Of a stretch of DNA of 64,000 bases, positions 1 through 64,000 are shown piece by piece; position 1 is the first letter of the stretch, and each line of letters opens with the position of its first letter. Location of the stretch: positions 36,048,867 through 36,112,866 of the forward strand of contig CAIIXF020000008.1 in assembly GCA_903813345.2 (NCBI GenBank), read 5' to 3'. Made by a program: the position numbers and the translations under genes. The notes under the pieces were generated by a model that saw only the letters and a program-made list of their open reading frames with translations, did not search any database and had not been told where the DNA came from. This stretch comes from Owenia fusiformis. Taxonomy: Eukaryota > Annelida > Polychaeta > Sabellida > Oweniidae.

Positions 1-134
1 TTACTTTCCAGCTGTACCTTAAATGTCCCGCAAAATCCCGCGAATTTAGTAGATGTCCCGCAAAATCCCGCGAATTTTGGGCACTGGGTCTAAAAAATCT
101 GTCCCGGGAGAAAATCTTTAGGGGTTGACAGTAC
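1..134 (+). mobile_element. Right-end fragment of an F-family element
   Basis: This stretch matches 34425-34544, the right end of element F, almost base for base. It has the same repeated words TGTCCCGCAAAATCCCGCG and the same terminus ending in GGGGTTGACAGTAC. The left part of this copy is outside the window. It is non-coding and shows that F belongs to a multi-copy family. Confidence 0.8.
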
Positions 135-1369
135 CATGGGCTTTCAACTAGATGTGCAAATACTAACCATGATCCAAGACGAGTCACCCTTGGCCTGGCT
201 TACTTAGTTTGCACAAACTTTAGCTATCTCCTGAGAGATATCTATCTATTTTAAAGATGGCTATGTGCAAATATACTAAGGCAATTTCCAAGTACAAGTT
301 TCCTTGAGATAATCTACATAGCACCATTTATCTTACCTTCTTCTAAGGCCACTGTATTATTGGCTAGAGACTCGAGTAACATTTATCCCGTTCCAGTCCT
401 GGTACGGGATAAGCTACCATAAGGAGTATAATAATACAAAGGAATAAAAATGAATACGCTGTAACTCACTCACATCGGATCCTATAACTCACTCACCCTC
501 CATACCATATCATTTCTCCACTATGCATTTCTCTTTGAAACTAAAACTTTAAAACTAGTGCCAAAACTTTTAAGGAAGTGACGTCATTAGATCTAAATTG
601 ATCATTTATTGTTAAATTTTCAATGTCGATGAAAATAATGAAAAAGGTCTGAAAGATACATAAATCAAATTTAATAAAATAAAGTAGAACATTTTGAATT
701 GCTAGTAAACATAGCCAATGGTTTAAAGCTTTGAAGTGGCGAGATAAAATAGATTTGAAAATGACGATAATAATCTTTTATATTCCAGTAAAAAAACGAA
801 CGACTATTATTCATGCAAGAGGTCGCACTTTTATAAATTCTCGCACCTCTCTTTTATAGAAGGCCTATAAAACAACTTATGATGATGATACATGAATATG
901 GCTGCCTCAATAACTCATGCACCAAGGGCCTTCCATTTATTTATATTTGACGGTATCCGCCGATGAGTGTCATTATGGCTTAGTGTGGTTTGTAGCCTAT
1001 GTACGCCGCGACGGAATCGGAACCTACATGTAATGAGCCGGGTAAATGAGATTGCATTCGGAGCTTTCTGGGGCATTTAGAATACGAAATTCCGACCGAT
1101 ATGGACTAATAAAAGAAAATGTAATTGGCATGTTTATCCAATATTGAATCACATGAACCCGTTTTTAATAAATATTAACTACTATTATACACATAAAAAG
1201 ATAAACGCTCTCCTCCAAGATTTTGATAATCCTAAATAAATCTAACTACGAATACAACTATTGTTATCAATTCCTAACCCCTTGTAATTGAGGAGAAAAT
1301 GGGACGTATGGAAACTTATTTTGTAAAGTCATTAAGGTCATTAATTTTATGATGATAATGTCACTTACA
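135..1369. other. Gene-free stretch
   Basis: No open frame with recognisable protein similarity and no structured repeat was seen. Sequence just after the F-family end begins with the word CATGGGCTTTCAACT, which recurs at about 2352, at 3036 and as a palindrome at 34072. It is probably the end of a small repeat family. Confidence 0.5.
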
Positions 1370-1668
1370 AATATTTATTGCAGGTTGTGTAGACCGTTGA
1401 TGCTTGATTTAAAGCAAAAACATTGACTTTTGCACGTTGGTGGCGTTGCGCCTTTTTTAGATAGATCTTATACCTAAGAAGAGAATCGGCTAAAAAAAAT
1501 TCGTAGAATACGTGACATATTTTACCATACCGTGCGCCTATTCGTTTAGCAATTAAATCATAAACCATTTCTTGAAAAAATTATATTTGCAGATTTGTTC
1601 ATTTTTCTACCAGAAATTGCTTGCTCCCCCCTCCGTCCCATTTTCACGACCACCGTGATCCTAGGGCC
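1370..1668. mobile_element. Single arm of the I-family long-TIR element
   Basis: The sequence resembles 56185-56475, the right arm of element I. Shared landmarks are the CAGGTYGTGTAGACC start, the GCGCCTTTTTTA block and the G/C-rich end near TCCCCCCTCC. Only one clear arm is visible here, so this is a diverged relic of the same foldback family. It is not coding. Confidence 0.6.
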
Positions 1669-1689
1669 CCATGCCCCCCCGGAACTGCC

Positions 1690-1955
1690 AGAAGGCTATG
1701 TTTAACAAAACACTATCCTAAAAAAGCAGGGAAAGGGGCACAAATATGTCCGCGAAAAAATGGGCCAAATTTTGAAAAATAATGCCCAATTCGAAAAACA
1801 ATGCACAGTATTGCCAGTTTTTTAATCTTAATTGCCCAGTGAATGTGGGGAAGAGCAAGTTTTTCTTCAAGGAAGCAACAAGGTAGGTCCACATTTTTCA
1901 GGAGATATCAGCCCCCAGAGCCCCCCCCCCCCCCCCTGGCTACGGGCCTGAAGAT
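1690..1955. repeat. Dispersed repeat fragment with poly-C run
   Basis: A stretch ending in a 16-base C run (1921-1936) followed by TGGCTACGGGCCTG. The same terminal phrase follows a G-rich start at 62700-62880, so this is a dispersed repeat with mononucleotide tracts. No coding capacity is visible. Confidence 0.45.
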
Positions 1956-2049
1956 AGAGAGATAAAATCAAAGAAGCCTTCAAGCCATAAGGTGACCAAC
2001 AGAGCTGAATACCACTTATCTCATGCACACATTATAATATAGCTCTTTT

Positions 2050-2167
2050 TACGTTCGCGATTTTACTGCAACATAGAAGCCACGCCCCTTTTAAACAAAT
2101 GGCGGCCAAAATAAAATTTCAAGCCATCAAATTTTTTCGAATTCTAAGTGATTAACGTCGATTTCAG
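2050..2167 (+). other. Candidate non-coding first exon
   Basis: This moderately GC-rich segment contains ATGGCGGCC and ends in TTTCAG followed by a consensus donor GTAAGT at 2168. It could be a 5' untranslated exon of the carrier gene that starts coding at 9260. A matching acceptor/donor pair occurs at 4163/4301. There is no transcript evidence, and a consensus donor can occur by chance in 9 kb. Confidence 0.22.
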
Positions 2168-3038
2168 GTAAGTTTCAACCATTGCCTACACAGTATTGTT
2201 GGTATACAACGTACATGTGTAAGTAAGACTTTCAATGTAGCTTCCCTTATGTTAGATTAGTCTAGGCTACATGATGAATTCTGACATTTGATTTTTTGAA
2301 AAAATCATTCTTCACTGAAGTAGTGAAGATTCAAGGCTGAAGACTTCAGTTCATGGGCTTTCAAGTCTGTTTGATGCTATCCCTTCTTGGTCATGTGGAT
2401 AGTCTATTGGATTATAAAAAACTCGACCTGAGCTGAGCATAGGCTGGGCTGGGAACATGTATAAAAAAATTGAGTCTAAACACCGACCAAAGTAAATTAC
2501 ATGTAAGTACATGTAGTAATCTCTTTCTATGTCAATAATCTGCAAATATATTATTAACAGTTATAGAATTTGAATAGAATATAATTTAAAAATAGATCTA
2601 TGGTTTACAACTCATTCAAAATGCCTCAAAATTGAAAGGAAACTTCCATTAATTCCCTTTATGTTGGGACGACTACCGCATTGGCATCGTCCCCCTTTAG
2701 TAATAGTGCAGGCTTGTTGCTGGGGACCATTTGCTTTAAAACAAGGATGTATAATGAATTGAGTGCTCTGGGTAAAAATATATCAAATATTACAATGTAA
2801 GTTATATGTGATGTCAATTGTATGGGATGTTTGTAACCGACTTAAGGTTTTCCCCTAGCATGGTGTAATTGTGGATGATAGGGGATTCACACTTTCTTTC
2901 AACTTCTCTATGTGGCTTGTTGCAATATATTCATTACACTATCTAATAAATGATATGTGACGTCAAAATAACTAGAACAATTGATTTTACTGGTCTATAA
3001 TCAATTATGTATGTACATGTATGGCTGCTTTAAAGCAT

Positions 3039-3064
3039 GGGCTTTCAACTATAGTTGAAAGCCC
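3039..3064. repeat. Perfect 26-bp palindrome
   Basis: Two 13-base arms, GGGCTTTCAACTA and its exact complement, meet without a spacer. They are flanked by a further imperfect inverted word, GCTTTAAA/TTTAAAGC. The half-site is the repeat word also seen at 136, 2352, 3622 and 34072, so this is likely a head-to-head pair of element termini. Confidence 0.7.
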
Positions 3065-4163
3065 ACGTTTAAAGCAAATAGTTGTTTTTCCAGTTTGGTT
3101 ATCATATTAAAAACACAAAAAGACCTCGATTCTATACTGCCAATATATGAACTCAGATTTTAAGGAGGAGTGATTCTTATTTGAAAAATAAATGTGACTC
3201 AATTGAGGAATGCAGCAAAAAACAGCTACTTAATTTTGTGGACTTGCAGTATTACAGTGGTACCTATTTATATGGTGCTCAGATTACTGGGGAATTTGGC
3301 GGCTACTTAATGTGGTGGACTTGAACAATTTGACAGATTCGCCAAATTAAAATGGCCACCAAATTTAGTAGAAGTAAAATTTTTGCTCATACATTGTGCC
3401 ATAAATCATAGAATCTACAGTATGTCTTTATTCCTTGGTAAATAACCGAGGAGTCGTGTATTTGGCATATTTTCTTGAATTTTAATCAATGTCTCAAAAT
3501 GCTGAAAAATATGCCTTCTGAAAATTATATATACGAAAATAAATGTCTCCAGGGCTCAATATCAAGGTATGCATGATGCATTTCTCACGAGTTTGCGTTC
3601 ACATATCGATAAAATCATGTGCTTTCAACAGAAGCCCATAATAAAATGAAGTACAGTGAGTGTACTCATTAATGAGTAATAAGTAGTAGGTTTTCAGTCC
3701 CTCAGAAGCGGATTTGCCTGTAGATGTCTAAGACTCTTATCTCAAGAATAGACAAAGCAAAAGTTTTACTCCTATCGCCATTTTTATAGATACTATTTTT
3801 GTTCCATGGAATGGAAAACAAATTCCATGGAGCAAAAAAGGGGATGAGAAAGAAAACATGGCACAAGTGAGCATCCATGGCTATAATTTTAAACCGATCA
3901 GATTATTTGATATTTTGCGCACATTAAAATAAAAGCAAATGGAATTTATATGTATCATAATGTCATTTTTATTCTATGTTTGATGAGCTAAGATAAATAC
4001 ATGTACAGATGTAACAAGGTTTATCCCATGTTTTTGTTGCCAATTATATCAGTTTTTATGCAACTCAGTTGTTCTATAGCTTCTGTAATTGAATTTTATC
4101 ACATTGTCTCAGGTCGCCATTTGTGTACATCATGTACAGTTTGTTTGCCATTTATTGTTCCAG

Positions 4164-4300
4164 ATTAAAACTGTCTTTCACCTGAGAAATCTCCGATTAC
4201 GTTGACCCCAATGAACCCAAATGTGATGTCAGTTCTTCAAACCACTTGTAGAAGGTGACAAGGTCCAACTTAATAGCTGTTGAATATCATACAATTACAG
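4164..4300 (+). other. Candidate non-coding internal exon
   Basis: The segment lies between an acceptor-like TTGTTCCAG and a donor-like ACAG/GTATGT. All three frames contain stops, so it could only be untranslated. It would fit between 2167 and the coding exon at 9260 as part of a split 5' UTR. This is purely a splice-signal argument. Confidence 0.18.
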
Positions 4301-4869
4301 GTATGTTGCAAATAAATATACTGTACAATATATGATACTATATTTTTGGATTTTTGGCTCAATGCAAATTAAATAAGAGCAACTTTATTTGGTACTTATT
4401 CAATATTCACTAAAAATCCCAGGATGAAAATTCATCATAGACTCTATGACATAGAGTTTTGCATTTTGTTCTGTTTTGCCGTATGAGAAGAATTACTGTC
4501 TTTTCTGAAATCTGGAGGTTAATAGCAATTATTTTGAGAAAAATTGTAGATTTATGTTTTCTGATTGTTTTGCTCTTGATAAACTGGTGACCTTTAGTAT
4601 GTTGTTGTTCCTAAAAAACCAAGGTCAGGGATTGATTTTTTAATTTTCTGGAGTACGATCATTGTCTGAATATTTCAAAACATATAAGCTTGAAAAGTAT
4701 TTATTCATTACATCATGATGGGCAACTCCTTGTTTAGCACAATCCTATTTTGGTTTGCTAGACCTGCTCCTTTCTTAAAATTTGAACACCGTTGAAAGTG
4801 GGGATGAAGTGGGGATGGGTAGAGTAATGGCACAATCCTGATACTGGAACTTACAGAGAAAGTCTTTAA

Positions 4870-5470
4870 AGGAATATTCCTTGCCAGACCCTTTCTCTCT
4901 TGATATGGTAGCTATAATCATATATACGTTTCCATATTTAGCAAAACGTGGGAAAATGTTTTAATATGGTCAATATTGATCATTTAAAAATCTAGTGCTT
5001 ATTTCCAGTGAGCTGCCATCTTTTAAGATTTCTTGCAGGAAGTGATGTCATCAACTCTCAACTTCTATAACCTTGCCCATAACAGTATATGAAAGTAGCA
5101 CAAAATCACTTCTAGACAAGTGATCATTACTTTCTGTGCAAAAATATTTTCAGGGCTTGTCAACTTAGAATAAAAGAAGAGATTTTCAGAAGGATTAAAT
5201 AAGATACAAAGTTGAAAAAGAATATTTAGCTGGTTTTATAATTCTTAATATCTCCTCACTTAATGCTCTATGCAAAGTTGAGAGTCAATGACATCACTTC
5301 CTGTGTGAAATTTTAAAAGATGGCAGCTTACTGGAATTGAGCATCACATTTCTAAGTGATCAAATTTGACCATATCAAAACATGTTTGCGTGTTTTGCTA
5401 AACATGGCAAGCATATATATGGTTATAGCTACCATCTGAGGAGAGAGATGGTTTGGCAAGGAATATTCCT
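4870..5470. mobile_element. TTAA-flanked MITE with ~210-bp inverted repeats
   Basis: The ends AGGAATATTCCTTGCCA and its complement are each flanked by TTAA (4866-4869 and 5471-5474). The inverted arms extend about 210 bp on each side and include GATGGCAGCT/AGCTGCCATC and the CACTTCCTG/CAGGAAGTG words. The centre has no open frame. TTAA duplication and a short A/T-rich interior suggest a non-autonomous piggyBac-type element. The superfamily is inferred from the TSD only. Confidence 0.8.
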
Positions 5471-6884
5471 TTAACTTGGGATAAACGTTTCAAAATCACC
5501 AAAATATAGCTTCTGTCAGCGGCATTCAGAGTTTTTCAGTTGTTAGAAAGTGGTCAGTTGTCTGTTTCTGTAACTGATTGTTACATTTTTGTAACCTTTG
5601 GCTGTGACGTACCATGTCGTGATATTTTGTCAAGTATGATTAATTTCACCTCTAACTTTGCAATTAACTAAATGTTAATTTAATTGCATCCCTTTATATG
5701 CACCATTCAAAAGTTTGCTTGAGACCCCCCCACATGATGGAAAGGTTAAGGAGTTTGAAACGCAATATTACCCTGAAGGGTAGAAATTTGACAGAGAATT
5801 TTGTCTTTGGAATTTGATTTGCATGTGCCCAGGAGTAGAGAATTTTGACTGGATTTGTTTCATCCAGTATACAAGGTTCAGGAGTCAGTAATATTTGACC
5901 AGATTTATTGCCTCCAGGGTGGGGACATTAATACATGTATGTGTTCCATGGAAAGCATTTTGACCGACCAAATTATTTCATCAAATTCTCACCCCATCCC
6001 CGCATTAGGTCACACAAACTTTTGAATTTTGCATTTAAACCTAAATAGAAAATAAGGCCCTTAAACATAAAATAACTTGAATGCAAACTTGTTTTTCTAA
6101 AATTAACCGGCAGTCCAGGTTTCACCTTAAATCAACTCTCATTCACAACCATTCTTATTTAACAGTGATGACGATAACCCTGACGATAACCCCATTTGAC
6201 GTGTAACCCGGAGATAGCCATTTTGCACGTCAATTGACGTGAATCACGCGTTAATAAGCAAAATGTCCATTGTAATTTATAATTTGAAACAACATGTTAA
6301 TTAAAAGACCCAGTGTTTAATATATAACAATCTAAACATCTTCATCACCTGATGAAGTTTAACTGAGTTTACCTGATGAAGATGTATGAATACATCAAAA
6401 ATTTGAAAATCTCAACAATCTGTTTTGTTTTTAAATTAACATATAATGAATACAATCTAAGTAACTCTTATAGTACATACTTTTGGTAAACATCAATGGT
6501 ATATTAAATCCCTGGGAAGTATTTCACTCAAAAATTGTGGGGAAAATACTGTTCAATCGCCGTTGAATTTTCTGTCAATGTGACAAACCAATGAAGTCAC
6601 CACAGAACTTACATTCTTGGAAAGTCTAAATCGATCGATGGAACTCATTTTATTGCATTTTCTTCAAGTATTTTATCTAATCTAGCACTCGTATGTAGGA
6701 ATTCGCGATCCTGTGCGGGAATTGTGATCTAGAACTTATCAAAGTTTAACCTCTCACGAATCCTAGAAAAATGCCATATTGGAATTACGAATCATGACTC
6801 CTTCAATTGTCTAGATATCGTCTTTCTGACGGGTTTTTCGATAAAATTGGTATTTCCCCAATGGTACTTTAATCTCTTAACAGT
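5471..6884. other. Gene-free stretch
   Basis: No coding, RNA or tandem-repeat signal was identified. The only visible structure is a short foldback around 6340-6385, where CATCACCTGATGAAG and TCACCTGATGAAGATG words recur. Confidence 0.45.
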
Positions 6885-7203
6885 CCACCCGCTATGGCTC
6901 AGTGACAGAGAGAGTCAAGGTTACCAATATCGCTTGGCCCCGGGTTCGATTCCCGGTTCAGACAAGTTTGTTTGTGCGTTATGTAATTCTGGGTGTTTGA
7001 CTGAGTGGTTCACGACTCGTATAAAAGGCTGTGGTGTGTACCTGTATGTCTGTGTACCTGTGCACATAAAAGAAAACAGGGCTCCTTCAAGGAGGGGTTT
7101 CTGGCTCTATCTTCGAGTGTAAAATACGTAAAATACGAAATATACCAATGAGGTATTGCTCGCCAAATATGGCGGTAACCAAGATATAATAATAATAATA
7201 ATA
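6885..7203 (+). mobile_element. tRNA-derived SINE
   Basis: The head carries a pol III A box (TGGCTCAGTGA, 6895-6905) and B box (GGTTCGATTCC, 6943-6953) at tRNA-like spacing, followed by a GGTTCAGAC end. The roughly 240-bp body is unrelated to any tRNA, and the 3' end is an AAT microsatellite (7183-7203). This architecture is that of a tRNA-derived SINE. The stems of the head do not pair well enough for a functional tRNA. I cannot name the family, and no clean target-site duplication was found. Confidence 0.8.
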
Positions 7204-8418
7204 ACACAACATGAGGCCCAATTCCAAGAAAAGACCATGGAAATCACTAAAATGGGGTATATTTTCCCTCTTCTTTTTGACTGGAAGTGTTTTCCTGACC
7301 TGTGTTGCTGATTTTTTTGTTTTTTCCTGGCTGGATTTTGATATTTATCAATATCGTTACAGAGTAAAATGTGTTACATTTAGGGGAGCTTTTGAAGCAG
7401 GGGCACCTTTTATCACAAAATAGTTGATAACAGCCAAAATTAAACGTTCTGAATGATTTATGCAGGATCAAATCCTTGTAGAATTGAGGCCATCCGGGCT
7501 TCCGGGAGGAAGACATACAGACTTAAAAAAGTGAAATATGGACATCACTAAAAATACTCTAAAAAATTTGGAATTTAACCAATCACTCTGAAATTTGGTG
7601 TCTGATCAGCAAATTAAATTCCCCTTTAAGATGATATATACCAACCCTATGTTATTTCTGAATTAAAAAAGTTAAGGGGGGAGCACAGACTTATTTGACG
7701 CCCTGTATACTGTATAGTGCTTTAAAATTGATAGATACTGTTAGCACAGGGTGAGTTATTTTGTAAATTCTTGTCTTTGATATTCTGTATTTCATGCACA
7801 TGTATTTACTTAATGACATCATAATACAGGTATGTCCAGCTACAAGATCCTGTGACACTTCCCCCCCCCCCTTTACTTGACCACACCTTCTCACACAGAG
7901 TTGTAGGGGGGGGGGCTCACAAGGGCATGTAGCTAGACTATAGGTATAATACTGCAACATTTGGGAAGCAAGCAAACTTTAAGGTAGATTTGTGTGATTA
8001 GTAGAAAAGGATTATAAGCATATCAAATCGTTTAAATCAGACATTTTGTTTGTATAAATCGTAAGAAGAACACAGCATTATATATGATATGATTGATATG
8101 ATATGTATATTTGATGTATCAAAAGTTTTTAATTATATATTTCATTGTATCCCATTTATATTTCATACTAAATATACAATATATTAGTATAGGATAAATA
8201 TGATATCTTTTTACTTTCTGTAGCTCATTTTTATTGACTATTGAATATCTCTCTTGTGCTCATCATGGATAAAAAATAAAAATAATATCCCTAAAAAGTC
8301 ATAGGATATCCTCCATATAGCCTATATTATATTTTCCTAATTATCATTTTGCATTTAACAATACTAGTTCTTCACTTCCGATTTGCATGGTGTAATTGTT
8401 TATACCCTGTTTTTTCAG
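7204..8418. other. Gene-free stretch with C and G runs
   Basis: No coding signal was recognised. A C run (7861-7871) and a G run (7906-7915) about 40 bp apart form a simple foldback. The stretch from about 8050 to 8400 is very AT-rich with repeated ATGATATGATTGATATG words. Confidence 0.5.
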
Positions 8419-8458
8419 AGAGATCATCATTTAATTGGTCCACCTGCGTTTGAATGCT

Positions 8459-8630
8459 TGTATGCAGTACAATCATACAACACAACATTTGCAGTACAAC
8501 ACTCCTAACAATACATACAACACGCATGTTTGGGATGGATTATACAATTTGCAGTACAATAATATAATGCCTGGATGCAGTATTATAATACATATTTATG
8601 CAGTACAATATTTATGCAGTACAATATATT
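8459..8630 (+). repeat. Cluster of TGCAGTACAA motifs
   Basis: Five near-exact copies of TGCAGTACAA and one degenerate copy (TGCAGTATTA) occur in about 170 bp (near 8463, 8489, 8548, 8576, 8598 and 8613), with irregular spacing and AT-rich spacers. An open frame across it reflects repeat composition and is not treated as a gene. Confidence 0.6.
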
Positions 8631-8894
8631 TATCGTAGTTACAGAGTAATTTGTATTTTAAATGCTTATACACCAGTAAATATTTAAACATTGAAAGATA
8701 AATCAATATTATAAAACCTATTATTTTTTTATGCATAAGATTGTATATCCTAAGATATTTTATCTCTACAATTATTAAACAATATAAAAAAGGAAATTTT
8801 GGTGATATTGAAGTGAGGCATTCCGATTACATTTGAATCATTCCATAGACTATTAGCAGATAAGTCACAAAAGAACCCTGATACACAGGACAGA

Positions 8895-9125
8895 ACCTTG
8901 AGTCATCACATCAAGATTGAGTAATTCAAGGAACATTGAGTCAATCCCCAAACATTGAGTACATTTTGAAACATTGAGTAATCTCAAAACACTTGAGTTA
9001 TTTCAGAAACATTAACTGATTCAAGGAACATTTAGTCAATCAACAAACATTGAGTACATTTTGAAGCATTTATTTAGAAGTAAATTATGAAAATTGAGTA
9101 ATTACAGGAACATTGAGTCATGAGT
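8895..9125 (+). repeat. Cluster of AACATTGAGT motifs upstream of the carrier ATG
   Basis: Around ten copies of (A/C)TTGAGT, many in the form GGAACATTGAGTCA or AACATTGAGTACATT, are spread at about 18-30-bp intervals just upstream of the first coding exon at 9260. It could be 5' UTR or proximal promoter sequence. It is either a degenerate minisatellite or a cluster of binding sites, and the sequence alone does not decide which. Confidence 0.6.
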
Positions 9126-9259
9126 ACTTTCAAGAGAAACAAACCAGAGCATTGATAGTAATTGCTACATGAATCTGTACATCAAAAAACTAATTGGATA
9201 AAATTGGATTCAAGAACACGTGAATCAAGTAAACTCGTGAATAAAAACAACTCAGGAAA

Positions 9260-9296
9260 ATGAGCCTTAATGACTACATAGCTGGAGCAGTAGGAG
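9260..9296 (+). CDS. Carrier exon 1 (start codon)
   Basis: ATG begins MSLNDYIAGAVG and the exon ends in phase 1 at G/GTAAGG. This is the expected cytosolic or matrix N-terminus leading into transmembrane helix 1. The start was chosen because it gives the usual short leader of this carrier subgroup and there is no upstream in-frame extension with similarity. It joins exon 2 about 30 kb away to complete the glycine codon. Confidence 0.82.
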
Positions 9297-12200
9297 GTAA
9301 GGAATTAGTATAATTTAGAGCAAAATGGACAGACATCGTTCATATCATTAGAGTGTCTTTTGAAAATGACATTCCACCAAATTGGACTAGATTTTAGATG
9401 CTTGAGTAGGTCTGCACTGTAAGCAGAAAAGAAATACTGTAGATGCACTTAATTTGGCTCCCGTTTTAATTTGACAAATTAGCGGATTCAGAAAATCCGC
9501 TAAATTAAAAATCCGTCAAATTTCAGTTTGGAATTTTTGTCCAATGCACTTAAAAATTAAACTTCAGGGGACCCTTTTCGTCTCAACATGTCATCAATTC
9601 TACATTATTCCAAAAGAAATACAGAAAATATCATAACAATGACATAGGCATCTACAAAATTTAAACTTCAGTCCTGAATCTGCCAAATTAAATAGCCACC
9701 AATAATTGAAATTGAGCAAATCCATCAAATTAAGTAGCATTAAAATAAATGTATCTTCAGTACTTATAAAATGAATATGGCCTGTCTGTCAATCAATCAG
9801 AATTACAGGTTGGGAGCTTGTTTCCTCCTCAAAGTCTCCCTGGGCAACAATGTAATGGTCTGCACTCATCTTTTGTGACTGGAAGTGGGCTCCCCCATTG
9901 TATTTGCCTTAAACATCTCTATGACAACCAAGGTATTTCCAAATATGGACTTAAGCACGATGCAGATTTTCTAAGCAGTGCGCCAACTAGACACTCGACA
10001 CTCGCTAATTTGAGTGAAAACTTAAAAATTTGAGTAAGCATTTTATTTAGAAACATGTCCAATTGAAAGAATGTCATGTGACACACTACAAATTCTTGTG
10101 AAAACTTCAAAATTTGAGTTAGCATTTCAAAACATGTCCAATAGAGAGAATACCATATGAGACAGAGACTCTAATAATGAATAAATGATGTAAGTTCAAT
10201 AGCTCTTAATACATAACATATTTTTCTGATGAATTACATTTATGCAAACTTGTCTGAACCTCTCCCAGGGCTCAGTATTTGTCCATGTCATGAGTCAGTT
10301 CTAAATTTATATCATAAACCAATTATTGTGATGATGATCTTGATTCTAATTTTGATGTGATTAATGTGAAACTGCGTGCCTCGCCTCAATCATCAATTTA
10401 GTTCAATAAAACGTTGTTTTATAAGTGAGCTGCTTTTATAATAGACAGTGAAACCTGTATGTATTGAACATTGTTGGAGCTATAAAAAGTGTTCGGTGTA
10501 GGAAGGTGTTCACTACAGAGAGGGGATTTTATATATGAGTCAATGTAATATGTGTCTTGAAGTGGTGTTCACTAAATACAGGTGTTCACTAGAGAGAGGT
10601 GTTCACTAAGATAGGTTTTACTGCATCTGGTATTACATACCATACTTCAACTATCTTTATAATTGCGATCTTTTAATACAGTATAGAAATGGGTCAGGAG
10701 AATCTTTATGTTTTTTCCAAACAAGACTCCTTTTTCTTTCTTTTTCACCAACATGGAAAATGAGCATTTTGTCCCTCCCATACATCAGTGAACTCCCAAG
10801 CATTAAAGCAAGTGGGTGCAGCACCCACCTGAGATTTTGAAAATAGGCTTGCACCCACCTGAAAATCCATTTGGACCCACTTGAAAATGAGAAATGAAAA
10901 TTTGGCATATTTTGACTAATTTTTGTCTGAATTGTGAAAATGAGAATTTTACACCCACCTGAGAAAAAATCCTTGGGAGATAACTACAGAGCTGTCAAGT
11001 GTCCCGCGAATGGCGGGATTATCCCGCGAATTTGACCAAAATTTGGCTTATTCGCGTGTCCCGCAATGTCCCGCGAATTCCCGCAAATGACGGCTTTGAC
11101 CTCCGCGAATTTTCAAAATTGTAACAATCCCCGAGGCTAAATAATTGTGATTATATTGTGATATAAGAAGCTAAGCTTTTTGCACTTTTGAGGAGTCAAG
11201 TTTACCTAATTTGAAAAGTGCTGACGAACTCCCAGTGCATCAGATCATCGAAGACTGCTTTTGGAAGGAGCATATACACTGGGGGGTATCGTGATGCAAC
11301 AACACCGTGTTGTTGCATCAAGATGGCCAGACTTCCGGTGATAGATTTTCGTACGATATTTTGTTTTCCCAATTTAAACCCATTTCTAGGACGAGTTGCT
11401 CAATAATCATACACGTGCAGTTAGCTCATGATCTATATTTAAAAAAACTCTCATTAGTATGCATGTAGCATCATCAAGAAGCGAGAAATTCGCGGTTTTA
11501 ATTCCTCACTATTGATGCAACAACACCACTCTGTTTATTATCAATGATGCAACAACACCAATGTGCTGATGCAAAAACGCCAATATAATGTATCATTGAA
11601 TATCAAGAGAAACTGTTTTATGTTCTTTTTATAGGTGTTGGTCAGGACATGAATAAAACGCGTGAGTGCGTGGTTCATAAATGAAATGTATTTTGTTTGG
11701 TTCCTTAATGTATTTGTCTTTATCAAAGTTAAAAGGATATACAAGGTAAACTAAATACATAGGCTAAGTATTGAATCCCCGGGAGCCAACCTCATTGATA
11801 TTGTATCTGAAAAATAAAGATTATTCATTTTTTAAATTAAATCCCCTCGATTTACCATATCGTATGGAAATTGTTTACAAAGAACTAATATAACTAGACT
11901 TTGGAAATTGAACAACAAGTTCAATTTCAGACTCCAGATCTGGACTTTTTTAAGCCGAGTCATCCAGAAAAAGATGGATGGATGGATGGATGGATGAACT
12001 AGGAAGGAGGGATAGGACAGAAAAGGATGGAACGATAGGAGAGAATAGAGAAGAAAGATAGGATAAAATAGCAAGGAAGGATAAGATAGGAAGGATAGGA
12101 AGAAAAGGATAGGAAGGAAAGGATAGGAAGGATAGATAGATAGATAGGAAGGAAATGATATGAAGGATAGATAGGAACGGATAGGGATATAAAGGATAGG

Positions 12201-15200
12201 ATAGGAAGGATAGGATAGAATAAGAAGGAACGATAGGATAGAATAGTAGGATAGGATAGGAAGGATGGATGGAAGGATAGTTGGATTTTTCAACATTTTC
12301 TTCGCTACTGACTTTCTATCAGGATACCATCAGATCGATTTTTCTCGAAATTTCAAAACGCCATAACTTCCGAACCGGAAGTCGGATCGAAATTTGGTTT
12401 GCAGATTCTGAATCCTGAGAAAATTCTATTCTTCATTCATAACTCAAACGTTAAATTTGGAGAATTTTTTACATATCTTAAAAGTGGGTTAAAATACTTT
12501 CTGACGGCAAAAGGCCAACACTATAAGTACACTCGTCATGTATTCACAATTTCGAAGAATATAATTGAAGTGTAGTGTCAGAATCACAAAAATAAGGAAA
12601 ACTTTGAATTTGACCTAGATTTTGACCTAGACATTTTTGTGTCCAAATTTTGAAGCTAGATTGCTTATGAGGTACCCTTCATTTAAAGGCTTTCATTAAA
12701 TTAAGCTGTGCTCGGTCGTATATATGTCGTATTTTACACTTCAAAACGCAATAACTTCCGATGAGTGTTGGTTTAATGATATTGCAGTTATACAATGCTA
12801 TTATATAGAGGTTTTTTACTGAGAGGGAGTCAATATTGGTTTTATTCCGGGACACATTATGATATATCCCGAGGGCCCAGGGGGAATCTGGGATAACTGT
12901 ACCCCTATCAATTAACCTTTCCGGGAACTAAATCCTATTACCTACCTTTTTACTCAACCGGGGAGAACGAATCCAAAGAGAACAATACTTCTACATGTTC
13001 GCCGTGCAATATTTCCAATAGCTCTTCGTGTTTACCGAGAACGAAAGATGTTTGTCCACCATTTTGAATGATACTAACTGGTATCAGGGTCATCAATCTA
13101 TGGAACAGGGGTTTATGATAATAGATTGGGTAACTATAGCTTGCAATGGTAAAGGCGATTGAACTATGTTATAGAACAACTTCCAGTACATTCTGATATT
13201 TAAAAGTATAAATTTTTGAAAATACATAATAAAGAATCTTCGCCCGCAGGACGTGTATTTTGAATGCCTGAGAAAAACGCAAATGGGTACTGGCCCGGTG
13301 TTGCAATAGTAGCATTTAAAATTCTGTTCCTCTCGAGATTAATGGTCTTCTGAAATTATACTATTAATTGGTGTTGTTGCATCATTGCTCAAATCTAGAG
13401 GAGTGTTGTTGCATCTTCGGTTTGGTGTTGTTGCATCAATAGTGAGGAACTAAAACCGTGAACTTCTTGCTTCTTGATGATGCTACTTGTATACTAATGA
13501 GAGTTTTTTAAAATATAGATCGTGCGCTAACTTCACGTGTATGGTTATTGAGAAACTCGTCCTAGAAATGGGTTTAAATTGGGGAAACAACATATCGTAC
13601 GAAAATCTATCACCGGAAGTCTGGCCATCTTGATGCAACAACACGGTGTTGTTGCATCACGATACTCCCCAGTGATATAGTACACTTATAAAACTATGAT
13701 TTTGATCCAAATAACACCATAGTTGGCTTCTAGCATGCCGTTTGGTATCAAAATAAAGAGGAAGAGTGCAAATTTCATTTTAATTACGGAAATAGGGATG
13801 TATGTCACGATTAGTTCCAACGTTGGCCTTTTTACTACGCGTGTCACGGCCTTCATCTCAGAACTAAACAAATGTTAGCAAACGCGAGTTCCAATAAATG
13901 GACACTGATATCTCGAAAAGAAACCTGACTCCCCATAATTTGATGTAGAATAATCGAACCCTTATACGAATAGGTACATTTTGATATATAACACTATGGG
14001 GGTAAATGTTTCATAGTTGGTCACGAACGCCATAAGTGCAAAGTATTCACAAGAATTTTTGAATTTCGTGTCGGATTACGGTACTCACACCTAAAGCGTG
14101 GTTTTTGATAGTTTCAGAGCTGTCAAGTACCGCGAATTTGATCAAAATTAGTCTAATTCGCGTGTCCCGCGTCCCGCGAAGTCCCGCAAAATGTGGCTTT
14201 GACCTCCGCGAATTTCCAAAATTGTTGCAATCACCTATATTTTGATTATCTTATCTTATATAAGAAGCTAAGTTTTTGCACTTTTGAGGAGTAAAGTTTA
14301 CCTAATTTTAAGTACCTAGCATGCTGTTGTTTGGTATCAAAATAAAGGGGAAAGGTTCAACTTTCATTTTAATTACGAAAATAGGGATGTAGGTCACAAA
14401 TAGTTCCAACGTTGGCCTTTTTACTACCCGTGTGGCCTTCATCTCAGAACTGAGCAAATGTTAGCAAACGCGAGTTACAATAAATGTACGCTGATATCTA
14501 GAAAGGGTTTGTATAAAAAACCGGGTACCGGGTAGTAAATCCTCCATGCTGGGTTCAAACTTGGTACCCGCGGTACCCGGTCAAAAAAAACGGGTACCCA
14601 AAAAACGAAAAATACGAATATTTTTTTTTCAAAATTAATTTATTAACATTGAAAGAACATTTATACAATTTTTACATAATATACAATGGTTACATTGGTA
14701 CTTATACAGGAATACAGAACTTATTGGGGAATGTACTAAAAACCCTTCGACCTACGACCCTTCGACCCTACGACTTACTGGGTGTCAAGAATTTTTGGAA
14801 TATATTTTAATATTGAAAAACCCTTCGACCTCGACCTCTGATTTCCCAGTCCAGTTTACTAAATGATTACGTATAGATCTAGTTCCAACTTGAGCTCCCT
14901 GTAGGATTTAATCTACCTACAGCTTGTTAACTGTTAAAAATAGCAAGAACATAACTTCGACATATGAGTGTTACCTGATGAATGGGACCCTCACACGCCT
15001 TCCAAATGGTAGTAAACGAACTTTAGTGTAACTACATCAGCTTATCTTTCCGTCTGATCAACAATAAGTACAGTTATACAAGAAATGTAAATGAAGTGAA
15101 AATATTCCCAAAAATTTTCCGAAAGGCATGTCATTCCGGAAGTTATGATACGTTAGGGTGTCACTACGGTAAATCATTGAAAAATATTGAAAAAAATCGA

Positions 15201-18200
15201 GTCGAACCAAACTGCAGTTTTCACTAAAACGTGCAGACACAACAAAACATTACATAACATGGCATTACATGGCGAGGATGGTACGAGGCCCCTCCTGGTT
15301 TAAATCAGTTCTTATGCATATTTATGATTGAAAATGAGCAACTATTATAATTCTATGCACTGTTGGTCAATGTGTTACGGTTTTAGTAGCCCTTGCAGAT
15401 ATATTCCCTAAATTATTGTCACCTTAATATTTAACATGGCGAGGATGGCACGAGGCCCCTCCTGGTTTTAATCAATTCTTATGCATTTTTATGATTCAAA
15501 ATGAGCAAATATTATGTTTATATGCACTGTTGGTCAATGTGTTACCATTTTGGTAGCCCTTGCAGATATATTCCCTAAATTATTGTCACCTTTATATTTA
15601 ACATGGCAAGGATGGTACGAGGCCTCTCCTGGTTTAAATCGATTCTTACGCATATTTGTGATTAAATATGAGCAAATATTATGTTTGTATACACTGTTGG
15701 TCTATGTGTTACGATTTTGGTAGCCCTTGCAGATATATTCCTTAAATCATTATCACCTTTATATTTAACATGGCGAGGATGGTACGAGGCCCCTCCTGGT
15801 TTTACTCAATTCCTATGCATTTTATGATTCAAAATGAGCCAATATTATGTTTATATGCACTGTTAGTCAATGTGTTACCATTTTGGTTGCCCTTGCACAT
15901 ATATTCCCTAAATTATTGTTACCTTTATATTTAACATGGCGAGGATGGTACGAGGCCCCTCCTTGTTTTAATCAATTCTTATGCATTTTTATGATTTAAA
16001 ATGAGCAAATATTATGTTTATATGCACTGTTGGTCAAAGTGTTATTATTTTTGTAACCCTTGCAAATATATATGATGAAAAATGAGCAAATATTATGTTT
16101 ATATGAGCTATTGGTCTATGTGTTACTATTTTGGTAGCCCTTGCAGATATATTCCCTAAATTATTGTCACCTTTATATTTAACATGGCCAGGATGGTACG
16201 AGGCCCCTCCTGGTTTAAATCAATTCTTATGAATTTTTATGATTCAAAATGAGCAAATATTATGTTTATATGCACAGTTGGTCAATGTGTTACCATTTTG
16301 GTAGCCCTTGCAGATATATTCTCTAAATTATTGTCACCTTTATATTTAACATGGCGAGGATGGCACGAGGCCCCTCCTGGTTTTAATCAATTCTTATGCA
16401 TTTTTATGATTCAAAATGAGCAAATATTAAGTTTATATGCACTGTTGGTCAATGTGTTACCATTTTGGTAGCCCTTGCAGATATATTCCCTAAATTATTG
16501 TCACCTTTATATTTAACATGGCGAGGATGGTACGAGGCCCCTCCTGGTTTTAATTGATTCTTATGCATTTTTATGATTCAAAATGAGCTAATATTATGTT
16601 TATCTGCACTTTTGGACAATGTGTTACCATTTTGGTAGCCCTTGCAGATATATTCCCTAAATTATTGTCACCTTTATATTTAACATGGCGAGGATGGTAC
16701 GAGGCCCCTCCTGGTTTTAATCCATTCTTATGCATTTTTATGATTCAAAATGAGCAAATATTATGTTTATATGCACTGTTGGTCAATGTGTTACCATTTT
16801 TGTAGCCCTTGCAGTTATATTACCTAAATTATTGTCACCTTTATATTTAACATGGCAAGGATGGTACGAGGTCCCTCCTGGTTTTACTCAATTCCTATGC
16901 ATTTTATGATTCAAAATGAGCAAATATTATGTTTATATGCACTGTTAGTCAATGTGTTACCATTTTGGTAGCCCTTGCAGATATATTCCCTAAATTATTG
17001 TCACCTTTATATTTAACATGGCGAGGATGGTACGAGGCCCCTCCTGGTTTTAATCCATTCTTATGCATTTTTATGTGTGTAATTCAGGGAATATATCTGC
17101 AAGGGCTACCAAAATGGTAACACATTGACCAACTGTGCATATGAATATAATATTTGCTCATTTTGAATCATGAAAATGTATAAGAATTGATTAAAACCAG
17201 GAGGGGCCTCGTACCATCCCCGCCATGTTAAATATAAAGGTGACAATAATTCAGGGAATATATCTGCAAGGGCTACCAAAACCGTAACACATTGACCAAC
17301 AGTGCATATAAACATAATATTTGCTCATTTTGAATCATGAAAATGTATAAGAATTGATTAAAACCAGGAGGGGCCTCGTACCATCCTCGCCATGTTAAAT
17401 ATAAAGGTGACAATAATTTAGGGAATATATCTGCAAGGGCTACCAAAATAGTAACACATAGACCAATAGCTCATATAAACATAATATTTGCTCATTTTTC
17501 ATCATAAATATGCATAAGAATTGATTTAAAGGAGGAGGGGCCTCGTACCATCCCGGCCATATTAAATATAAAGGTGACAATAATTTAGGGAATATATATG
17601 CAAGGGCTACCAAAATGGTAACACATTGACAAACTGTGCATATGAATATAATATTTGCTCATTTTGAATCATAAAAATGCATAAGAATTGATTAAAACCA
17701 GGAGGGGCCTCGTGCCATCCTCGCCATGTTAAATATAAAGGTGACAATAATTTAGGGAATATATATGCAAGAGCAACTAAAATGGTAACACATTGACTAA
17801 CAGTGCATATGAATATAATATTTGCTCATTTTGAATCATAAAAATGCATAAGAATTGATTAAAACCAGGAGGGGCCTCGTGCCATCCTCGCCATGTTAAA
17901 TATAAAGGTGACAATAATTTAGGGAATATATATGCAAGGGCTACCAAAATGGTAACACATTGACAAACTGTGCATATGAATATAATATTTGCTCATTTTG
18001 AATCATAAAAATGCATAAGAATTGATTAAAACCAGGAGGGGCCTCGTGCCATCCTCGCCATGTTAAATATAAAGGTGACAATAATTTAGGGAATATATAT
18101 GCAAGGGCTACCAAAATGGTAACACATTGACCAACTGTGCACATGAATATAATATTTGCTCATTTTGAATCATAAAAATGCATAAGAATTGATTTAAACC

Positions 18201-21200
18201 AGGAGGGGCCTCGTGCCATCCTCGCCATGCTAGACTAAAGTGTCTGCGAGTTTTAAAAGAGTAGGTAGTAAAATCTGCAGCTTGTATAGTATGAAAAAAT
18301 CACAAAATTCAAGTTCTGGTATGAGGTTCCATATCCATCCGCCAAAAGGTATATAGTCCATTTAAAAACTTGTGGTTTTGTACTAAATAACGCCATAGTT
18401 GACTTCTAGGGTACCTAGTATGCCACTATTTTGTATCAAAATATAGAGGAGGAGTTCAACTTTCATTTAAATTACGAAAATAGCGATGTAGGTCAAAATA
18501 TAGTTCCGGCGTGAGCATGTTTACTACGCATTGCCTGTCATCTCAGAATTGAGGAAATGGTAGCAAACGTGAGTTACAATAAATGGACGCTGATATCTCA
18601 AAAAGTAACCGGACTCCCTATAATTTATTGAGATCAATCGAACCCCTATATGAACAGGTACATTTTGATATCTAACACTATGGGGGGGGGGTAAGCGTTT
18701 TATAGTTGATCACGAACACCATATGTGTAAAGTATTGTTCTGAATTTTCGAATTTGGTGTTGGATTACGGTACTCACACCTTCTGGGGTACATATCGCCA
18801 TTTTCGAACAAATTAGCCCATACAATGACTATATTTCTGCAATTCCCTATACATAACCTTCATCTCGACACTATATTTAACATAGGATTTGGGTCTCGAT
18901 TTTTAAATATCACTACGCCAACATAGGGACTTATTTTTAGGTAAAATCTCTGCTTCACCGATGAAAATTAACGAATAAAGTAGTTCCTGTTTACGGGACC
19001 ATATTCTTGAGATTTTTTTCTAAAAATGGCACATTTAAAAAGAACTTGGCCCCTGCTTTACATACATACCTCAAATGCCCACAGTATATACACTTAAACC
19101 TACTATACACACCATTGAAGTTGGCATAGCTTCGTTTTTAAAGTTTAAAAAAACACCCGGAAGTGGTATTTACCGTAATAACACCTTATATTACTGAACA
19201 TGGGTGAATTGGAATGTTTGTTCGATGGCATTATTACACCAAAAGTAGTGCGAAAATGGCCTTTTCACGTGTTGGCATAAAGTTTTGATGACATTTAAAG
19301 ACACAGGTCCTCCTTCCCGTACATTATCTCATGGAAATTGGCATACCAGCGCAAAGATCTTTGTTTTGTGGTGAAGAAAAGCTATCAAACATTGTCTTAA
19401 GAGCAGATTTATCTCCGTAATTCAACTTTTAGCATGGCGACATTGACCTTGAAAAAATATAATAGCCATTTGGGCGATAATAGGTGATTCAAAAGTAAAA
19501 TTAATGCTTTTTCGTAGTTTTACTTTGACCAAGCCTAGAAAAAAATCGAAGTGGTAAACCTACCCCCAAATTTTTTGACAAGTGTTCTAGATGATATCAA
19601 AGTTTAAGAAAATTTGTATATCTAGAAATATTTTAAAAATTAGTGCCATTATGGTGGGTTTGGGTGCTTTTTGCTCTCTTTTTTTAGCCCATTCCTGTGG
19701 TTGCCATGGCAACTATTAGGTTTTGGTAACCATGTCAACTTGATTTTTCAAGGACATCCGCCTGATAGTAGTTGGGCCAAGTTTGATGGAAAATGGGCCT
19801 TGTTTGATATCCTGGCAGTGAGGTTGATTGTGGCAAGTAGTAAAACGCCAAACAATGGTGGAGTCATACCTGATGCTTGGATGTTCGCATTTTATTTAGC
19901 TCTCGTAAAATGAACGAACAAACGTTCCATTTTCACGCATGTTCGGTAATATAACGTATCATAACTTCCGGAAATGACATGCCTTTCGGAAAATTTTTGG
20001 GAATATTTTCACTTCGTTTACATTTCTTGTATAACTGTACTTATTGTTGATCGGACAGAAAGAAAGATAGAAAATAGAAGGTCGAAGGGTTTTTATAAAA
20101 ATATATTTCAAAAATTCTTGACACCCTGTAAGTCGTAGGTCGTAGGGTCGAAGGGTCGAAGGGTTTTTAGTACATTCCACTTATTGGTTATAGATTTTAC
20201 TATTTCTAATTTTCCAAATTTCAAACTTGTGTTTAAACACTAGCTGGTTTCTATGGCATTTGCTCTCAAAATCTCCTTCATTGCTATAAAATAAAATTTC
20301 TTGTTCAGAAAACTTTAAATTTTGAGTTTTTACATATTCCTTTGCATTCGTACAATTGACAAATAAGTGTTTATGACTTTCTGCTTCAACATTGCATATT
20401 TTACAAATTCCATTTGACTTCTGAATTTTTTGTAATTTTTTTTCTGTCCATATGGCTCCATTAAAACATTTAAATATAAATTCTTTAACATTATTGCTAA
20501 TGTTACATTTAAACAAAATCTTGTAAAAATCTGAGAAATCCGTTTGAGCAAACTGCTCAGACCAATACTCTTCTGATTTGGATTCTGTTAAACTGTTTTT
20601 TACAAACCCTTTTCTTATTGATTGCACATTGATTTTCTGTACAGGAATACAATTAAAATATATTTTGCTTTCACTGTTTTTTAATGCCTCAACCTTGATT
20701 CTGTCTAACTTGTTAAAAACTCCTTTAAGTAAATTGTATTGAAGAAAAGTCTGGCCATTAAAACCTACTTTTTGCCCAATTTGATCATAGCTTAATAGTT
20801 CATTGTTTACGTTACATACATCATTTATTTTATATACACCTTTTTGATGCCAGTTATCAAAATATAAAGGATTGTTCTTGTACAACAAGTCTTTGTTATT
20901 TGATATATATGGACTACTTTTAACTGAATTATACATAATCCATGTTTTCAACACATCTGTCCAAAATGAGGACTTAATTCTATCTAGTCCTTTTACCTGA
21001 TTAAATTCAACATTAGACAGTAAAATAGAAAAATCTTTACAAATTTTGTCAATAAGATAGGTTGGGAGTTTTTTCCAGTTTGCTTTGTTTCTATCAAGTA
21101 GAAGTTTAATCCATTTAATTGCAAAAGCATCTTGAAAATGTTTCACATCTATCATATTTAGACCTCCCTTTGCATTGCCCTGTATCAATATATTTCTTTT

Positions 21201-24200
21201 AATACATTCTACTACACCTTTTACATCTTCTTCTTTATACACACCTTTGTTACCTGACCAGATATATTTAAAAAACAAACTATTTATCCGTTTAATAATC
21301 TTATCTGACAAAATAAAACTTTGCATAATGTATCCAAATTGTGAGAGCATTAGTGATTTTACGAGAGTAATTTTACCAAACATGGTTAAACATCTACCTG
21401 CCCATCTTTTTGTCAATATTCTCATCTAATTCAACCACCTTATTGGTTGTGCAAAATGTTACGCCTAATATTTTAATCCTATTATTTGGGAAAATATTCC
21501 ATTTGATGTTTACTGGTTTTTCAACACAAAATTTTTTATTGCCTAACCATATTGCTTCTGATTTCTGTTTATTTAATTTTAACGCAGATATATTTGAAAA
21601 GGCATCAATAATATTGATTGCCTCTTTGACAGATGCAACATCTTTAAGTAAAAGTGACATATCATCAGCGTATTGAACTAGTTTAATTTCATCTGTTTCA
21701 GATACTACAATACCTTTCACATTATTAGTCTGTCTTATTTTACATTCCACTAGTTCACAGCATAAAATAAAGCAAAAAGCAGATGCAGGGCACCCTTGAG
21801 ATAAACCTGACTTTAGTGGTATCCACTCGGAGAGCCAACCTCCAAAATTAATGCAGCTTAGCACATTTGAATTAAGTGTTTTTATCCATTTGATAAAATC
21901 AGGACCAAAACCAAAAAATTGGAATGTGTCATACATTAATTCTTTATTTAAACTATCATACGCACGGGAATAATCCAGTGCTACAAGTACACCTTCATCG
22001 TCATTGTTACATAAATGTTCTATTACATCATCAATAAGTCTTAAAGCAGTAGCTGGTGTGCGACCTGGTATATATCCACATTGATCATGACTAATTATTT
22101 TTCCAATTACTTTTCTGAGCCTATTTGCTAATGATTTTGCTAAAATTTTATAATCAGTGTTTGTTAATGATATTGGTCTCCAACTTGGTAGACACTCCAT
22201 TGGCAGACCTTTGCCTTTATATAATAAAGTAATTACTCTTTGTCTTTGGGAAGTAGACAACTGTCCATTATTAAAACAATCATTTATAGCTGATACATAA
22301 AGTTCATTTATCTTGTTCCAAAAACATTTATAAAAACATGTAGTGAGTCCATCAAGACCTGGACTTGAAGTATTTGACATATTTTTGAGTGCCTGAGTAC
22401 ATTCAGCTAAAGTTATTTGTCCTTCACAAGATTGCATTTCCTCTTCATTTAAAGAGGGCAGTACTACTCCATGTAAATATTCATTCAGTTTGTTTCTGGA
22501 GTAATTACTGTTTACACTAAAAATATTTTTATAATAGTTTACTTGAGCACCCATGATATCATTGGGATTGGTGTACAAATTATTTTCTACTCTACATGAT
22601 TTCATTATTTTACTCTTTCCTCTGCTTTTTTCTAAACCTAAAAAATACTTGGAACTTTTTTCACCTTCTTCAGCCCATTGAACTTTTGCCCTTATTTGGG
22701 CACCTCTGGTTTCTACAGCTAAAATGTTATCATACATGAGTTTTAAGTGATTTGCCTGGTTTACCAGGTCTACATTTTGGGGATCTTTTGTTAACTTAAA
22801 GGGACAATGTGCGTAAATGAAGTCTCACTTTTGATCTTCATAGTATTTCCGATGGATTAATAAGTACCTAAACTTTCATTTGACACCAAAAACAGCTCAA
22901 ACAGACCACATCAGAGTTGACACTAGATCATGAAAAAATATTTTTGATCTATCAACTTATAGATGTCAAGTTTTTAGCAATGCCATAAAAAGATGGCATC
23001 GTTGTTTGCATTAATTTTCCATTCATTTCTGATAGGATTTTCAACCATATGCCATCTTTTAGTCCAAGAGTTATTTAAAAACATACACTTTGTGAAAAGT
23101 GGTAATTCACTTCTTTTGATCTCTGAACTTCAAATGCTGTTTTCTATGCGAGTAATTTTTTTTTCACTTCAGTATTGACCCAAATTAAAGTTTTTATCAT
23201 ATTTGATTGACTGTGTGAGTGACATGTCTCCAATAATATTTTGTCCCTTTTTCTTCTAAAATAAGCGCATTGCCTGTTTAATTGAAACATTTTTCAAAGA
23301 TTTATTGATACCTTCTAAATTTTGTCGTTTCTCTTTAGCTTTAGTTTTTCCATATTGAATACTGATTGATTGTACTTTGGATTTAAAATACTCCCATTTT
23401 TGTAATGATTGTAATTCTTCTAACTGGGTGATTTCTGTGACTAAATTGTTTACCATGTTTACATATTCTATATCTTTTAAAAAACTATCATTGAATTTCC
23501 ACAGGGGTGAGTTTTCTTCTGTGTTTAACGTCGCAAACTAGAGCGATTTGGACAATGAGCTTTCGCCCACGATAGTGCCCACCAAGATGTGGCGTGATAA
23601 CCTCGCGCGTATCAAGATTGATCCATTGGATTCTCGAAAAAAATTGTACTACCCTTGAGAAAATTACTTCTTATTTCATTATTATTGGGAGATATATAGA
23701 ATGTAATATACGAGCATGGAGCTATTGAAATTGGGTTTCTAAATCATTAACATTCGTAATATAGTATTCAACTATTACACAAATATCATTGTTTAAAGAC
23801 GAGAAATCAAATTCGCCGACATGTTTGTTTACATTGACAACACTTACTTTAACGATAAATTAGACCCCTTTAACATGAAAAAATAATTTCAATCTTTTTT
23901 GATTCAGAAAGCCCACATCATAAGCTTATTTTTTCGCTAAATAATAATAGTATTCATCTCCTAGTTTTCTTCATCCAGCCAATAACAAAATTATTTTTCG
24001 ATTTTCCGGCATTTTGTATTGGTCTTTGACGGAGAATTAGAAGTACCTTCTTTAGGTTGAATCGGCCAAAACATACTGTAATACATTGGAAACAATCACA
24101 ATCGCGATAACATGAATGAAATTCATCATAATATTCAAGGTACACGACGAAAAATATCAATTGCGTACATTATCGGACAGACTTTTCGTTTGCCGTCAGG

Positions 24201-27200
24201 TTCGTTTTTCACAATAGGGTTGTCCATTGGATGCGTTTTCGTCTAGTGTGTATATGACGTTTTTACCGGGGATAAACAAGGAGTATGAACTAGATGGATC
24301 CATTGGTCTCTCCAGTCTTTTGAATGAAAAGTGAAATATCAAAGGATGTAACTTATTACTATTCTGGATGAGTATATGATGATTTTTTCTATATTTAACT
24401 GATCCGCCCTTTATTCTCAGGTTATCCAATATCCATCTACACTCCACTCCAAGTTTTGCAAACTTCCCTATTAGATTACTCTATGGTTGATTTTTAACAT
24501 AACATGCAATGAACACTTTAAATAAGCAATGCGAACACTTTAAATAAGGGTGCCATTGTTTACTAGCTAAGTCTTCAGTTCAATTTGTGGATATTCTCAT
24601 ACCTCATATGTTATCTTAAGGGATATGTTTCTTGAAAAAGCATAGTTTTGACTTTGGAGACATATAACTTTATAAAACCTGAAAAATTATATCAATTTTT
24701 TTTAAAAAATAAAGTTTGTTAAAACATTTTTGGTTTACATCTGGATGACAATTTTTAAAAATGAATTTAATTTGCCATCAATTTGCAATCTTTTGTATAT
24801 AAAATGAGAAAAAATGAAGTTATACTAGGAAATTATATCAGTTTAGATTTCCAGCCCAAGCAGTTGTTCAAATTAAAGCCAAACTTTTGAAGGGGAGTGT
24901 AAGTCTTGGCAGCACTTTGGTTTTGATTATCATCTGATTTTACAAGCTGATTTTACTATCTTGTCAGTTGTCATTGTCACTATATCTCTGTTATAATGAT
25001 GTAAGTGTAAAAACAATCATTTTACAAGTTTTTAAGGTTAAAGTTCCACTTCTTTATTTTTCTTTATTTTGATTATTCCTCACATAGGTAAAGGTAGAAT
25101 CAGATCAAGCAACAAACAATCTTTACTTATATTGTTTCAATTCTAGAATATATTTGGGTTGCATATGTATCTCACACTTTATTCAAGGAAAACTAAGATT
25201 ATTACATACAGAGTGAGCCAAAAAAAGGTAACCCAAACAAATGTATGTAAATAACTCAGTCATTCAGCATGGGCTCAAAATCATATTTGGCACAACTAAA
25301 CCTTAATCAATGTCATTGGTCTGTCCCTTAGAGTCACGATTTTATGGTCATCTACAAAACATGGTCCAAATGCCGAAATGACTGACTGGACATAAATCCC
25401 ACCAGCTTTTTGTCTTTGGGTCTATTTTTTCTACACTAACAACCCTTGAAACATTGAAACAAGAGATAAGAAGGAAGATGAGAGCCATAACACAAAATGT
25501 TTATGCTTGTGTTGTGAACAAGACTACGCCCAATATGTTCAAGTTGGCCTCCAGATTTGACGCCCATATTTTATGGCATGTTTTGTAAAATGGCCATAAA
25601 ATCATGACCACTAGAGATACAACCAGAACAACGGCAACGCCAAAGCGTAGCGAATACCATCGAACACCCATGAATGGCATTTTTACAAACAAAGTATATA
25701 GCAAAAATGCCAGCCATTTTTCAAAATGGCCGCCTTCTACCAAAAGTGTCATTAGACCATGTGCCATACTTATAGTATTCACATACCAAATATGAACAAA
25801 ATCACTCCACTACTTTTCAAGTTATAGTAATACTTTAAAATGGTGGCCATTTTTCAAAATGGCCACCATCTACCAAAAGTGTCATAGGACAGTGTGTCAT
25901 GCTTATAGTATTCACATACCAAATATGAACAAAATGGCTCCACTACTTTTTGAGTTATAGTAAAATATGTTTAAATGGTGGCCATTTTTTAAAATTTTAC
26001 ATATTGCACCTAAATTACTGTAAATTCGGCACTAAAATGGCCGCCATTTTGAAAATCAGCTTTCAAGCAGACATTCTACTCCCATAGGGTATATGTGTAC
26101 AAAATATGAACAAAATCGGGCCAACGGTATTTGAGTTATTGCCCGGAGGGACTGACGTATGTACGTACGGACGGACGGACAGACGGACGGAGGCGCTCCC
26201 TATATCCCTCCGAACTTTGTTCGATGGGATAACCACTGAAAACTTGGTATACTAATACATTGGACAAGGCTTGTTGTGCAAAATATGACACTAAACCCAT
26301 GCAAGGTGACTGAGTTATTGAGATTTGTTTTGGTTACCTTTTTTGGCTCACCCTGTATTAGAGCTCTTTTTTCAGTTCTATGTCTCTTCTTTGTCACTTT
26401 GATGTTTATTTTAATTCATATTGTTCTAAGTCCAAGTGTTACATATACTACACTAGTAGATGATATTTTTTTATCCAAGGTGTATTTAGGAAGATACTGT
26501 GAATATGTTTCTTCTTGATTTTCGGGAGATTCCTGTCATCTATTCATTCCCCAGTTCCCTGATACCTGAGCGATGAGGGATAATGGAGCATAATGTGTTG
26601 TTATCTGAAAGCAAATGAGGATTATTTAACACATGTAGGGTAAAAGAAAGTCATAGAAAATATTGGAAGACCAAGTAAAACAGACCAAGATTTTTCATTT
26701 AATTTATTAAATATAATCTAGAAATTATTGTTTTTAGTGATTTTTAGTGGTAGCCCCTTTATATTTATGGTTAAAAAATCAAAACATGAAGTTCCTTGTA
26801 ATCATCAGTATTTTATTACATATTTTATAGCTTTAAATAATTTGCTGGGAAATTAATTCAATTTAATATTAGAAATTATATATTCTAAATAAGAACATTT
26901 ATTAAGGATGGTGTGTCAGCATTAGCAGCTGACTTGGTTCATTCCTCAGGCCTAGTACACATTACAGGTACAAAATTGAAGTTACAGGATTTAAAATAGT
27001 TTTATGGCACACTCGTAAATATAGTACACATCTCACACATGTACAGGGTAGACCAAAAAAGTCCACATTTTTGATTTTGTAATATCTGCTGATGTGTTCC
27101 ATAAATCAATAAATTATATATCATTAGGAAGATAATAGAATTTCCAACAAAATGATTCCTAAAATATGAATGGCTATTGGTGACTCTATGATAATTTCTA

Positions 27201-30200
27201 GATGTGCTGAACTTGTTTCATAATATTATATTGCTTAATCAACATTTTTAGGTTTTTATATACCAAGAAAAAGTATCGGGGTTGTTTGTTATCATTGTAT
27301 AGCTTTAAAATAATCATAGAATCTATTTTTATGCATTGCAGTTTGTTATTAAATAGATTGTTAGAGACATTGATATTTGCAAAGAAAATCAATTGAAATT
27401 TTTCCATAACCCGTAATATATTGAATACATTTCCATTATTTCCTCTTCTGGAGCATATAATTGCATTGTTTGCCATTTAAAATCTCAGTTAAGCTTGGTT
27501 ATATAAGTAAAACATCATTATTGACCAAAATTCTACCGATGATTACAAGGAGTGTTCATGTTATTATTTTTAAATTATACAATATTATCAAGTTTCATAG
27601 CTTCAAACAGCTTTGGAGTCCAAGAGATGCCATGTTGTCAAATAAAATATAAGCTTGAAATTACCGCATAGTAGTCAGTAGAAGACTGAGATGCAGCTCT
27701 ACAACAGTGGCATTTCCCTCAGGAGTCAGTCTCATACATTCCCACTCACACAGATGTATAAATTACGCACGTAGATGTCAGCATTACTGAAATAAATTGA
27801 ATTTGATATAAGAAATTACATATTCTACTAGTAAATGTATACAAATAATATTTAATAATGATGTTGTGGCAGTATTCAGGTGTCACAGTAAAAAAAACAA
27901 AATCTGTCCAAAATTTGGATAAAATCTCATGAAACATACACAAGAGCAGGATTTAGTACATGTATTTAGTAAGTCTTCTTGAAATTAAATTGAAAGGCCT
28001 CACATACCGCATTTCGAAAACATTGGTCTACTATTGGAGTACTACACGCATAATAAAGCCTAAGCTCTAAGCCAAAGTGACTGGAACTTTATATGGGCAT
28101 TTAATATACAGGGTGTCCAGAAAGTATGGGGGCCCCCCTAGGCAGACATTTTTCAATGTCTCCATAGTATGTGCCATATATCATTTGAAAGATCATCCAA
28201 AATTACACCGATCTGCCAAGTATCACGGTTGAACTCAAAATGGGAAAAAGTTCAAAAAAAATTAAAGTCAGTTTTACACCAAAATAATAGTCGGTGTGTC
28301 TCCTGGAGTCCCTAAGCCATGTTAATGGCAGCAATGCTTTCCATATATGACCTTAAACGTGCTTCAAATAGGGATTTGGCATTTTTTTATCCTCATAAAA
28401 CTTTTTTAAAGCATTCTAGAAGAGTTTCCCTGGAGTATCTACCCCCAACTTCCTCTTTTTAGAACTCAATATCCATCCTTTTGTCGACAATAGCTCTCAT
28501 ATTTTCGGTCATATTCAGGTCAGGGCTGTTACCAGGATACTGAAATGAACTATATGTTTAGCTAAACACTTAGTTTTGAAATGCCTGTAACTATTTACCT
28601 TTTGTGAGTTGAACCATGATACTTGGCAAATTAATGTAAGTTTGGATAAGCTTTAAAATGATATATGACACATACTATGAAGACATTGGTATATGTCCGC
28701 CTAGGGGGCCCCCATACTTTCGGGACACCCTGTACAGGGTATCAAATAAATATGTTCTCCCCCTTAACTTTATGATCCACATAATGTTGGGTAACTTTTT
28801 TGTCTGCATGATATCTGAATTGTTCCTTAGCACAGTAAAACTATCTATCATATTTATTTGACACTCTGTACATTCGATTTATCTAACATTATGTACATAC
28901 CTCGAAAATCACATTTTTCTGCAACATGGCAGATCTCAATCATTGGCATAACATTCAAAGATGGAGTCAACAGGTAAAGAGGCATGGTTGCTAGTCATGT
29001 CCATTCTCACTCGGTAGCTGGAAGAAAATAAGTGTACTGTACATTATTGATAATGAATAATATTGATCATTTAGAAGGTATAAAAAGCTTTTATATGTGT
29101 AATTTGAATGAATGTTGCACCCATCAATGTTGCACCCATCAATTTAGACCCAATAAAATACAAAATAAAACTAGTGAACTGGTAAAAAAATGAGCTTGAG
29201 ATCATATAATACATGTATTGTCATATATTGTATTATTATATCTTTTCATGTGGTATTTAAACGCCATATAAGGAAATCAAATAATCCGAACCGGACTACA
29301 GACCCACATTTGAGGTCTTGGGGGTACAAATGTTGATGGATGAGAAAATCTACTTGGAGTTTATCTTAGCTATTACATACACATTAAGCTGAATACATGA
29401 ACCTTAGAAATAAACTTTTCAAGTGGTGCATGTCTGAACTCTGAACACCATATAAGGAAATCGAACAATCCAAACCAGACTGGGGAGTCGGGGACCCACA
29501 TTTGAGATCTCGGGGGTACAAATGGCGATAGGTGAGAAAATATACTAGGAGTTATGCTTAGCTAATACACACATACTAAGCTGATTATATGAACCTTCAG
29601 AAATAAACTTTTCAAGTGGTGTCTGAACACCATTTAAGGAAATCGAACAATCCAAACCAGATTACATGGATTAGGGACCCACATTTGAGGTCTCAGGGGT
29701 AAAACTGGCAATGGATCAGAAAATATACCAGGAGTTATGCTTAGCTATTTAACACACATTAAGATGAATATATGAACCTTCAGAAATAATTTTTCATATG
29801 GTGTATAAACACCATATAATGAAATCGAACTATCCGAATTGGACTAGGGACCCACATTTGAGGTCTCGTGGGGTACAAATGGCCATGGATGAGAAAATCT
29901 ACCAGGAGTTATGCTTAGCTATTTAACACACATTAAGCTGAATATATGAACCTTCAGAAATAATCTTTCATATGGTGTATAAACACCATATAAGGAAATC
30001 GAACTATCCGAATTGGACTAGGGACTCACATTTGAGGTCTCAGGGGTAAAACTGGCGATGGATCAGAAAATCTACCAGGAGTTATGCTTAGCTATTTAAC
30101 ACACATTAAGCTGAATATATGATTGAACCTTCAGAAATAATCTTTCATATGGTGTATAAACACCATATAATAAAATCGAACTATCCGAATTGGACTAGGG

Positions 30201-33200
30201 ACCCACATTTGAGGTCTCGGGGGGTACAAATGGCCATGGATGAGAAAATCTACCAGGAGTTATGCTTAGATATTACACACACATTAAGCTGAATATATGA
30301 ACCTTCAGAAATAATCTTTCATATGGTGTATAAACACCATATAATGAAATCGAACTATCCGAATTGGACTTGGGACCCACATTTGAGGTCTCGGGGGTAC
30401 AAATGGCCATGGATGAGAAAATCTATCAGGAGTTATGCTTAGCTATTTAACACACATTAAGCTGAATATATGAACCTTCGGAAATAATCGTTCATATGGT
30501 GTCTAAACACCATATAAGGAAATCGAACAATTCGAACTGGACTAGGGACCCACATTTGAGGTCTCGGGGGGTACAAATGGCGATGGATGAGAAAATCTAC
30601 CAGGAGTTATGCTTAGATATTACACACACATTGACCTGTTTTCATGAACCCTCAGAAATAAGCTTTTCACAACTTTTCCTCAAAATCCCTTATCTAGAGA
30701 CGCTGAAAACTAACAATTTGAACTGCAAATGACACCAAAATCCACCAACACTTTGGTTGATAATTCCGTCAAAATTTGATGAATAATTTTCAAAGTTGCT
30801 CAAATGTACACCTGTTATGTGCTCCAAATGTGTACCAAAGAAAAAATTTCTAACCTTCTAGCAAAGTACTGAAAATTAAGAAGACGCTGGGTCTCAGGAA
30901 AAGCACCTGTTTTTATTCATCAAAGTTTGAGAGTCTCGATCAGTAAGAAATCGCAATATTTATGGATCCTTTTTCATACCACGTCAAAGCTGTGAATCTC
31001 AGGATTCCAGTGGCATTCCTCGTTTTAAACTTACCTTAATAATACCGAAGATTGTCCATGAAACGTGCAAAAAGGCTGCATTGTCGTGACCCGTTCAGAC
31101 ACTGCAGCGCGTTCCTCTATCCTGTTAGTTCAAGGTCAAAACGTTGCTATAGTGACGTTATAGTACGCGCGCGCTAAACCCGGGTATCTTGGAATGAAGG
31201 TGCAAAACGAATTTTGCGCAAAAATAAAAAATTGAAAAAATGATCGGGCATCAAACTTGAGGGTTGTGTCATGTGGGCAACATGGTGGTCGAAGGATTTC
31301 CCGGGAGTAATTGTACCCCTGAATTTCCAATATGATGGCCCTCTTTTAAATTCACCGAAATCTAAGTGCATGTATATACCTTTATGATCTGAGTTTGGTA
31401 CATTTAATATATCACAGGATTCAACATATTCAAAACAGGTTTCATTCGTAAAAATAAAATCAATTTTTCTCATTATTGCTTTTGATTTGTGCCTCCATGT
31501 ATATTCTTTACAGTCGTCATGTTGTAATCGCCAAACATCGTTTAGTTTTAAACTTTCTACCATATTACTAAAGGCTTTGATTTCAATTTGACTGTGCATT
31601 TCACCACATATATTGTCTAATTTACTTAATGTACAGTTAAAATCACCTCCAATCAAAACAGATGATGTAAGTATATTTTTTTGATTTATAGTTCTGGTTA
31701 CCTTTTTGAAGAAGTCAATTTTTTCCTTTGTTTGGTTTGGAGCATAGATATTAAAAATATACAATGGCTTATCAGAATATTGACATGAAATACCTAAAAT
31801 TCTTGACTCAGCATGTATGACTTGCATATTTGATATTTCTGTACATTTATCGCTAATTAAAATCATTTCACCTTTACTGTGCTTTGTTCCAGCATTATAA
31901 AACATTTGCCCTTTCCATTCTTTTTCCCATGTTTTTGCTACATCATCTGTAATAAATGATTCTTGTATACAGCAAATATCTATTTTATGCTTTTTCAAAA
32001 ACTGAAAAAAAGTGAACCTGGTTCTTTTATTCCTTAATCCCCTTACATTTACACTTAAAACATTTACCATTTAATGTAAATAAAAGGTATATAATATAAT
32101 CCACAGTCCTGCAACAACAGTGTGTTGCAATTCACAGTCCATGTCCATAGCAGTAGGTTTTCCATAGATATGCTTGTTATATGAAAATAACAAATTAACC
32201 ATTGTTGTCAATGTCTAGTATGATAGGGGATCCAAGCTTATTTTTCTTTGAGTCACTGTTCATTTCAAGGGGGCTTATATCTTTTCTCTTAAGATGCACT
32301 TTAAGAGAGGATTTTTGCTTAGTTGTAGAGTCACAACTGGCATTATCTGAGATGTTCTTAGCGGGGGTTGAAGTATTTTGGTGGCACTCAGCCAAGAACT
32401 TATCTGCCATTTTCATGGCATCTGGTGAAGATATTGAGCTATCTTCTGGTTGAAGGGCACGTGTTATGAGCTTCTCTGCTATTTTGGCACCACTCTCTGC
32501 ACTCTTAGTTGTTGGTTCTTGCGGCTTTGTCTGTTCCTGGACCTTCTGACGACCTGTTGTTTCCATCAGACATGCCGATTTCCGGTGTCCATCAATACCA
32601 CATTTCCAGCAGGTGATTTTTGGCTTCGTTGTTTCATCATATGTTCTCAGAAGACATTCTGACTTGCGATGACCTTCCAAACCACATTGGAAGCACTTTG
32701 GTTTTGATCTTTTAGGGCAGTCATTGATATTATGATCGCCTCTGCAATGTGGACAGTTGATTTCTTGTCCATCGTGATATATTACTATGTCTATTTCGAT
32801 TAGCTCTGGAGGATTGAAGGGGTTGGGTATTGTGTAGTCTAAATATCTAGGTTGCGATTTGACTATTTTTCTCACATAACAAAACCTATGCCCTGTGAGT
32901 ACACTGTGTCGTGTTCCATTAGTCGCTCTTCTGCTGTGGAATTTCACGTCTGAGGTACGTCTGAGGCTCAATTTCCGAGTTGGAAACATGAAGTGGTATA
33001 CCATGTATTGATACTCGTGTGGAGTTTCGTCCTGCTCCAAACGATGCGCTGGGTGTTGCGAAGTAGTCACTTATTTTGAACTGCTTTCCATTGACGCATA
33101 AAGAGCCAAGAGATAATAAGTTGGCTTTTGTTCCAAGACTGTCAGTATAAATTATGTAGGAGCCACTGAATAGTTGCACACCAATTATATTGTCTCTTTT

Positions 33201-36200
33201 TATTACATCCGGTCGAATTCTATCATCAGCCTGTGAAATAAATATGAATATATAACATAATTAGATTATGAGAAAACGTGTAAGATTTGTTTTGAATTTG
33301 CAAAAATGTATGTAACATGATTCAAAATTGAGCTAGAAGCTTCAAATAAAAAGCATATTTTAAGGCACTTTTCTTCCTCTATCGTTATGGCCATATTTTC
33401 ATTGGTTATGGGGGGGGGTGCGATTGCACCATCGCACCCTCTCCTGGCTACGCCTATGACATTGTAAGACATAACAATTTACAATTCAGTGGACATTTTG
33501 TCATAAATTGGGATAACTTAAATTATGATTAATAATCAAAATCTTACACGTTGCATCATGCAAATTAACACACGTCACCTCTCTGCTAAAGCAACGATAG
33601 CTATTTACAGATTTAAATTATAATCAAAACAATTCACGTACCAACATACGAACTATTGAAAATAGAGTAAGATTGATTTGTCTTGTTTTTCAAATCGTCT
33701 TACAATGTCATTGGCGTAGCCAGGAGGGGGTGCGATCACACCCCCCCCCCCCCTTCATTACCAATGGAAATATGACCAAGATGATAGAGGAAGAAAAGAG
33801 CCTTAAAATGCTTTTTATTTGAAGCTTCTAGCTCAATTTTGAAGGAAGTTACATACATTTTTGTAAATTCAAAACAAATCTTACACGTTTTCTAATGATC
33901 TAATTATGTTGTGTATTCGTATATTTCGTTTTTTGGTTTTTTCGACCGGGTACCAAGTTTGAACCCAGCATGAAGGATTTACTACCCGGTACCCGGTTTT
34001 TTATACAAACCCTATCTAGAAAATTAACCTCATTCCCTATAATTTGATGTAGATTAATCGAACCCCTATATCATGGGCTTTCAATTGAAAGCCCATGCCT
34101 ACAGTATATGAATAGGTACATTTTAATATATAACATTATGGGGGTAAGCGTTTCATAGTTGGTCACGACGCCAGAAGTGCAAAGTATTGTTCCGAATTTT
34201 TGAATTTCGTGTTAGATTACGGTAATCACACCTGAAGCATGGTTTTTGTTTTTGATAAATTACAATAAAGTTTAATAATATTCCTATGCGTATTTTGTGA
34301 AATTGTGTTGACGTTTATTTAAGTTACAATGTAACGGTGCATTATATTTGATTAATCAGTATCTGAAAGTTTGATTTAAGTACTTCTACACGCTTTTAAA
34401 TCTCCTATTAGCGCAATCACGCAAATCCCTTAAATGTCCCGCAAAATCCCGCGAATTTAGTAGATGTCCCGCAAAATCCCGCGAATTTTGGGCACTGGGT
34501 CTAAAAAATCTGTCCCGCGAGAAAATCTTTAGGGGTTGACAGTACTGTAACTACATGATATCACGTTTGCTTAAAATGACAATAGATTCATGTATTTCAT
34601 GCATAAGTAGTATAGTTCATTGCACTATTCTTGGCATCTCTAGTGTCGTAAGTGGGCTTATCCATTATATTTGCCATCTCTATGACAACCAAGGTATTTC
34701 CAAATATGGACTTATGCATGATGCAGATATTCTAAGCAATGCGCCAAATAGACACTCGACACTCTCCAATTTGAGTGAAAACTTAAAAATTTGAGAAAGC
34801 ATTTTATTTAGAAACATGTCCAATTGAGAGAATGTCATATGACACGCTACAAATTCAAGTAAAAACTTCAAAATTGGAGTAACATTTCGAAACATTTCAA
34901 TTGAGAGACATTGAGACAGACACTCTAATAATGAATAAATGATGTAATTTAAGTTCAATAGCTCTTAATACATAACATATTTTTCTGATGAATTACATTT
35001 GTTTATGTAAACTTGTCTCCCAGGGCCAAGTATTTGTCCATGTCATGAGTCACACCTTAATTTATATCATAAACCAATTGTGATGATGCTCTTGATTCTA
35101 ATTTTGATGTGATTAGTGATTATGAAACTGCGTCCAACGGCATGTTCTAATCAGTGGACTGGCCCCAAGAAAAGATGGACTGGACTCTGGGCCATCTTTT
35201 AGACATTGCTTCACAAAATTACTAAAAAGTGGACTTAACCCTCTATACTCCATTATGGGGCCACACTTTAGGTTTTCTGTAAGTATTTTGACTAAAAGAT
35301 GGCCTCATGCAATACATATCTAAATTTGAATTTAACTTATCAATATTATTATCCCAGCAAATGAAGTTCGATAGGGATGTCACGAAGCCCTCCATTTATC
35401 AAGTCCTTTTCCCAAGCACAATAAAAAAAAATATGTGGATTTTTAAATTCCTTTCAAATTAAAAAGATGGAATTTAGAAGGTTTGACCACAAAGGGTCAA
35501 GCACAGACACACATAACATGAGTAGCGGGACGAGTAGACGGTGTTTTTCTAAAATATAGCTTTGTTACATGCAAGAGGAAGGCATTTTAGTGTAGATTGG
35601 AGAGCAGGGGCGTAGTCAGCTTTCAGTCAGGGGGGTACGATCGCAAAATTTTTGGGTTTCAGTCAAGTTGGTGGATAATCGTGGCATAAGCAAGGCAAAA
35701 CAAAGAAATAAGATCTGTTTTGAGCAAGAAGCTTAAAAAGCATTTTAAAGCTCTTTTCTTCCATTATCTAATGGTTCTATTTTTATTGGTTATGGAGGGG
35801 ATGCGACCCATCACATTCCCCTCTGACTATGGAGAGATTGTGTTACCCGTAAGCAATTCACTCACAAGGAATGGAATATTGTTTCATATAATATATATTT
35901 GTTCTCTCATTAATATGCTACTGATCTCCAGATGGCAGGTATTTATATTAATCCAGTTGTTTCTTCCATTCTAACTTATTAACAAGAACACAAACGTGTA
36001 CAATATGTCCATACCGATGGGTGGTCCTTGAGTTTTTATTCCCAATGCCCAATTCTTTATAATCAGTTGAAAATACAAGATTTTAGGTAAAAAAAATCAA
36101 AATGGCAACATCAGCCAGAATGCCCAAAAACTAATCAGTTTGAGATTTTCATACTAAGAATCACATCTGAAAAGTTGAATTCGATCTTTCAAATGGTTCT

Positions 36201-39200
36201 TCTGTAAACGTGTAGATAAGTCTTTGCACACAAGATTCAGGATGGAAGATTCAAAATGATCGCCTTATCATTTACCCAGAATGCTTAAACTCATCCTTGA
36301 AAATTTTAAAGTTGACATGGCAGATTGATATTAAGTTAAAGTTCAGCATGTATCCAAGTTTCAGTGTGATAATTTGGATCACTAGTCGAATTATGAAGCA
36401 AACAAGTGAATGTCTATGATCCCTGTATGTTCATGTATAACTCAGTAATACTATGTATGCCAGATAATCCATTTGAGCATCGCTATATCCAAAAAACATC
36501 ATTAAATCCAGCAGCAGAAAAGACATGCTAACTACTGAACTATATTCATCATGTCCATGTACCCATTGTGTGAATTCAATGTCAAGTGTGGTCATTTCCA
36601 TAACGATTATGAAGCATGTAAATTTGAGATTTAGAGATAAAGTATGTAAAGGTATTATAACCACATGCAATTCAACACTTATGGATTTTAATTAAGGTGC
36701 AGAAACTGACTTTTATCAATAAGTGATAATATATAATTTCATTGTTACCAGCCAGCCCGAAAAAATATATAATAAATAAAAGTGATAGTTTTGATAAAAG
36801 TTAAATTACCAAAATTAGCAATAGATTTGATAATCATCAATTGTTTTTATAAAATATTTCACACGAGCCCTTTTCTATGAAACAATTGCTAGAAATAGTT
36901 ATCAATAAAAGTGATCGTTTTGATGTAACTAAAATTATAACTGTTAGCAATAGTTTTGATAATTATCAATATTATCTGATATTATTATATTATTATTATT
37001 ATAATATAATTATATATATAACAGATTTTTCAGATTTAGTATTTATAGGAATAAGCGAAACTTAAAATCTACCATTCAAATGACATGGGGCTGGAAAAAT
37101 AAGCAAATAAAAGTGACTTTCCGCACCTACCTCCATATCTCCCTGCCATTAAGAGTCGACCCTTTTAATGGAATGATAAATAATTCTGATATAGTTACAG
37201 AACAAAAAAAATGAATGGTTTTATATTGGTCATTTTACAAAAATATAATTCAACACTACGCCATATGTTTTTTTTCATTTTCATAAAATATATACTGAAG
37301 GAACTACTGACTGCAAACTTTTATGATATTTTCAGTAAGGGAACATTTTATATCAATTGGAATTCACATCTGTCCTTACAAATTGATAGTTGTGGAAAAA
37401 AAAGTAAGTATATTTAATCAATTGTTTTACCATTTCCCCCCCCTCTCCAAATTAAATTGAGTTAAGGTTGGTTGTCCAGCCCCAGGGTTCAACTTTTCAA
37501 AACATACAGTCAACATTTGTAAGGGAAACAACAAAGATATTTAGGTGGTGTGCAGATGAGTGTTAGGTAGATTGTCAGCTAGATTGTCCCCATTGAAAAG
37601 AATGTGAAGGATAATTTAAGTTTGACAAATTATGCAAATATTATACAAGTGTGGTCATACTAAAATTATAAAGCATGTCAATTTTAGATTTTAGAGATAA
37701 AGTATGAGAGGCTTGTAATTCAGCTCTTCCAGATTTACTCTGCTTTAAACTTACAATGGAATGCTATTGATTCTTTACAAAAAATAATGTAACTTCATAA
37801 TTTTCATCAACAATAGAATTCAACTATATCTAGTTCCTTTTTTTGCAAATCACAGCTTAAAACTAATGATTGCAAACTCCTCCAACATAATCATTTAATA
37901 GGGAAAATTCTATATAAATTGGGATACACATATACCCTTACCAACTGCAAGTTGTGGAAAAGTTTGTAATTAATTTTTTTAGCATTGTTTACCCCCAACT
38001 CTCAGCATTAAGCTGTCTCGAGACTGTTTTGGGTCATGTAAAGTTATGAAATCAGAGCTTCATTGTTTGTGATAATTGTTATTTTGACAAAATTATATAA
38101 AATTTTAAAGGGATACTAAGATACAATAGTTGATGGTGTCTGGTACAGATTGTATCACTTGATAAGGTTTTATGATTCTATTAGGCATGCACCTTGGGTG
38201 GGTTGGATCACTCAGTACCATCCTTTTACTTAACCCTTTATAATCCAGTTTGAAGCCACTTTTTAGTCATTCTTCTATCAAAATACCTAAACAGTGGCCT
38301 TTGTATCAGTCCACCTTTTAGTCATTTTAACCACACAATGACTAAACAATGGATAAGGCCACAGAGTCCACTAAATTGGAGCCAGTCCACTGATTAGAAC
38401 ATGCCGCGTCCAACACCTCAATCATCAATTAAGTTCAATTAGTGTTTGTTTAGTAAGCTGCTTTTGTAATACACAGTGAAACCTGCATGTGGTGAACATA
38501 GAGGGAGCTATAAAAAGTGTTCGATGTAGGTAGGTGTTCACTACAGAGAGGGGATTTTATACAGGATGTAAAATGTGTCTTGAAATGGTATTCACTAAAC
38601 ACAGGTGTTCACTAGAGAGAGGTGTTCACTAAGAAAGGTTTTACTGCATCTGGTATTACGTACCATACTTCAACTATCTTTATAATTGCGAACTTTAAAT
38701 TCAGTATAGTAATGGGTCTGGAGAATCTCTATGTTTTTTCCAAACAAGACTCCTTTTTCTCTCTTTTTCACCAACATGGAAAATGAGCATTTTGTCCCTC
38801 CCATACATCAGTGAACTCCCAAGCATTAAAGCAAGTGGGCGCAGCACCCACCTGAGATTTTGAAAATAGGCTTGCACCAACCTGAAAATCCATTTGCACC
38901 CACTTGAAAATGAGAAATGAAAATTTGGCATATTTTGACTAACTTTGGTCTGAATTGTGAAAATAAGAAATTTGTACCCACCTGAGATAAAATCCTGGGG
39001 AGATCACTGTACATGATATCACATTTGCTTAAAATGATAATAGACACATGTATATCATGTATTTAGTACAGTTCATTGCACTGTTCTGGGCAGTGAGTCA
39101 GGGTTGCTTGTCTTATTATGTCCAATTTGATTTGAAAATATTATTTATTTATTTATTTTTAATTTGTTTTCAATAAGACCACAAACAATATTTATTTGAT

Positions 39201-42200
39201 ATTTTCGATAATCTATTCTAGTATGGAATGCATGTTTAATCATTATTACAATGCTGAATGGGTTGATAAATTTTTATCAGCTTTTTTGATTTGGTTTTTG
39301 GTTAGGCTAGATCAAAGGATAATCTCTTTGAATTTTTTCATATGAATTGACAGTCTTCATGAAATCATATTAGTACATTCAGAGTGAATACATGTATTTG
39401 ATTTTTGTATTCTATAAAACTAATACTAATTCACAGAAATATGACTTTTCTTTCTATTTCTCTATTGTATGCCAGAAAATCAACAAAACATGTAGTATTA
39501 GTTTGTTTTATGATATCACATGACCCACCAATAATATTCTTTTTATTAATGGTTCTTGTAGAAAATATTAATGATAAATAATCAAACATGGAACATATGG
39601 ATTGATTGATTCATGTTTTGATTTATTGTTTGATTGTATGATTGATGCATTTTTTATTTTAGGTTGTGCTGGTTTGGCCGTTGGACACCCATTTGATACA
39701 ACAAAAGTTAGTATACTTTCATTATAATAAAGCATTTAAAGTGGCACAAGAATTGGCTGAACATTTATGCAGTTTCACTACTTTCTGGGATGATTGCGAA
39801 ATACTTAACAAATATGCTTATGGTCTTACCTAGCTCACAATCAAAATGAACAAACATGTACCTCAACATTTATCAGGCTAAGTTAAATATATACATATCT
39901 ACTATCTTATCTCTTAAATTTTGTAAAAATCTTACGGTCATGTCAGTAAAAAAATATTCTATATGTTGCCAATAGAGGGCACCAATAAACAGTCCAGTGT
40001 TTGAAATCAAAGATGAAATCATTGTTAAGGAATTTTGAGCAATAGAGAAATGACCAAATTTTGCAGTTTCATTACATTATGGGACAAAACAAACAAGACT
40101 GACATATTCTTATACCTATTTAACAATCAACACACATATATGTACATACCATATTTAAGCATTTATCTAATGGGGCAAATAAATAAGATATTTTTGATTG
40201 GTAAATTATCTGTTATAAAACAAGAAGTGTGTTCGCTGACATCTGTGTAAACCAATTTCATTTATTTCAAATTTTTATTTTTTTTATTCAGTTTATTTTA
40301 TGACAAATTATCATATCAAAATACAAATACAAATAGCGGCTGTACTTAACAGTATTAATAGCCCCATTTAATACAAATTTAAGATACATATGAATTGGTC
40401 ACAGATTGTAAGATAACATACAGGTAGTGGAAAGGATGACTAGACATTTACACATCTTTCAGAAAGTTTTTTTCAAATTCTGCTTTGGGTTAAGTTTTAA
40501 ATGCTTCTATTAAATCTTCAGATGATTAGTAAGATTTCTATTAGAAACAGTTCAACTTCCCTGCATGATAAGAACATTGTCTCGACACAAAAAGTTACTA
40601 ATGATTATCAAAATAAAAAATAGCTAAAACATGATCGTAAATAACTTTCATTCCTCAGTCTAAACATGGCTTTTAAAGTTTCAACAGTCAACTCTGAGTG
40701 GATTTTCATGCATATTTCAAAAAATAATATTATTACAACATTAATATTAGAATAGTATGACAACAAATTTTAAATGTTTGCAGAGAAATATTATGTCAGG
40801 AGAAGACCTGTTTATTGAAAGAATACATGTATTGGAACAATTTGATCTAACCTCTTTGTGTTAAGCATCAATAGACTATTTTGGAAGTTAATTCAGTGAA
40901 TTTAGTCAATTTAATTTTCCTCACGACTTGCATCACTAGTAACTACAGTTTACTATTTTGAATGTATGTCGTAGGTTAATGTTCAAACGATCTGTGACTG
41001 CGTATAGATCGCATACATCAAACAATTAGCAATAAATAATCACGCAGATGTTTAAATCAAAACACAATAACTACGTCATAAGAACGTGATTGTATTTTGA
41101 ATGTACATGCATGTAGACTAGGGGAACGTTCAAACAATCTGTGACTGCGTAAAAATTGCTTTCGTCAAACAATTAGCAGTTAATAATCTCACCAAGGGGG
41201 GGAAATAATTGGTCAAGATTACTTATATTTTGCGTAAATCAATTTTAGAAAACATCTGTCAGCATTATAATTTTTTTACAAAAGAAATTAGAGAAAGTGG
41301 AGATATATCTTATTAGTAAAGATTATCTGCTGAAAAGCCATTTTTGGCTTGATTTTGATGGCTTGATGTTATCATCAGTAGCCATTTTAGTGTTGAATTA
41401 TCCAGGTGCTAGTTTTGAGTTACTGTAGATTGGGTTAAGTTGAAGCTTGCCTTATATTTGGAAAGGACGATTCTCGGTTTGGAGAACGACGTTCATCAAT
41501 CTAAATGAGCAGTATCCCTGCTTCGGACAAATTTGATTTTTTTTACATAATATAGATTTGAATGTCCTCTTTTGAATAGTCATAATTAATTTGGGTAATA
41601 TTTCTAGATTTTTCTCAAAAAAATATTAGCGCAGTACACTGATGAACTTCTTTCCCCAAATCGAGACTTGTATTTTATTAAAATCGGTCTAATTGAGTGT
41701 TATCCCTGCTCCAGACCAATTTGATATTTTTACATCTTGTAGATTTAAATGTCCTCTTTTGAATATTCATAGTTTAATTTGGGTAATATTTCTATATTTT
41801 TTATGAAAAAAAATTTTAGCCCAGGAGACTGTTCTCCAAACCGAGAATCGTCCTTTGGGGAAATATGGAAAAACACCAATTTACATCTTGTGCCACTCCC
41901 TGGATTTTTCATGGAATTTTGACCTGTGTATTAGTCACTTTTGGTTCGTTTTTACAAAATCAGAAAATTGGCGCAGGATAGTCAGTCTCCATTCAATTCT
42001 GTTGGAAAAAAATGAAAAAAGAAAGACTTGAGATTATAGCAGTGTTTACTGAGGTTCACAAAGCGCAGGTAAATCGCGAAAGTTGCACGGAACATAACCT
42101 GTTTGTAACCAGTATATGGAAGTTGTTCTGCCTGAGTTAGGTCCCAGCCCTAGTGTACGTTAAATTAAATAGCAGCCAATATGTCAAAAAAGGCAGAATC

Positions 42201-45200
42201 GCCAAAATAGATACATGTAGCCACAAAAATGCCCAAAATGGCTTAATCGCCAAATTAGATAGCCCCCAATATGCCAAAAATGATAAAATCGCCGAATTAA
42301 ATAGCATGCACTCAAATCAACCCAATCTGTCTTCAATACCAGTTTCGCCATTATTTGACTAATTCGGGTCGGAAAACATGGCAGGCAACCTAAGATAAAA
42401 AAAAATTCATTAAACTTAACAAATGAATAATTTAATGGATCAATTTTATATTTAGAGGACCCTTTGGCCTTTGACCTTGAACTTGTAATATGTTCAGTAA
42501 AATAAATTATTGTCTGTTCAATATAAGAAAATATTTTAATTTTTATGATTTTATACAACATGGGCTCTAATGGGAAATTCCCAACCTAAAAATAACTTTT
42601 TTATAGAAAATAAAAATTTCGATAGTGATCAACAATTATTAAACCTTAATTTTTTCTATAGATGCAATTTTGTATGTAGATATGATATTACTAAATATGA
42701 TATTACTAAATATGATATTACTAAATTTAGAATATTACTACTCGCATAAAATAAGTCACTTAATTGAAGAATACTCTTTGAGTTATAAAAGAAACATGTA
42801 TAATGGTGCAATTTTCTATATTTAACAGAATCAGAAAAGTAGGTTTAAGTCCACATCTACAGTATTTATTGTATAACACGATGATGAGTCAAAAATATCT
42901 AGGCTTATTAAGCATGATATATATAGCTAAAAATTACCCATGTTTTATGTAGAATGCTACGAAAATATTAAATTTTCAAGAAAATTTTATTAGATCAGTA
43001 TCTTTTTCTGTCACCATCAGAAGTGTTGACAAATTGTTATAGTCTCTAAATTCTTTTGTGGACAGTTTTTGGTGGTTGGTGTTCAGCATTCTGAATCTGT
43101 AAGAAATGGCAAGTGGTGACATTTTGCATGTTAATGCCTTGTCAAAGTTTGAGATAGAGTAATAGAGAGAATTCGCAACTCACTTTTAGCATGATTATTA
43201 TTCCCTTATAGGCCTAACATATAACTTATGAAGCGTTTGATTATAAATCGTCATCTATACGTAAGAATATCACACTTATGGGCGTTTAGAGCTATGCAAT
43301 AAATGATGACGTAATCAATTCTCTCTTATGATGCAAATATGTTTACAGGTTCAACTACAAACCCAACAAGGCAAGTCTGCCTATGCAGGAACATGGGACG
43401 CTATCAAGAGCATTCACCAACATGGATGGGTATGTATAGTGTTTACACTCCCCTCCATAAATTTTGAAACGGAAAGTCCCCTTTTGGATAACTTATTCTT
43501 TATATAGTATCACTAATATTGAGTCATTTTATGTTTGGCAATTTAAAAAAAATCATGAAATCATCATAAATATCTAAACTATTGTATATGAGGAATAAAT
43601 TTAAGATTCGAACAATGACAGGTTTAGATATATGTGATATCCAATGAAAGTTACCAAACTAGTGAAGGGAAGTGTACCTTTTTATCCTCTCATTTCAGTG
43701 ATTTTCCAAGCATGAGAGCAACCAGGTGTGCACCCTGCTCAATTTGTTATATGAATGCCATCTGGTTGAAAAAAAAATTTACCCAAAAGGATTAAATAAT
43801 GAGATTTTAACTTAGATTTTAACTTAAGATTCAGTGCGCACCCAGTTGAAAAAAGTCCATTCCTTAATGTTTAATGAAAATCCAAGTATGATATGTTTAT
43901 GTCATCAGTTAGAAAGTAACATACCTTGTTATTGCTAACATTTTTATGACTAGCTAGCATTTGGCTTCTGTCATTGCGTGCAAGCTTTAACATTTTGTTT
44001 ATTTCTATCATTTTGTTTTCATTTTAGGCAAGGGGTTTCTTCCGAGGTCTTGCATTCCCGTTAGCCTCATATGGAGTGGTTAATAGTGTGTTCTTTGGTG
44101 TCTATGGCAACACACTGCGTTGGCTTAACAGATCAGGTACAACATTTTATGTAGCAAAAAATATATTGCATGTTACTATTTTACAAAATAACATGACACA
44201 TTACCCCTAAATTATATGCCCTCGAATTATAAACTGAATTATAAACTACCCTTACATAATAAACTTCCACACATTATAAAATGCTTCAAACTGCCCTCAC
44301 ATCATAAACTGCCCTCAGGCTTGTATTATTAACTACAGTCATAGTCACACCGGAATAGCCTGACTACGGTAAAGTCAGATACTGTTGTCGCAAATGGCGG
44401 ACATAACCGTCGCTTCAACTGGTTAATCACTCGGTTCTCATTTCATGGGATTTCATCGTCGCTGATTCTGTGCATGCAGTAAGCTCTTGTGATAATTTAT
44501 CATATGAAATCCCATTTTCGAACAAATTGGGCCGTGAATCGCCACAATATAGCGTCTTCGATATCGTCAATGACAACGGAATCTGAATTTGAGTAATTTA
44601 GAAAGACAAGGGCATATGGTAATTACAGTGTCCGTTGTCCTGTATCTCATTTTGATCGGTTAAATTAAAGACTTTATTTCGATGGTAGAACATTATTAAC
44701 TATACAATGGGTATTAAGACACTTTGATTGGCTGTTGTTCCAAAGGAATTTAGTCTAGGTGCTCTATTATACATACAATTCATGAAAATCTAATTGAAGC
44801 GACGGTTATGTCCGCCATTTGTGACAACGGTATCTGACTTTACCGTTGTCAGGCTAATCCAGGGTGATAGTGCAAACAGCCCTTTCTGTATTGATATTAC
44901 CCTCACAATATAACCTAAGCTGCTCTGACATTTGAATGTCTTATGTTTTGCAGAAGATGATCCCTATCGACAACCAACATATCGTGATGTTTTCATTGCT
45001 GGATGTGTCGGTGGCGCTATGCAAATTATCCCAGCATGCCCCATTGACGTTATTAAGGTCGTTCTCCAGTCCCAGATCACCCATTCTACAGGTTTGGTTA
45101 TTTCTATTTATTACAAAGGAATATAATTGCACATAACATATAATATATAATGTATATAAACCTGCATAATCTTGACTCATAAATATTCTTTATCATAACC

Positions 45201-48200
45201 TAACCTGCTTAATGATTAAGTAATGTAAATATCAAAAAGATAGAAGTCGCTTTTTAAAAAATATTTAACTATATACATGTATATTTAGCTATAATATTGC
45301 TGCACATTTTAATATGTTAATCATGGGAGATTATCAGTGTTAAAGGCCCTGTAGAAAGTTTAAACTACTTTGGCTTATTTTGTATAAATACCAATTGTAA
45401 TCAAGATTTGGTATGTTTTCAAAAAGTGGGGTTTGGTTCGAAAATGTTTTGCCATCTTAATGATATCCTGGCTTTATCTTATGACAACATAATATTGTAA
45501 AGAATATATATATAAATAATTATTGATATATGTAGTAATGTATCCATCAAAATACAAACAAAACTCATAAAACACTTGTTTAACTCATAAAACACTTGTT
45601 TAACTCATAAAACACTTGGTTAGTTAGTGTATGTGAGTTACATCTGTTTTAATGTCCCTCATTTCAAAGTTCTTGAAAGAACATTTCCCTTCAGGTGGGA
45701 GCGTTATGAAAACTATATGAATTTACAAAAATAGATCCAGACATTGGAGAACATGTCTGATATAACCCATTTGCATCAAATTGTTGTTCAAATTGAAATT
45801 AAAAAAGTACTGCTTTCAATAATTCCCCATGGGCCATATAACTAAGGGTTACATTTTTAAAATATTTTTTACTTGTAAATTAAATTTTGGTTTAGGTTGA
45901 GAAAAGAAAAATGGAAAATAATTCATATTGAAGAGGTGAGATTTCCAGTGCATGAGAATGATTGCATTCATATTTAGCCTTTGGAGACTGATGGCATGTT
46001 GTTTGTTGTTGTATTCTGTTTGATGCTTTTAAAACTGTAGGCATGTTAGCTTTCAAATTTAATTCATACTTACAGTTTAGAAACAACTAACTTGTACATG
46101 TTGTATTGTCTTACTAAGAGTTTAGAAATTGTTAGCACGTTGGCTGAATTTGAGCAGGTGGCAATAGTCTGTGCTTGATAGCTTTTAAAACTGTTGGCAT
46201 GTTAGCTGTTCAAATTTAATGATTCATACTTACAGTTTAGAAACTGCTAGCATGTTATTTCTTGTGTAGTCTTACTAAGAATTTAGAAATTGTAAGCATG
46301 TTGGCTGAATTTGAGCAGGTGGCTAAAGTCTGTGCTTGATAGCTGGGTACTGACCCAATTCTGCAGCTATTTATTTTGGTGATTGGCACAATCTGTATTT
46401 TCTCTGACCCAATTCTGCAGTTATTTAATTTGGTGATTGGTAAAAATCTGTATTTTCTCTGTCATGTACATGATAAATGTACTTGAAGATTTGGCAAAAA
46501 TTGTCTGCACTAATCTATGTAAATTAAGGGATGGTATCAAATTATCAACAATCATGGAAAAACAAAGTTAAATTTGTTATGGTTTACCCCTCTCCTTCCC
46601 CTCATATAAAGTTTTTTAAAATGTTGATTAATTTGTCTTTCACTTGAATATTAAAAAATCAACACGCTAACGGAATCATCATTTACTCCCTATCCTCTAT
46701 TTCAAAACTGTTGATAATTTGACACGATCCCTAACCTACATGTATGCATGCAGGACTCATATATGCATACACCTAGTTTATGTTTGTATCAGGACAGCAT
46801 GAATTCAGGAAAAAACTATTCTTTAGGCCTTCATTAGATTGGCTTTGTGTAATGCTTGGTGTGTGAGTATAGTGACTTATCGAAATCAAGGTAAGGAACC
46901 CCAATTTAGTAATTTAGCATGACCATATTATACAGATCATTTACTTTTGGGTGGGTGCTTGGTGGTGTGATTTCATTATTATCTGCCTTGTTTATTTTTA
47001 AATTCAAGCACATTTTAACAAAAGTTAACAAAAATTTTAATGTTTGTATATGTGTACATATATGTGTATATACTCAATCGCGCTTGCTCAATAACAGATA
47101 GCATTTTAAAATATTTATGGGTTTTTGATCAGTGACAGAGTTTGCACCAAAAACAACAAAACGTACATAAGTTTAATTAAAAGGCAGAAATTGGTTGTAG
47201 TCTACACTGTGTTGTGTAGTGCACCGATGCTTTCATTTTGTGTCCCTTGTAATTGTTGGCCTTCTGCATTGCAGGAACCACAATTGGTGCAACAGGAACT
47301 GTGACAGCACAATATTACAAGGGGCCTTTAAGTTGTATGTGTGCCATATACAAAGCACATGGCATAAGGGGTCTTTACACGGGTGTCCAAATTCAAGCCA
47401 TAAGAGATATACCCGCAAGTGCAACATACTGGGTGACCTATGCATTCCTCTATAAGCACATACACCAACTGCCTCATGTTGATCAACATGGCCTCGTCGC
47501 AAGTTTCATTGGCGGGGGAATCGCTGGTATGATATCATGGGCCATTATTATGCCGTTTGATATCATCAAGAGTCGTATTCAAGCTGATTTTGATAAAAAG
47601 CTATATAAGGGAATAAGTGACTGTGTGAGAATTACGTATGCTGAAGGAGGTTGGCGTATATTTTTTCGTGGAATCGGTGTTACATGTTTGAGGGCCTTTC
47701 CTGCAAATGCAGTCATTTTGGTGGTGTATGAACAGTCATTGAAGGTGTTGACAAAAATGAAAAAGGACAGGGGGTAAATTGGAATGCTTGAGGATGGAAA
47801 GGTACCGTCCCAACAGACCCCCTTTTCTGCCCCCATCAGAATCAAACTTATTTAGCATCTAGAGTATCCTCACAAATGTACTTCACAATAATATTTCAAA
47901 ATTAGGTCAAATGATGAGCTAATGAGATCACTGGGTGCAAAAAGGTCAAGTTGGTAAAATCAATCTAATGATCAAGTAATTTCCTTAAACATACCTAAAT
48001 AAAATAAAATCACGAGTTAAACCTGACTTTACATTTGTTTCCATGGGGAATAGGTATCTTAATAGCCTTTGAGTAGTATTTACACCATACTTAACACAAG
48101 GAAAATGTTTGAAAATTTTCAGTCAAAATACATGTACTGGTATACTGTCAAAATATTGTATTGTAACATATTTGATATTAATATTCTAAAGCTTTGACAC

Positions 48201-51200
48201 AACATATTAGTATTTATTGAATTTCTATGGGTACCAATAGGTACAGTTGCTGAAAGTTGAATGTACAGTTTCTAAGGGGTCGGGTCAAAATATCAATGTC
48301 CATCAAAAAAAACCTAATTGATTTATTTAGGTCCAACCCCCCCCCCCCCTCCCCCTTGTAACAAAATCAAAAATCTTGAAAATTGAAATTCCTAGGAAAA
48401 CGAAAAAGTGTTTGACCCCCTCCCCCTAATGAAATTAATTATGTTTTTCGATTGACATCGATATTTTGACCCAACCCCGAACAGATATTTTAGTTATTTT
48501 AAAACTATTCCATGTCAGTATCACTATCCTTGGATAAAGGCAAGTCTTTGGCATCATGGAGAGAGTCACCTAGGAAAGCTTTTGAAAATTGATAGCCTTC
48601 ATGTCTGGCAACTCCCAAATAGGTGACATTGTATCCAAAATGGTGGCAGAAATGTTTTAGAAAAAATACCAAAGAAGTCCAAAAAACTATATGAGCTATG
48701 TTCTCCACCACTTTTTTTGCAACTGAAAATGTTGCCTAATTCAATTTTAGATCTGCACAGCTAAAAATAAAAGTGGTGGAGAACATAGCTCACAGTGAAT
48801 TGAATCAATGAACCATGGTTCTATTCAATTGAGAAGGGTAAATAATGGGGGTCTGGATTATAATCCCTTTTTATGCCACATATCATGCATCATCACACAT
48901 AAATCTGCTGGATACATTTCAGTAGGGATCACATGATGCATAATTCACTTAAATAATACTTGGAAATTGTTTTTAAGGCTTTATTTACTACATTTTCAAA
49001 AGAACACTAAATTTCACAAATAATCTGCCATGATGGGAGTGGTTACAGAAATGGGCCAGAAATCATATTTTTGTAAAAAATATTCACTATATTTTTTAAG
49101 AAAATGAAAAAACACATATCAGTCAAGAATATTCTGAACTTTTTTTTTCAAAAATCTATAATTGCGTTTTCATGAAATTTTCTAAGTCCTTAAAGGGATC
49201 CCAATAAGACTGTACCTTTTAAAGGAATGGATTTAATGATGAAAATATATGTAAGGATACAATTTTAAGAATAATGAAAATATATTAGACTGTAATAAAA
49301 GACATGTTAGAAGAGAAATCTTGAAATGCAAGAATATGAATTTAATGATGAATATGTACAGGGTGTTTTAGAAAAAAATGCAACCCACATACTTAGCAGT
49401 GCATCTTTTTAACCTATAGAGCTTGAAAAATGTGATGTATAAATATTGCATCAATAACTTAGAGAAAGTTGTTTTTAGATGGTCTAAAAGTAAACTGAAG
49501 TCTGGCAGTGATAGATCATTTCTCCTTATTCCGATAATCACCATTTTAGAGGGAGAGCAATATAAAAAAGGAAATTCCATATTTTGAAAATTCCAAATCC
49601 AATCCACCTTTTAATGTTTACCTATCTTGGCCTTTTTTGATGAACTAAACAAAACAGCGGGCATATATACTTTGACTTAAGCCATAATGCATAACCTATA
49701 GAAGTCTATTTTCTATGTACTGTCTTAACAATTCTACAAATGCTGCAGGTGACATTTTTGTCCTTTAGTCCTTGCACAAATCATCAGAGTGAAGTCAAGT
49801 ATTGTGCTACCTTTTACTATTGTAGACTTAATCATTACTTGGACTGTCAAAATGAACAATCAAAATACATTTCATGAAAAGGTTTATACTCTCCTATTTT
49901 GCAGTAGTGAAATAATTAAATCATGGTATGTGGTATATCATGAAGTGGTATGTTACTACAGGTGTAATAACTAGCATATTTACTCATGGTTTTGTGACGT
50001 TAACCTGTACAGTGTAGGTGTGTTTTGACGTAAATTATGTGTAATGTAACGTCTAAATAACATATATTTTAGTACAGTTGGTGTCAACATTGTGACTGCA
50101 CTACTTTTTGAATGCCCATCTATTCTGATGACCCAAGTACATGTGTTTCATGTTCACTTATTTTATCAGATTTGAAAATATATTTTACACAAGAAAAAAA
50201 TGTTGGCTGTTTTTATTGAAATGACACAAATATAATAATTATAATTAGTATTGGTTGTGTGACGTAAATTACATGTCCGTGTGTTTTGACGTAAATTTGA
50301 TAGTAACATGTAAATGAAATAATATTTTCGTGTAACAGGTTAATGACATACATGTCAAGAAGTTACCGGTTTATCAGGTGGCTGATTCGGGTTAATTAAC
50401 ATGGCAAGTATATAAGAAAGTTCCCTTATATTAAACTTGAATATTATCAGTTTAAATGGATCAATTTACATATAATTCTTCTCTGATTCGTGTCTGATAG
50501 TTATGCAAACGAAAATCTGTCCAGTAAAAGAAAATATTACCTGCCCAACACAAGAAGATATTTCACTTTTTGTGATATTTCACTTTTTTGGGTTAAAACA
50601 TGGGGTTATGGGGAATCTCTACGACCAAGAAGTCATTTTCAAAGAATATTAAAGGACGATTCTCGGTTTGGAGAACGAAGTTCATCAATCTAAATGAGCA
50701 TTATCCCTGCTTCGGACAAATTTGATTTTTTTACATAATATAGATTTGAATGTCTTCTTTTGAATAGTCATAATTTAATTTGGGTAATATTTCTAGATTT
50801 TTCGCAAAAGGATATTAGCGCAGTACACTGAAGAACTTCTTTCCCCAAATCGAGACTTGTATTTTATTGAATCGGTCTATTTGAGCATTATCCCTGCTTC
50901 AGACCAATTTGTTATTTTTACATCTTGTAGATTTAATTGTCCTCTTTTGAATATTCATAGTTTAATTTGGGTAATATTTCTATATTTTTCATGAAAAAGA
51001 TTTTAGCCCAGGAGGCTGTTCTCCAAACCGAGAATCGTCCTTTTCAAAGTTGGTAAATACTTTTTAAACCACATTATTAGATTCAATTTTACATGTAGAC
51101 TTTAAATATGATATCCTTTCAACTAAATTTTGAATATTAAATGAAGTGAATCAAGATTATTTCTACTTGCATATTGTTATTAATGTACGAGGGGTGATCA

Positions 51201-52290
51201 ATAAGTAATGGACGCTTTTTTATACAGATGCTTTTTATAGACCAATCCCTTCGATTTTCTTACCAGTGAGGTGGTCATATTTTGCATGTTAATGCCTTGT
51301 AAATATTACTATTTGCTTGGTTAAAGAGAACTAAGATTTTGTAAAATGCATTTTAAACTGAATCAGAAACTGAAACTTTTTAATTGGTTTGAAATTGTAC
51401 TATGCTGGTGATTTTATTTATTTAAGCTATACTAATATATGCATGTGACACCAAAACTTTTTGAAATTAAAAAAGAAAGTTTCATATCCGTTGAACAATG
51501 TAACATAAGCCAAATTAGTTTAAACCTTACATCAGGTAAGCTTTTGATAATTCTGGATGAGGGTTATAATCTGTGTATTAATATCAAACCAATCGATAAA
51601 AACTTAAGTTAGGCAGAGGGGGATTGCTCTTGCTCACATTAAATCAGTAATCTGTATACCCGCTTACTTGTAAATGTCAAGGTGAAATCAGGAAGTTTGC
51701 ACTACAGCACTATGCCTACCTAAATGTCTTTAGCAAGGAACGTTTGTGTATTCTTTACTTCAGGAGAAGCCAGTTCTACCCACATTAAAGATGTTTCCCA
51801 GCGTCACATGCAACAGCGTTTCTTCAAAGGACCATTCCAGTGCGCCCGAGCCATAGTACGTGAAAGCGGCGTCCGTACTTTGTTCAGAGGGATGACAGCG
51901 TTTGCTATCCGTGACATTCCATCATTTGGTTTATACGCAGTAGTGTATGAATGGAATTACAACTTTTTACACCGACATCATCTAACTGACGAGGCGGGAA
52001 TGTTCGCCAGTTTTATTGCGGGTGGTATGGCAGGCGTGGCAGCATGGGGCTCAATCATACCAGTTGATATGGTCAAAAGCCGTCTCCAGGCAGATCCCTA
52101 TAAGCAGATGTACAAGGGAATATGGGATTGTTGCGTCAAGAGCTTCAAAGCCGAAGGGATTAGCGTTTTCTACAGAGGCTTTGGTGTTATATCCATTAGG
52201 GCGTTCCCCGTTAGTGCAGTGACATTCCTAGTGTACGACCAGATCCTGAAGCATATGAATGGGACTCATATATGGCAACAAGAGGAATAA
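9260..52290 (+). CDS. Mitochondrial carrier, SLC25A45/47/48-like, with two alternative last exons (gene model)
   Basis: A six-exon gene model for an inner-membrane solute carrier. Exons 9260-9296, 39663-39706, 43349-43429, 44028-44136 and 44954-45091 join either to 47275-47777 (303 residues) or to 51764-52290 (311 residues). Every junction is GT-AG and in phase. Each threefold repeat has its signature: HPFDTTK in repeat 1, CPIDVIK in repeat 2, and MPFDIIK or IPVDMVK in repeat 3, depending on the last exon. The length is that of SLC25A45/47/48 (about 290-310 residues). The N-terminal AGAVGG..VGHPFDT and the FFRGLAFPLAS..VNSVFFGV block also match this subgroup. The substrate cannot be read from the sequence. 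Intron 1 is about 30.4 kb and is filled with nested transposons. The alternative is that the distal exon is the tail of a duplicated gene that lost its 5' exons. Confidence 0.88.
9437..9760. mobile_element. TA-flanked MITE in carrier intron 1
   Basis: The ends CTGTAGATGCACTTAATTTG and the complement of CATTTATTTTAATGC..ATCTTCAG form imperfect inverted repeats, flanked by TA on both sides. Inside are repeated words based on GCCAAATTAAATAGCCACC. Related fragments appear at about 3290-3365 and 42140-42310. TA target sites point to a Tc1/mariner-like non-autonomous element, which is an inference. Confidence 0.65.
9886..10986 (+). repeat. Copy 1 of a ~1.1-1.2 kb tandem duplication (interrupted by F)
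   Basis: Sequence from GTGGGCT..ATGACAACCAAGGTATTTCC to CCTTGGGAGATAACTACA is nearly repeated at 34645-35138 plus 38406-39005. The last part of copy 1 resumes at 34548 after element F. Copy 1 lacks the H insertion, and its empty site is at about 10375-10390. Non-coding; it lies in intron 1 of the carrier. Confidence 0.8.
10446..10623. mobile_element. Small MITE with CAGTGAAACC ends
   Basis: Inverted ends CAGTGAAACCT and AGGTTTTACTG bracket a 178-bp segment rich in the repeated phrase GGTGTTCACTA. The same element sits at the equivalent place of tandem copy 2 (38474-38646), so it predates the duplication. CAG-type termini suggest a hAT-derived MITE. Confidence 0.65.
11277..13674. mobile_element. 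Element E, TIR transposon with GATGCAACAACAC subterminal repeats
   Basis: Long inverted repeats of about 250 bp (11277-11530 against 13420-13674) start CACTGGGGGGTATCGTG and CACTGGGGAGTATCGTG. The flanks share ATATA (11272-11276 and 13675-13679). Just inside each end lies an almost perfect palindrome with 13-bp arms GATGCAACAACAC. Further copies of this word occur near 11513, 11545 and 11567 and on the other strand near 13375, 13404 and 13428. Such repeated subterminal words are usual for transposase-binding sites. No transposase frame is visible; the centre contains a microsatellite. Confidence 0.8.
11972..12290. repeat. GATG/GGATA/GGAA microsatellite
   Basis: GATG repeats grade into a roughly 300-bp degenerate GGATA/GGAAG purine tract. 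The complementary strand reads as a long Ser/Pro/Leu/Tyr-rich frame, but this is a composition effect. It lies inside element E. Confidence 0.9.
13690..14110 (+). repeat. P2 block, copy 1 (element F)
   Basis: About 420 bp shared with 14320-14504 plus 34013-34255 (second copy in F, split by A) and with 18379-18780 inside element B. Landmarks are TTTGGTATCAAAATA, CATCTCAGAACT, GATATCTCGAAAAG and CGGTACTCACACC. It is non-coding. Its presence in both F and B links the two elements. Confidence 0.75.
14116..14310 (+). repeat. Internal second copy of the F left-end block
   Basis: The sequence from CAGAGCTGTCAAGTACCGCG to TTTACCTAATTT repeats 10987-11215, the left end of F. F therefore begins with a tandem of block P1 and block P2, each present twice. 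Confidence 0.75.
14622..14727 (-). other. LINE 3' UTR and poly(A) end
   Basis: This is the part of the LINE 3' UTR lying beyond element B. It includes a polyadenylation hexamer (14639-14644 on the complement) and a terminal A run that abuts element A sequence. It shows that the LINE 3' end is intact. Confidence 0.75.
15258..17078 (+). repeat. 167-bp satellite, forward arm (~11 units)
   Basis: The landmark GGCGAGGATGG recurs at 15271, 15438, 15605, 15772, 15938, 16186, 16353, 16520, 16687, 16854 and 17020, so the step is 166-167 bp except for one 248-bp step that contains an extra partial unit. Units differ by a few percent. Open frames of 69 codons recur every 334 bp as a by-product. These are not treated as genes. 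Confidence 0.95.
17081..18232 (-). repeat. 167-bp satellite, reverse arm (~7 units)
   Basis: The same unit in inverse orientation: the complementary landmark recurs at 17222, 17389, 17556, 17723, 17890, 18057 and 18224, exactly 167 bp apart. The switch of direction is at 17076-17080, within a unit on the left and at the AATTCAGGGAATATAT phrase on the right. Together the two arms make a palindrome of nearly 3 kb. Confidence 0.95.
18379..18780 (+). repeat. P2 block in element B
   Basis: Diverged copy of the block found twice in element F (13690-14110 and 14320-14504 plus 34013-34255), in the same order from ATAACGCCATAGTTG to CGGTACTCACACC. It carries GATATCTCAAAAAG at the position where element A inserted in F. 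Confidence 0.75.
18791..19944. other. Unrecognised interior of element B
   Basis: No coding sequence is recognised. An 80-codon frame at 19671-19913 shows no domain I know and is not supported. The region has repeated TE-like phrases but no tandem structure that I can see. Confidence 0.45.
20181..22799 (-). pseudogene. LINE ORF2: reverse transcriptase and C-terminal domain
   Basis: On the minus strand this encodes the RT fingers and palm: WRPISLTNTDYKILAKSLANR, then DQCGYIPGR, then VALDYSRAYDSL with a catalytic Asp, then SGLSQGCPASAF, then VQYADDMSLL with the YADD active site. These are the standard non-LTR RT blocks. A frameshift near 21400 (between NIDKKM and AGRCLTMFGK) joins it to the thumb and a C-terminal CX2CX8HX4C zinc knuckle (KICNVEAESHKHLFVNC, about 20350-20400). 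The frame ends at TAA on the complement of 20181-20183, where element B inserted. Upstream it is interrupted by D. The frameshift and insertions make it inactive. Confidence 0.9.
22800..23248. mobile_element. Element D, MITE inside LINE ORF2
   Basis: Ends AGGGACAATGTG and complementary TTGTCCCT bracket 449 bp that interrupt ORF2 between the endonuclease-RT linker (..VSIKQAM) and the KLTKDPQN..MYDNILAVE segment. TTAA precedes it at 22796. The right flank reads TTTT, so the duplication is not perfect. It has no coding capacity. Confidence 0.65.
23249..23501 (-). pseudogene. LINE ORF2: linker between endonuclease and RT
   Basis: Minus-strand frame with WKFNDSFLKDIEYVNMV, then WEYFKSKVQSISIQYGKTKA and KEKRQNLEGINKSL, the segment typical of the endonuclease-RT linker of L1/Tx1 ORF2. 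It joins directly to the endonuclease piece at 31322 once element C and one copy of its 8-bp duplication are removed, restoring GPSYWKFNDS in frame. It ends where D inserted. Confidence 0.85.
23522..25206. other. Gene-free left part of element C
   Basis: No domain was recognised on either strand. Frames of 60-90 codons occur but have no recognisable motif and lack neighbours that would form a spliced gene. Confidence 0.45.
25209..26355. mobile_element. TA-flanked TIR element in C
   Basis: Ends CAGAGTGAGCCAAAAAAAGG and complementary CCTTTTTTGGCTCACCCTG are flanked by TA (25207-25208 and 26356-26357), as in Tc1/mariner-type elements. The interior has two tandem copies of about 145 bp built on AAATGGCCGCCATTTT phrases (about 25700-25990) and a GGAC microsatellite (26155-26190). 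No transposase is visible in 1147 bp. Confidence 0.75.
26358..28108. other. Gene-free stretch in element C
   Basis: AT-rich sequence without recognised genes. A single terminus-like phrase CAGGGTAGACCAAAAAAGTCC at about 27045 resembles the partial element at 63820, but no partner end was found. Two AT-rich segments near 26860-26890 and 27785-27835 share the phrase AAATTGAATTTRATATTAGAAATTA and may be a diverged duplication. Confidence 0.4.
28109..28732. mobile_element. TA-flanked MITE with GC-rich ends
   Basis: Ends CAGGGTGTCCAGAAAGTATG and complement followed by GGGGCCCCCCTAGGC, flanked by TA at 28107-28108 and 28733-28734. The 624-bp interior is non-coding, with words of the arms echoed inside (ACTTGGCA, GTTGAACC). 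Confidence 0.8.
28735..28868. mobile_element. 134-bp MITE abutting the previous one
   Basis: Ends CAGGGTATCAAATAAATATG and complementary CATATTTATTTGACACTCTG, flanked by TA at 28733-28734 and 28869-28870. It shares its left TA with the right TA of the preceding MITE, so one inserted into the other's target duplication. Confidence 0.75.
29250..30660 (+). repeat. Tandem array, 8 units of ~173-192 bp
   Basis: The landmark GACCCACATTTGAGG recurs at 29301, 29493, 29676, 29849, 30023, 30200, 30374 and 30547. Units include AACACCATATAAGGAAATCGAAC, GATGAGAAAATCTACCAGGAG and CACACATTAAGCTGAATATATG. The two leftmost units are longer and more diverged, while the central ones are homogeneous at 173-177 bp. 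Non-coding. Confidence 0.92.
30661..31321. other. Right end of element C
   Basis: No recognised gene. The minus-strand frame that continues the LINE endonuclease into this stretch (to about 31174) encodes element C sequence and is not part of the LINE protein. Confidence 0.55.
31322..32070 (-). pseudogene. LINE ORF2: N-terminal AP endonuclease
   Basis: The frame starts MVNVLSVNVRGLRNKRTR at 32070 and shows the APE-type endonuclease motifs in order: NVRGLR, CCIQES (catalytic Glu), NIYAPN, GGDFNC (Asp/Asn), KIDFIFTN and the SDH catalytic His motif (PNSDHKGI). It ends at GPSYWKF, where element C inserted. ORF1 lies about 125 bp upstream on the same strand. The domain would nick target DNA for target-primed reverse transcription. 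The residues are intact, but the ORF is split. Confidence 0.9.
32195..33237 (-). pseudogene. LINE ORF1 with three CCHC zinc knuckles
   Basis: Gag-like nucleic-acid-binding protein. The N-terminal part (ADDRIRPDVIKRDNIIG.. to IHGIPLHVSNSE) is open from the truncated LINE 5' end. A frameshift near 32985 joins it to TSDVKFHSRRATNG..GHRFCYVRKI and to three knuckles (CPHCRGDHNINDC, CFQCGLEGHRKSEC, CWKCGIDGHRKSAC at about 32560-32770). The C-terminus is Ser/Lys-rich. No start codon of the original ORF is present because the LINE is 5'-truncated. Confidence 0.85.
33252..34012. repeat. Foldback interior and right end of element A
   Basis: Two complementary arms (about 33265-33470 and 33700-33895) share ACACGTTTTCTAAT, GAAGCTTCTAGCTCAATTTTG and GGCGTAGCCAGGAGGGGGTG, with G and C runs, and enclose a 230-bp spacer. 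The terminal CGGGTACC-rich repeat then ends at 34012. Confidence 0.8.
34072..34104. mobile_element. 33-bp palindromic insertion in a P2 block
   Basis: Comparison with the P2 copies at 13960 and 18650 shows a 33-bp addition, flanked by TATAT on both sides (34067-34071 and 34105-34109). It begins with a perfect 26-bp palindrome whose half-site is CATGGGCTTTCAA. That half-site is the dispersed word seen at 136, 2352 and 3036. It looks like a minimal insertion made of two head-to-head termini. Confidence 0.65.
35139..38405. mobile_element. Element H, MULE-like, 3.3 kb
   Basis: Inverted ends GGCATGTTCTAATCAGTGGA and complement are flanked by a perfect 9-bp duplication GCGTCCAAC (35130-35138 and 38406-38414). 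Tandem copy 1 shows the empty site at about 10375. The outer arms repeat ATGGACTGG/CCAGTCC and AAAAGATGGCC words. The interior has a relic of the A-type repeat (about 35605-35815) and weak internal duplications (for example 36590-36640 with 37650-37700). No transposase frame is visible. Confidence 0.85.
38474..38646. mobile_element. Small MITE with CAGTGAAACC ends, copy 2
   Basis: Same element and same flanks as 10446-10623, carried along by the tandem duplication. Confidence 0.65.
39663..39706 (+). CDS. Carrier exon 2
   Basis: Acceptor TTTTAG and donor AAA/GTTAGT bound 44 bp encoding GCAGLAVGHPFDTTK, the end of helix 1 with the PX(D/E)XX(K/R) signature that forms the matrix salt-bridge gate. 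It starts in phase 1 and ends in phase 0. Confidence 0.9.
39707..41461. other. Intron 2, left part
   Basis: No coding signal. Two diverged direct copies of about 75 bp occur at 40978-41050 and 41125-41195 (shared ATCTGTGACTGCGTA and CAAACAATTAGCA). Confidence 0.55.
41462..41856. mobile_element. MITE with AAAGGACGATTCTCGG ends, copy 1
   Basis: Terminal inverted repeats AAAGGACGATTCTCGGTTTG and complement; 395 bp. Inside, a unit of about 185 bp is repeated twice (TATCCCTGCTYC..TAATTTGGGTAATATTTCTA). A second full copy stands at 50651-51043. No clear TSD. Confidence 0.8.
42140..42310. repeat. Fragment of the 9437-type MITE
   Basis: Repeated words based on AATCGCCAAATTAGATAGCCCCCA match the interior words of 9437-9760. 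The ends are degraded. Confidence 0.5.
43349..43429 (+). CDS. Carrier exon 3
   Basis: 81 bp, phase 0 at both sides, encoding VQLQTQQG..SAYAGTWDAI..GW. It is the first matrix loop and amphipathic h12 helix, with the QTQ stretch that follows the signature in this family. Donor TGG/GTATGT. Confidence 0.9.
44028..44136 (+). CDS. Carrier exon 4
   Basis: Encodes ARGFFRGLAFPLASYGVVNSV and FFGVYGNTLRWLNRS: the (D/E)GXXXX(R)G-like turn and helix 2. The VNSV(V/F)FGV(Y/F)SNT phrase is characteristic of SLC25A45/48-type carriers. Phase 0 to phase 1; donor CAG/GTACAA. Confidence 0.9.
44348..44866. mobile_element. MITE in carrier intron 4
   Basis: Arms with ATAGCCTGACTACGGTAAAG and complementary CTTTACCGTTGTCAGGCTAAT continue into GCGACGGTTATGTCCGCCATTTG on both sides (about 70 bp of inverted repeat). 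CACC-type ends; the flanks ATAGTCA and ATAGTGCA may be a mutated 8-bp duplication. Non-coding. Confidence 0.75.
44954..45091 (+). CDS. Carrier exon 5 (last constitutive exon)
   Basis: Encodes EDDPYRQPTYRDVFIAG, GCVGGAMQIIP and the second signature CPIDVIKVVLQSQITHST, i.e. helix 3. It ends in phase 1 at ACA G/GTTTGG. Both downstream candidate exons (47275 and 51764) begin with GA in the phase needed to complete this glycine codon. Confidence 0.9.
45561..45620 (+). repeat. Three 20-bp tandem repeats
   Basis: Unit TAACTCATAAAACACTTGTT (first base variable) occurs three times without gaps in intron 5. Confidence 0.9.
46016..46460 (+). repeat. Two adjacent tandem duplications in intron 5
   Basis: 46016-46345 holds two copies of a unit of about 175 bp (GCATGTTAGCT.., ACTTACAGTTTAGAAAC.., GAGCAGGTGGC..GTGCTTGATAGCT). 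46346-46460 holds two copies of a unit of about 55 bp (CTGACCCAATTCTGCAG..TGTATTTTCT). Non-coding. Confidence 0.8.
47275..47777 (+). CDS. Carrier terminal exon, version a
   Basis: Acceptor CATTGCAG; 167 codons to TAA. Encodes the second loop and helix 4 (YYKGPLSCMCAIYKAHGIRG, then LYTGVQIQAIRDIPAS), helix 5 (ASFIGGGIAGMISWAIIM), the third signature MPFDIIKSRIQAD, the loop YKGISDCVRITYAEGG and helix 6 (FFRGIGVTCLRAFPANAV). A lysine-rich end MKKDRG follows. Overlapping AATAAA hexamers occur at 47998-48008, a plausible polyadenylation site, so it can stand as a terminal exon on its own. Confidence 0.9.
47778..50650. other. 3' UTR of version a and gene-free sequence
   Basis: No further carrier exons or other genes seen. 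There is an imperfect foldback at about 48278-48482 (GGGTCGGGTCAAAATATC / GATATTTTGACCCAACCCC) with a C run, and another at 48690-48792 (GAGCTATGTTCTCCACCACTTTT and complement). A solitary CAGGGTGTTTTAG terminus-like phrase lies at about 49358. Confidence 0.5.
50651..51043. mobile_element. MITE with AAAGGACGATTCTCGG ends, copy 2
   Basis: Full-length second copy of 41462-41856, with the same internal tandem structure and inverted ends. The two copies differ by scattered substitutions and small indels. Confidence 0.8.
51197..51240. mobile_element. Possible solitary mariner-like terminus
   Basis: CGAGGGGTGATCAATAAGTA resembles the terminal inverted repeat of mariner-family elements, but no partner end or transposase is nearby. 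Confidence 0.3.
51764..52290 (+). CDS. Carrier terminal exon, version b
   Basis: Acceptor TTACTTCAG; 175 codons to TAA. It encodes the same part of the carrier as 47275-47777 but diverged: RFFKGPFQCARAIVRESGVR, FRGMTAFAIRDIPSFGLYAV, the MFASFIAGGMAGVAAWGS helix, third signature IPVDMVKSRLQAD, YKGIWDCCVKSFKAEG, and YRGFGVISIRAFPVSAV. It begins in the phase required after exon 5, and no first half of a second carrier is visible between 47778 and 51763. An AATAAA hexamer occurs at 53065-53070. The alternative is that it is an orphaned tail of a duplicated gene, but its intact frame argues for use. Confidence 0.85.
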
Positions 52291-55026
52291 TGTGATTATT
52301 TATCCTAGTGGCTTAAATTCTAGACTTGAATACCCTAAATGATAAGACTAGTCACCAACGTTTTTTTTACCAATGTGGCGCTAATTTTATCAGCATTTAT
52401 CTTTGCACAATTTAGTTTTTAAAATTTGTGTTTTGGGCCTACATTTGTAAAATTGCTCATCAGCTCATCGCATATTGCATGTATTGTATATTAACAGATT
52501 ACTGTATATTTTATAAGTTTTATATGTCTCTGGCTTACCTAGTGACTTATACATGTTATACCAGTGTCTTACATGTGACTTATCTACAACTGAACTGAGA
52601 AGTTGTTAAGAGACAAAACTTTTTTTTGGTAATTTAGACATATGAATTGTTGTTCATTTGGCTCCAACTTCAAATCCAAGGCCGTTCCTGTTTTCTCTGG
52701 AACTATTGACGATCTTTAATTTTTACAAAAATCAAACAAAAAGTGGAAGTTCTAATTTCTTCGAGTCAGTGATGAAGGTACATGTTTTAACACCAATTCT
52801 CATGTCGAAATTATATCCATGGCCTTGTCAATGCTACTCCCTTCACCCGTTCACCCTAAGCGTCTCAAAACCATCAGCAAGTTAGCTTCACGTCATCAGT
52901 TCATATAGTCTAGTGTATTTTTATGTCACCACCAGAAGTAGTGTCGTGACACGTTGCTATAGTCTCCAATTAATTTACAACTGGACGGTGTTCTGTGGTT
53001 GGTGGTCGGTGTTCGGTGTTTAGCATTGGCTAAAATATCATAGAAAATATCCATACATTTTTCGAATAAAACTCAAATGTATGATATAAAACCTTTAAAA
53101 AGACATATATAAAAGTGATGTAAAGGTATACGCTTTTACCAGCTTAAAATTGGATTTTATTTCTAAACATATTTACAAGGTCTGTGAGTCATGAACTTAT
53201 GAAATCCAGGGCTAATTTTGAGTAATATTCCACTCATTATGTCCGCCTATGTAAAAATGAAATTTATGAAATAAATCTTATTAAAGAAATATAAACATGA
53301 CAAAAAGATACGCTTTTACCAGTTTCGGGTGTTATAAATAAACATTATTTTTATTCATGTAATTAAATTATTAGCAAGTGTTACATTTACACACTAGATA
53401 CCCATAGGGGGGGGGGGGGTATATCAGGGCATTAACAAAAATTGGTAGACCTCAAAGGTGTACAATTACATGAATTATTGTGCAATATGTTTCACAAGCT
53501 ATGTGAATCATGAAAGGGTCTATTAATGAGTGTTATTCCTCCCATTATGCCCACCTATGCAGTGGTAATTGTTCACTTATATATTTGAATGATTAAATAC
53601 ATGAAATACCCTTGATTCTAGGCCAGTTAGTTGTTGCTGAGTCAGTTATTATCAAACAAACATTGAATCGATTATCCAATGCATTATGAAATATGCATTG
53701 ATCAACGAGTGACTCTTTCTCAAAGTATGTTTTTTACCATCGTTGTTGGTACGTATAAAAAGATTTTATCCCTAGTCAGATAACATTTAGTTGTTTATGA
53801 AACAATGACCCAAACTTGGTTGAATTCATGGATCTTTGACAATTCTTTCGACCACCCCTAAATTGGACTTGTAACCAGCAGTAATGTCAGAGATAGGATT
53901 GAAACCCAATTTTTCTCAGATTTGTGGGTATGATTGACACACGAGAAGGATTTAAAAGTTATGCAATGGTTGTATTCACCAGAAAGGGTTATTACAGCCA
54001 ACAAAAAGTTCTAAAAGCAAGCCCAACAATGTCCTGTTTAAGAACCTCCATTTACTGTTGTAATGGATTCTAGAAATACTACATGTACTATGCCACATGA
54101 ATTTACTTGCTGAGATTCAATTAACTTGAGTTTTAATGAGATAATGAAGATTTTGTATCTATAGGCCTACCCACCTTTTTTGTGGACGGCGGTCGGCCTT
54201 TGGAGTTAGGCGTCTGTAACTGGTAACAAATTGTCGTGCTTTCTAGAAGGTTTTAGAAGTTTTAGACCGTGTTCAGACGAAATGTCGAGACGTAGTGATA
54301 CTACATGTAGTTGTATTAGAGGTATATCTGCATGGTATGGTCAATGTTTCTACGTAAGGGAAAGTACCATATTCTGTCAAAACGTCCAAATAATTGAGTA
54401 GTTACAAATCTCCCGCGGAAAATACTGGGTATAACGTAAGAGGAGGGAAAGCCCCAGAGCTTTAGCGATGACTGACATAATACGTCTCTTGCGTACCACC
54501 TTCGTTTGCGCAAATTCTCACCAGTTAATTTTCGAACATATCGCGTCGTCGTGATGTTTTAATCGATGTAAACATATTCCTTACATATTTCTTTATCTTG
54601 ATGTGAAAAACCAAGCTATGATATTGGTTAATGCACCTGGAAGCAACGTAATATTATTCGAAGCGTTATTAGAAAATTTTAAATCCGCCATTTTTGTTCA
54701 TCGATTTGGACCAAATAAACGTGTATGTCATCGGTTTACATTATAAACATATGTCATCTTTGAACTCTGGGGTTAATCCCGCTCTTGTATAACGTCCTAA
54801 ACTTCCGAATGGGGTGTGATGCCCGGGGTGTGATGTAAGGCAAAGCCGTTATAAATGAATGGGCCTTGGCCCTTGGGCCTACTTTATTATCAAATAACAA
54901 ACCATATTGACGTTATTTTGTTACGTATTGCGAGTGAAATACAATTGCATCAACATGCAAAATGTCACCACAACCGTAAATATAATTGCCCGGAACCTTT
55001 TTAGAATATAAAAGAACGAATAGTAT
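52291..55026. other. 3' region and gene-free sequence
   Basis: No gene recognised. 52920-53035 (GTCACCACCAGAAG..GGTTGGTGGTCGGTGTTC) is similar to 43010-43095 in carrier intron 2, a dispersed repeat. A G run lies near 53407-53418. Confidence 0.5.
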
Positions 55027-56472
55027 CACGCCCGGTGATCGTACAAAAATGATGGAGGGGGGGTCAGGCGATTTTTGCAAGAAAACTCAACAAATTTGGA
55101 AGATTTATTTTTTCAAGAGAAAGTTTACAACTGGATTGCCAAATGAATAGGCGCAGTGCATGGCAAAATATGTTAGGCCATCTAGTATTTTTTTGAACTG
55201 ATACCCTTCTAAGATATGAGATCTATTAAAAAAGGCGCATCATCACCAACGTGCAAAAGTCAATGTTTTTGCTATAAATCGGGCAACAATGGTCTACATG
55301 ACCTTTAATAAATAGGTATAAGGGACGTTATCCTATGCCAAGTAGAGTTTTAGGGAGATAAGTTGGTAAGATATATCCCGTATCCTGATTTTGAGGTTTC
55401 CATATCCAGAACCTCCATATCTCCCGCCATATCTCCCGCTTCGTTGCATATCTTCCCGCTTCGGTGCATATCTGCCCGCTTCCGGTTAGTAGTGTAAATG
55501 CAATAAAATGACTTTGCATATGAATGATTTGTTTATTTGTACACCTTGTACTATTGAAATGGCAATATGCCCATAAAAACTCTACTTGGTATAGGATAAA
55601 GCAGTTATGTACGGTCGGTTTGGATATTGGGTTCATCCCTCGTGAGATATGCACATCTACCTTCGGTCCCTACGGTCCCTCAGGTAGATATGCATATCTC
55701 CCTCTGGATAAACCCCATATCCAAAACCTCCCAGTACATAACCCTTATTTATTATCATAATACTAATGACATTGCTCACTTTTTAAAGTTAGTTTCCATG
55801 CGTTATACAAAAAATAATCGAAATAATTTAATTTGGGATGGAGGAGGGGGGGATCGGATGGAGGGGGGGGGATCACGTGTATATAAGACATGATAAGACG
55901 TGCTACTTGAATTTATTCTTATGACTCCAAATTTTCATCCTCCAGAGATATTATATCTAGTTTCTTACTGGGGTACTGAGTTTAGTTTTTTTCAAATACA
56001 CGAGTTCTTGTGAATTTGTTCCATCGTAAAGATATAACCCCCCCCCCCTCCATCCGATCCCCCCTCCATCCCAAATTAATTTATTTCGATTATTTTTTTT
56101 TATAACGCATGGAAACTAACTTTAAAAAGTGAGCAATGTCATAAGTATTGTGATAATAACATCCCTTATACCTATTTATTACAGGTCGTGTAGACCATTG
56201 TTGCCCGTTTTATAGCAAAAACAACATTGACTTTTGCATGTTGGTGATGATGCGCCTTTTTTAATAGATCTCATATCTTAGACATGTTAGAAGGGTATCA
56301 GTTCAAAAAAATACTAGATGACCTAACATATTTTGTCATGCACTGCGCCCATCCATTTGGCAATTCAGTTGTAAATTTTTTCTTGAAAAAATAAATCTTC
56401 CAAATTTGTTGAGTTTTCTTGCAGAAATCGCCTGATCCCCCCTCCATCATTTTTGTACGATCACCGGGCGTG
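55027..56472. mobile_element. Element I, foldback with ~430-bp arms
   Basis: Ends CACGCCCGGTGATCGTAC and complement, flanked by AGTAT (55022-55026 and 56473-56477). Arm pairs are 55027-55328 with 56170-56472 and 55745-55875 with 56040-56165. The left arm is split by a segment of about 410 bp (J) that is absent from the right arm. G and C runs mark the inner ends. No coding sequence. A relic arm lies at 1370-1668. Confidence 0.85.
55330..55740. mobile_element. Insert J in the left arm of element I
   Basis: The right arm of I reads straight through the equivalent position, so J is an insertion. It carries near-terminal inverted words TTATCCTATGCCAAGTAGAG (55328) and CTCTACTTGGTATAGGATAA (55580). 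It also has a short degenerate tandem of CATATCTCCCGCTTCG (about 55420-55490). Exact ends are not fixed. Confidence 0.55.
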
Positions 56473-57118
56473 AGTATAACGAAATATAATTGTAGAACAA
56501 TGACACATTTGGGTGGTTGTGTGGGTGGGTGGATCTTTTCGTCCTTAGCTTTTTTATCCGTATAGTCGATTCACTCATGCATATGTCATTGAAAATCATT
56601 TGAAAATGTTTCTGAGTATAGTATTTTCAAGGGCCACACTTTGCGAGAGTAGATCTGCGTAACATGCCAAATTCTAAGGAAAGTGGGGATATATAAGGCC
56701 AGCGGGCCAAATACGAGGAATGTCTCGGGAAAACAGACGGGAAAAGACAATTACAATGCTAGTGACCTGGTAGATAATGATGAAGATTAAGATATGTCGA
56801 GGGAAGAGAGTGCTCTACTTAAATAGAGGAAATAATTGCCACGTTTTTTTAAAGAAATCGGACCATACGAGCAAACAAATTCACTTTACAAGAGTAGACA
56901 AAAGAAGGAGTAATACGTAGTATTACATACCTAGCGAAGCATTTGTATGGAAGTCAATGGGAAAGTTAGCGAGCTATATCCACCGATATTGCCCGATTAC
57001 CCCGATATAGCCCGCTTACCTCGTTTTGATATTAGATTTCTTTAATAACCATGATAATATCATGACGTCACGTCATTGATACAAAGTAACCATGGGAACA
57101 AAGGCATGTAATACATCA
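56473..57118. other. Gene-free stretch
   Basis: Nothing recognised on either strand. Confidence 0.45.
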
Positions 57119-57230
57119 GTTATGTCACTATGACGTGAAATATGCCTTCGTTCTTGCCCAAATATAGAGCCTCCCAAGGTCGGCCTATATTGGGAGAACT
57201 CAGGCATATTTCACGTCATAGTGACATAAC
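57119..57230. repeat. 112-bp hairpin with 29-bp perfect arms
   Basis: GTTATGTCACTATGACGTGA and the next nine bases are exactly complemented at 57202-57230. An inner pair CCCAAATATAG/CTATATTGGG extends the fold. It is either a tiny foldback MITE or a structured element, and no TSD is clear. Confidence 0.85.
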
Positions 57231-58119
57231 CTCTAAGTATTGGATGGACTGGTATGCATAGTTATTGGTTTAAAGACATGTCTATAATCAATGCAGAATG
57301 ATTGATTTTGGAAAATGAAATGAAAGAAGAACTTTAAATCCTGAATGAGAAACGTGGTTTAAATAAATGAAACAACAAAAAAGTGTTTGGAGCTGTAGAA
57401 AGTATATTGTATACTTACACGTAATGTTACATAAGATTACATAAAAAAGAAATTACATAGAGTTACATAAGATTACATAACAAAGTAATCACGTGGTTTT
57501 AAAATACGCTGTTACTTTTTTATGTATACCATATGTATAGCTGTAGACTGGCTCATTGGTGTCATATGGATCGACCGATGTCCTGGTGGGTGATGTACGG
57601 TCATTGGCAGATAGCCTTGTGCGATAAGATCATAATCATATCGTCGATACTGGCGATTTTGTGACATTTTGAAAACCATTTAAAATTTGTAATAGGCCTA
57701 ACAAAAGTCCTTTGAAAGGGTTCAACGCATAATATCGTTTAGCAAATCGAACGCTCGTTCTCGGTGATGCTTACCGTATTATTTATTTAGTATAAAAGAC
57801 GCGACCCCGGAATAATACTCTAGAATTCACAGGTTGAAGTCATCGATAGGCTATTTCACTCTCCCGATGTTGACAGAATTATTGTAAACGGATTAGATTA
57901 TCTTCAAGACAATTTCGATAAACTAAAATTTGCAAAACTCCCCCAATTTCATAGAAATAGGCTGATCCAGTAGACATGCACGCCTGCAGCCGCCATATTT
58001 TAATTTTTATACGAAGCTTATTGTGACCGGGATTGTGACCCTTTAAAACCTGACTTATTTTTTATATTTTGGGTAACTTTTTTAAAATGTTTACTTTTAC
58101 ATACATATTTGGTTTAAGG

Positions 58120-58400
58120 AATGTAGACCGAAGAGCAGGGGTAATATATTATTGAATACATCCCGCAGGGCTAGGCACAAACATCTTCAAACGGTTCGAA
58201 AGCTTTTGTGCCTAGCCCTAAGGGGGTGTATTAGACGATATTACTCCTGCTCTTGGGTCTATATTACGATTCGAACATAAAAACCTGATAAAAACTCCCC
58301 AAAATGTTTCGAATTAAGATATATAGACCAAAGAGCAGGGGCAATATCGTCGTCGAATACATTCCGCAGGGCTAGGGACAAACGTTTTCTGAATCCCGAA
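58120..58400. repeat. Foldback of three GAGCAGGGG-type arms
   Basis: 58126-58190 (GACCGAAGAGCAGGGGTAAT..GCAGGGCTAGGCACAAA) is complemented at 58204-58262 and repeated in direct orientation at 58326-58385. It is a foldback repeat plus an additional arm. Short frames across it are not treated as genes. Confidence 0.7.
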
Positions 58401-58554
58401 CGACCGTACTGGTCGTCTTTAAAGTATTCGGAACTCCGGCCCTCTGTAGCAGCCCTATGCAACTCAATATTTTTTTGTCCAAATGTTCGTGCGCTATGTA
58501 GTGGGCAACATATCCTTCATATAGTCGTACAATGGACAAACACTCAAATAGGCT

Positions 58555-58760
58555 ACTGCCCTGGTTTGGTCAGTTGATTTCTTAAATTTTAAATTGAATC
58601 TACATGTACGTCATGTATCTTCTAAATTCCAAAGATCATTGCTCTCGGGCTAAAAAACAAATACAAAAATACCCCATTTGTATACTATGATACGTCATAT
58701 AATGAGGTGCGGCCAACGGATGGTTATTCTGTTCGCGACAATATTACCCGGGCAAGTAAT
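58555..58760 (+). repeat. Upstream duplication, copy 1
   Basis: The sequence (TTGATTTC..AAATTGAATCTACATGTA, ATGATACGTCATA..GAGGTG..CCAACGGA, GTTCGCGAC..ATTACCCG) recurs in the same order at 59425-59540 and 59935-60025, just upstream of the GTPase TATA box. It is a tandem duplication of the promoter-distal region. Only copy 2 leads into a gene. Confidence 0.65.
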
Positions 58761-58856
58761 TGCAAATTAAAACGTCTACAGCGAATATAGAATCAACATG
58801 TATGTATGCAATTGACTGTAGACGCATTTTTTATACTAAAGTCATGCCTAATTGGA

Positions 58857-59389
58857 GGGTTTGTAGAAAAAACCGGGTACCGGGTAGTAAATCCTCCATG
58901 CTGGATTCAAACTTGGTACCCGGTACCCGATCGAAAAAACCGGGTACCCAAAAAACGAAAAATACGAATATTTAACATAATAAGATCATTAGAAAACGTG
59001 TAAAATTTGTTTTGAATTTACAGAAATGTATGTTACTTCCTTCAAAATTGAGCTAGAAGCTTCAAATAAATTGCATTTTAAGGCTCTTTTCTTCCTCTAT
59101 CATCATGGTCATATTTTCATTGGTTATGGGGGGGGGGGTGCGATCGCACCATCGCACACCCTCCTGGCTACGCCTATGACATTGTAAGACGATTTGAAAA
59201 ACATGACAAGTTACATACATTTTTGTAAATTCAAAACAAATTTTACACGTTTTCTAATGATCTTATTATGTTAGATATTCGTATTTTTCGTTTTTTGGGT
59301 ACCCGGTTTTTTCGATCGGGTACCGGGTACCAAGTTTGAACCCAGCATGGAGGATTTACTACCCGGTACCCGGTTTTTTCTACAAACCC
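58857..59389. mobile_element. A-family MITE, 533 bp
   Basis: Ends GGGTTTGTAGAAAAAACCGG and complement with CGGGTACC-rich inverted repeats of about 120 bp, then ATAATAAGATCATTAG and ACACGTTTTCTAATGATC, flanked by a perfect 9-bp duplication CTAATTGGA (58848-58856 and 59390-59398). It is the compact form of element A and confirms the A boundaries. Inner G runs at about 59129-59138. Two small frames over the left end are not genes. Confidence 0.9.
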
Positions 59390-59541
59390 CTAATTGGACT
59401 TAATTTCAGATACAGTCTTGGCTTGGACAATTGATTTCCCTAAATCTTAAATTGAAACTACATGTACATGTATCTTATACCATAGACCATTGTCAAAAAG
59501 AAAAATACCAACGGTATATGGATGGCCATATAGACTAATAT

Positions 59542-59913
59542 ATCGTCATACTTTTAACGCCGTAAAATCTACTTTAAACGTTGTTACGATTTTATGGCCA
59601 AAGAATTACTTTGAACGCCGCCAAAACTACTTTAAACAGTGTCAAAAACGATTTTGTAGGATTTCGAACGGCTTCAAGAATTATAAGTGACACGTAAATT
59701 ACGTCGAATCTGTGTTTGTCGCGCCATTTCGAATTGCCAGTAGTTCTGTAGTTTGAACCGATTGCTTTGATTGGTTGTGCAAAATCATTTTCCTTTCAAA
59801 AGAGTTTTAACGCCATAAAAATTAATTTTAATGAGGTACAAAAATCGTTTTTGACGCCGTCATAATCATTTTTAACGGCGCACTACGTTTTTTGACGTTA
59901 AAAGTATGACGAT
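59542..59913. mobile_element. MITE with ATCGTCATACTTTTAACG ends
   Basis: Inverted ends ATCGTCATACTTTTAACG and complementary GACGTTAAAAGTATGACGAT bracket 372 bp with repeated AACGCCG.AAAA words. It sits inside copy 2 of the upstream duplication and is absent from copy 1 at 58640-58690. Confidence 0.75.
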
Positions 59914-60102
59914 GCATTGGTTCAGATGGCAAGCCATAAATGTAAACCATGATACGTCATAATATGACATGAGGTGGGACCAACGGAGAGTAGTTTTTGT
60001 TCGCGTCATTGATATGCTATTACCCGAGCAGATGAGATCAAAATAAATAGTCATCTGGCACTGAATCATCTCGAGCAATTGACACCTTTATGCGAATACT
60101 AC

Positions 60103-60108
60103 TATAAA
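60103..60108 (+). promoter_or_regulatory. TATA box of the GTPase gene
   Basis: TATAAA in ACTATAAAAGACC lies 102 bp before the start codon. Transcription would be expected to start about 30 bp downstream, leaving a 5' UTR of roughly 75 bp. Confidence 0.55.
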
Positions 60109-60210
60109 AGACCAAGTTATGATATTCTCGAACCACAATCAGCTGAAACCTGGACTGACAACCAAAAGAAGAAACATTAGAAACGATCAAAAGAGATCTC
60201 AGAAACGAAG

Positions 60211-60358
60211 ATGATGAGTCGCAAATATAACATCGTGATGCTTGGCGCTGGAGGTGTGGGCAAATCGGCACTAGTGCGCCAATTTCTCTACGGCAAATGG
60301 CATCAACAGTACAAACCTACCGTGGAACAATACTACAGGCACCTTATGCGCTTTACAC
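60211..60358 (+). CDS. GTPase exon 1
   Basis: MMSRKYNIVMLGAGGVGKSA to RFT, ending in phase 1 at ACA C/GTAAGT. It contains the P-loop and switch I. Confidence 0.88.
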
Positions 60359-61646
60359 GTAAGTAAAATAAATCATGACAAACTATGACATTGTGTAGTA
60401 TTTTTGAATTCAATAGAGAAAACATGATCTGAATACTTTGGCAAATGAGTACTCGTGGTCGTTTTTTGAAATTGATATTGCTTAATCTTAAAAATAAGAA
60501 CGCATCTGCATATCATGTACATGTATGATTTGATTTTATGTTGCAGCGAAAATTTGCCATCCCATCGAGATTTTGGACACAGCTGGCAACTACCAATTTC
60601 CAGCTATGCGAGAACTTGCTATTCGTTCAGGACTTGCATTTATGGTCGTATTTGCTGTCGACGATGAAGACTCCCTCAAAACAGCAATCAGACTTCGCAA
60701 TGAGATCGTCGATATAAAAGGTAAAGCAAGTTTAAATTTTGTAACAATTAGATGACCTCTTATTCTACATATTCTCAATTTCTCCATATCTCACATGCTG
60801 CAAGTTTTTTGTACTAATGCTTTGCATCAATTTATTTTAGGCGATCAAGAGGTTCCGGTTGTACTCGTTGGAAATAAAGCTGATGTTCCAGAGAGAAAGG
60901 TTAGCGCTGTATCTGCCAAGAGATGCGCTCGATTACATTTCAATCATAATTACATCGAGACGAGTGCCAAATACAATATCAATATAGAGGAGCTTTTCAC
61001 TGACATTTCTAAAGAACAATTGAACATTGAAATCCCTGCAAAGGCCATGAAGGGGGTTGGGAAGGAACGCAACGTCAAGACAATATTTCAAAGGATCTTA
61101 AAACGAAACGCTATCCACAAGAACAATGAAGATAAACAATTGAAGACTTTAAGTCGCCGTTGTAGCTCGGAATCTAGCAATACATTTCCCTCGCAGCCGA
61201 CAAAATCAGACGGGCTATTCATGAGACTCTCGAGAACAATGCTCTCGTCTTTCGGCATTCTAAAGCGGCGAAAACCACGTCAAATCGAACAGGAGACTGG
61301 CAACGATAGCTTAAGTGCCCATGGATCATCTGAAATGCACATGGGCAGAAGTGAAGATACATTAGCGAGTGTCGATGACACTCGAATAAAATACGAACTG
61401 GTCGTACCAAAAGCAAATGTTACAAGATCGCAGTCCATCCCTAAAAGCACAAGGTACTTCGAAGACTCTCCGTTTTTGGTCCAGCAATCATTCAATGACA
61501 TTAATCAGCCTTCCGTTCGGTCAATGCTCACTGACGCTGATCAAAAGCGAGTTAGATGTTACAACTTACCTAGGACGCAACCCACATTTAGTGAAATGTG
61601 GGAGTGTGCAGAAGTACAGTTTGCCGATACAGAAAGGAAATTGTGA
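60211..61646 (+). CDS. RASD-like Ras-family small GTPase (three-exon gene model)
   Basis: Join 60211-60358, 60547-60720 and 60841-61646 gives 375 residues. GT-AG borders are in phase. G motifs: P-loop GAGGVGKS (12-19), switch I Thr in KPTVEQYY (37), G3 DTAGN (60-64), G4 NKAD (119-122), G5 ETSAK (147-151). DTAGN followed by FPAMRELAI matches the RASD (Dexras/Rhes) group, where Asn replaces the catalytic Gln61 of Ras. Residues 152-375 form a basic, serine-rich tail ending ADTERKL, with no CaaX box. Membrane attachment by prenylation is therefore not expected, unlike vertebrate RASD proteins. The start was taken at the first of two adjacent ATGs. Subfamily assignment is likely; function is inferred from family only. 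Confidence 0.88.
60547..60720 (+). CDS. GTPase exon 2
   Basis: Acceptor TGTTGCAG. Encodes KICHPIEILDTAGNYQFPAM through VDIK with switch II. Donor AAA G/GTAAAG, phase 1. Confidence 0.9.
60841..61646 (+). CDS. GTPase exon 3
   Basis: Acceptor TTTATTTTAG. Encodes GDQEVPVVLVGNKADVPERK through the G5 motif and the long tail, to TGA at 61644-61646. The reading frame extends upstream of the acceptor by chance, and that part is intron. Confidence 0.9.
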
Positions 61647-61860
61647 TTTTGAAAATGTGCAGTTTCTTTGAAAATGTGCAGTTTCTCAGTAATATCAAAT
61701 AACGCACAAGGTAGACCAACAGTCTATTTTAAGTATGATCTTCCATTTTCGATTGTTGATGCAAAAGACATGAAAAGTACCATCAAATATAAGATGTATC
61801 ATTATTAACAAAATGTGTATACGTCTAGTATATAGTACATGTATTTTTGTGCTTTATTTC

Positions 61861-61866
61861 AATAAA
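61861..61866 (+). terminator. Polyadenylation signal of the GTPase gene
   Basis: AATAAA, 215 bp after the stop codon and the first hexamer after it. Confidence 0.55.
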
Positions 61867-61934
61867 ATACTCAGAATTATCGTATGATCTGTAAAATGAA
61901 GCCCTTTGATTGGTCAGTTCTTGTGCTGTACCTA

Positions 61935-62027
61935 TCTGTATTGCTACTGAGATTGCCCCCGTTGATCATCTCCGTCGCAATACAGAAAATATTGGTACGG
62001 AGGGGAAATTCTCAGTAGCAATACAGA
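61935..62027. repeat. Hairpin 1 between convergent genes
   Basis: TCTGTATTGCTACTGAGA and its complement (62010-62027) enclose 57 bp that include further short complementary words. Confidence 0.8.
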
Positions 62028-62045
62028 GGATCACACGATAAAAAC

Positions 62046-62183
62046 GTTGTTGAATGATTTGAAGTGCAATACAGGACATATTCTGTCTCGATATTCTGTA
62101 TTTGGACTCGACTTCGTCTCGTTCCAATACGTAATTTCTCGAGCAGAATATGTCCTGTATTGCACTTCAAATCATTCAATAAC
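62046..62183. repeat. Hairpin 2 between convergent genes
   Basis: An arm of about 40 bp (GTTGTTGAATGATTTGAAGT, GCAATACAGGACATATTCTG) is complemented at 62144-62183 with one mismatch. The loop of about 58 bp has its own TCGA-rich pairing. Confidence 0.85.
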
Positions 62184-62940
62184 TTAAAGTATAATACACC
62201 ATTGTGGTATTCAGTTATCGTTTGACTTTTTTCGTTTTCATTCCTTTAAAATTGTTAATACATTTATACATAAACATGTTTTAAAATTTGGTTCAGTTTT
62301 TTGTTTGACAGTTCATACCGGTCCTTTTATCAATTCAGGAAATAACCATGCATTTCAGTCTCTTGTTAGTCTCTCTGATTATTTCAAATCGGATCGATTT
62401 TCGTTAGATAAGAAATGCTGACCATTCTTTTTTTTAATTCATCGGTCATTTTTAGTTTCCTTCTTGAGAGGAGCCCCCTATGTCATAAGGCATTAGATCA
62501 TAGGGTTTGATCCAAGCCTGACTGGAAGTATCCGAATTCTCTCACGGACATTCTGACTGCCGGACAAACGACATTACTTTATCAATATGATACATAGTAC
62601 AGCCAATTCACTAACAATTGCCATAGTAGCGTCTGGTGCAGGCTGTTATAGTATATGCAATCAAATTATGAACATTAGTATGCTGTCAATTTAGCAATTA
62701 TAAACACTATGCTTGCCGGTAGCCAGCTTTTACCAGGAGGGGGAGCTTTTTTCCAGGTGGGGGGGGGGCTTTTTCATAATTTTGGCTAAAAATCATGCGA
62801 AAAATTCTCAGAATGGTGAAAAACTGCATGATTTTGAAAGAATTTCTGACCAGCTCCCACTCTGGCTACGGGCCTGCTATGTTCCAGAGGGGATAAGACG
62901 TTTTACCCTCAAGCACACAATCCCTGCGTATAGTCCATAA
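62184..62940. other. Gene-free stretch with a dispersed repeat
   Basis: No gene. 62700-62880 carries a G-rich start (GGTAGCCAGCTTTTACCAGG) and ends CTGGCTACGGGCCTG, the same repeat phrase as at 1936. Confidence 0.5.
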
Positions 62941-62943
62941 GCT

Positions 62944-62949
62944 TTTATT
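62944..62949 (-). terminator. Polyadenylation signal of the sulfotransferase gene
   Basis: AATAAA on the minus strand, 21 bp after the stop codon. Confidence 0.55.
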
Positions 62950-62970
62950 TCACCTTTTTAAACGGAACGC

Positions 62971-63089
62971 CTAATGGTTTATTTCAAATGGTATATGTAT
63001 ACCAATGTCTCCGATCTTGTTGCTGTGGTGCTTGTCGAATTTTTCATTTTGCGAGACGGTGAAGTAGTTTTTCCAATCGCCAACCTTTC
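62971..63089 (-). CDS. Cytosolic sulfotransferase, last exon
   Basis: Acceptor CTATTTTAAG on the minus strand, then KVGDWKNYFTVSQNEKFDKH to NH and TAG. KVGDWKN(Y/H)FT is the conserved C-terminal block of cytosolic sulfotransferases (SULT), which includes the GDWK part of the RKGxxGDWK PAPS-binding motif. Joined to 63599-63770 it reads FMRKGKVGDWKNYF without a gap in phase. The enzyme transfers sulfate from PAPS to hydroxyl or amine acceptors. The acceptor specificity is not evident. Too short to stand out as an open frame on its own. Confidence 0.85.
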
Positions 63090-63598
63090 CTTAAAATAGA
63101 TGTGGAACATACAAGGTGATTAAAAATCAATGGCATAGATTTTCATCATTGCTTTTTTAGTTTAGTCAATTTATATAGAGGGCTTCGCTGTGTTTTCCAT
63201 TCAGGATTCAAGGATTCAAAAAATTCATTTCTTTTTCATGTTTCTCTCAAGCAATAAGGATGAGCCCTTCTTCCTAAAATAAATGTGGTACAAAAGGCCA
63301 AAAACGTAAATATATGGATTGTTTAACTTTCCATTTTATAAGGTATTCATTTTGAGGATTCTCCGGGTGCTATTCTATCACATTGCTTACTGTAAATAGA
63401 AACAGCCTCGTGAGAACTACATCGTTTGCTATCAGTTTGATGGCAAAATTCTCATTCGTGAGTTTAAGCAAATCCACTTTCTAACATATTAATGGGGTTC
63501 ATTACACATAAAGCACAATGCTTATCGCAAAAATGACGAGCTCAATCATCTCCAGGTAAAGTTCTGAGCACAAAACAAAGTAAATTTTCTATACTAAC
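63090..63598 (-). other. Intron of the sulfotransferase gene
   Basis: GTTAGT donor (63598 downward) to TTTTAAG acceptor (63090). No other feature seen. Confidence 0.8.
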
Positions 63599-63770
63599 CC
63601 TTTCTCATAAACTTTGGTATTGATTGGTCAAATATGCAGACACCCTGGTTGTTCTTGGCCGTACGGCGCATCTTGTCGAAGTTCGTGGCCTTTGCAATAC
63701 CCTTTGTGATTTCCTCCGAAACAGGTTTGTCAAGGAATGCAGCGAGACGCTCTATTTCCTTTTGTGGATG
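63599..63770 (-). CDS. Cytosolic sulfotransferase, penultimate exon
   Basis: Acceptor TTTTTTTAG and donor G/GTTAGT on the minus strand. Encodes HPQKEIERLAAFLDKPVSEE, ITKGIAKATNFDKMRRTAKN and FDQSIPKFMRKG. The IERLAxFL, T(S/N)FDKMR and FMRKG blocks are typical of SULT proteins. It begins in phase 0 and ends in phase 1. The upstream exons with the 5'-phosphosulfate loop must lie beyond 64000. The gene converges on the GTPase gene. Confidence 0.88.
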
Positions 63771-63819
63771 CTAAAAAAACACTCAATGTCAGTTGACGGC
63801 AGTAATTTATAAGTACATA

Positions 63820-64000
63820 CAGGGTGGGCGAAAAACGTTCACATTTTTTATTTCGATAGAACTTTTTTGAAAATCCATGAAGGTCAATAAAATTTTGGCA
63901 GGATATGCAGAAATCAATTTTACAATTGACCCTTAAGTGGTATTTATATATCTTTGGGGTTTTTGAGTAATAAAATGTAAACAGAGACTATGGGTTTATT
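63820..64000. mobile_element. Left end of a TA-flanked element, cut by the window edge
   Basis: TA followed by CAGGGTGGGCGAAAAACGTT, a terminus of the same CAGGGTG type as at 28109 and 27045. The other end is outside the window. It lies in an intron of the sulfotransferase gene. Confidence 0.5.

Follow-up and report, generated by a model that had tools for sequence, protein, structure and literature searches.

A real nest of transposons, 23.6 kb long, lies in what its flanking exons suggest is intron 1 of an intact-looking mitochondrial-carrier (SLC25) gene. Most probably (about 0.85) it consists of recent insertions stacked in a tolerant intron, partly from pre-assembled parts, and its outermost member, a chimera of F1 and the composite F2-A, entered as a unit. 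The window, i.e. the whole stretch of 64,000 nucleotides that was analysed (C8:36048867-36112866, in a genome of 498 Mb and 525 contigs), contains zero N bases. An initial annotation had placed the nest at 10981-34553, limits that are borne out, and had read an order of insertion from target duplications: one element F in a repeat copy, E and A in F, a LINE in A, B, D and C in the LINE, and MITEs in C. It had also proposed that flanks and excised units be aligned to other genome copies; this comparison confirms the nest and overturns the order for A and for the MITEs in C. Nesting alone misorders the events here, because two layers were already packed inside their hosts before arrival. Coordinates are given in Table 1.

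Table 1. Positions of the nest components, the outer insertion site and the predicted carrier exons in the window
Feature	Positions	Strand	Description
Carrier exon 1	9260-9296	+	MSLNDYIAGAVGG; donor GTAAGG
Dispersed repeat P2	10374-10986		F insertion site near its end
TAACTA target duplication, left copy	10981-10986		
F1	10987-14114	+	5' part of a ~1.2-kb family with CAGAGCTGTCAA ends; interrupted by E; 3' tail missing
E	11277-13674		ends CACTGGGG...CCCCAGTG; 252-bp inverted arms; ATATA 11272-11276 / 13675-13679
F2-A composite	14115-34547	+	net 22-bp deletion just inside 5' end
A	14505-34012		~0.88-kb MITE in F2; duplication TATCTAGAAA 14495-14504 / 34013-34022; inherited with F2
L1-like LINE	14622-33239	-	endonuclease, RT, zf-RVT; 12-bp duplication AAATAYGAATAT 14610-14621 / 33240-33251, one mismatch
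B	14728-20178		GGAATGTACTAAAAACCC-ended; 9-bp duplication ACTTATTGG
G	15199-18293		3.1 kb, in B; 167-bp satellite repeats in two opposed blocks; AAAAAATC 15191-15198 / 18294-18301
D	22800-23277		MITE; TTAA 22796-22799 / 23278-23281
C	23502-31321		7.8 kb; ends CAGGGGTG...TACCCCTG; 8-bp duplication AATTTCCA; 174-bp tandem array 29244-30666
TA-flanked MITE in C	25209-26355		CAGAGTGAGCC...GGCTCACCCTG; inherited
TA-flanked MITE in C	28109-28732		CAGGGTGTCC...GGGACACCCTG; inherited
TAACTA target duplication, right copy	34548-34553		
Carrier exon 2	39663-39706	+	intron 1 = 30,366 bp, phase 1
Further carrier exons	43349-43429, 44028-44136, 44954-45091, 47275-47777		

Eight insertions are flanked by target duplications, the two copies of the LINE's differing at one base. 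Six of the inserts (E, the LINE, B, C, D and G) are absent, at the same base, from host copies elsewhere in the genome, and every host copy that reaches a site is without the insert, except for a changed E site in one of nine F1 copies. Removal of an insert thus rebuilds the host sequence, as the initial annotation had reasoned (for E in 8/9 copies, and likewise for the LINE, B, C, D and G), and the duplications AATTTCCA, ACTTATTGG and TATCTAGAAA are present at the joins it had named. With 40 matches scored per search, the window alone spans the junctions flank/F1, F1/E, F1/F2, A/LINE, LINE/B, LINE/D, LINE/C and B/G; the other scored matches end within about 28 bp of each of them. Chance matching is rejected as the source of the element edges, since most of them are defined by independent copies; for the right ends of C and G, that definition comes only from the empty host sites.

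What had been taken for a single element F is a chimera, in which the 5' part of the F1 family is fused to the sister family F2 at 14114/14115. Elements of the F family run from CAGAGCTGTCAA to TTGACAGTACTG, and other copies printed with both flanks have a perfect 6-bp duplication in 8 of 9 cases, with one mismatch in L038; a tenth copy (L005 with L031) likewise fits. In the window a single 6-bp TAACTA duplication brackets the 5' end of F1 and the 3' end of F2, so that one duplication is common to the termini of two different elements, as in a macrotransposon. Movement of that end pair as a unit is therefore the simplest explanation. The fusion is spanned by one of the 40 matches scored from 1663 candidates, namely the window itself, and no donor or second copy of the chimera is among these 40. 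F2 starts with its own terminal bases directly after the F1 bases TAGTTT, and the net 22 bp lost inside its 5' end in the window are present in 13/13 other F2 copies. All four fetched F1 loci (L001-L004) are without E and without A; three of them have an end-to-end length of 1.19 kb, and another five F1 copies span 1.07-1.18 kb. F2 copies contain A, and the three measured are ~1.65 kb (L030), 2.03 kb (L005 with L031) and 2.25 kb (L022 into the window). The earlier estimate that the DNA of F itself comes to less than 2 kb holds (~1.6 kb by coordinates).

F2-A is an amplified composite, because the F2/A junction is whole in 39/39 other scored matches (40 scored of 1877 candidates). A therefore did not enter F at this locus, as had been supposed; that event is ancestral. 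Moreover, among the 39 other A matches, at least 20 adjoin a listed F2/A junction. A also exists as a stand-alone element: an A-type MITE with the 9-bp duplication CTAATTGGA is found at 58857-59389. A second F2-A composite ends in window positions 1-135 (L022 1149-3301), ~11 kb before the nest. Regarding the MITEs said to lie in C, they are indeed inside C, and their entry too is ancestral: both TA-flanked elements, junctions included, are inherited in 5/5 other C copies.

The remaining layers entered as had been claimed. The LINE went into A, where its site is empty in 13/13 A copies and the join is spanned by one of 40 scored matches. It has an AP-type endonuclease, an L1-type RT and a target duplication of the variable-length kind (12 bp here), which make it L1-like. 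More specifically, Exo_endo_phos and RVT_1 domains are found, its ORF1 zinc-knuckle match is weak and below the Pfam cut-off, and its RT is closest to L1 ORF2p among solved structures (E 5e-52; R2 at 4e-12). Compared with L009 and L010, the LINE has lost a net 29 bp near 21411, which breaks the ORF2 frame. B, D and C all entered the LINE. The B site is empty in 10/10 LINE copies; the D and C sites are empty in the 4/4 copies that reach each, the other 6/10 falling short. The 9-bp duplication of B has been seen at both ends in 7 of 8 copies. Together with those of C (8 bp here), F (6 bp) and D (TTAA), it suggests candidate superfamilies by the usual superfamily rules: B may be Mutator-like, C and F hAT-like, D TTAA-type. 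E entered F1, as the exact empty site in 8/9 F1 copies indicates; in L002 the site is changed, with three bases different. E is unique to this F1 copy, and its entry may predate the arrival of the chimera. Its 5-bp duplication is ATATA in the window and GTATT in L034, and 39 other copies match its left end at 97-100%.

The list of layers had been incomplete, missing the satellite-bearing G inside B. G has an 8-bp duplication, AAAAAATC, and its site is empty in 8/8 B copies. Its left end occurs at two other places in the genome; the right end was not found at those two. Within B, positions 18326-18781 resemble F (77-84% to parts of F1 and of F2); the three other B copies that were fetched first share this segment, which is thus an inherited piece. 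At G000:C1 ~9686343-9697787, B and A are each matched three times at a spacing of exactly 4,689 bp, suggestive of a tandem array holding both.

The site that the outermost element entered is a copy of a dispersed repeat, P2, with a local paralogue at 38406-39008 (90.7%) and dispersed copies 89-95% identical to its part 10900-10986. When the flanks of F are joined, they match the local paralogue at ~38915-39100 (87% over 170 bp), i.e. a paralogous empty site. In a genome search for an allele without F, this paralogue (87%) was the sole match across the join. The claim that F entered a repeat copy therefore stands as to the site, with the corrections that F is not one element and that its duplication is the 6-bp TAACTA.

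The carrier gene is predicted from six exons with GT/AG borders and matching phases; the spliced product of 303 aa would contain three Mito_carr repeats in one frame (E 2e-59). Exons 1 and 2 were located by motif searches; a two-sequence HMM listed two short carrier exons, but only below its inclusion threshold. Since carrier exons and splice signals are intact, intron 1 is probably still removed by splicing, and the in-phase predicted joins across the six exons agree with the earlier statement that the intron joins the carrier exons correctly. Downstream, at 51724-52290, lies another exon of the carrier type, with 44% identity over 148 aa, and the first exons of such a second gene were not seen in the carrier exon searches, HMM and motif searches included. 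A 396-bp repeat (94.7%) links 41462-41856 in the first carrier gene with 50651-51043 before the second carrier exon. A Ras-family coding match is present at 60756-61646 (Pfam, E 7e-11), and Rfam gave no match in the window at gathering scores.

Regarding the ages of the layers, private substitutions in the window number 3/724 in F1, 4/863 in F2 and 3/862 in A (together 10/2449, 0.41%), 17/4828 in the LINE (0.35%), and 13/5913 in C and 1/2348 in B (together 14/8261, 0.17%). The simple repeat of E, the tandem array of C, the G insert in B and all gaps were excluded from these counts, as were positions at which fewer than three other copies were available; L027 (F2/A) and L011 and L013 (LINE), which are divergent or short, were left out. 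In five tests with uncorrected p values, the outer elements plus the LINE differ from B plus C (p=0.018) and the LINE from B (p=0.011); the other contrasts gave p=0.69 (outer vs LINE), p=0.20 (LINE vs C) and p=0.13 (B vs C). Other copies have private rates as low and higher (F1 0-1.26%, B 0.09-1.64%), and the measure depends on the copies sampled, because other family copies range as widely. The age gradient from outer to inner layers is thus weak. E and D run against it and look older than their young-looking hosts: E has 32/1902 private substitutions and, of six fetched copies, even the closest is 3.4% different, and the best genome match of D is 95%. Neither insertion can be dated by how far its nearest copy has diverged, likely because the families are diverse, and the proposal to date each layer by family divergence would mislead.

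The best order obtained is F1/F2-A chimera into the dispersed repeat, LINE into A, B, C and D into the LINE, and G into B, where E may have entered F1 before or after the chimera arrived and B, C and D are placed as one step. That an inner insertion is later than the arrival of its host holds by junction uniqueness for the LINE, B, C, D and G, but is not so for A, inside F2, or for the MITEs inside C. Local depth is accordingly F, LINE, B and G; A and the MITEs are cargo.

How the chimera formed is a separate question, for which a rescue is possible at slightly less than even odds: F2-A, pre-nested cargo damaged just inside its 5' end, would have borrowed the 5' end of the sister element it had entered and been macrotransposed as a chimera into the intron. 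In the preferred reading, F2-A would have inserted elsewhere into an F1 element, after TAGTTT; the outer F1 5' end would then have been used with the F2 3' end, and the chimera would have entered the dispersed repeat as a single unit with one 6-bp duplication. The LINE would have followed, then B, C and D, then G. The chimera could also arise by repair or recombination. Possible, though less likely, is that F1 came into the intron first and then received F2-A, after which recombination between the two similar 3' ends, or faulty gap repair, removed the F1 tail at this locus. This would fit the start of F2 directly behind the F1 bases, and the F2-type 3' end of the window is 93-95% like F1 3' ends, which also favours it. 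Against it, 5/5 sites near the 3' end that separate F1 from F2 are F2-type in the window, the last one 17 bases from the terminus, which leaves a very short stretch for a crossover; this comparison used 7 F1 and only 2 F2 copies, left out L037 and L004 (different or cut 3' ends) and did not count an edge column.

Two other explanations concern the nest as a whole. It is most improbable that the order first proposed is right as written, with one F that received E and A here and a C that received its MITEs here. Target duplications or inverted ends are in place for each of these steps; the composite junction (39/39), the MITEs shared by 5/5 C copies and the F1/F2 fusion speak against it. That order is refuted for A and the MITEs; it stands for the LINE and the three elements B, C and D inside it, and also for E except in its timing. 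An assembly artefact at repeat junctions is equally hard to credit. The parts are multi-copy and mostly very similar to other copies, a setting for misjoins, but eight insertions have duplications on both sides (one mismatch in the LINE's), the window is free of N, and precise empty sites exist elsewhere. Recent stacking in a tolerant intron, with the chimera arriving as a unit, thus remains our preferred reading.

Our results provide an example of a persuasive nest chronology that was wrong at two layers until other genome copies were compared. Family divergence could assign far too great an age to E and D, which sit in young hosts. Should the stack be as young as its few private substitutions suggest, shorter intron 1 alleles may still segregate. 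If the rescue is true, macrotransposition between MITE subfamilies would be a natural way for nests to travel as units. Were such cases common, nesting order and family divergence would both misdate insertions genome-wide.

Nested transposons are a known kind of structure; what is useful here is the chimera, together with the inherited layers, and no priority is claimed for the chimera. Our literature search on nested elements in introns returned nothing that we judged close. In the maize Ac/fAc macrotransposons described in PMC9910405, which lists Huang and Dooner 2008 among its references, the ends of two related nearby elements bracket a larger mobile unit. F1/F2-A is likewise bracketed by the ends of two related elements, whereas its movement is inferred from a single fossil with a 6-bp duplication. 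Clusters with an order inferred from nesting are established, for instance in the maize adh1 region, which the REANNOTATE paper cites (PMC2672092); both there and here elements sit inside elements and the order is read from the nesting. Unlike those nests, the present one is made of DNA transposons and one LINE, lies in an intron and has two layers of inherited cargo. According to PMC6887750, the mariner MITE MER6 carries a SINE domain, one element having been amplified inside another. F2-A is also a mobile element amplified within another, but it joins two DNA-transposon-like elements, and A occurs alone as well.
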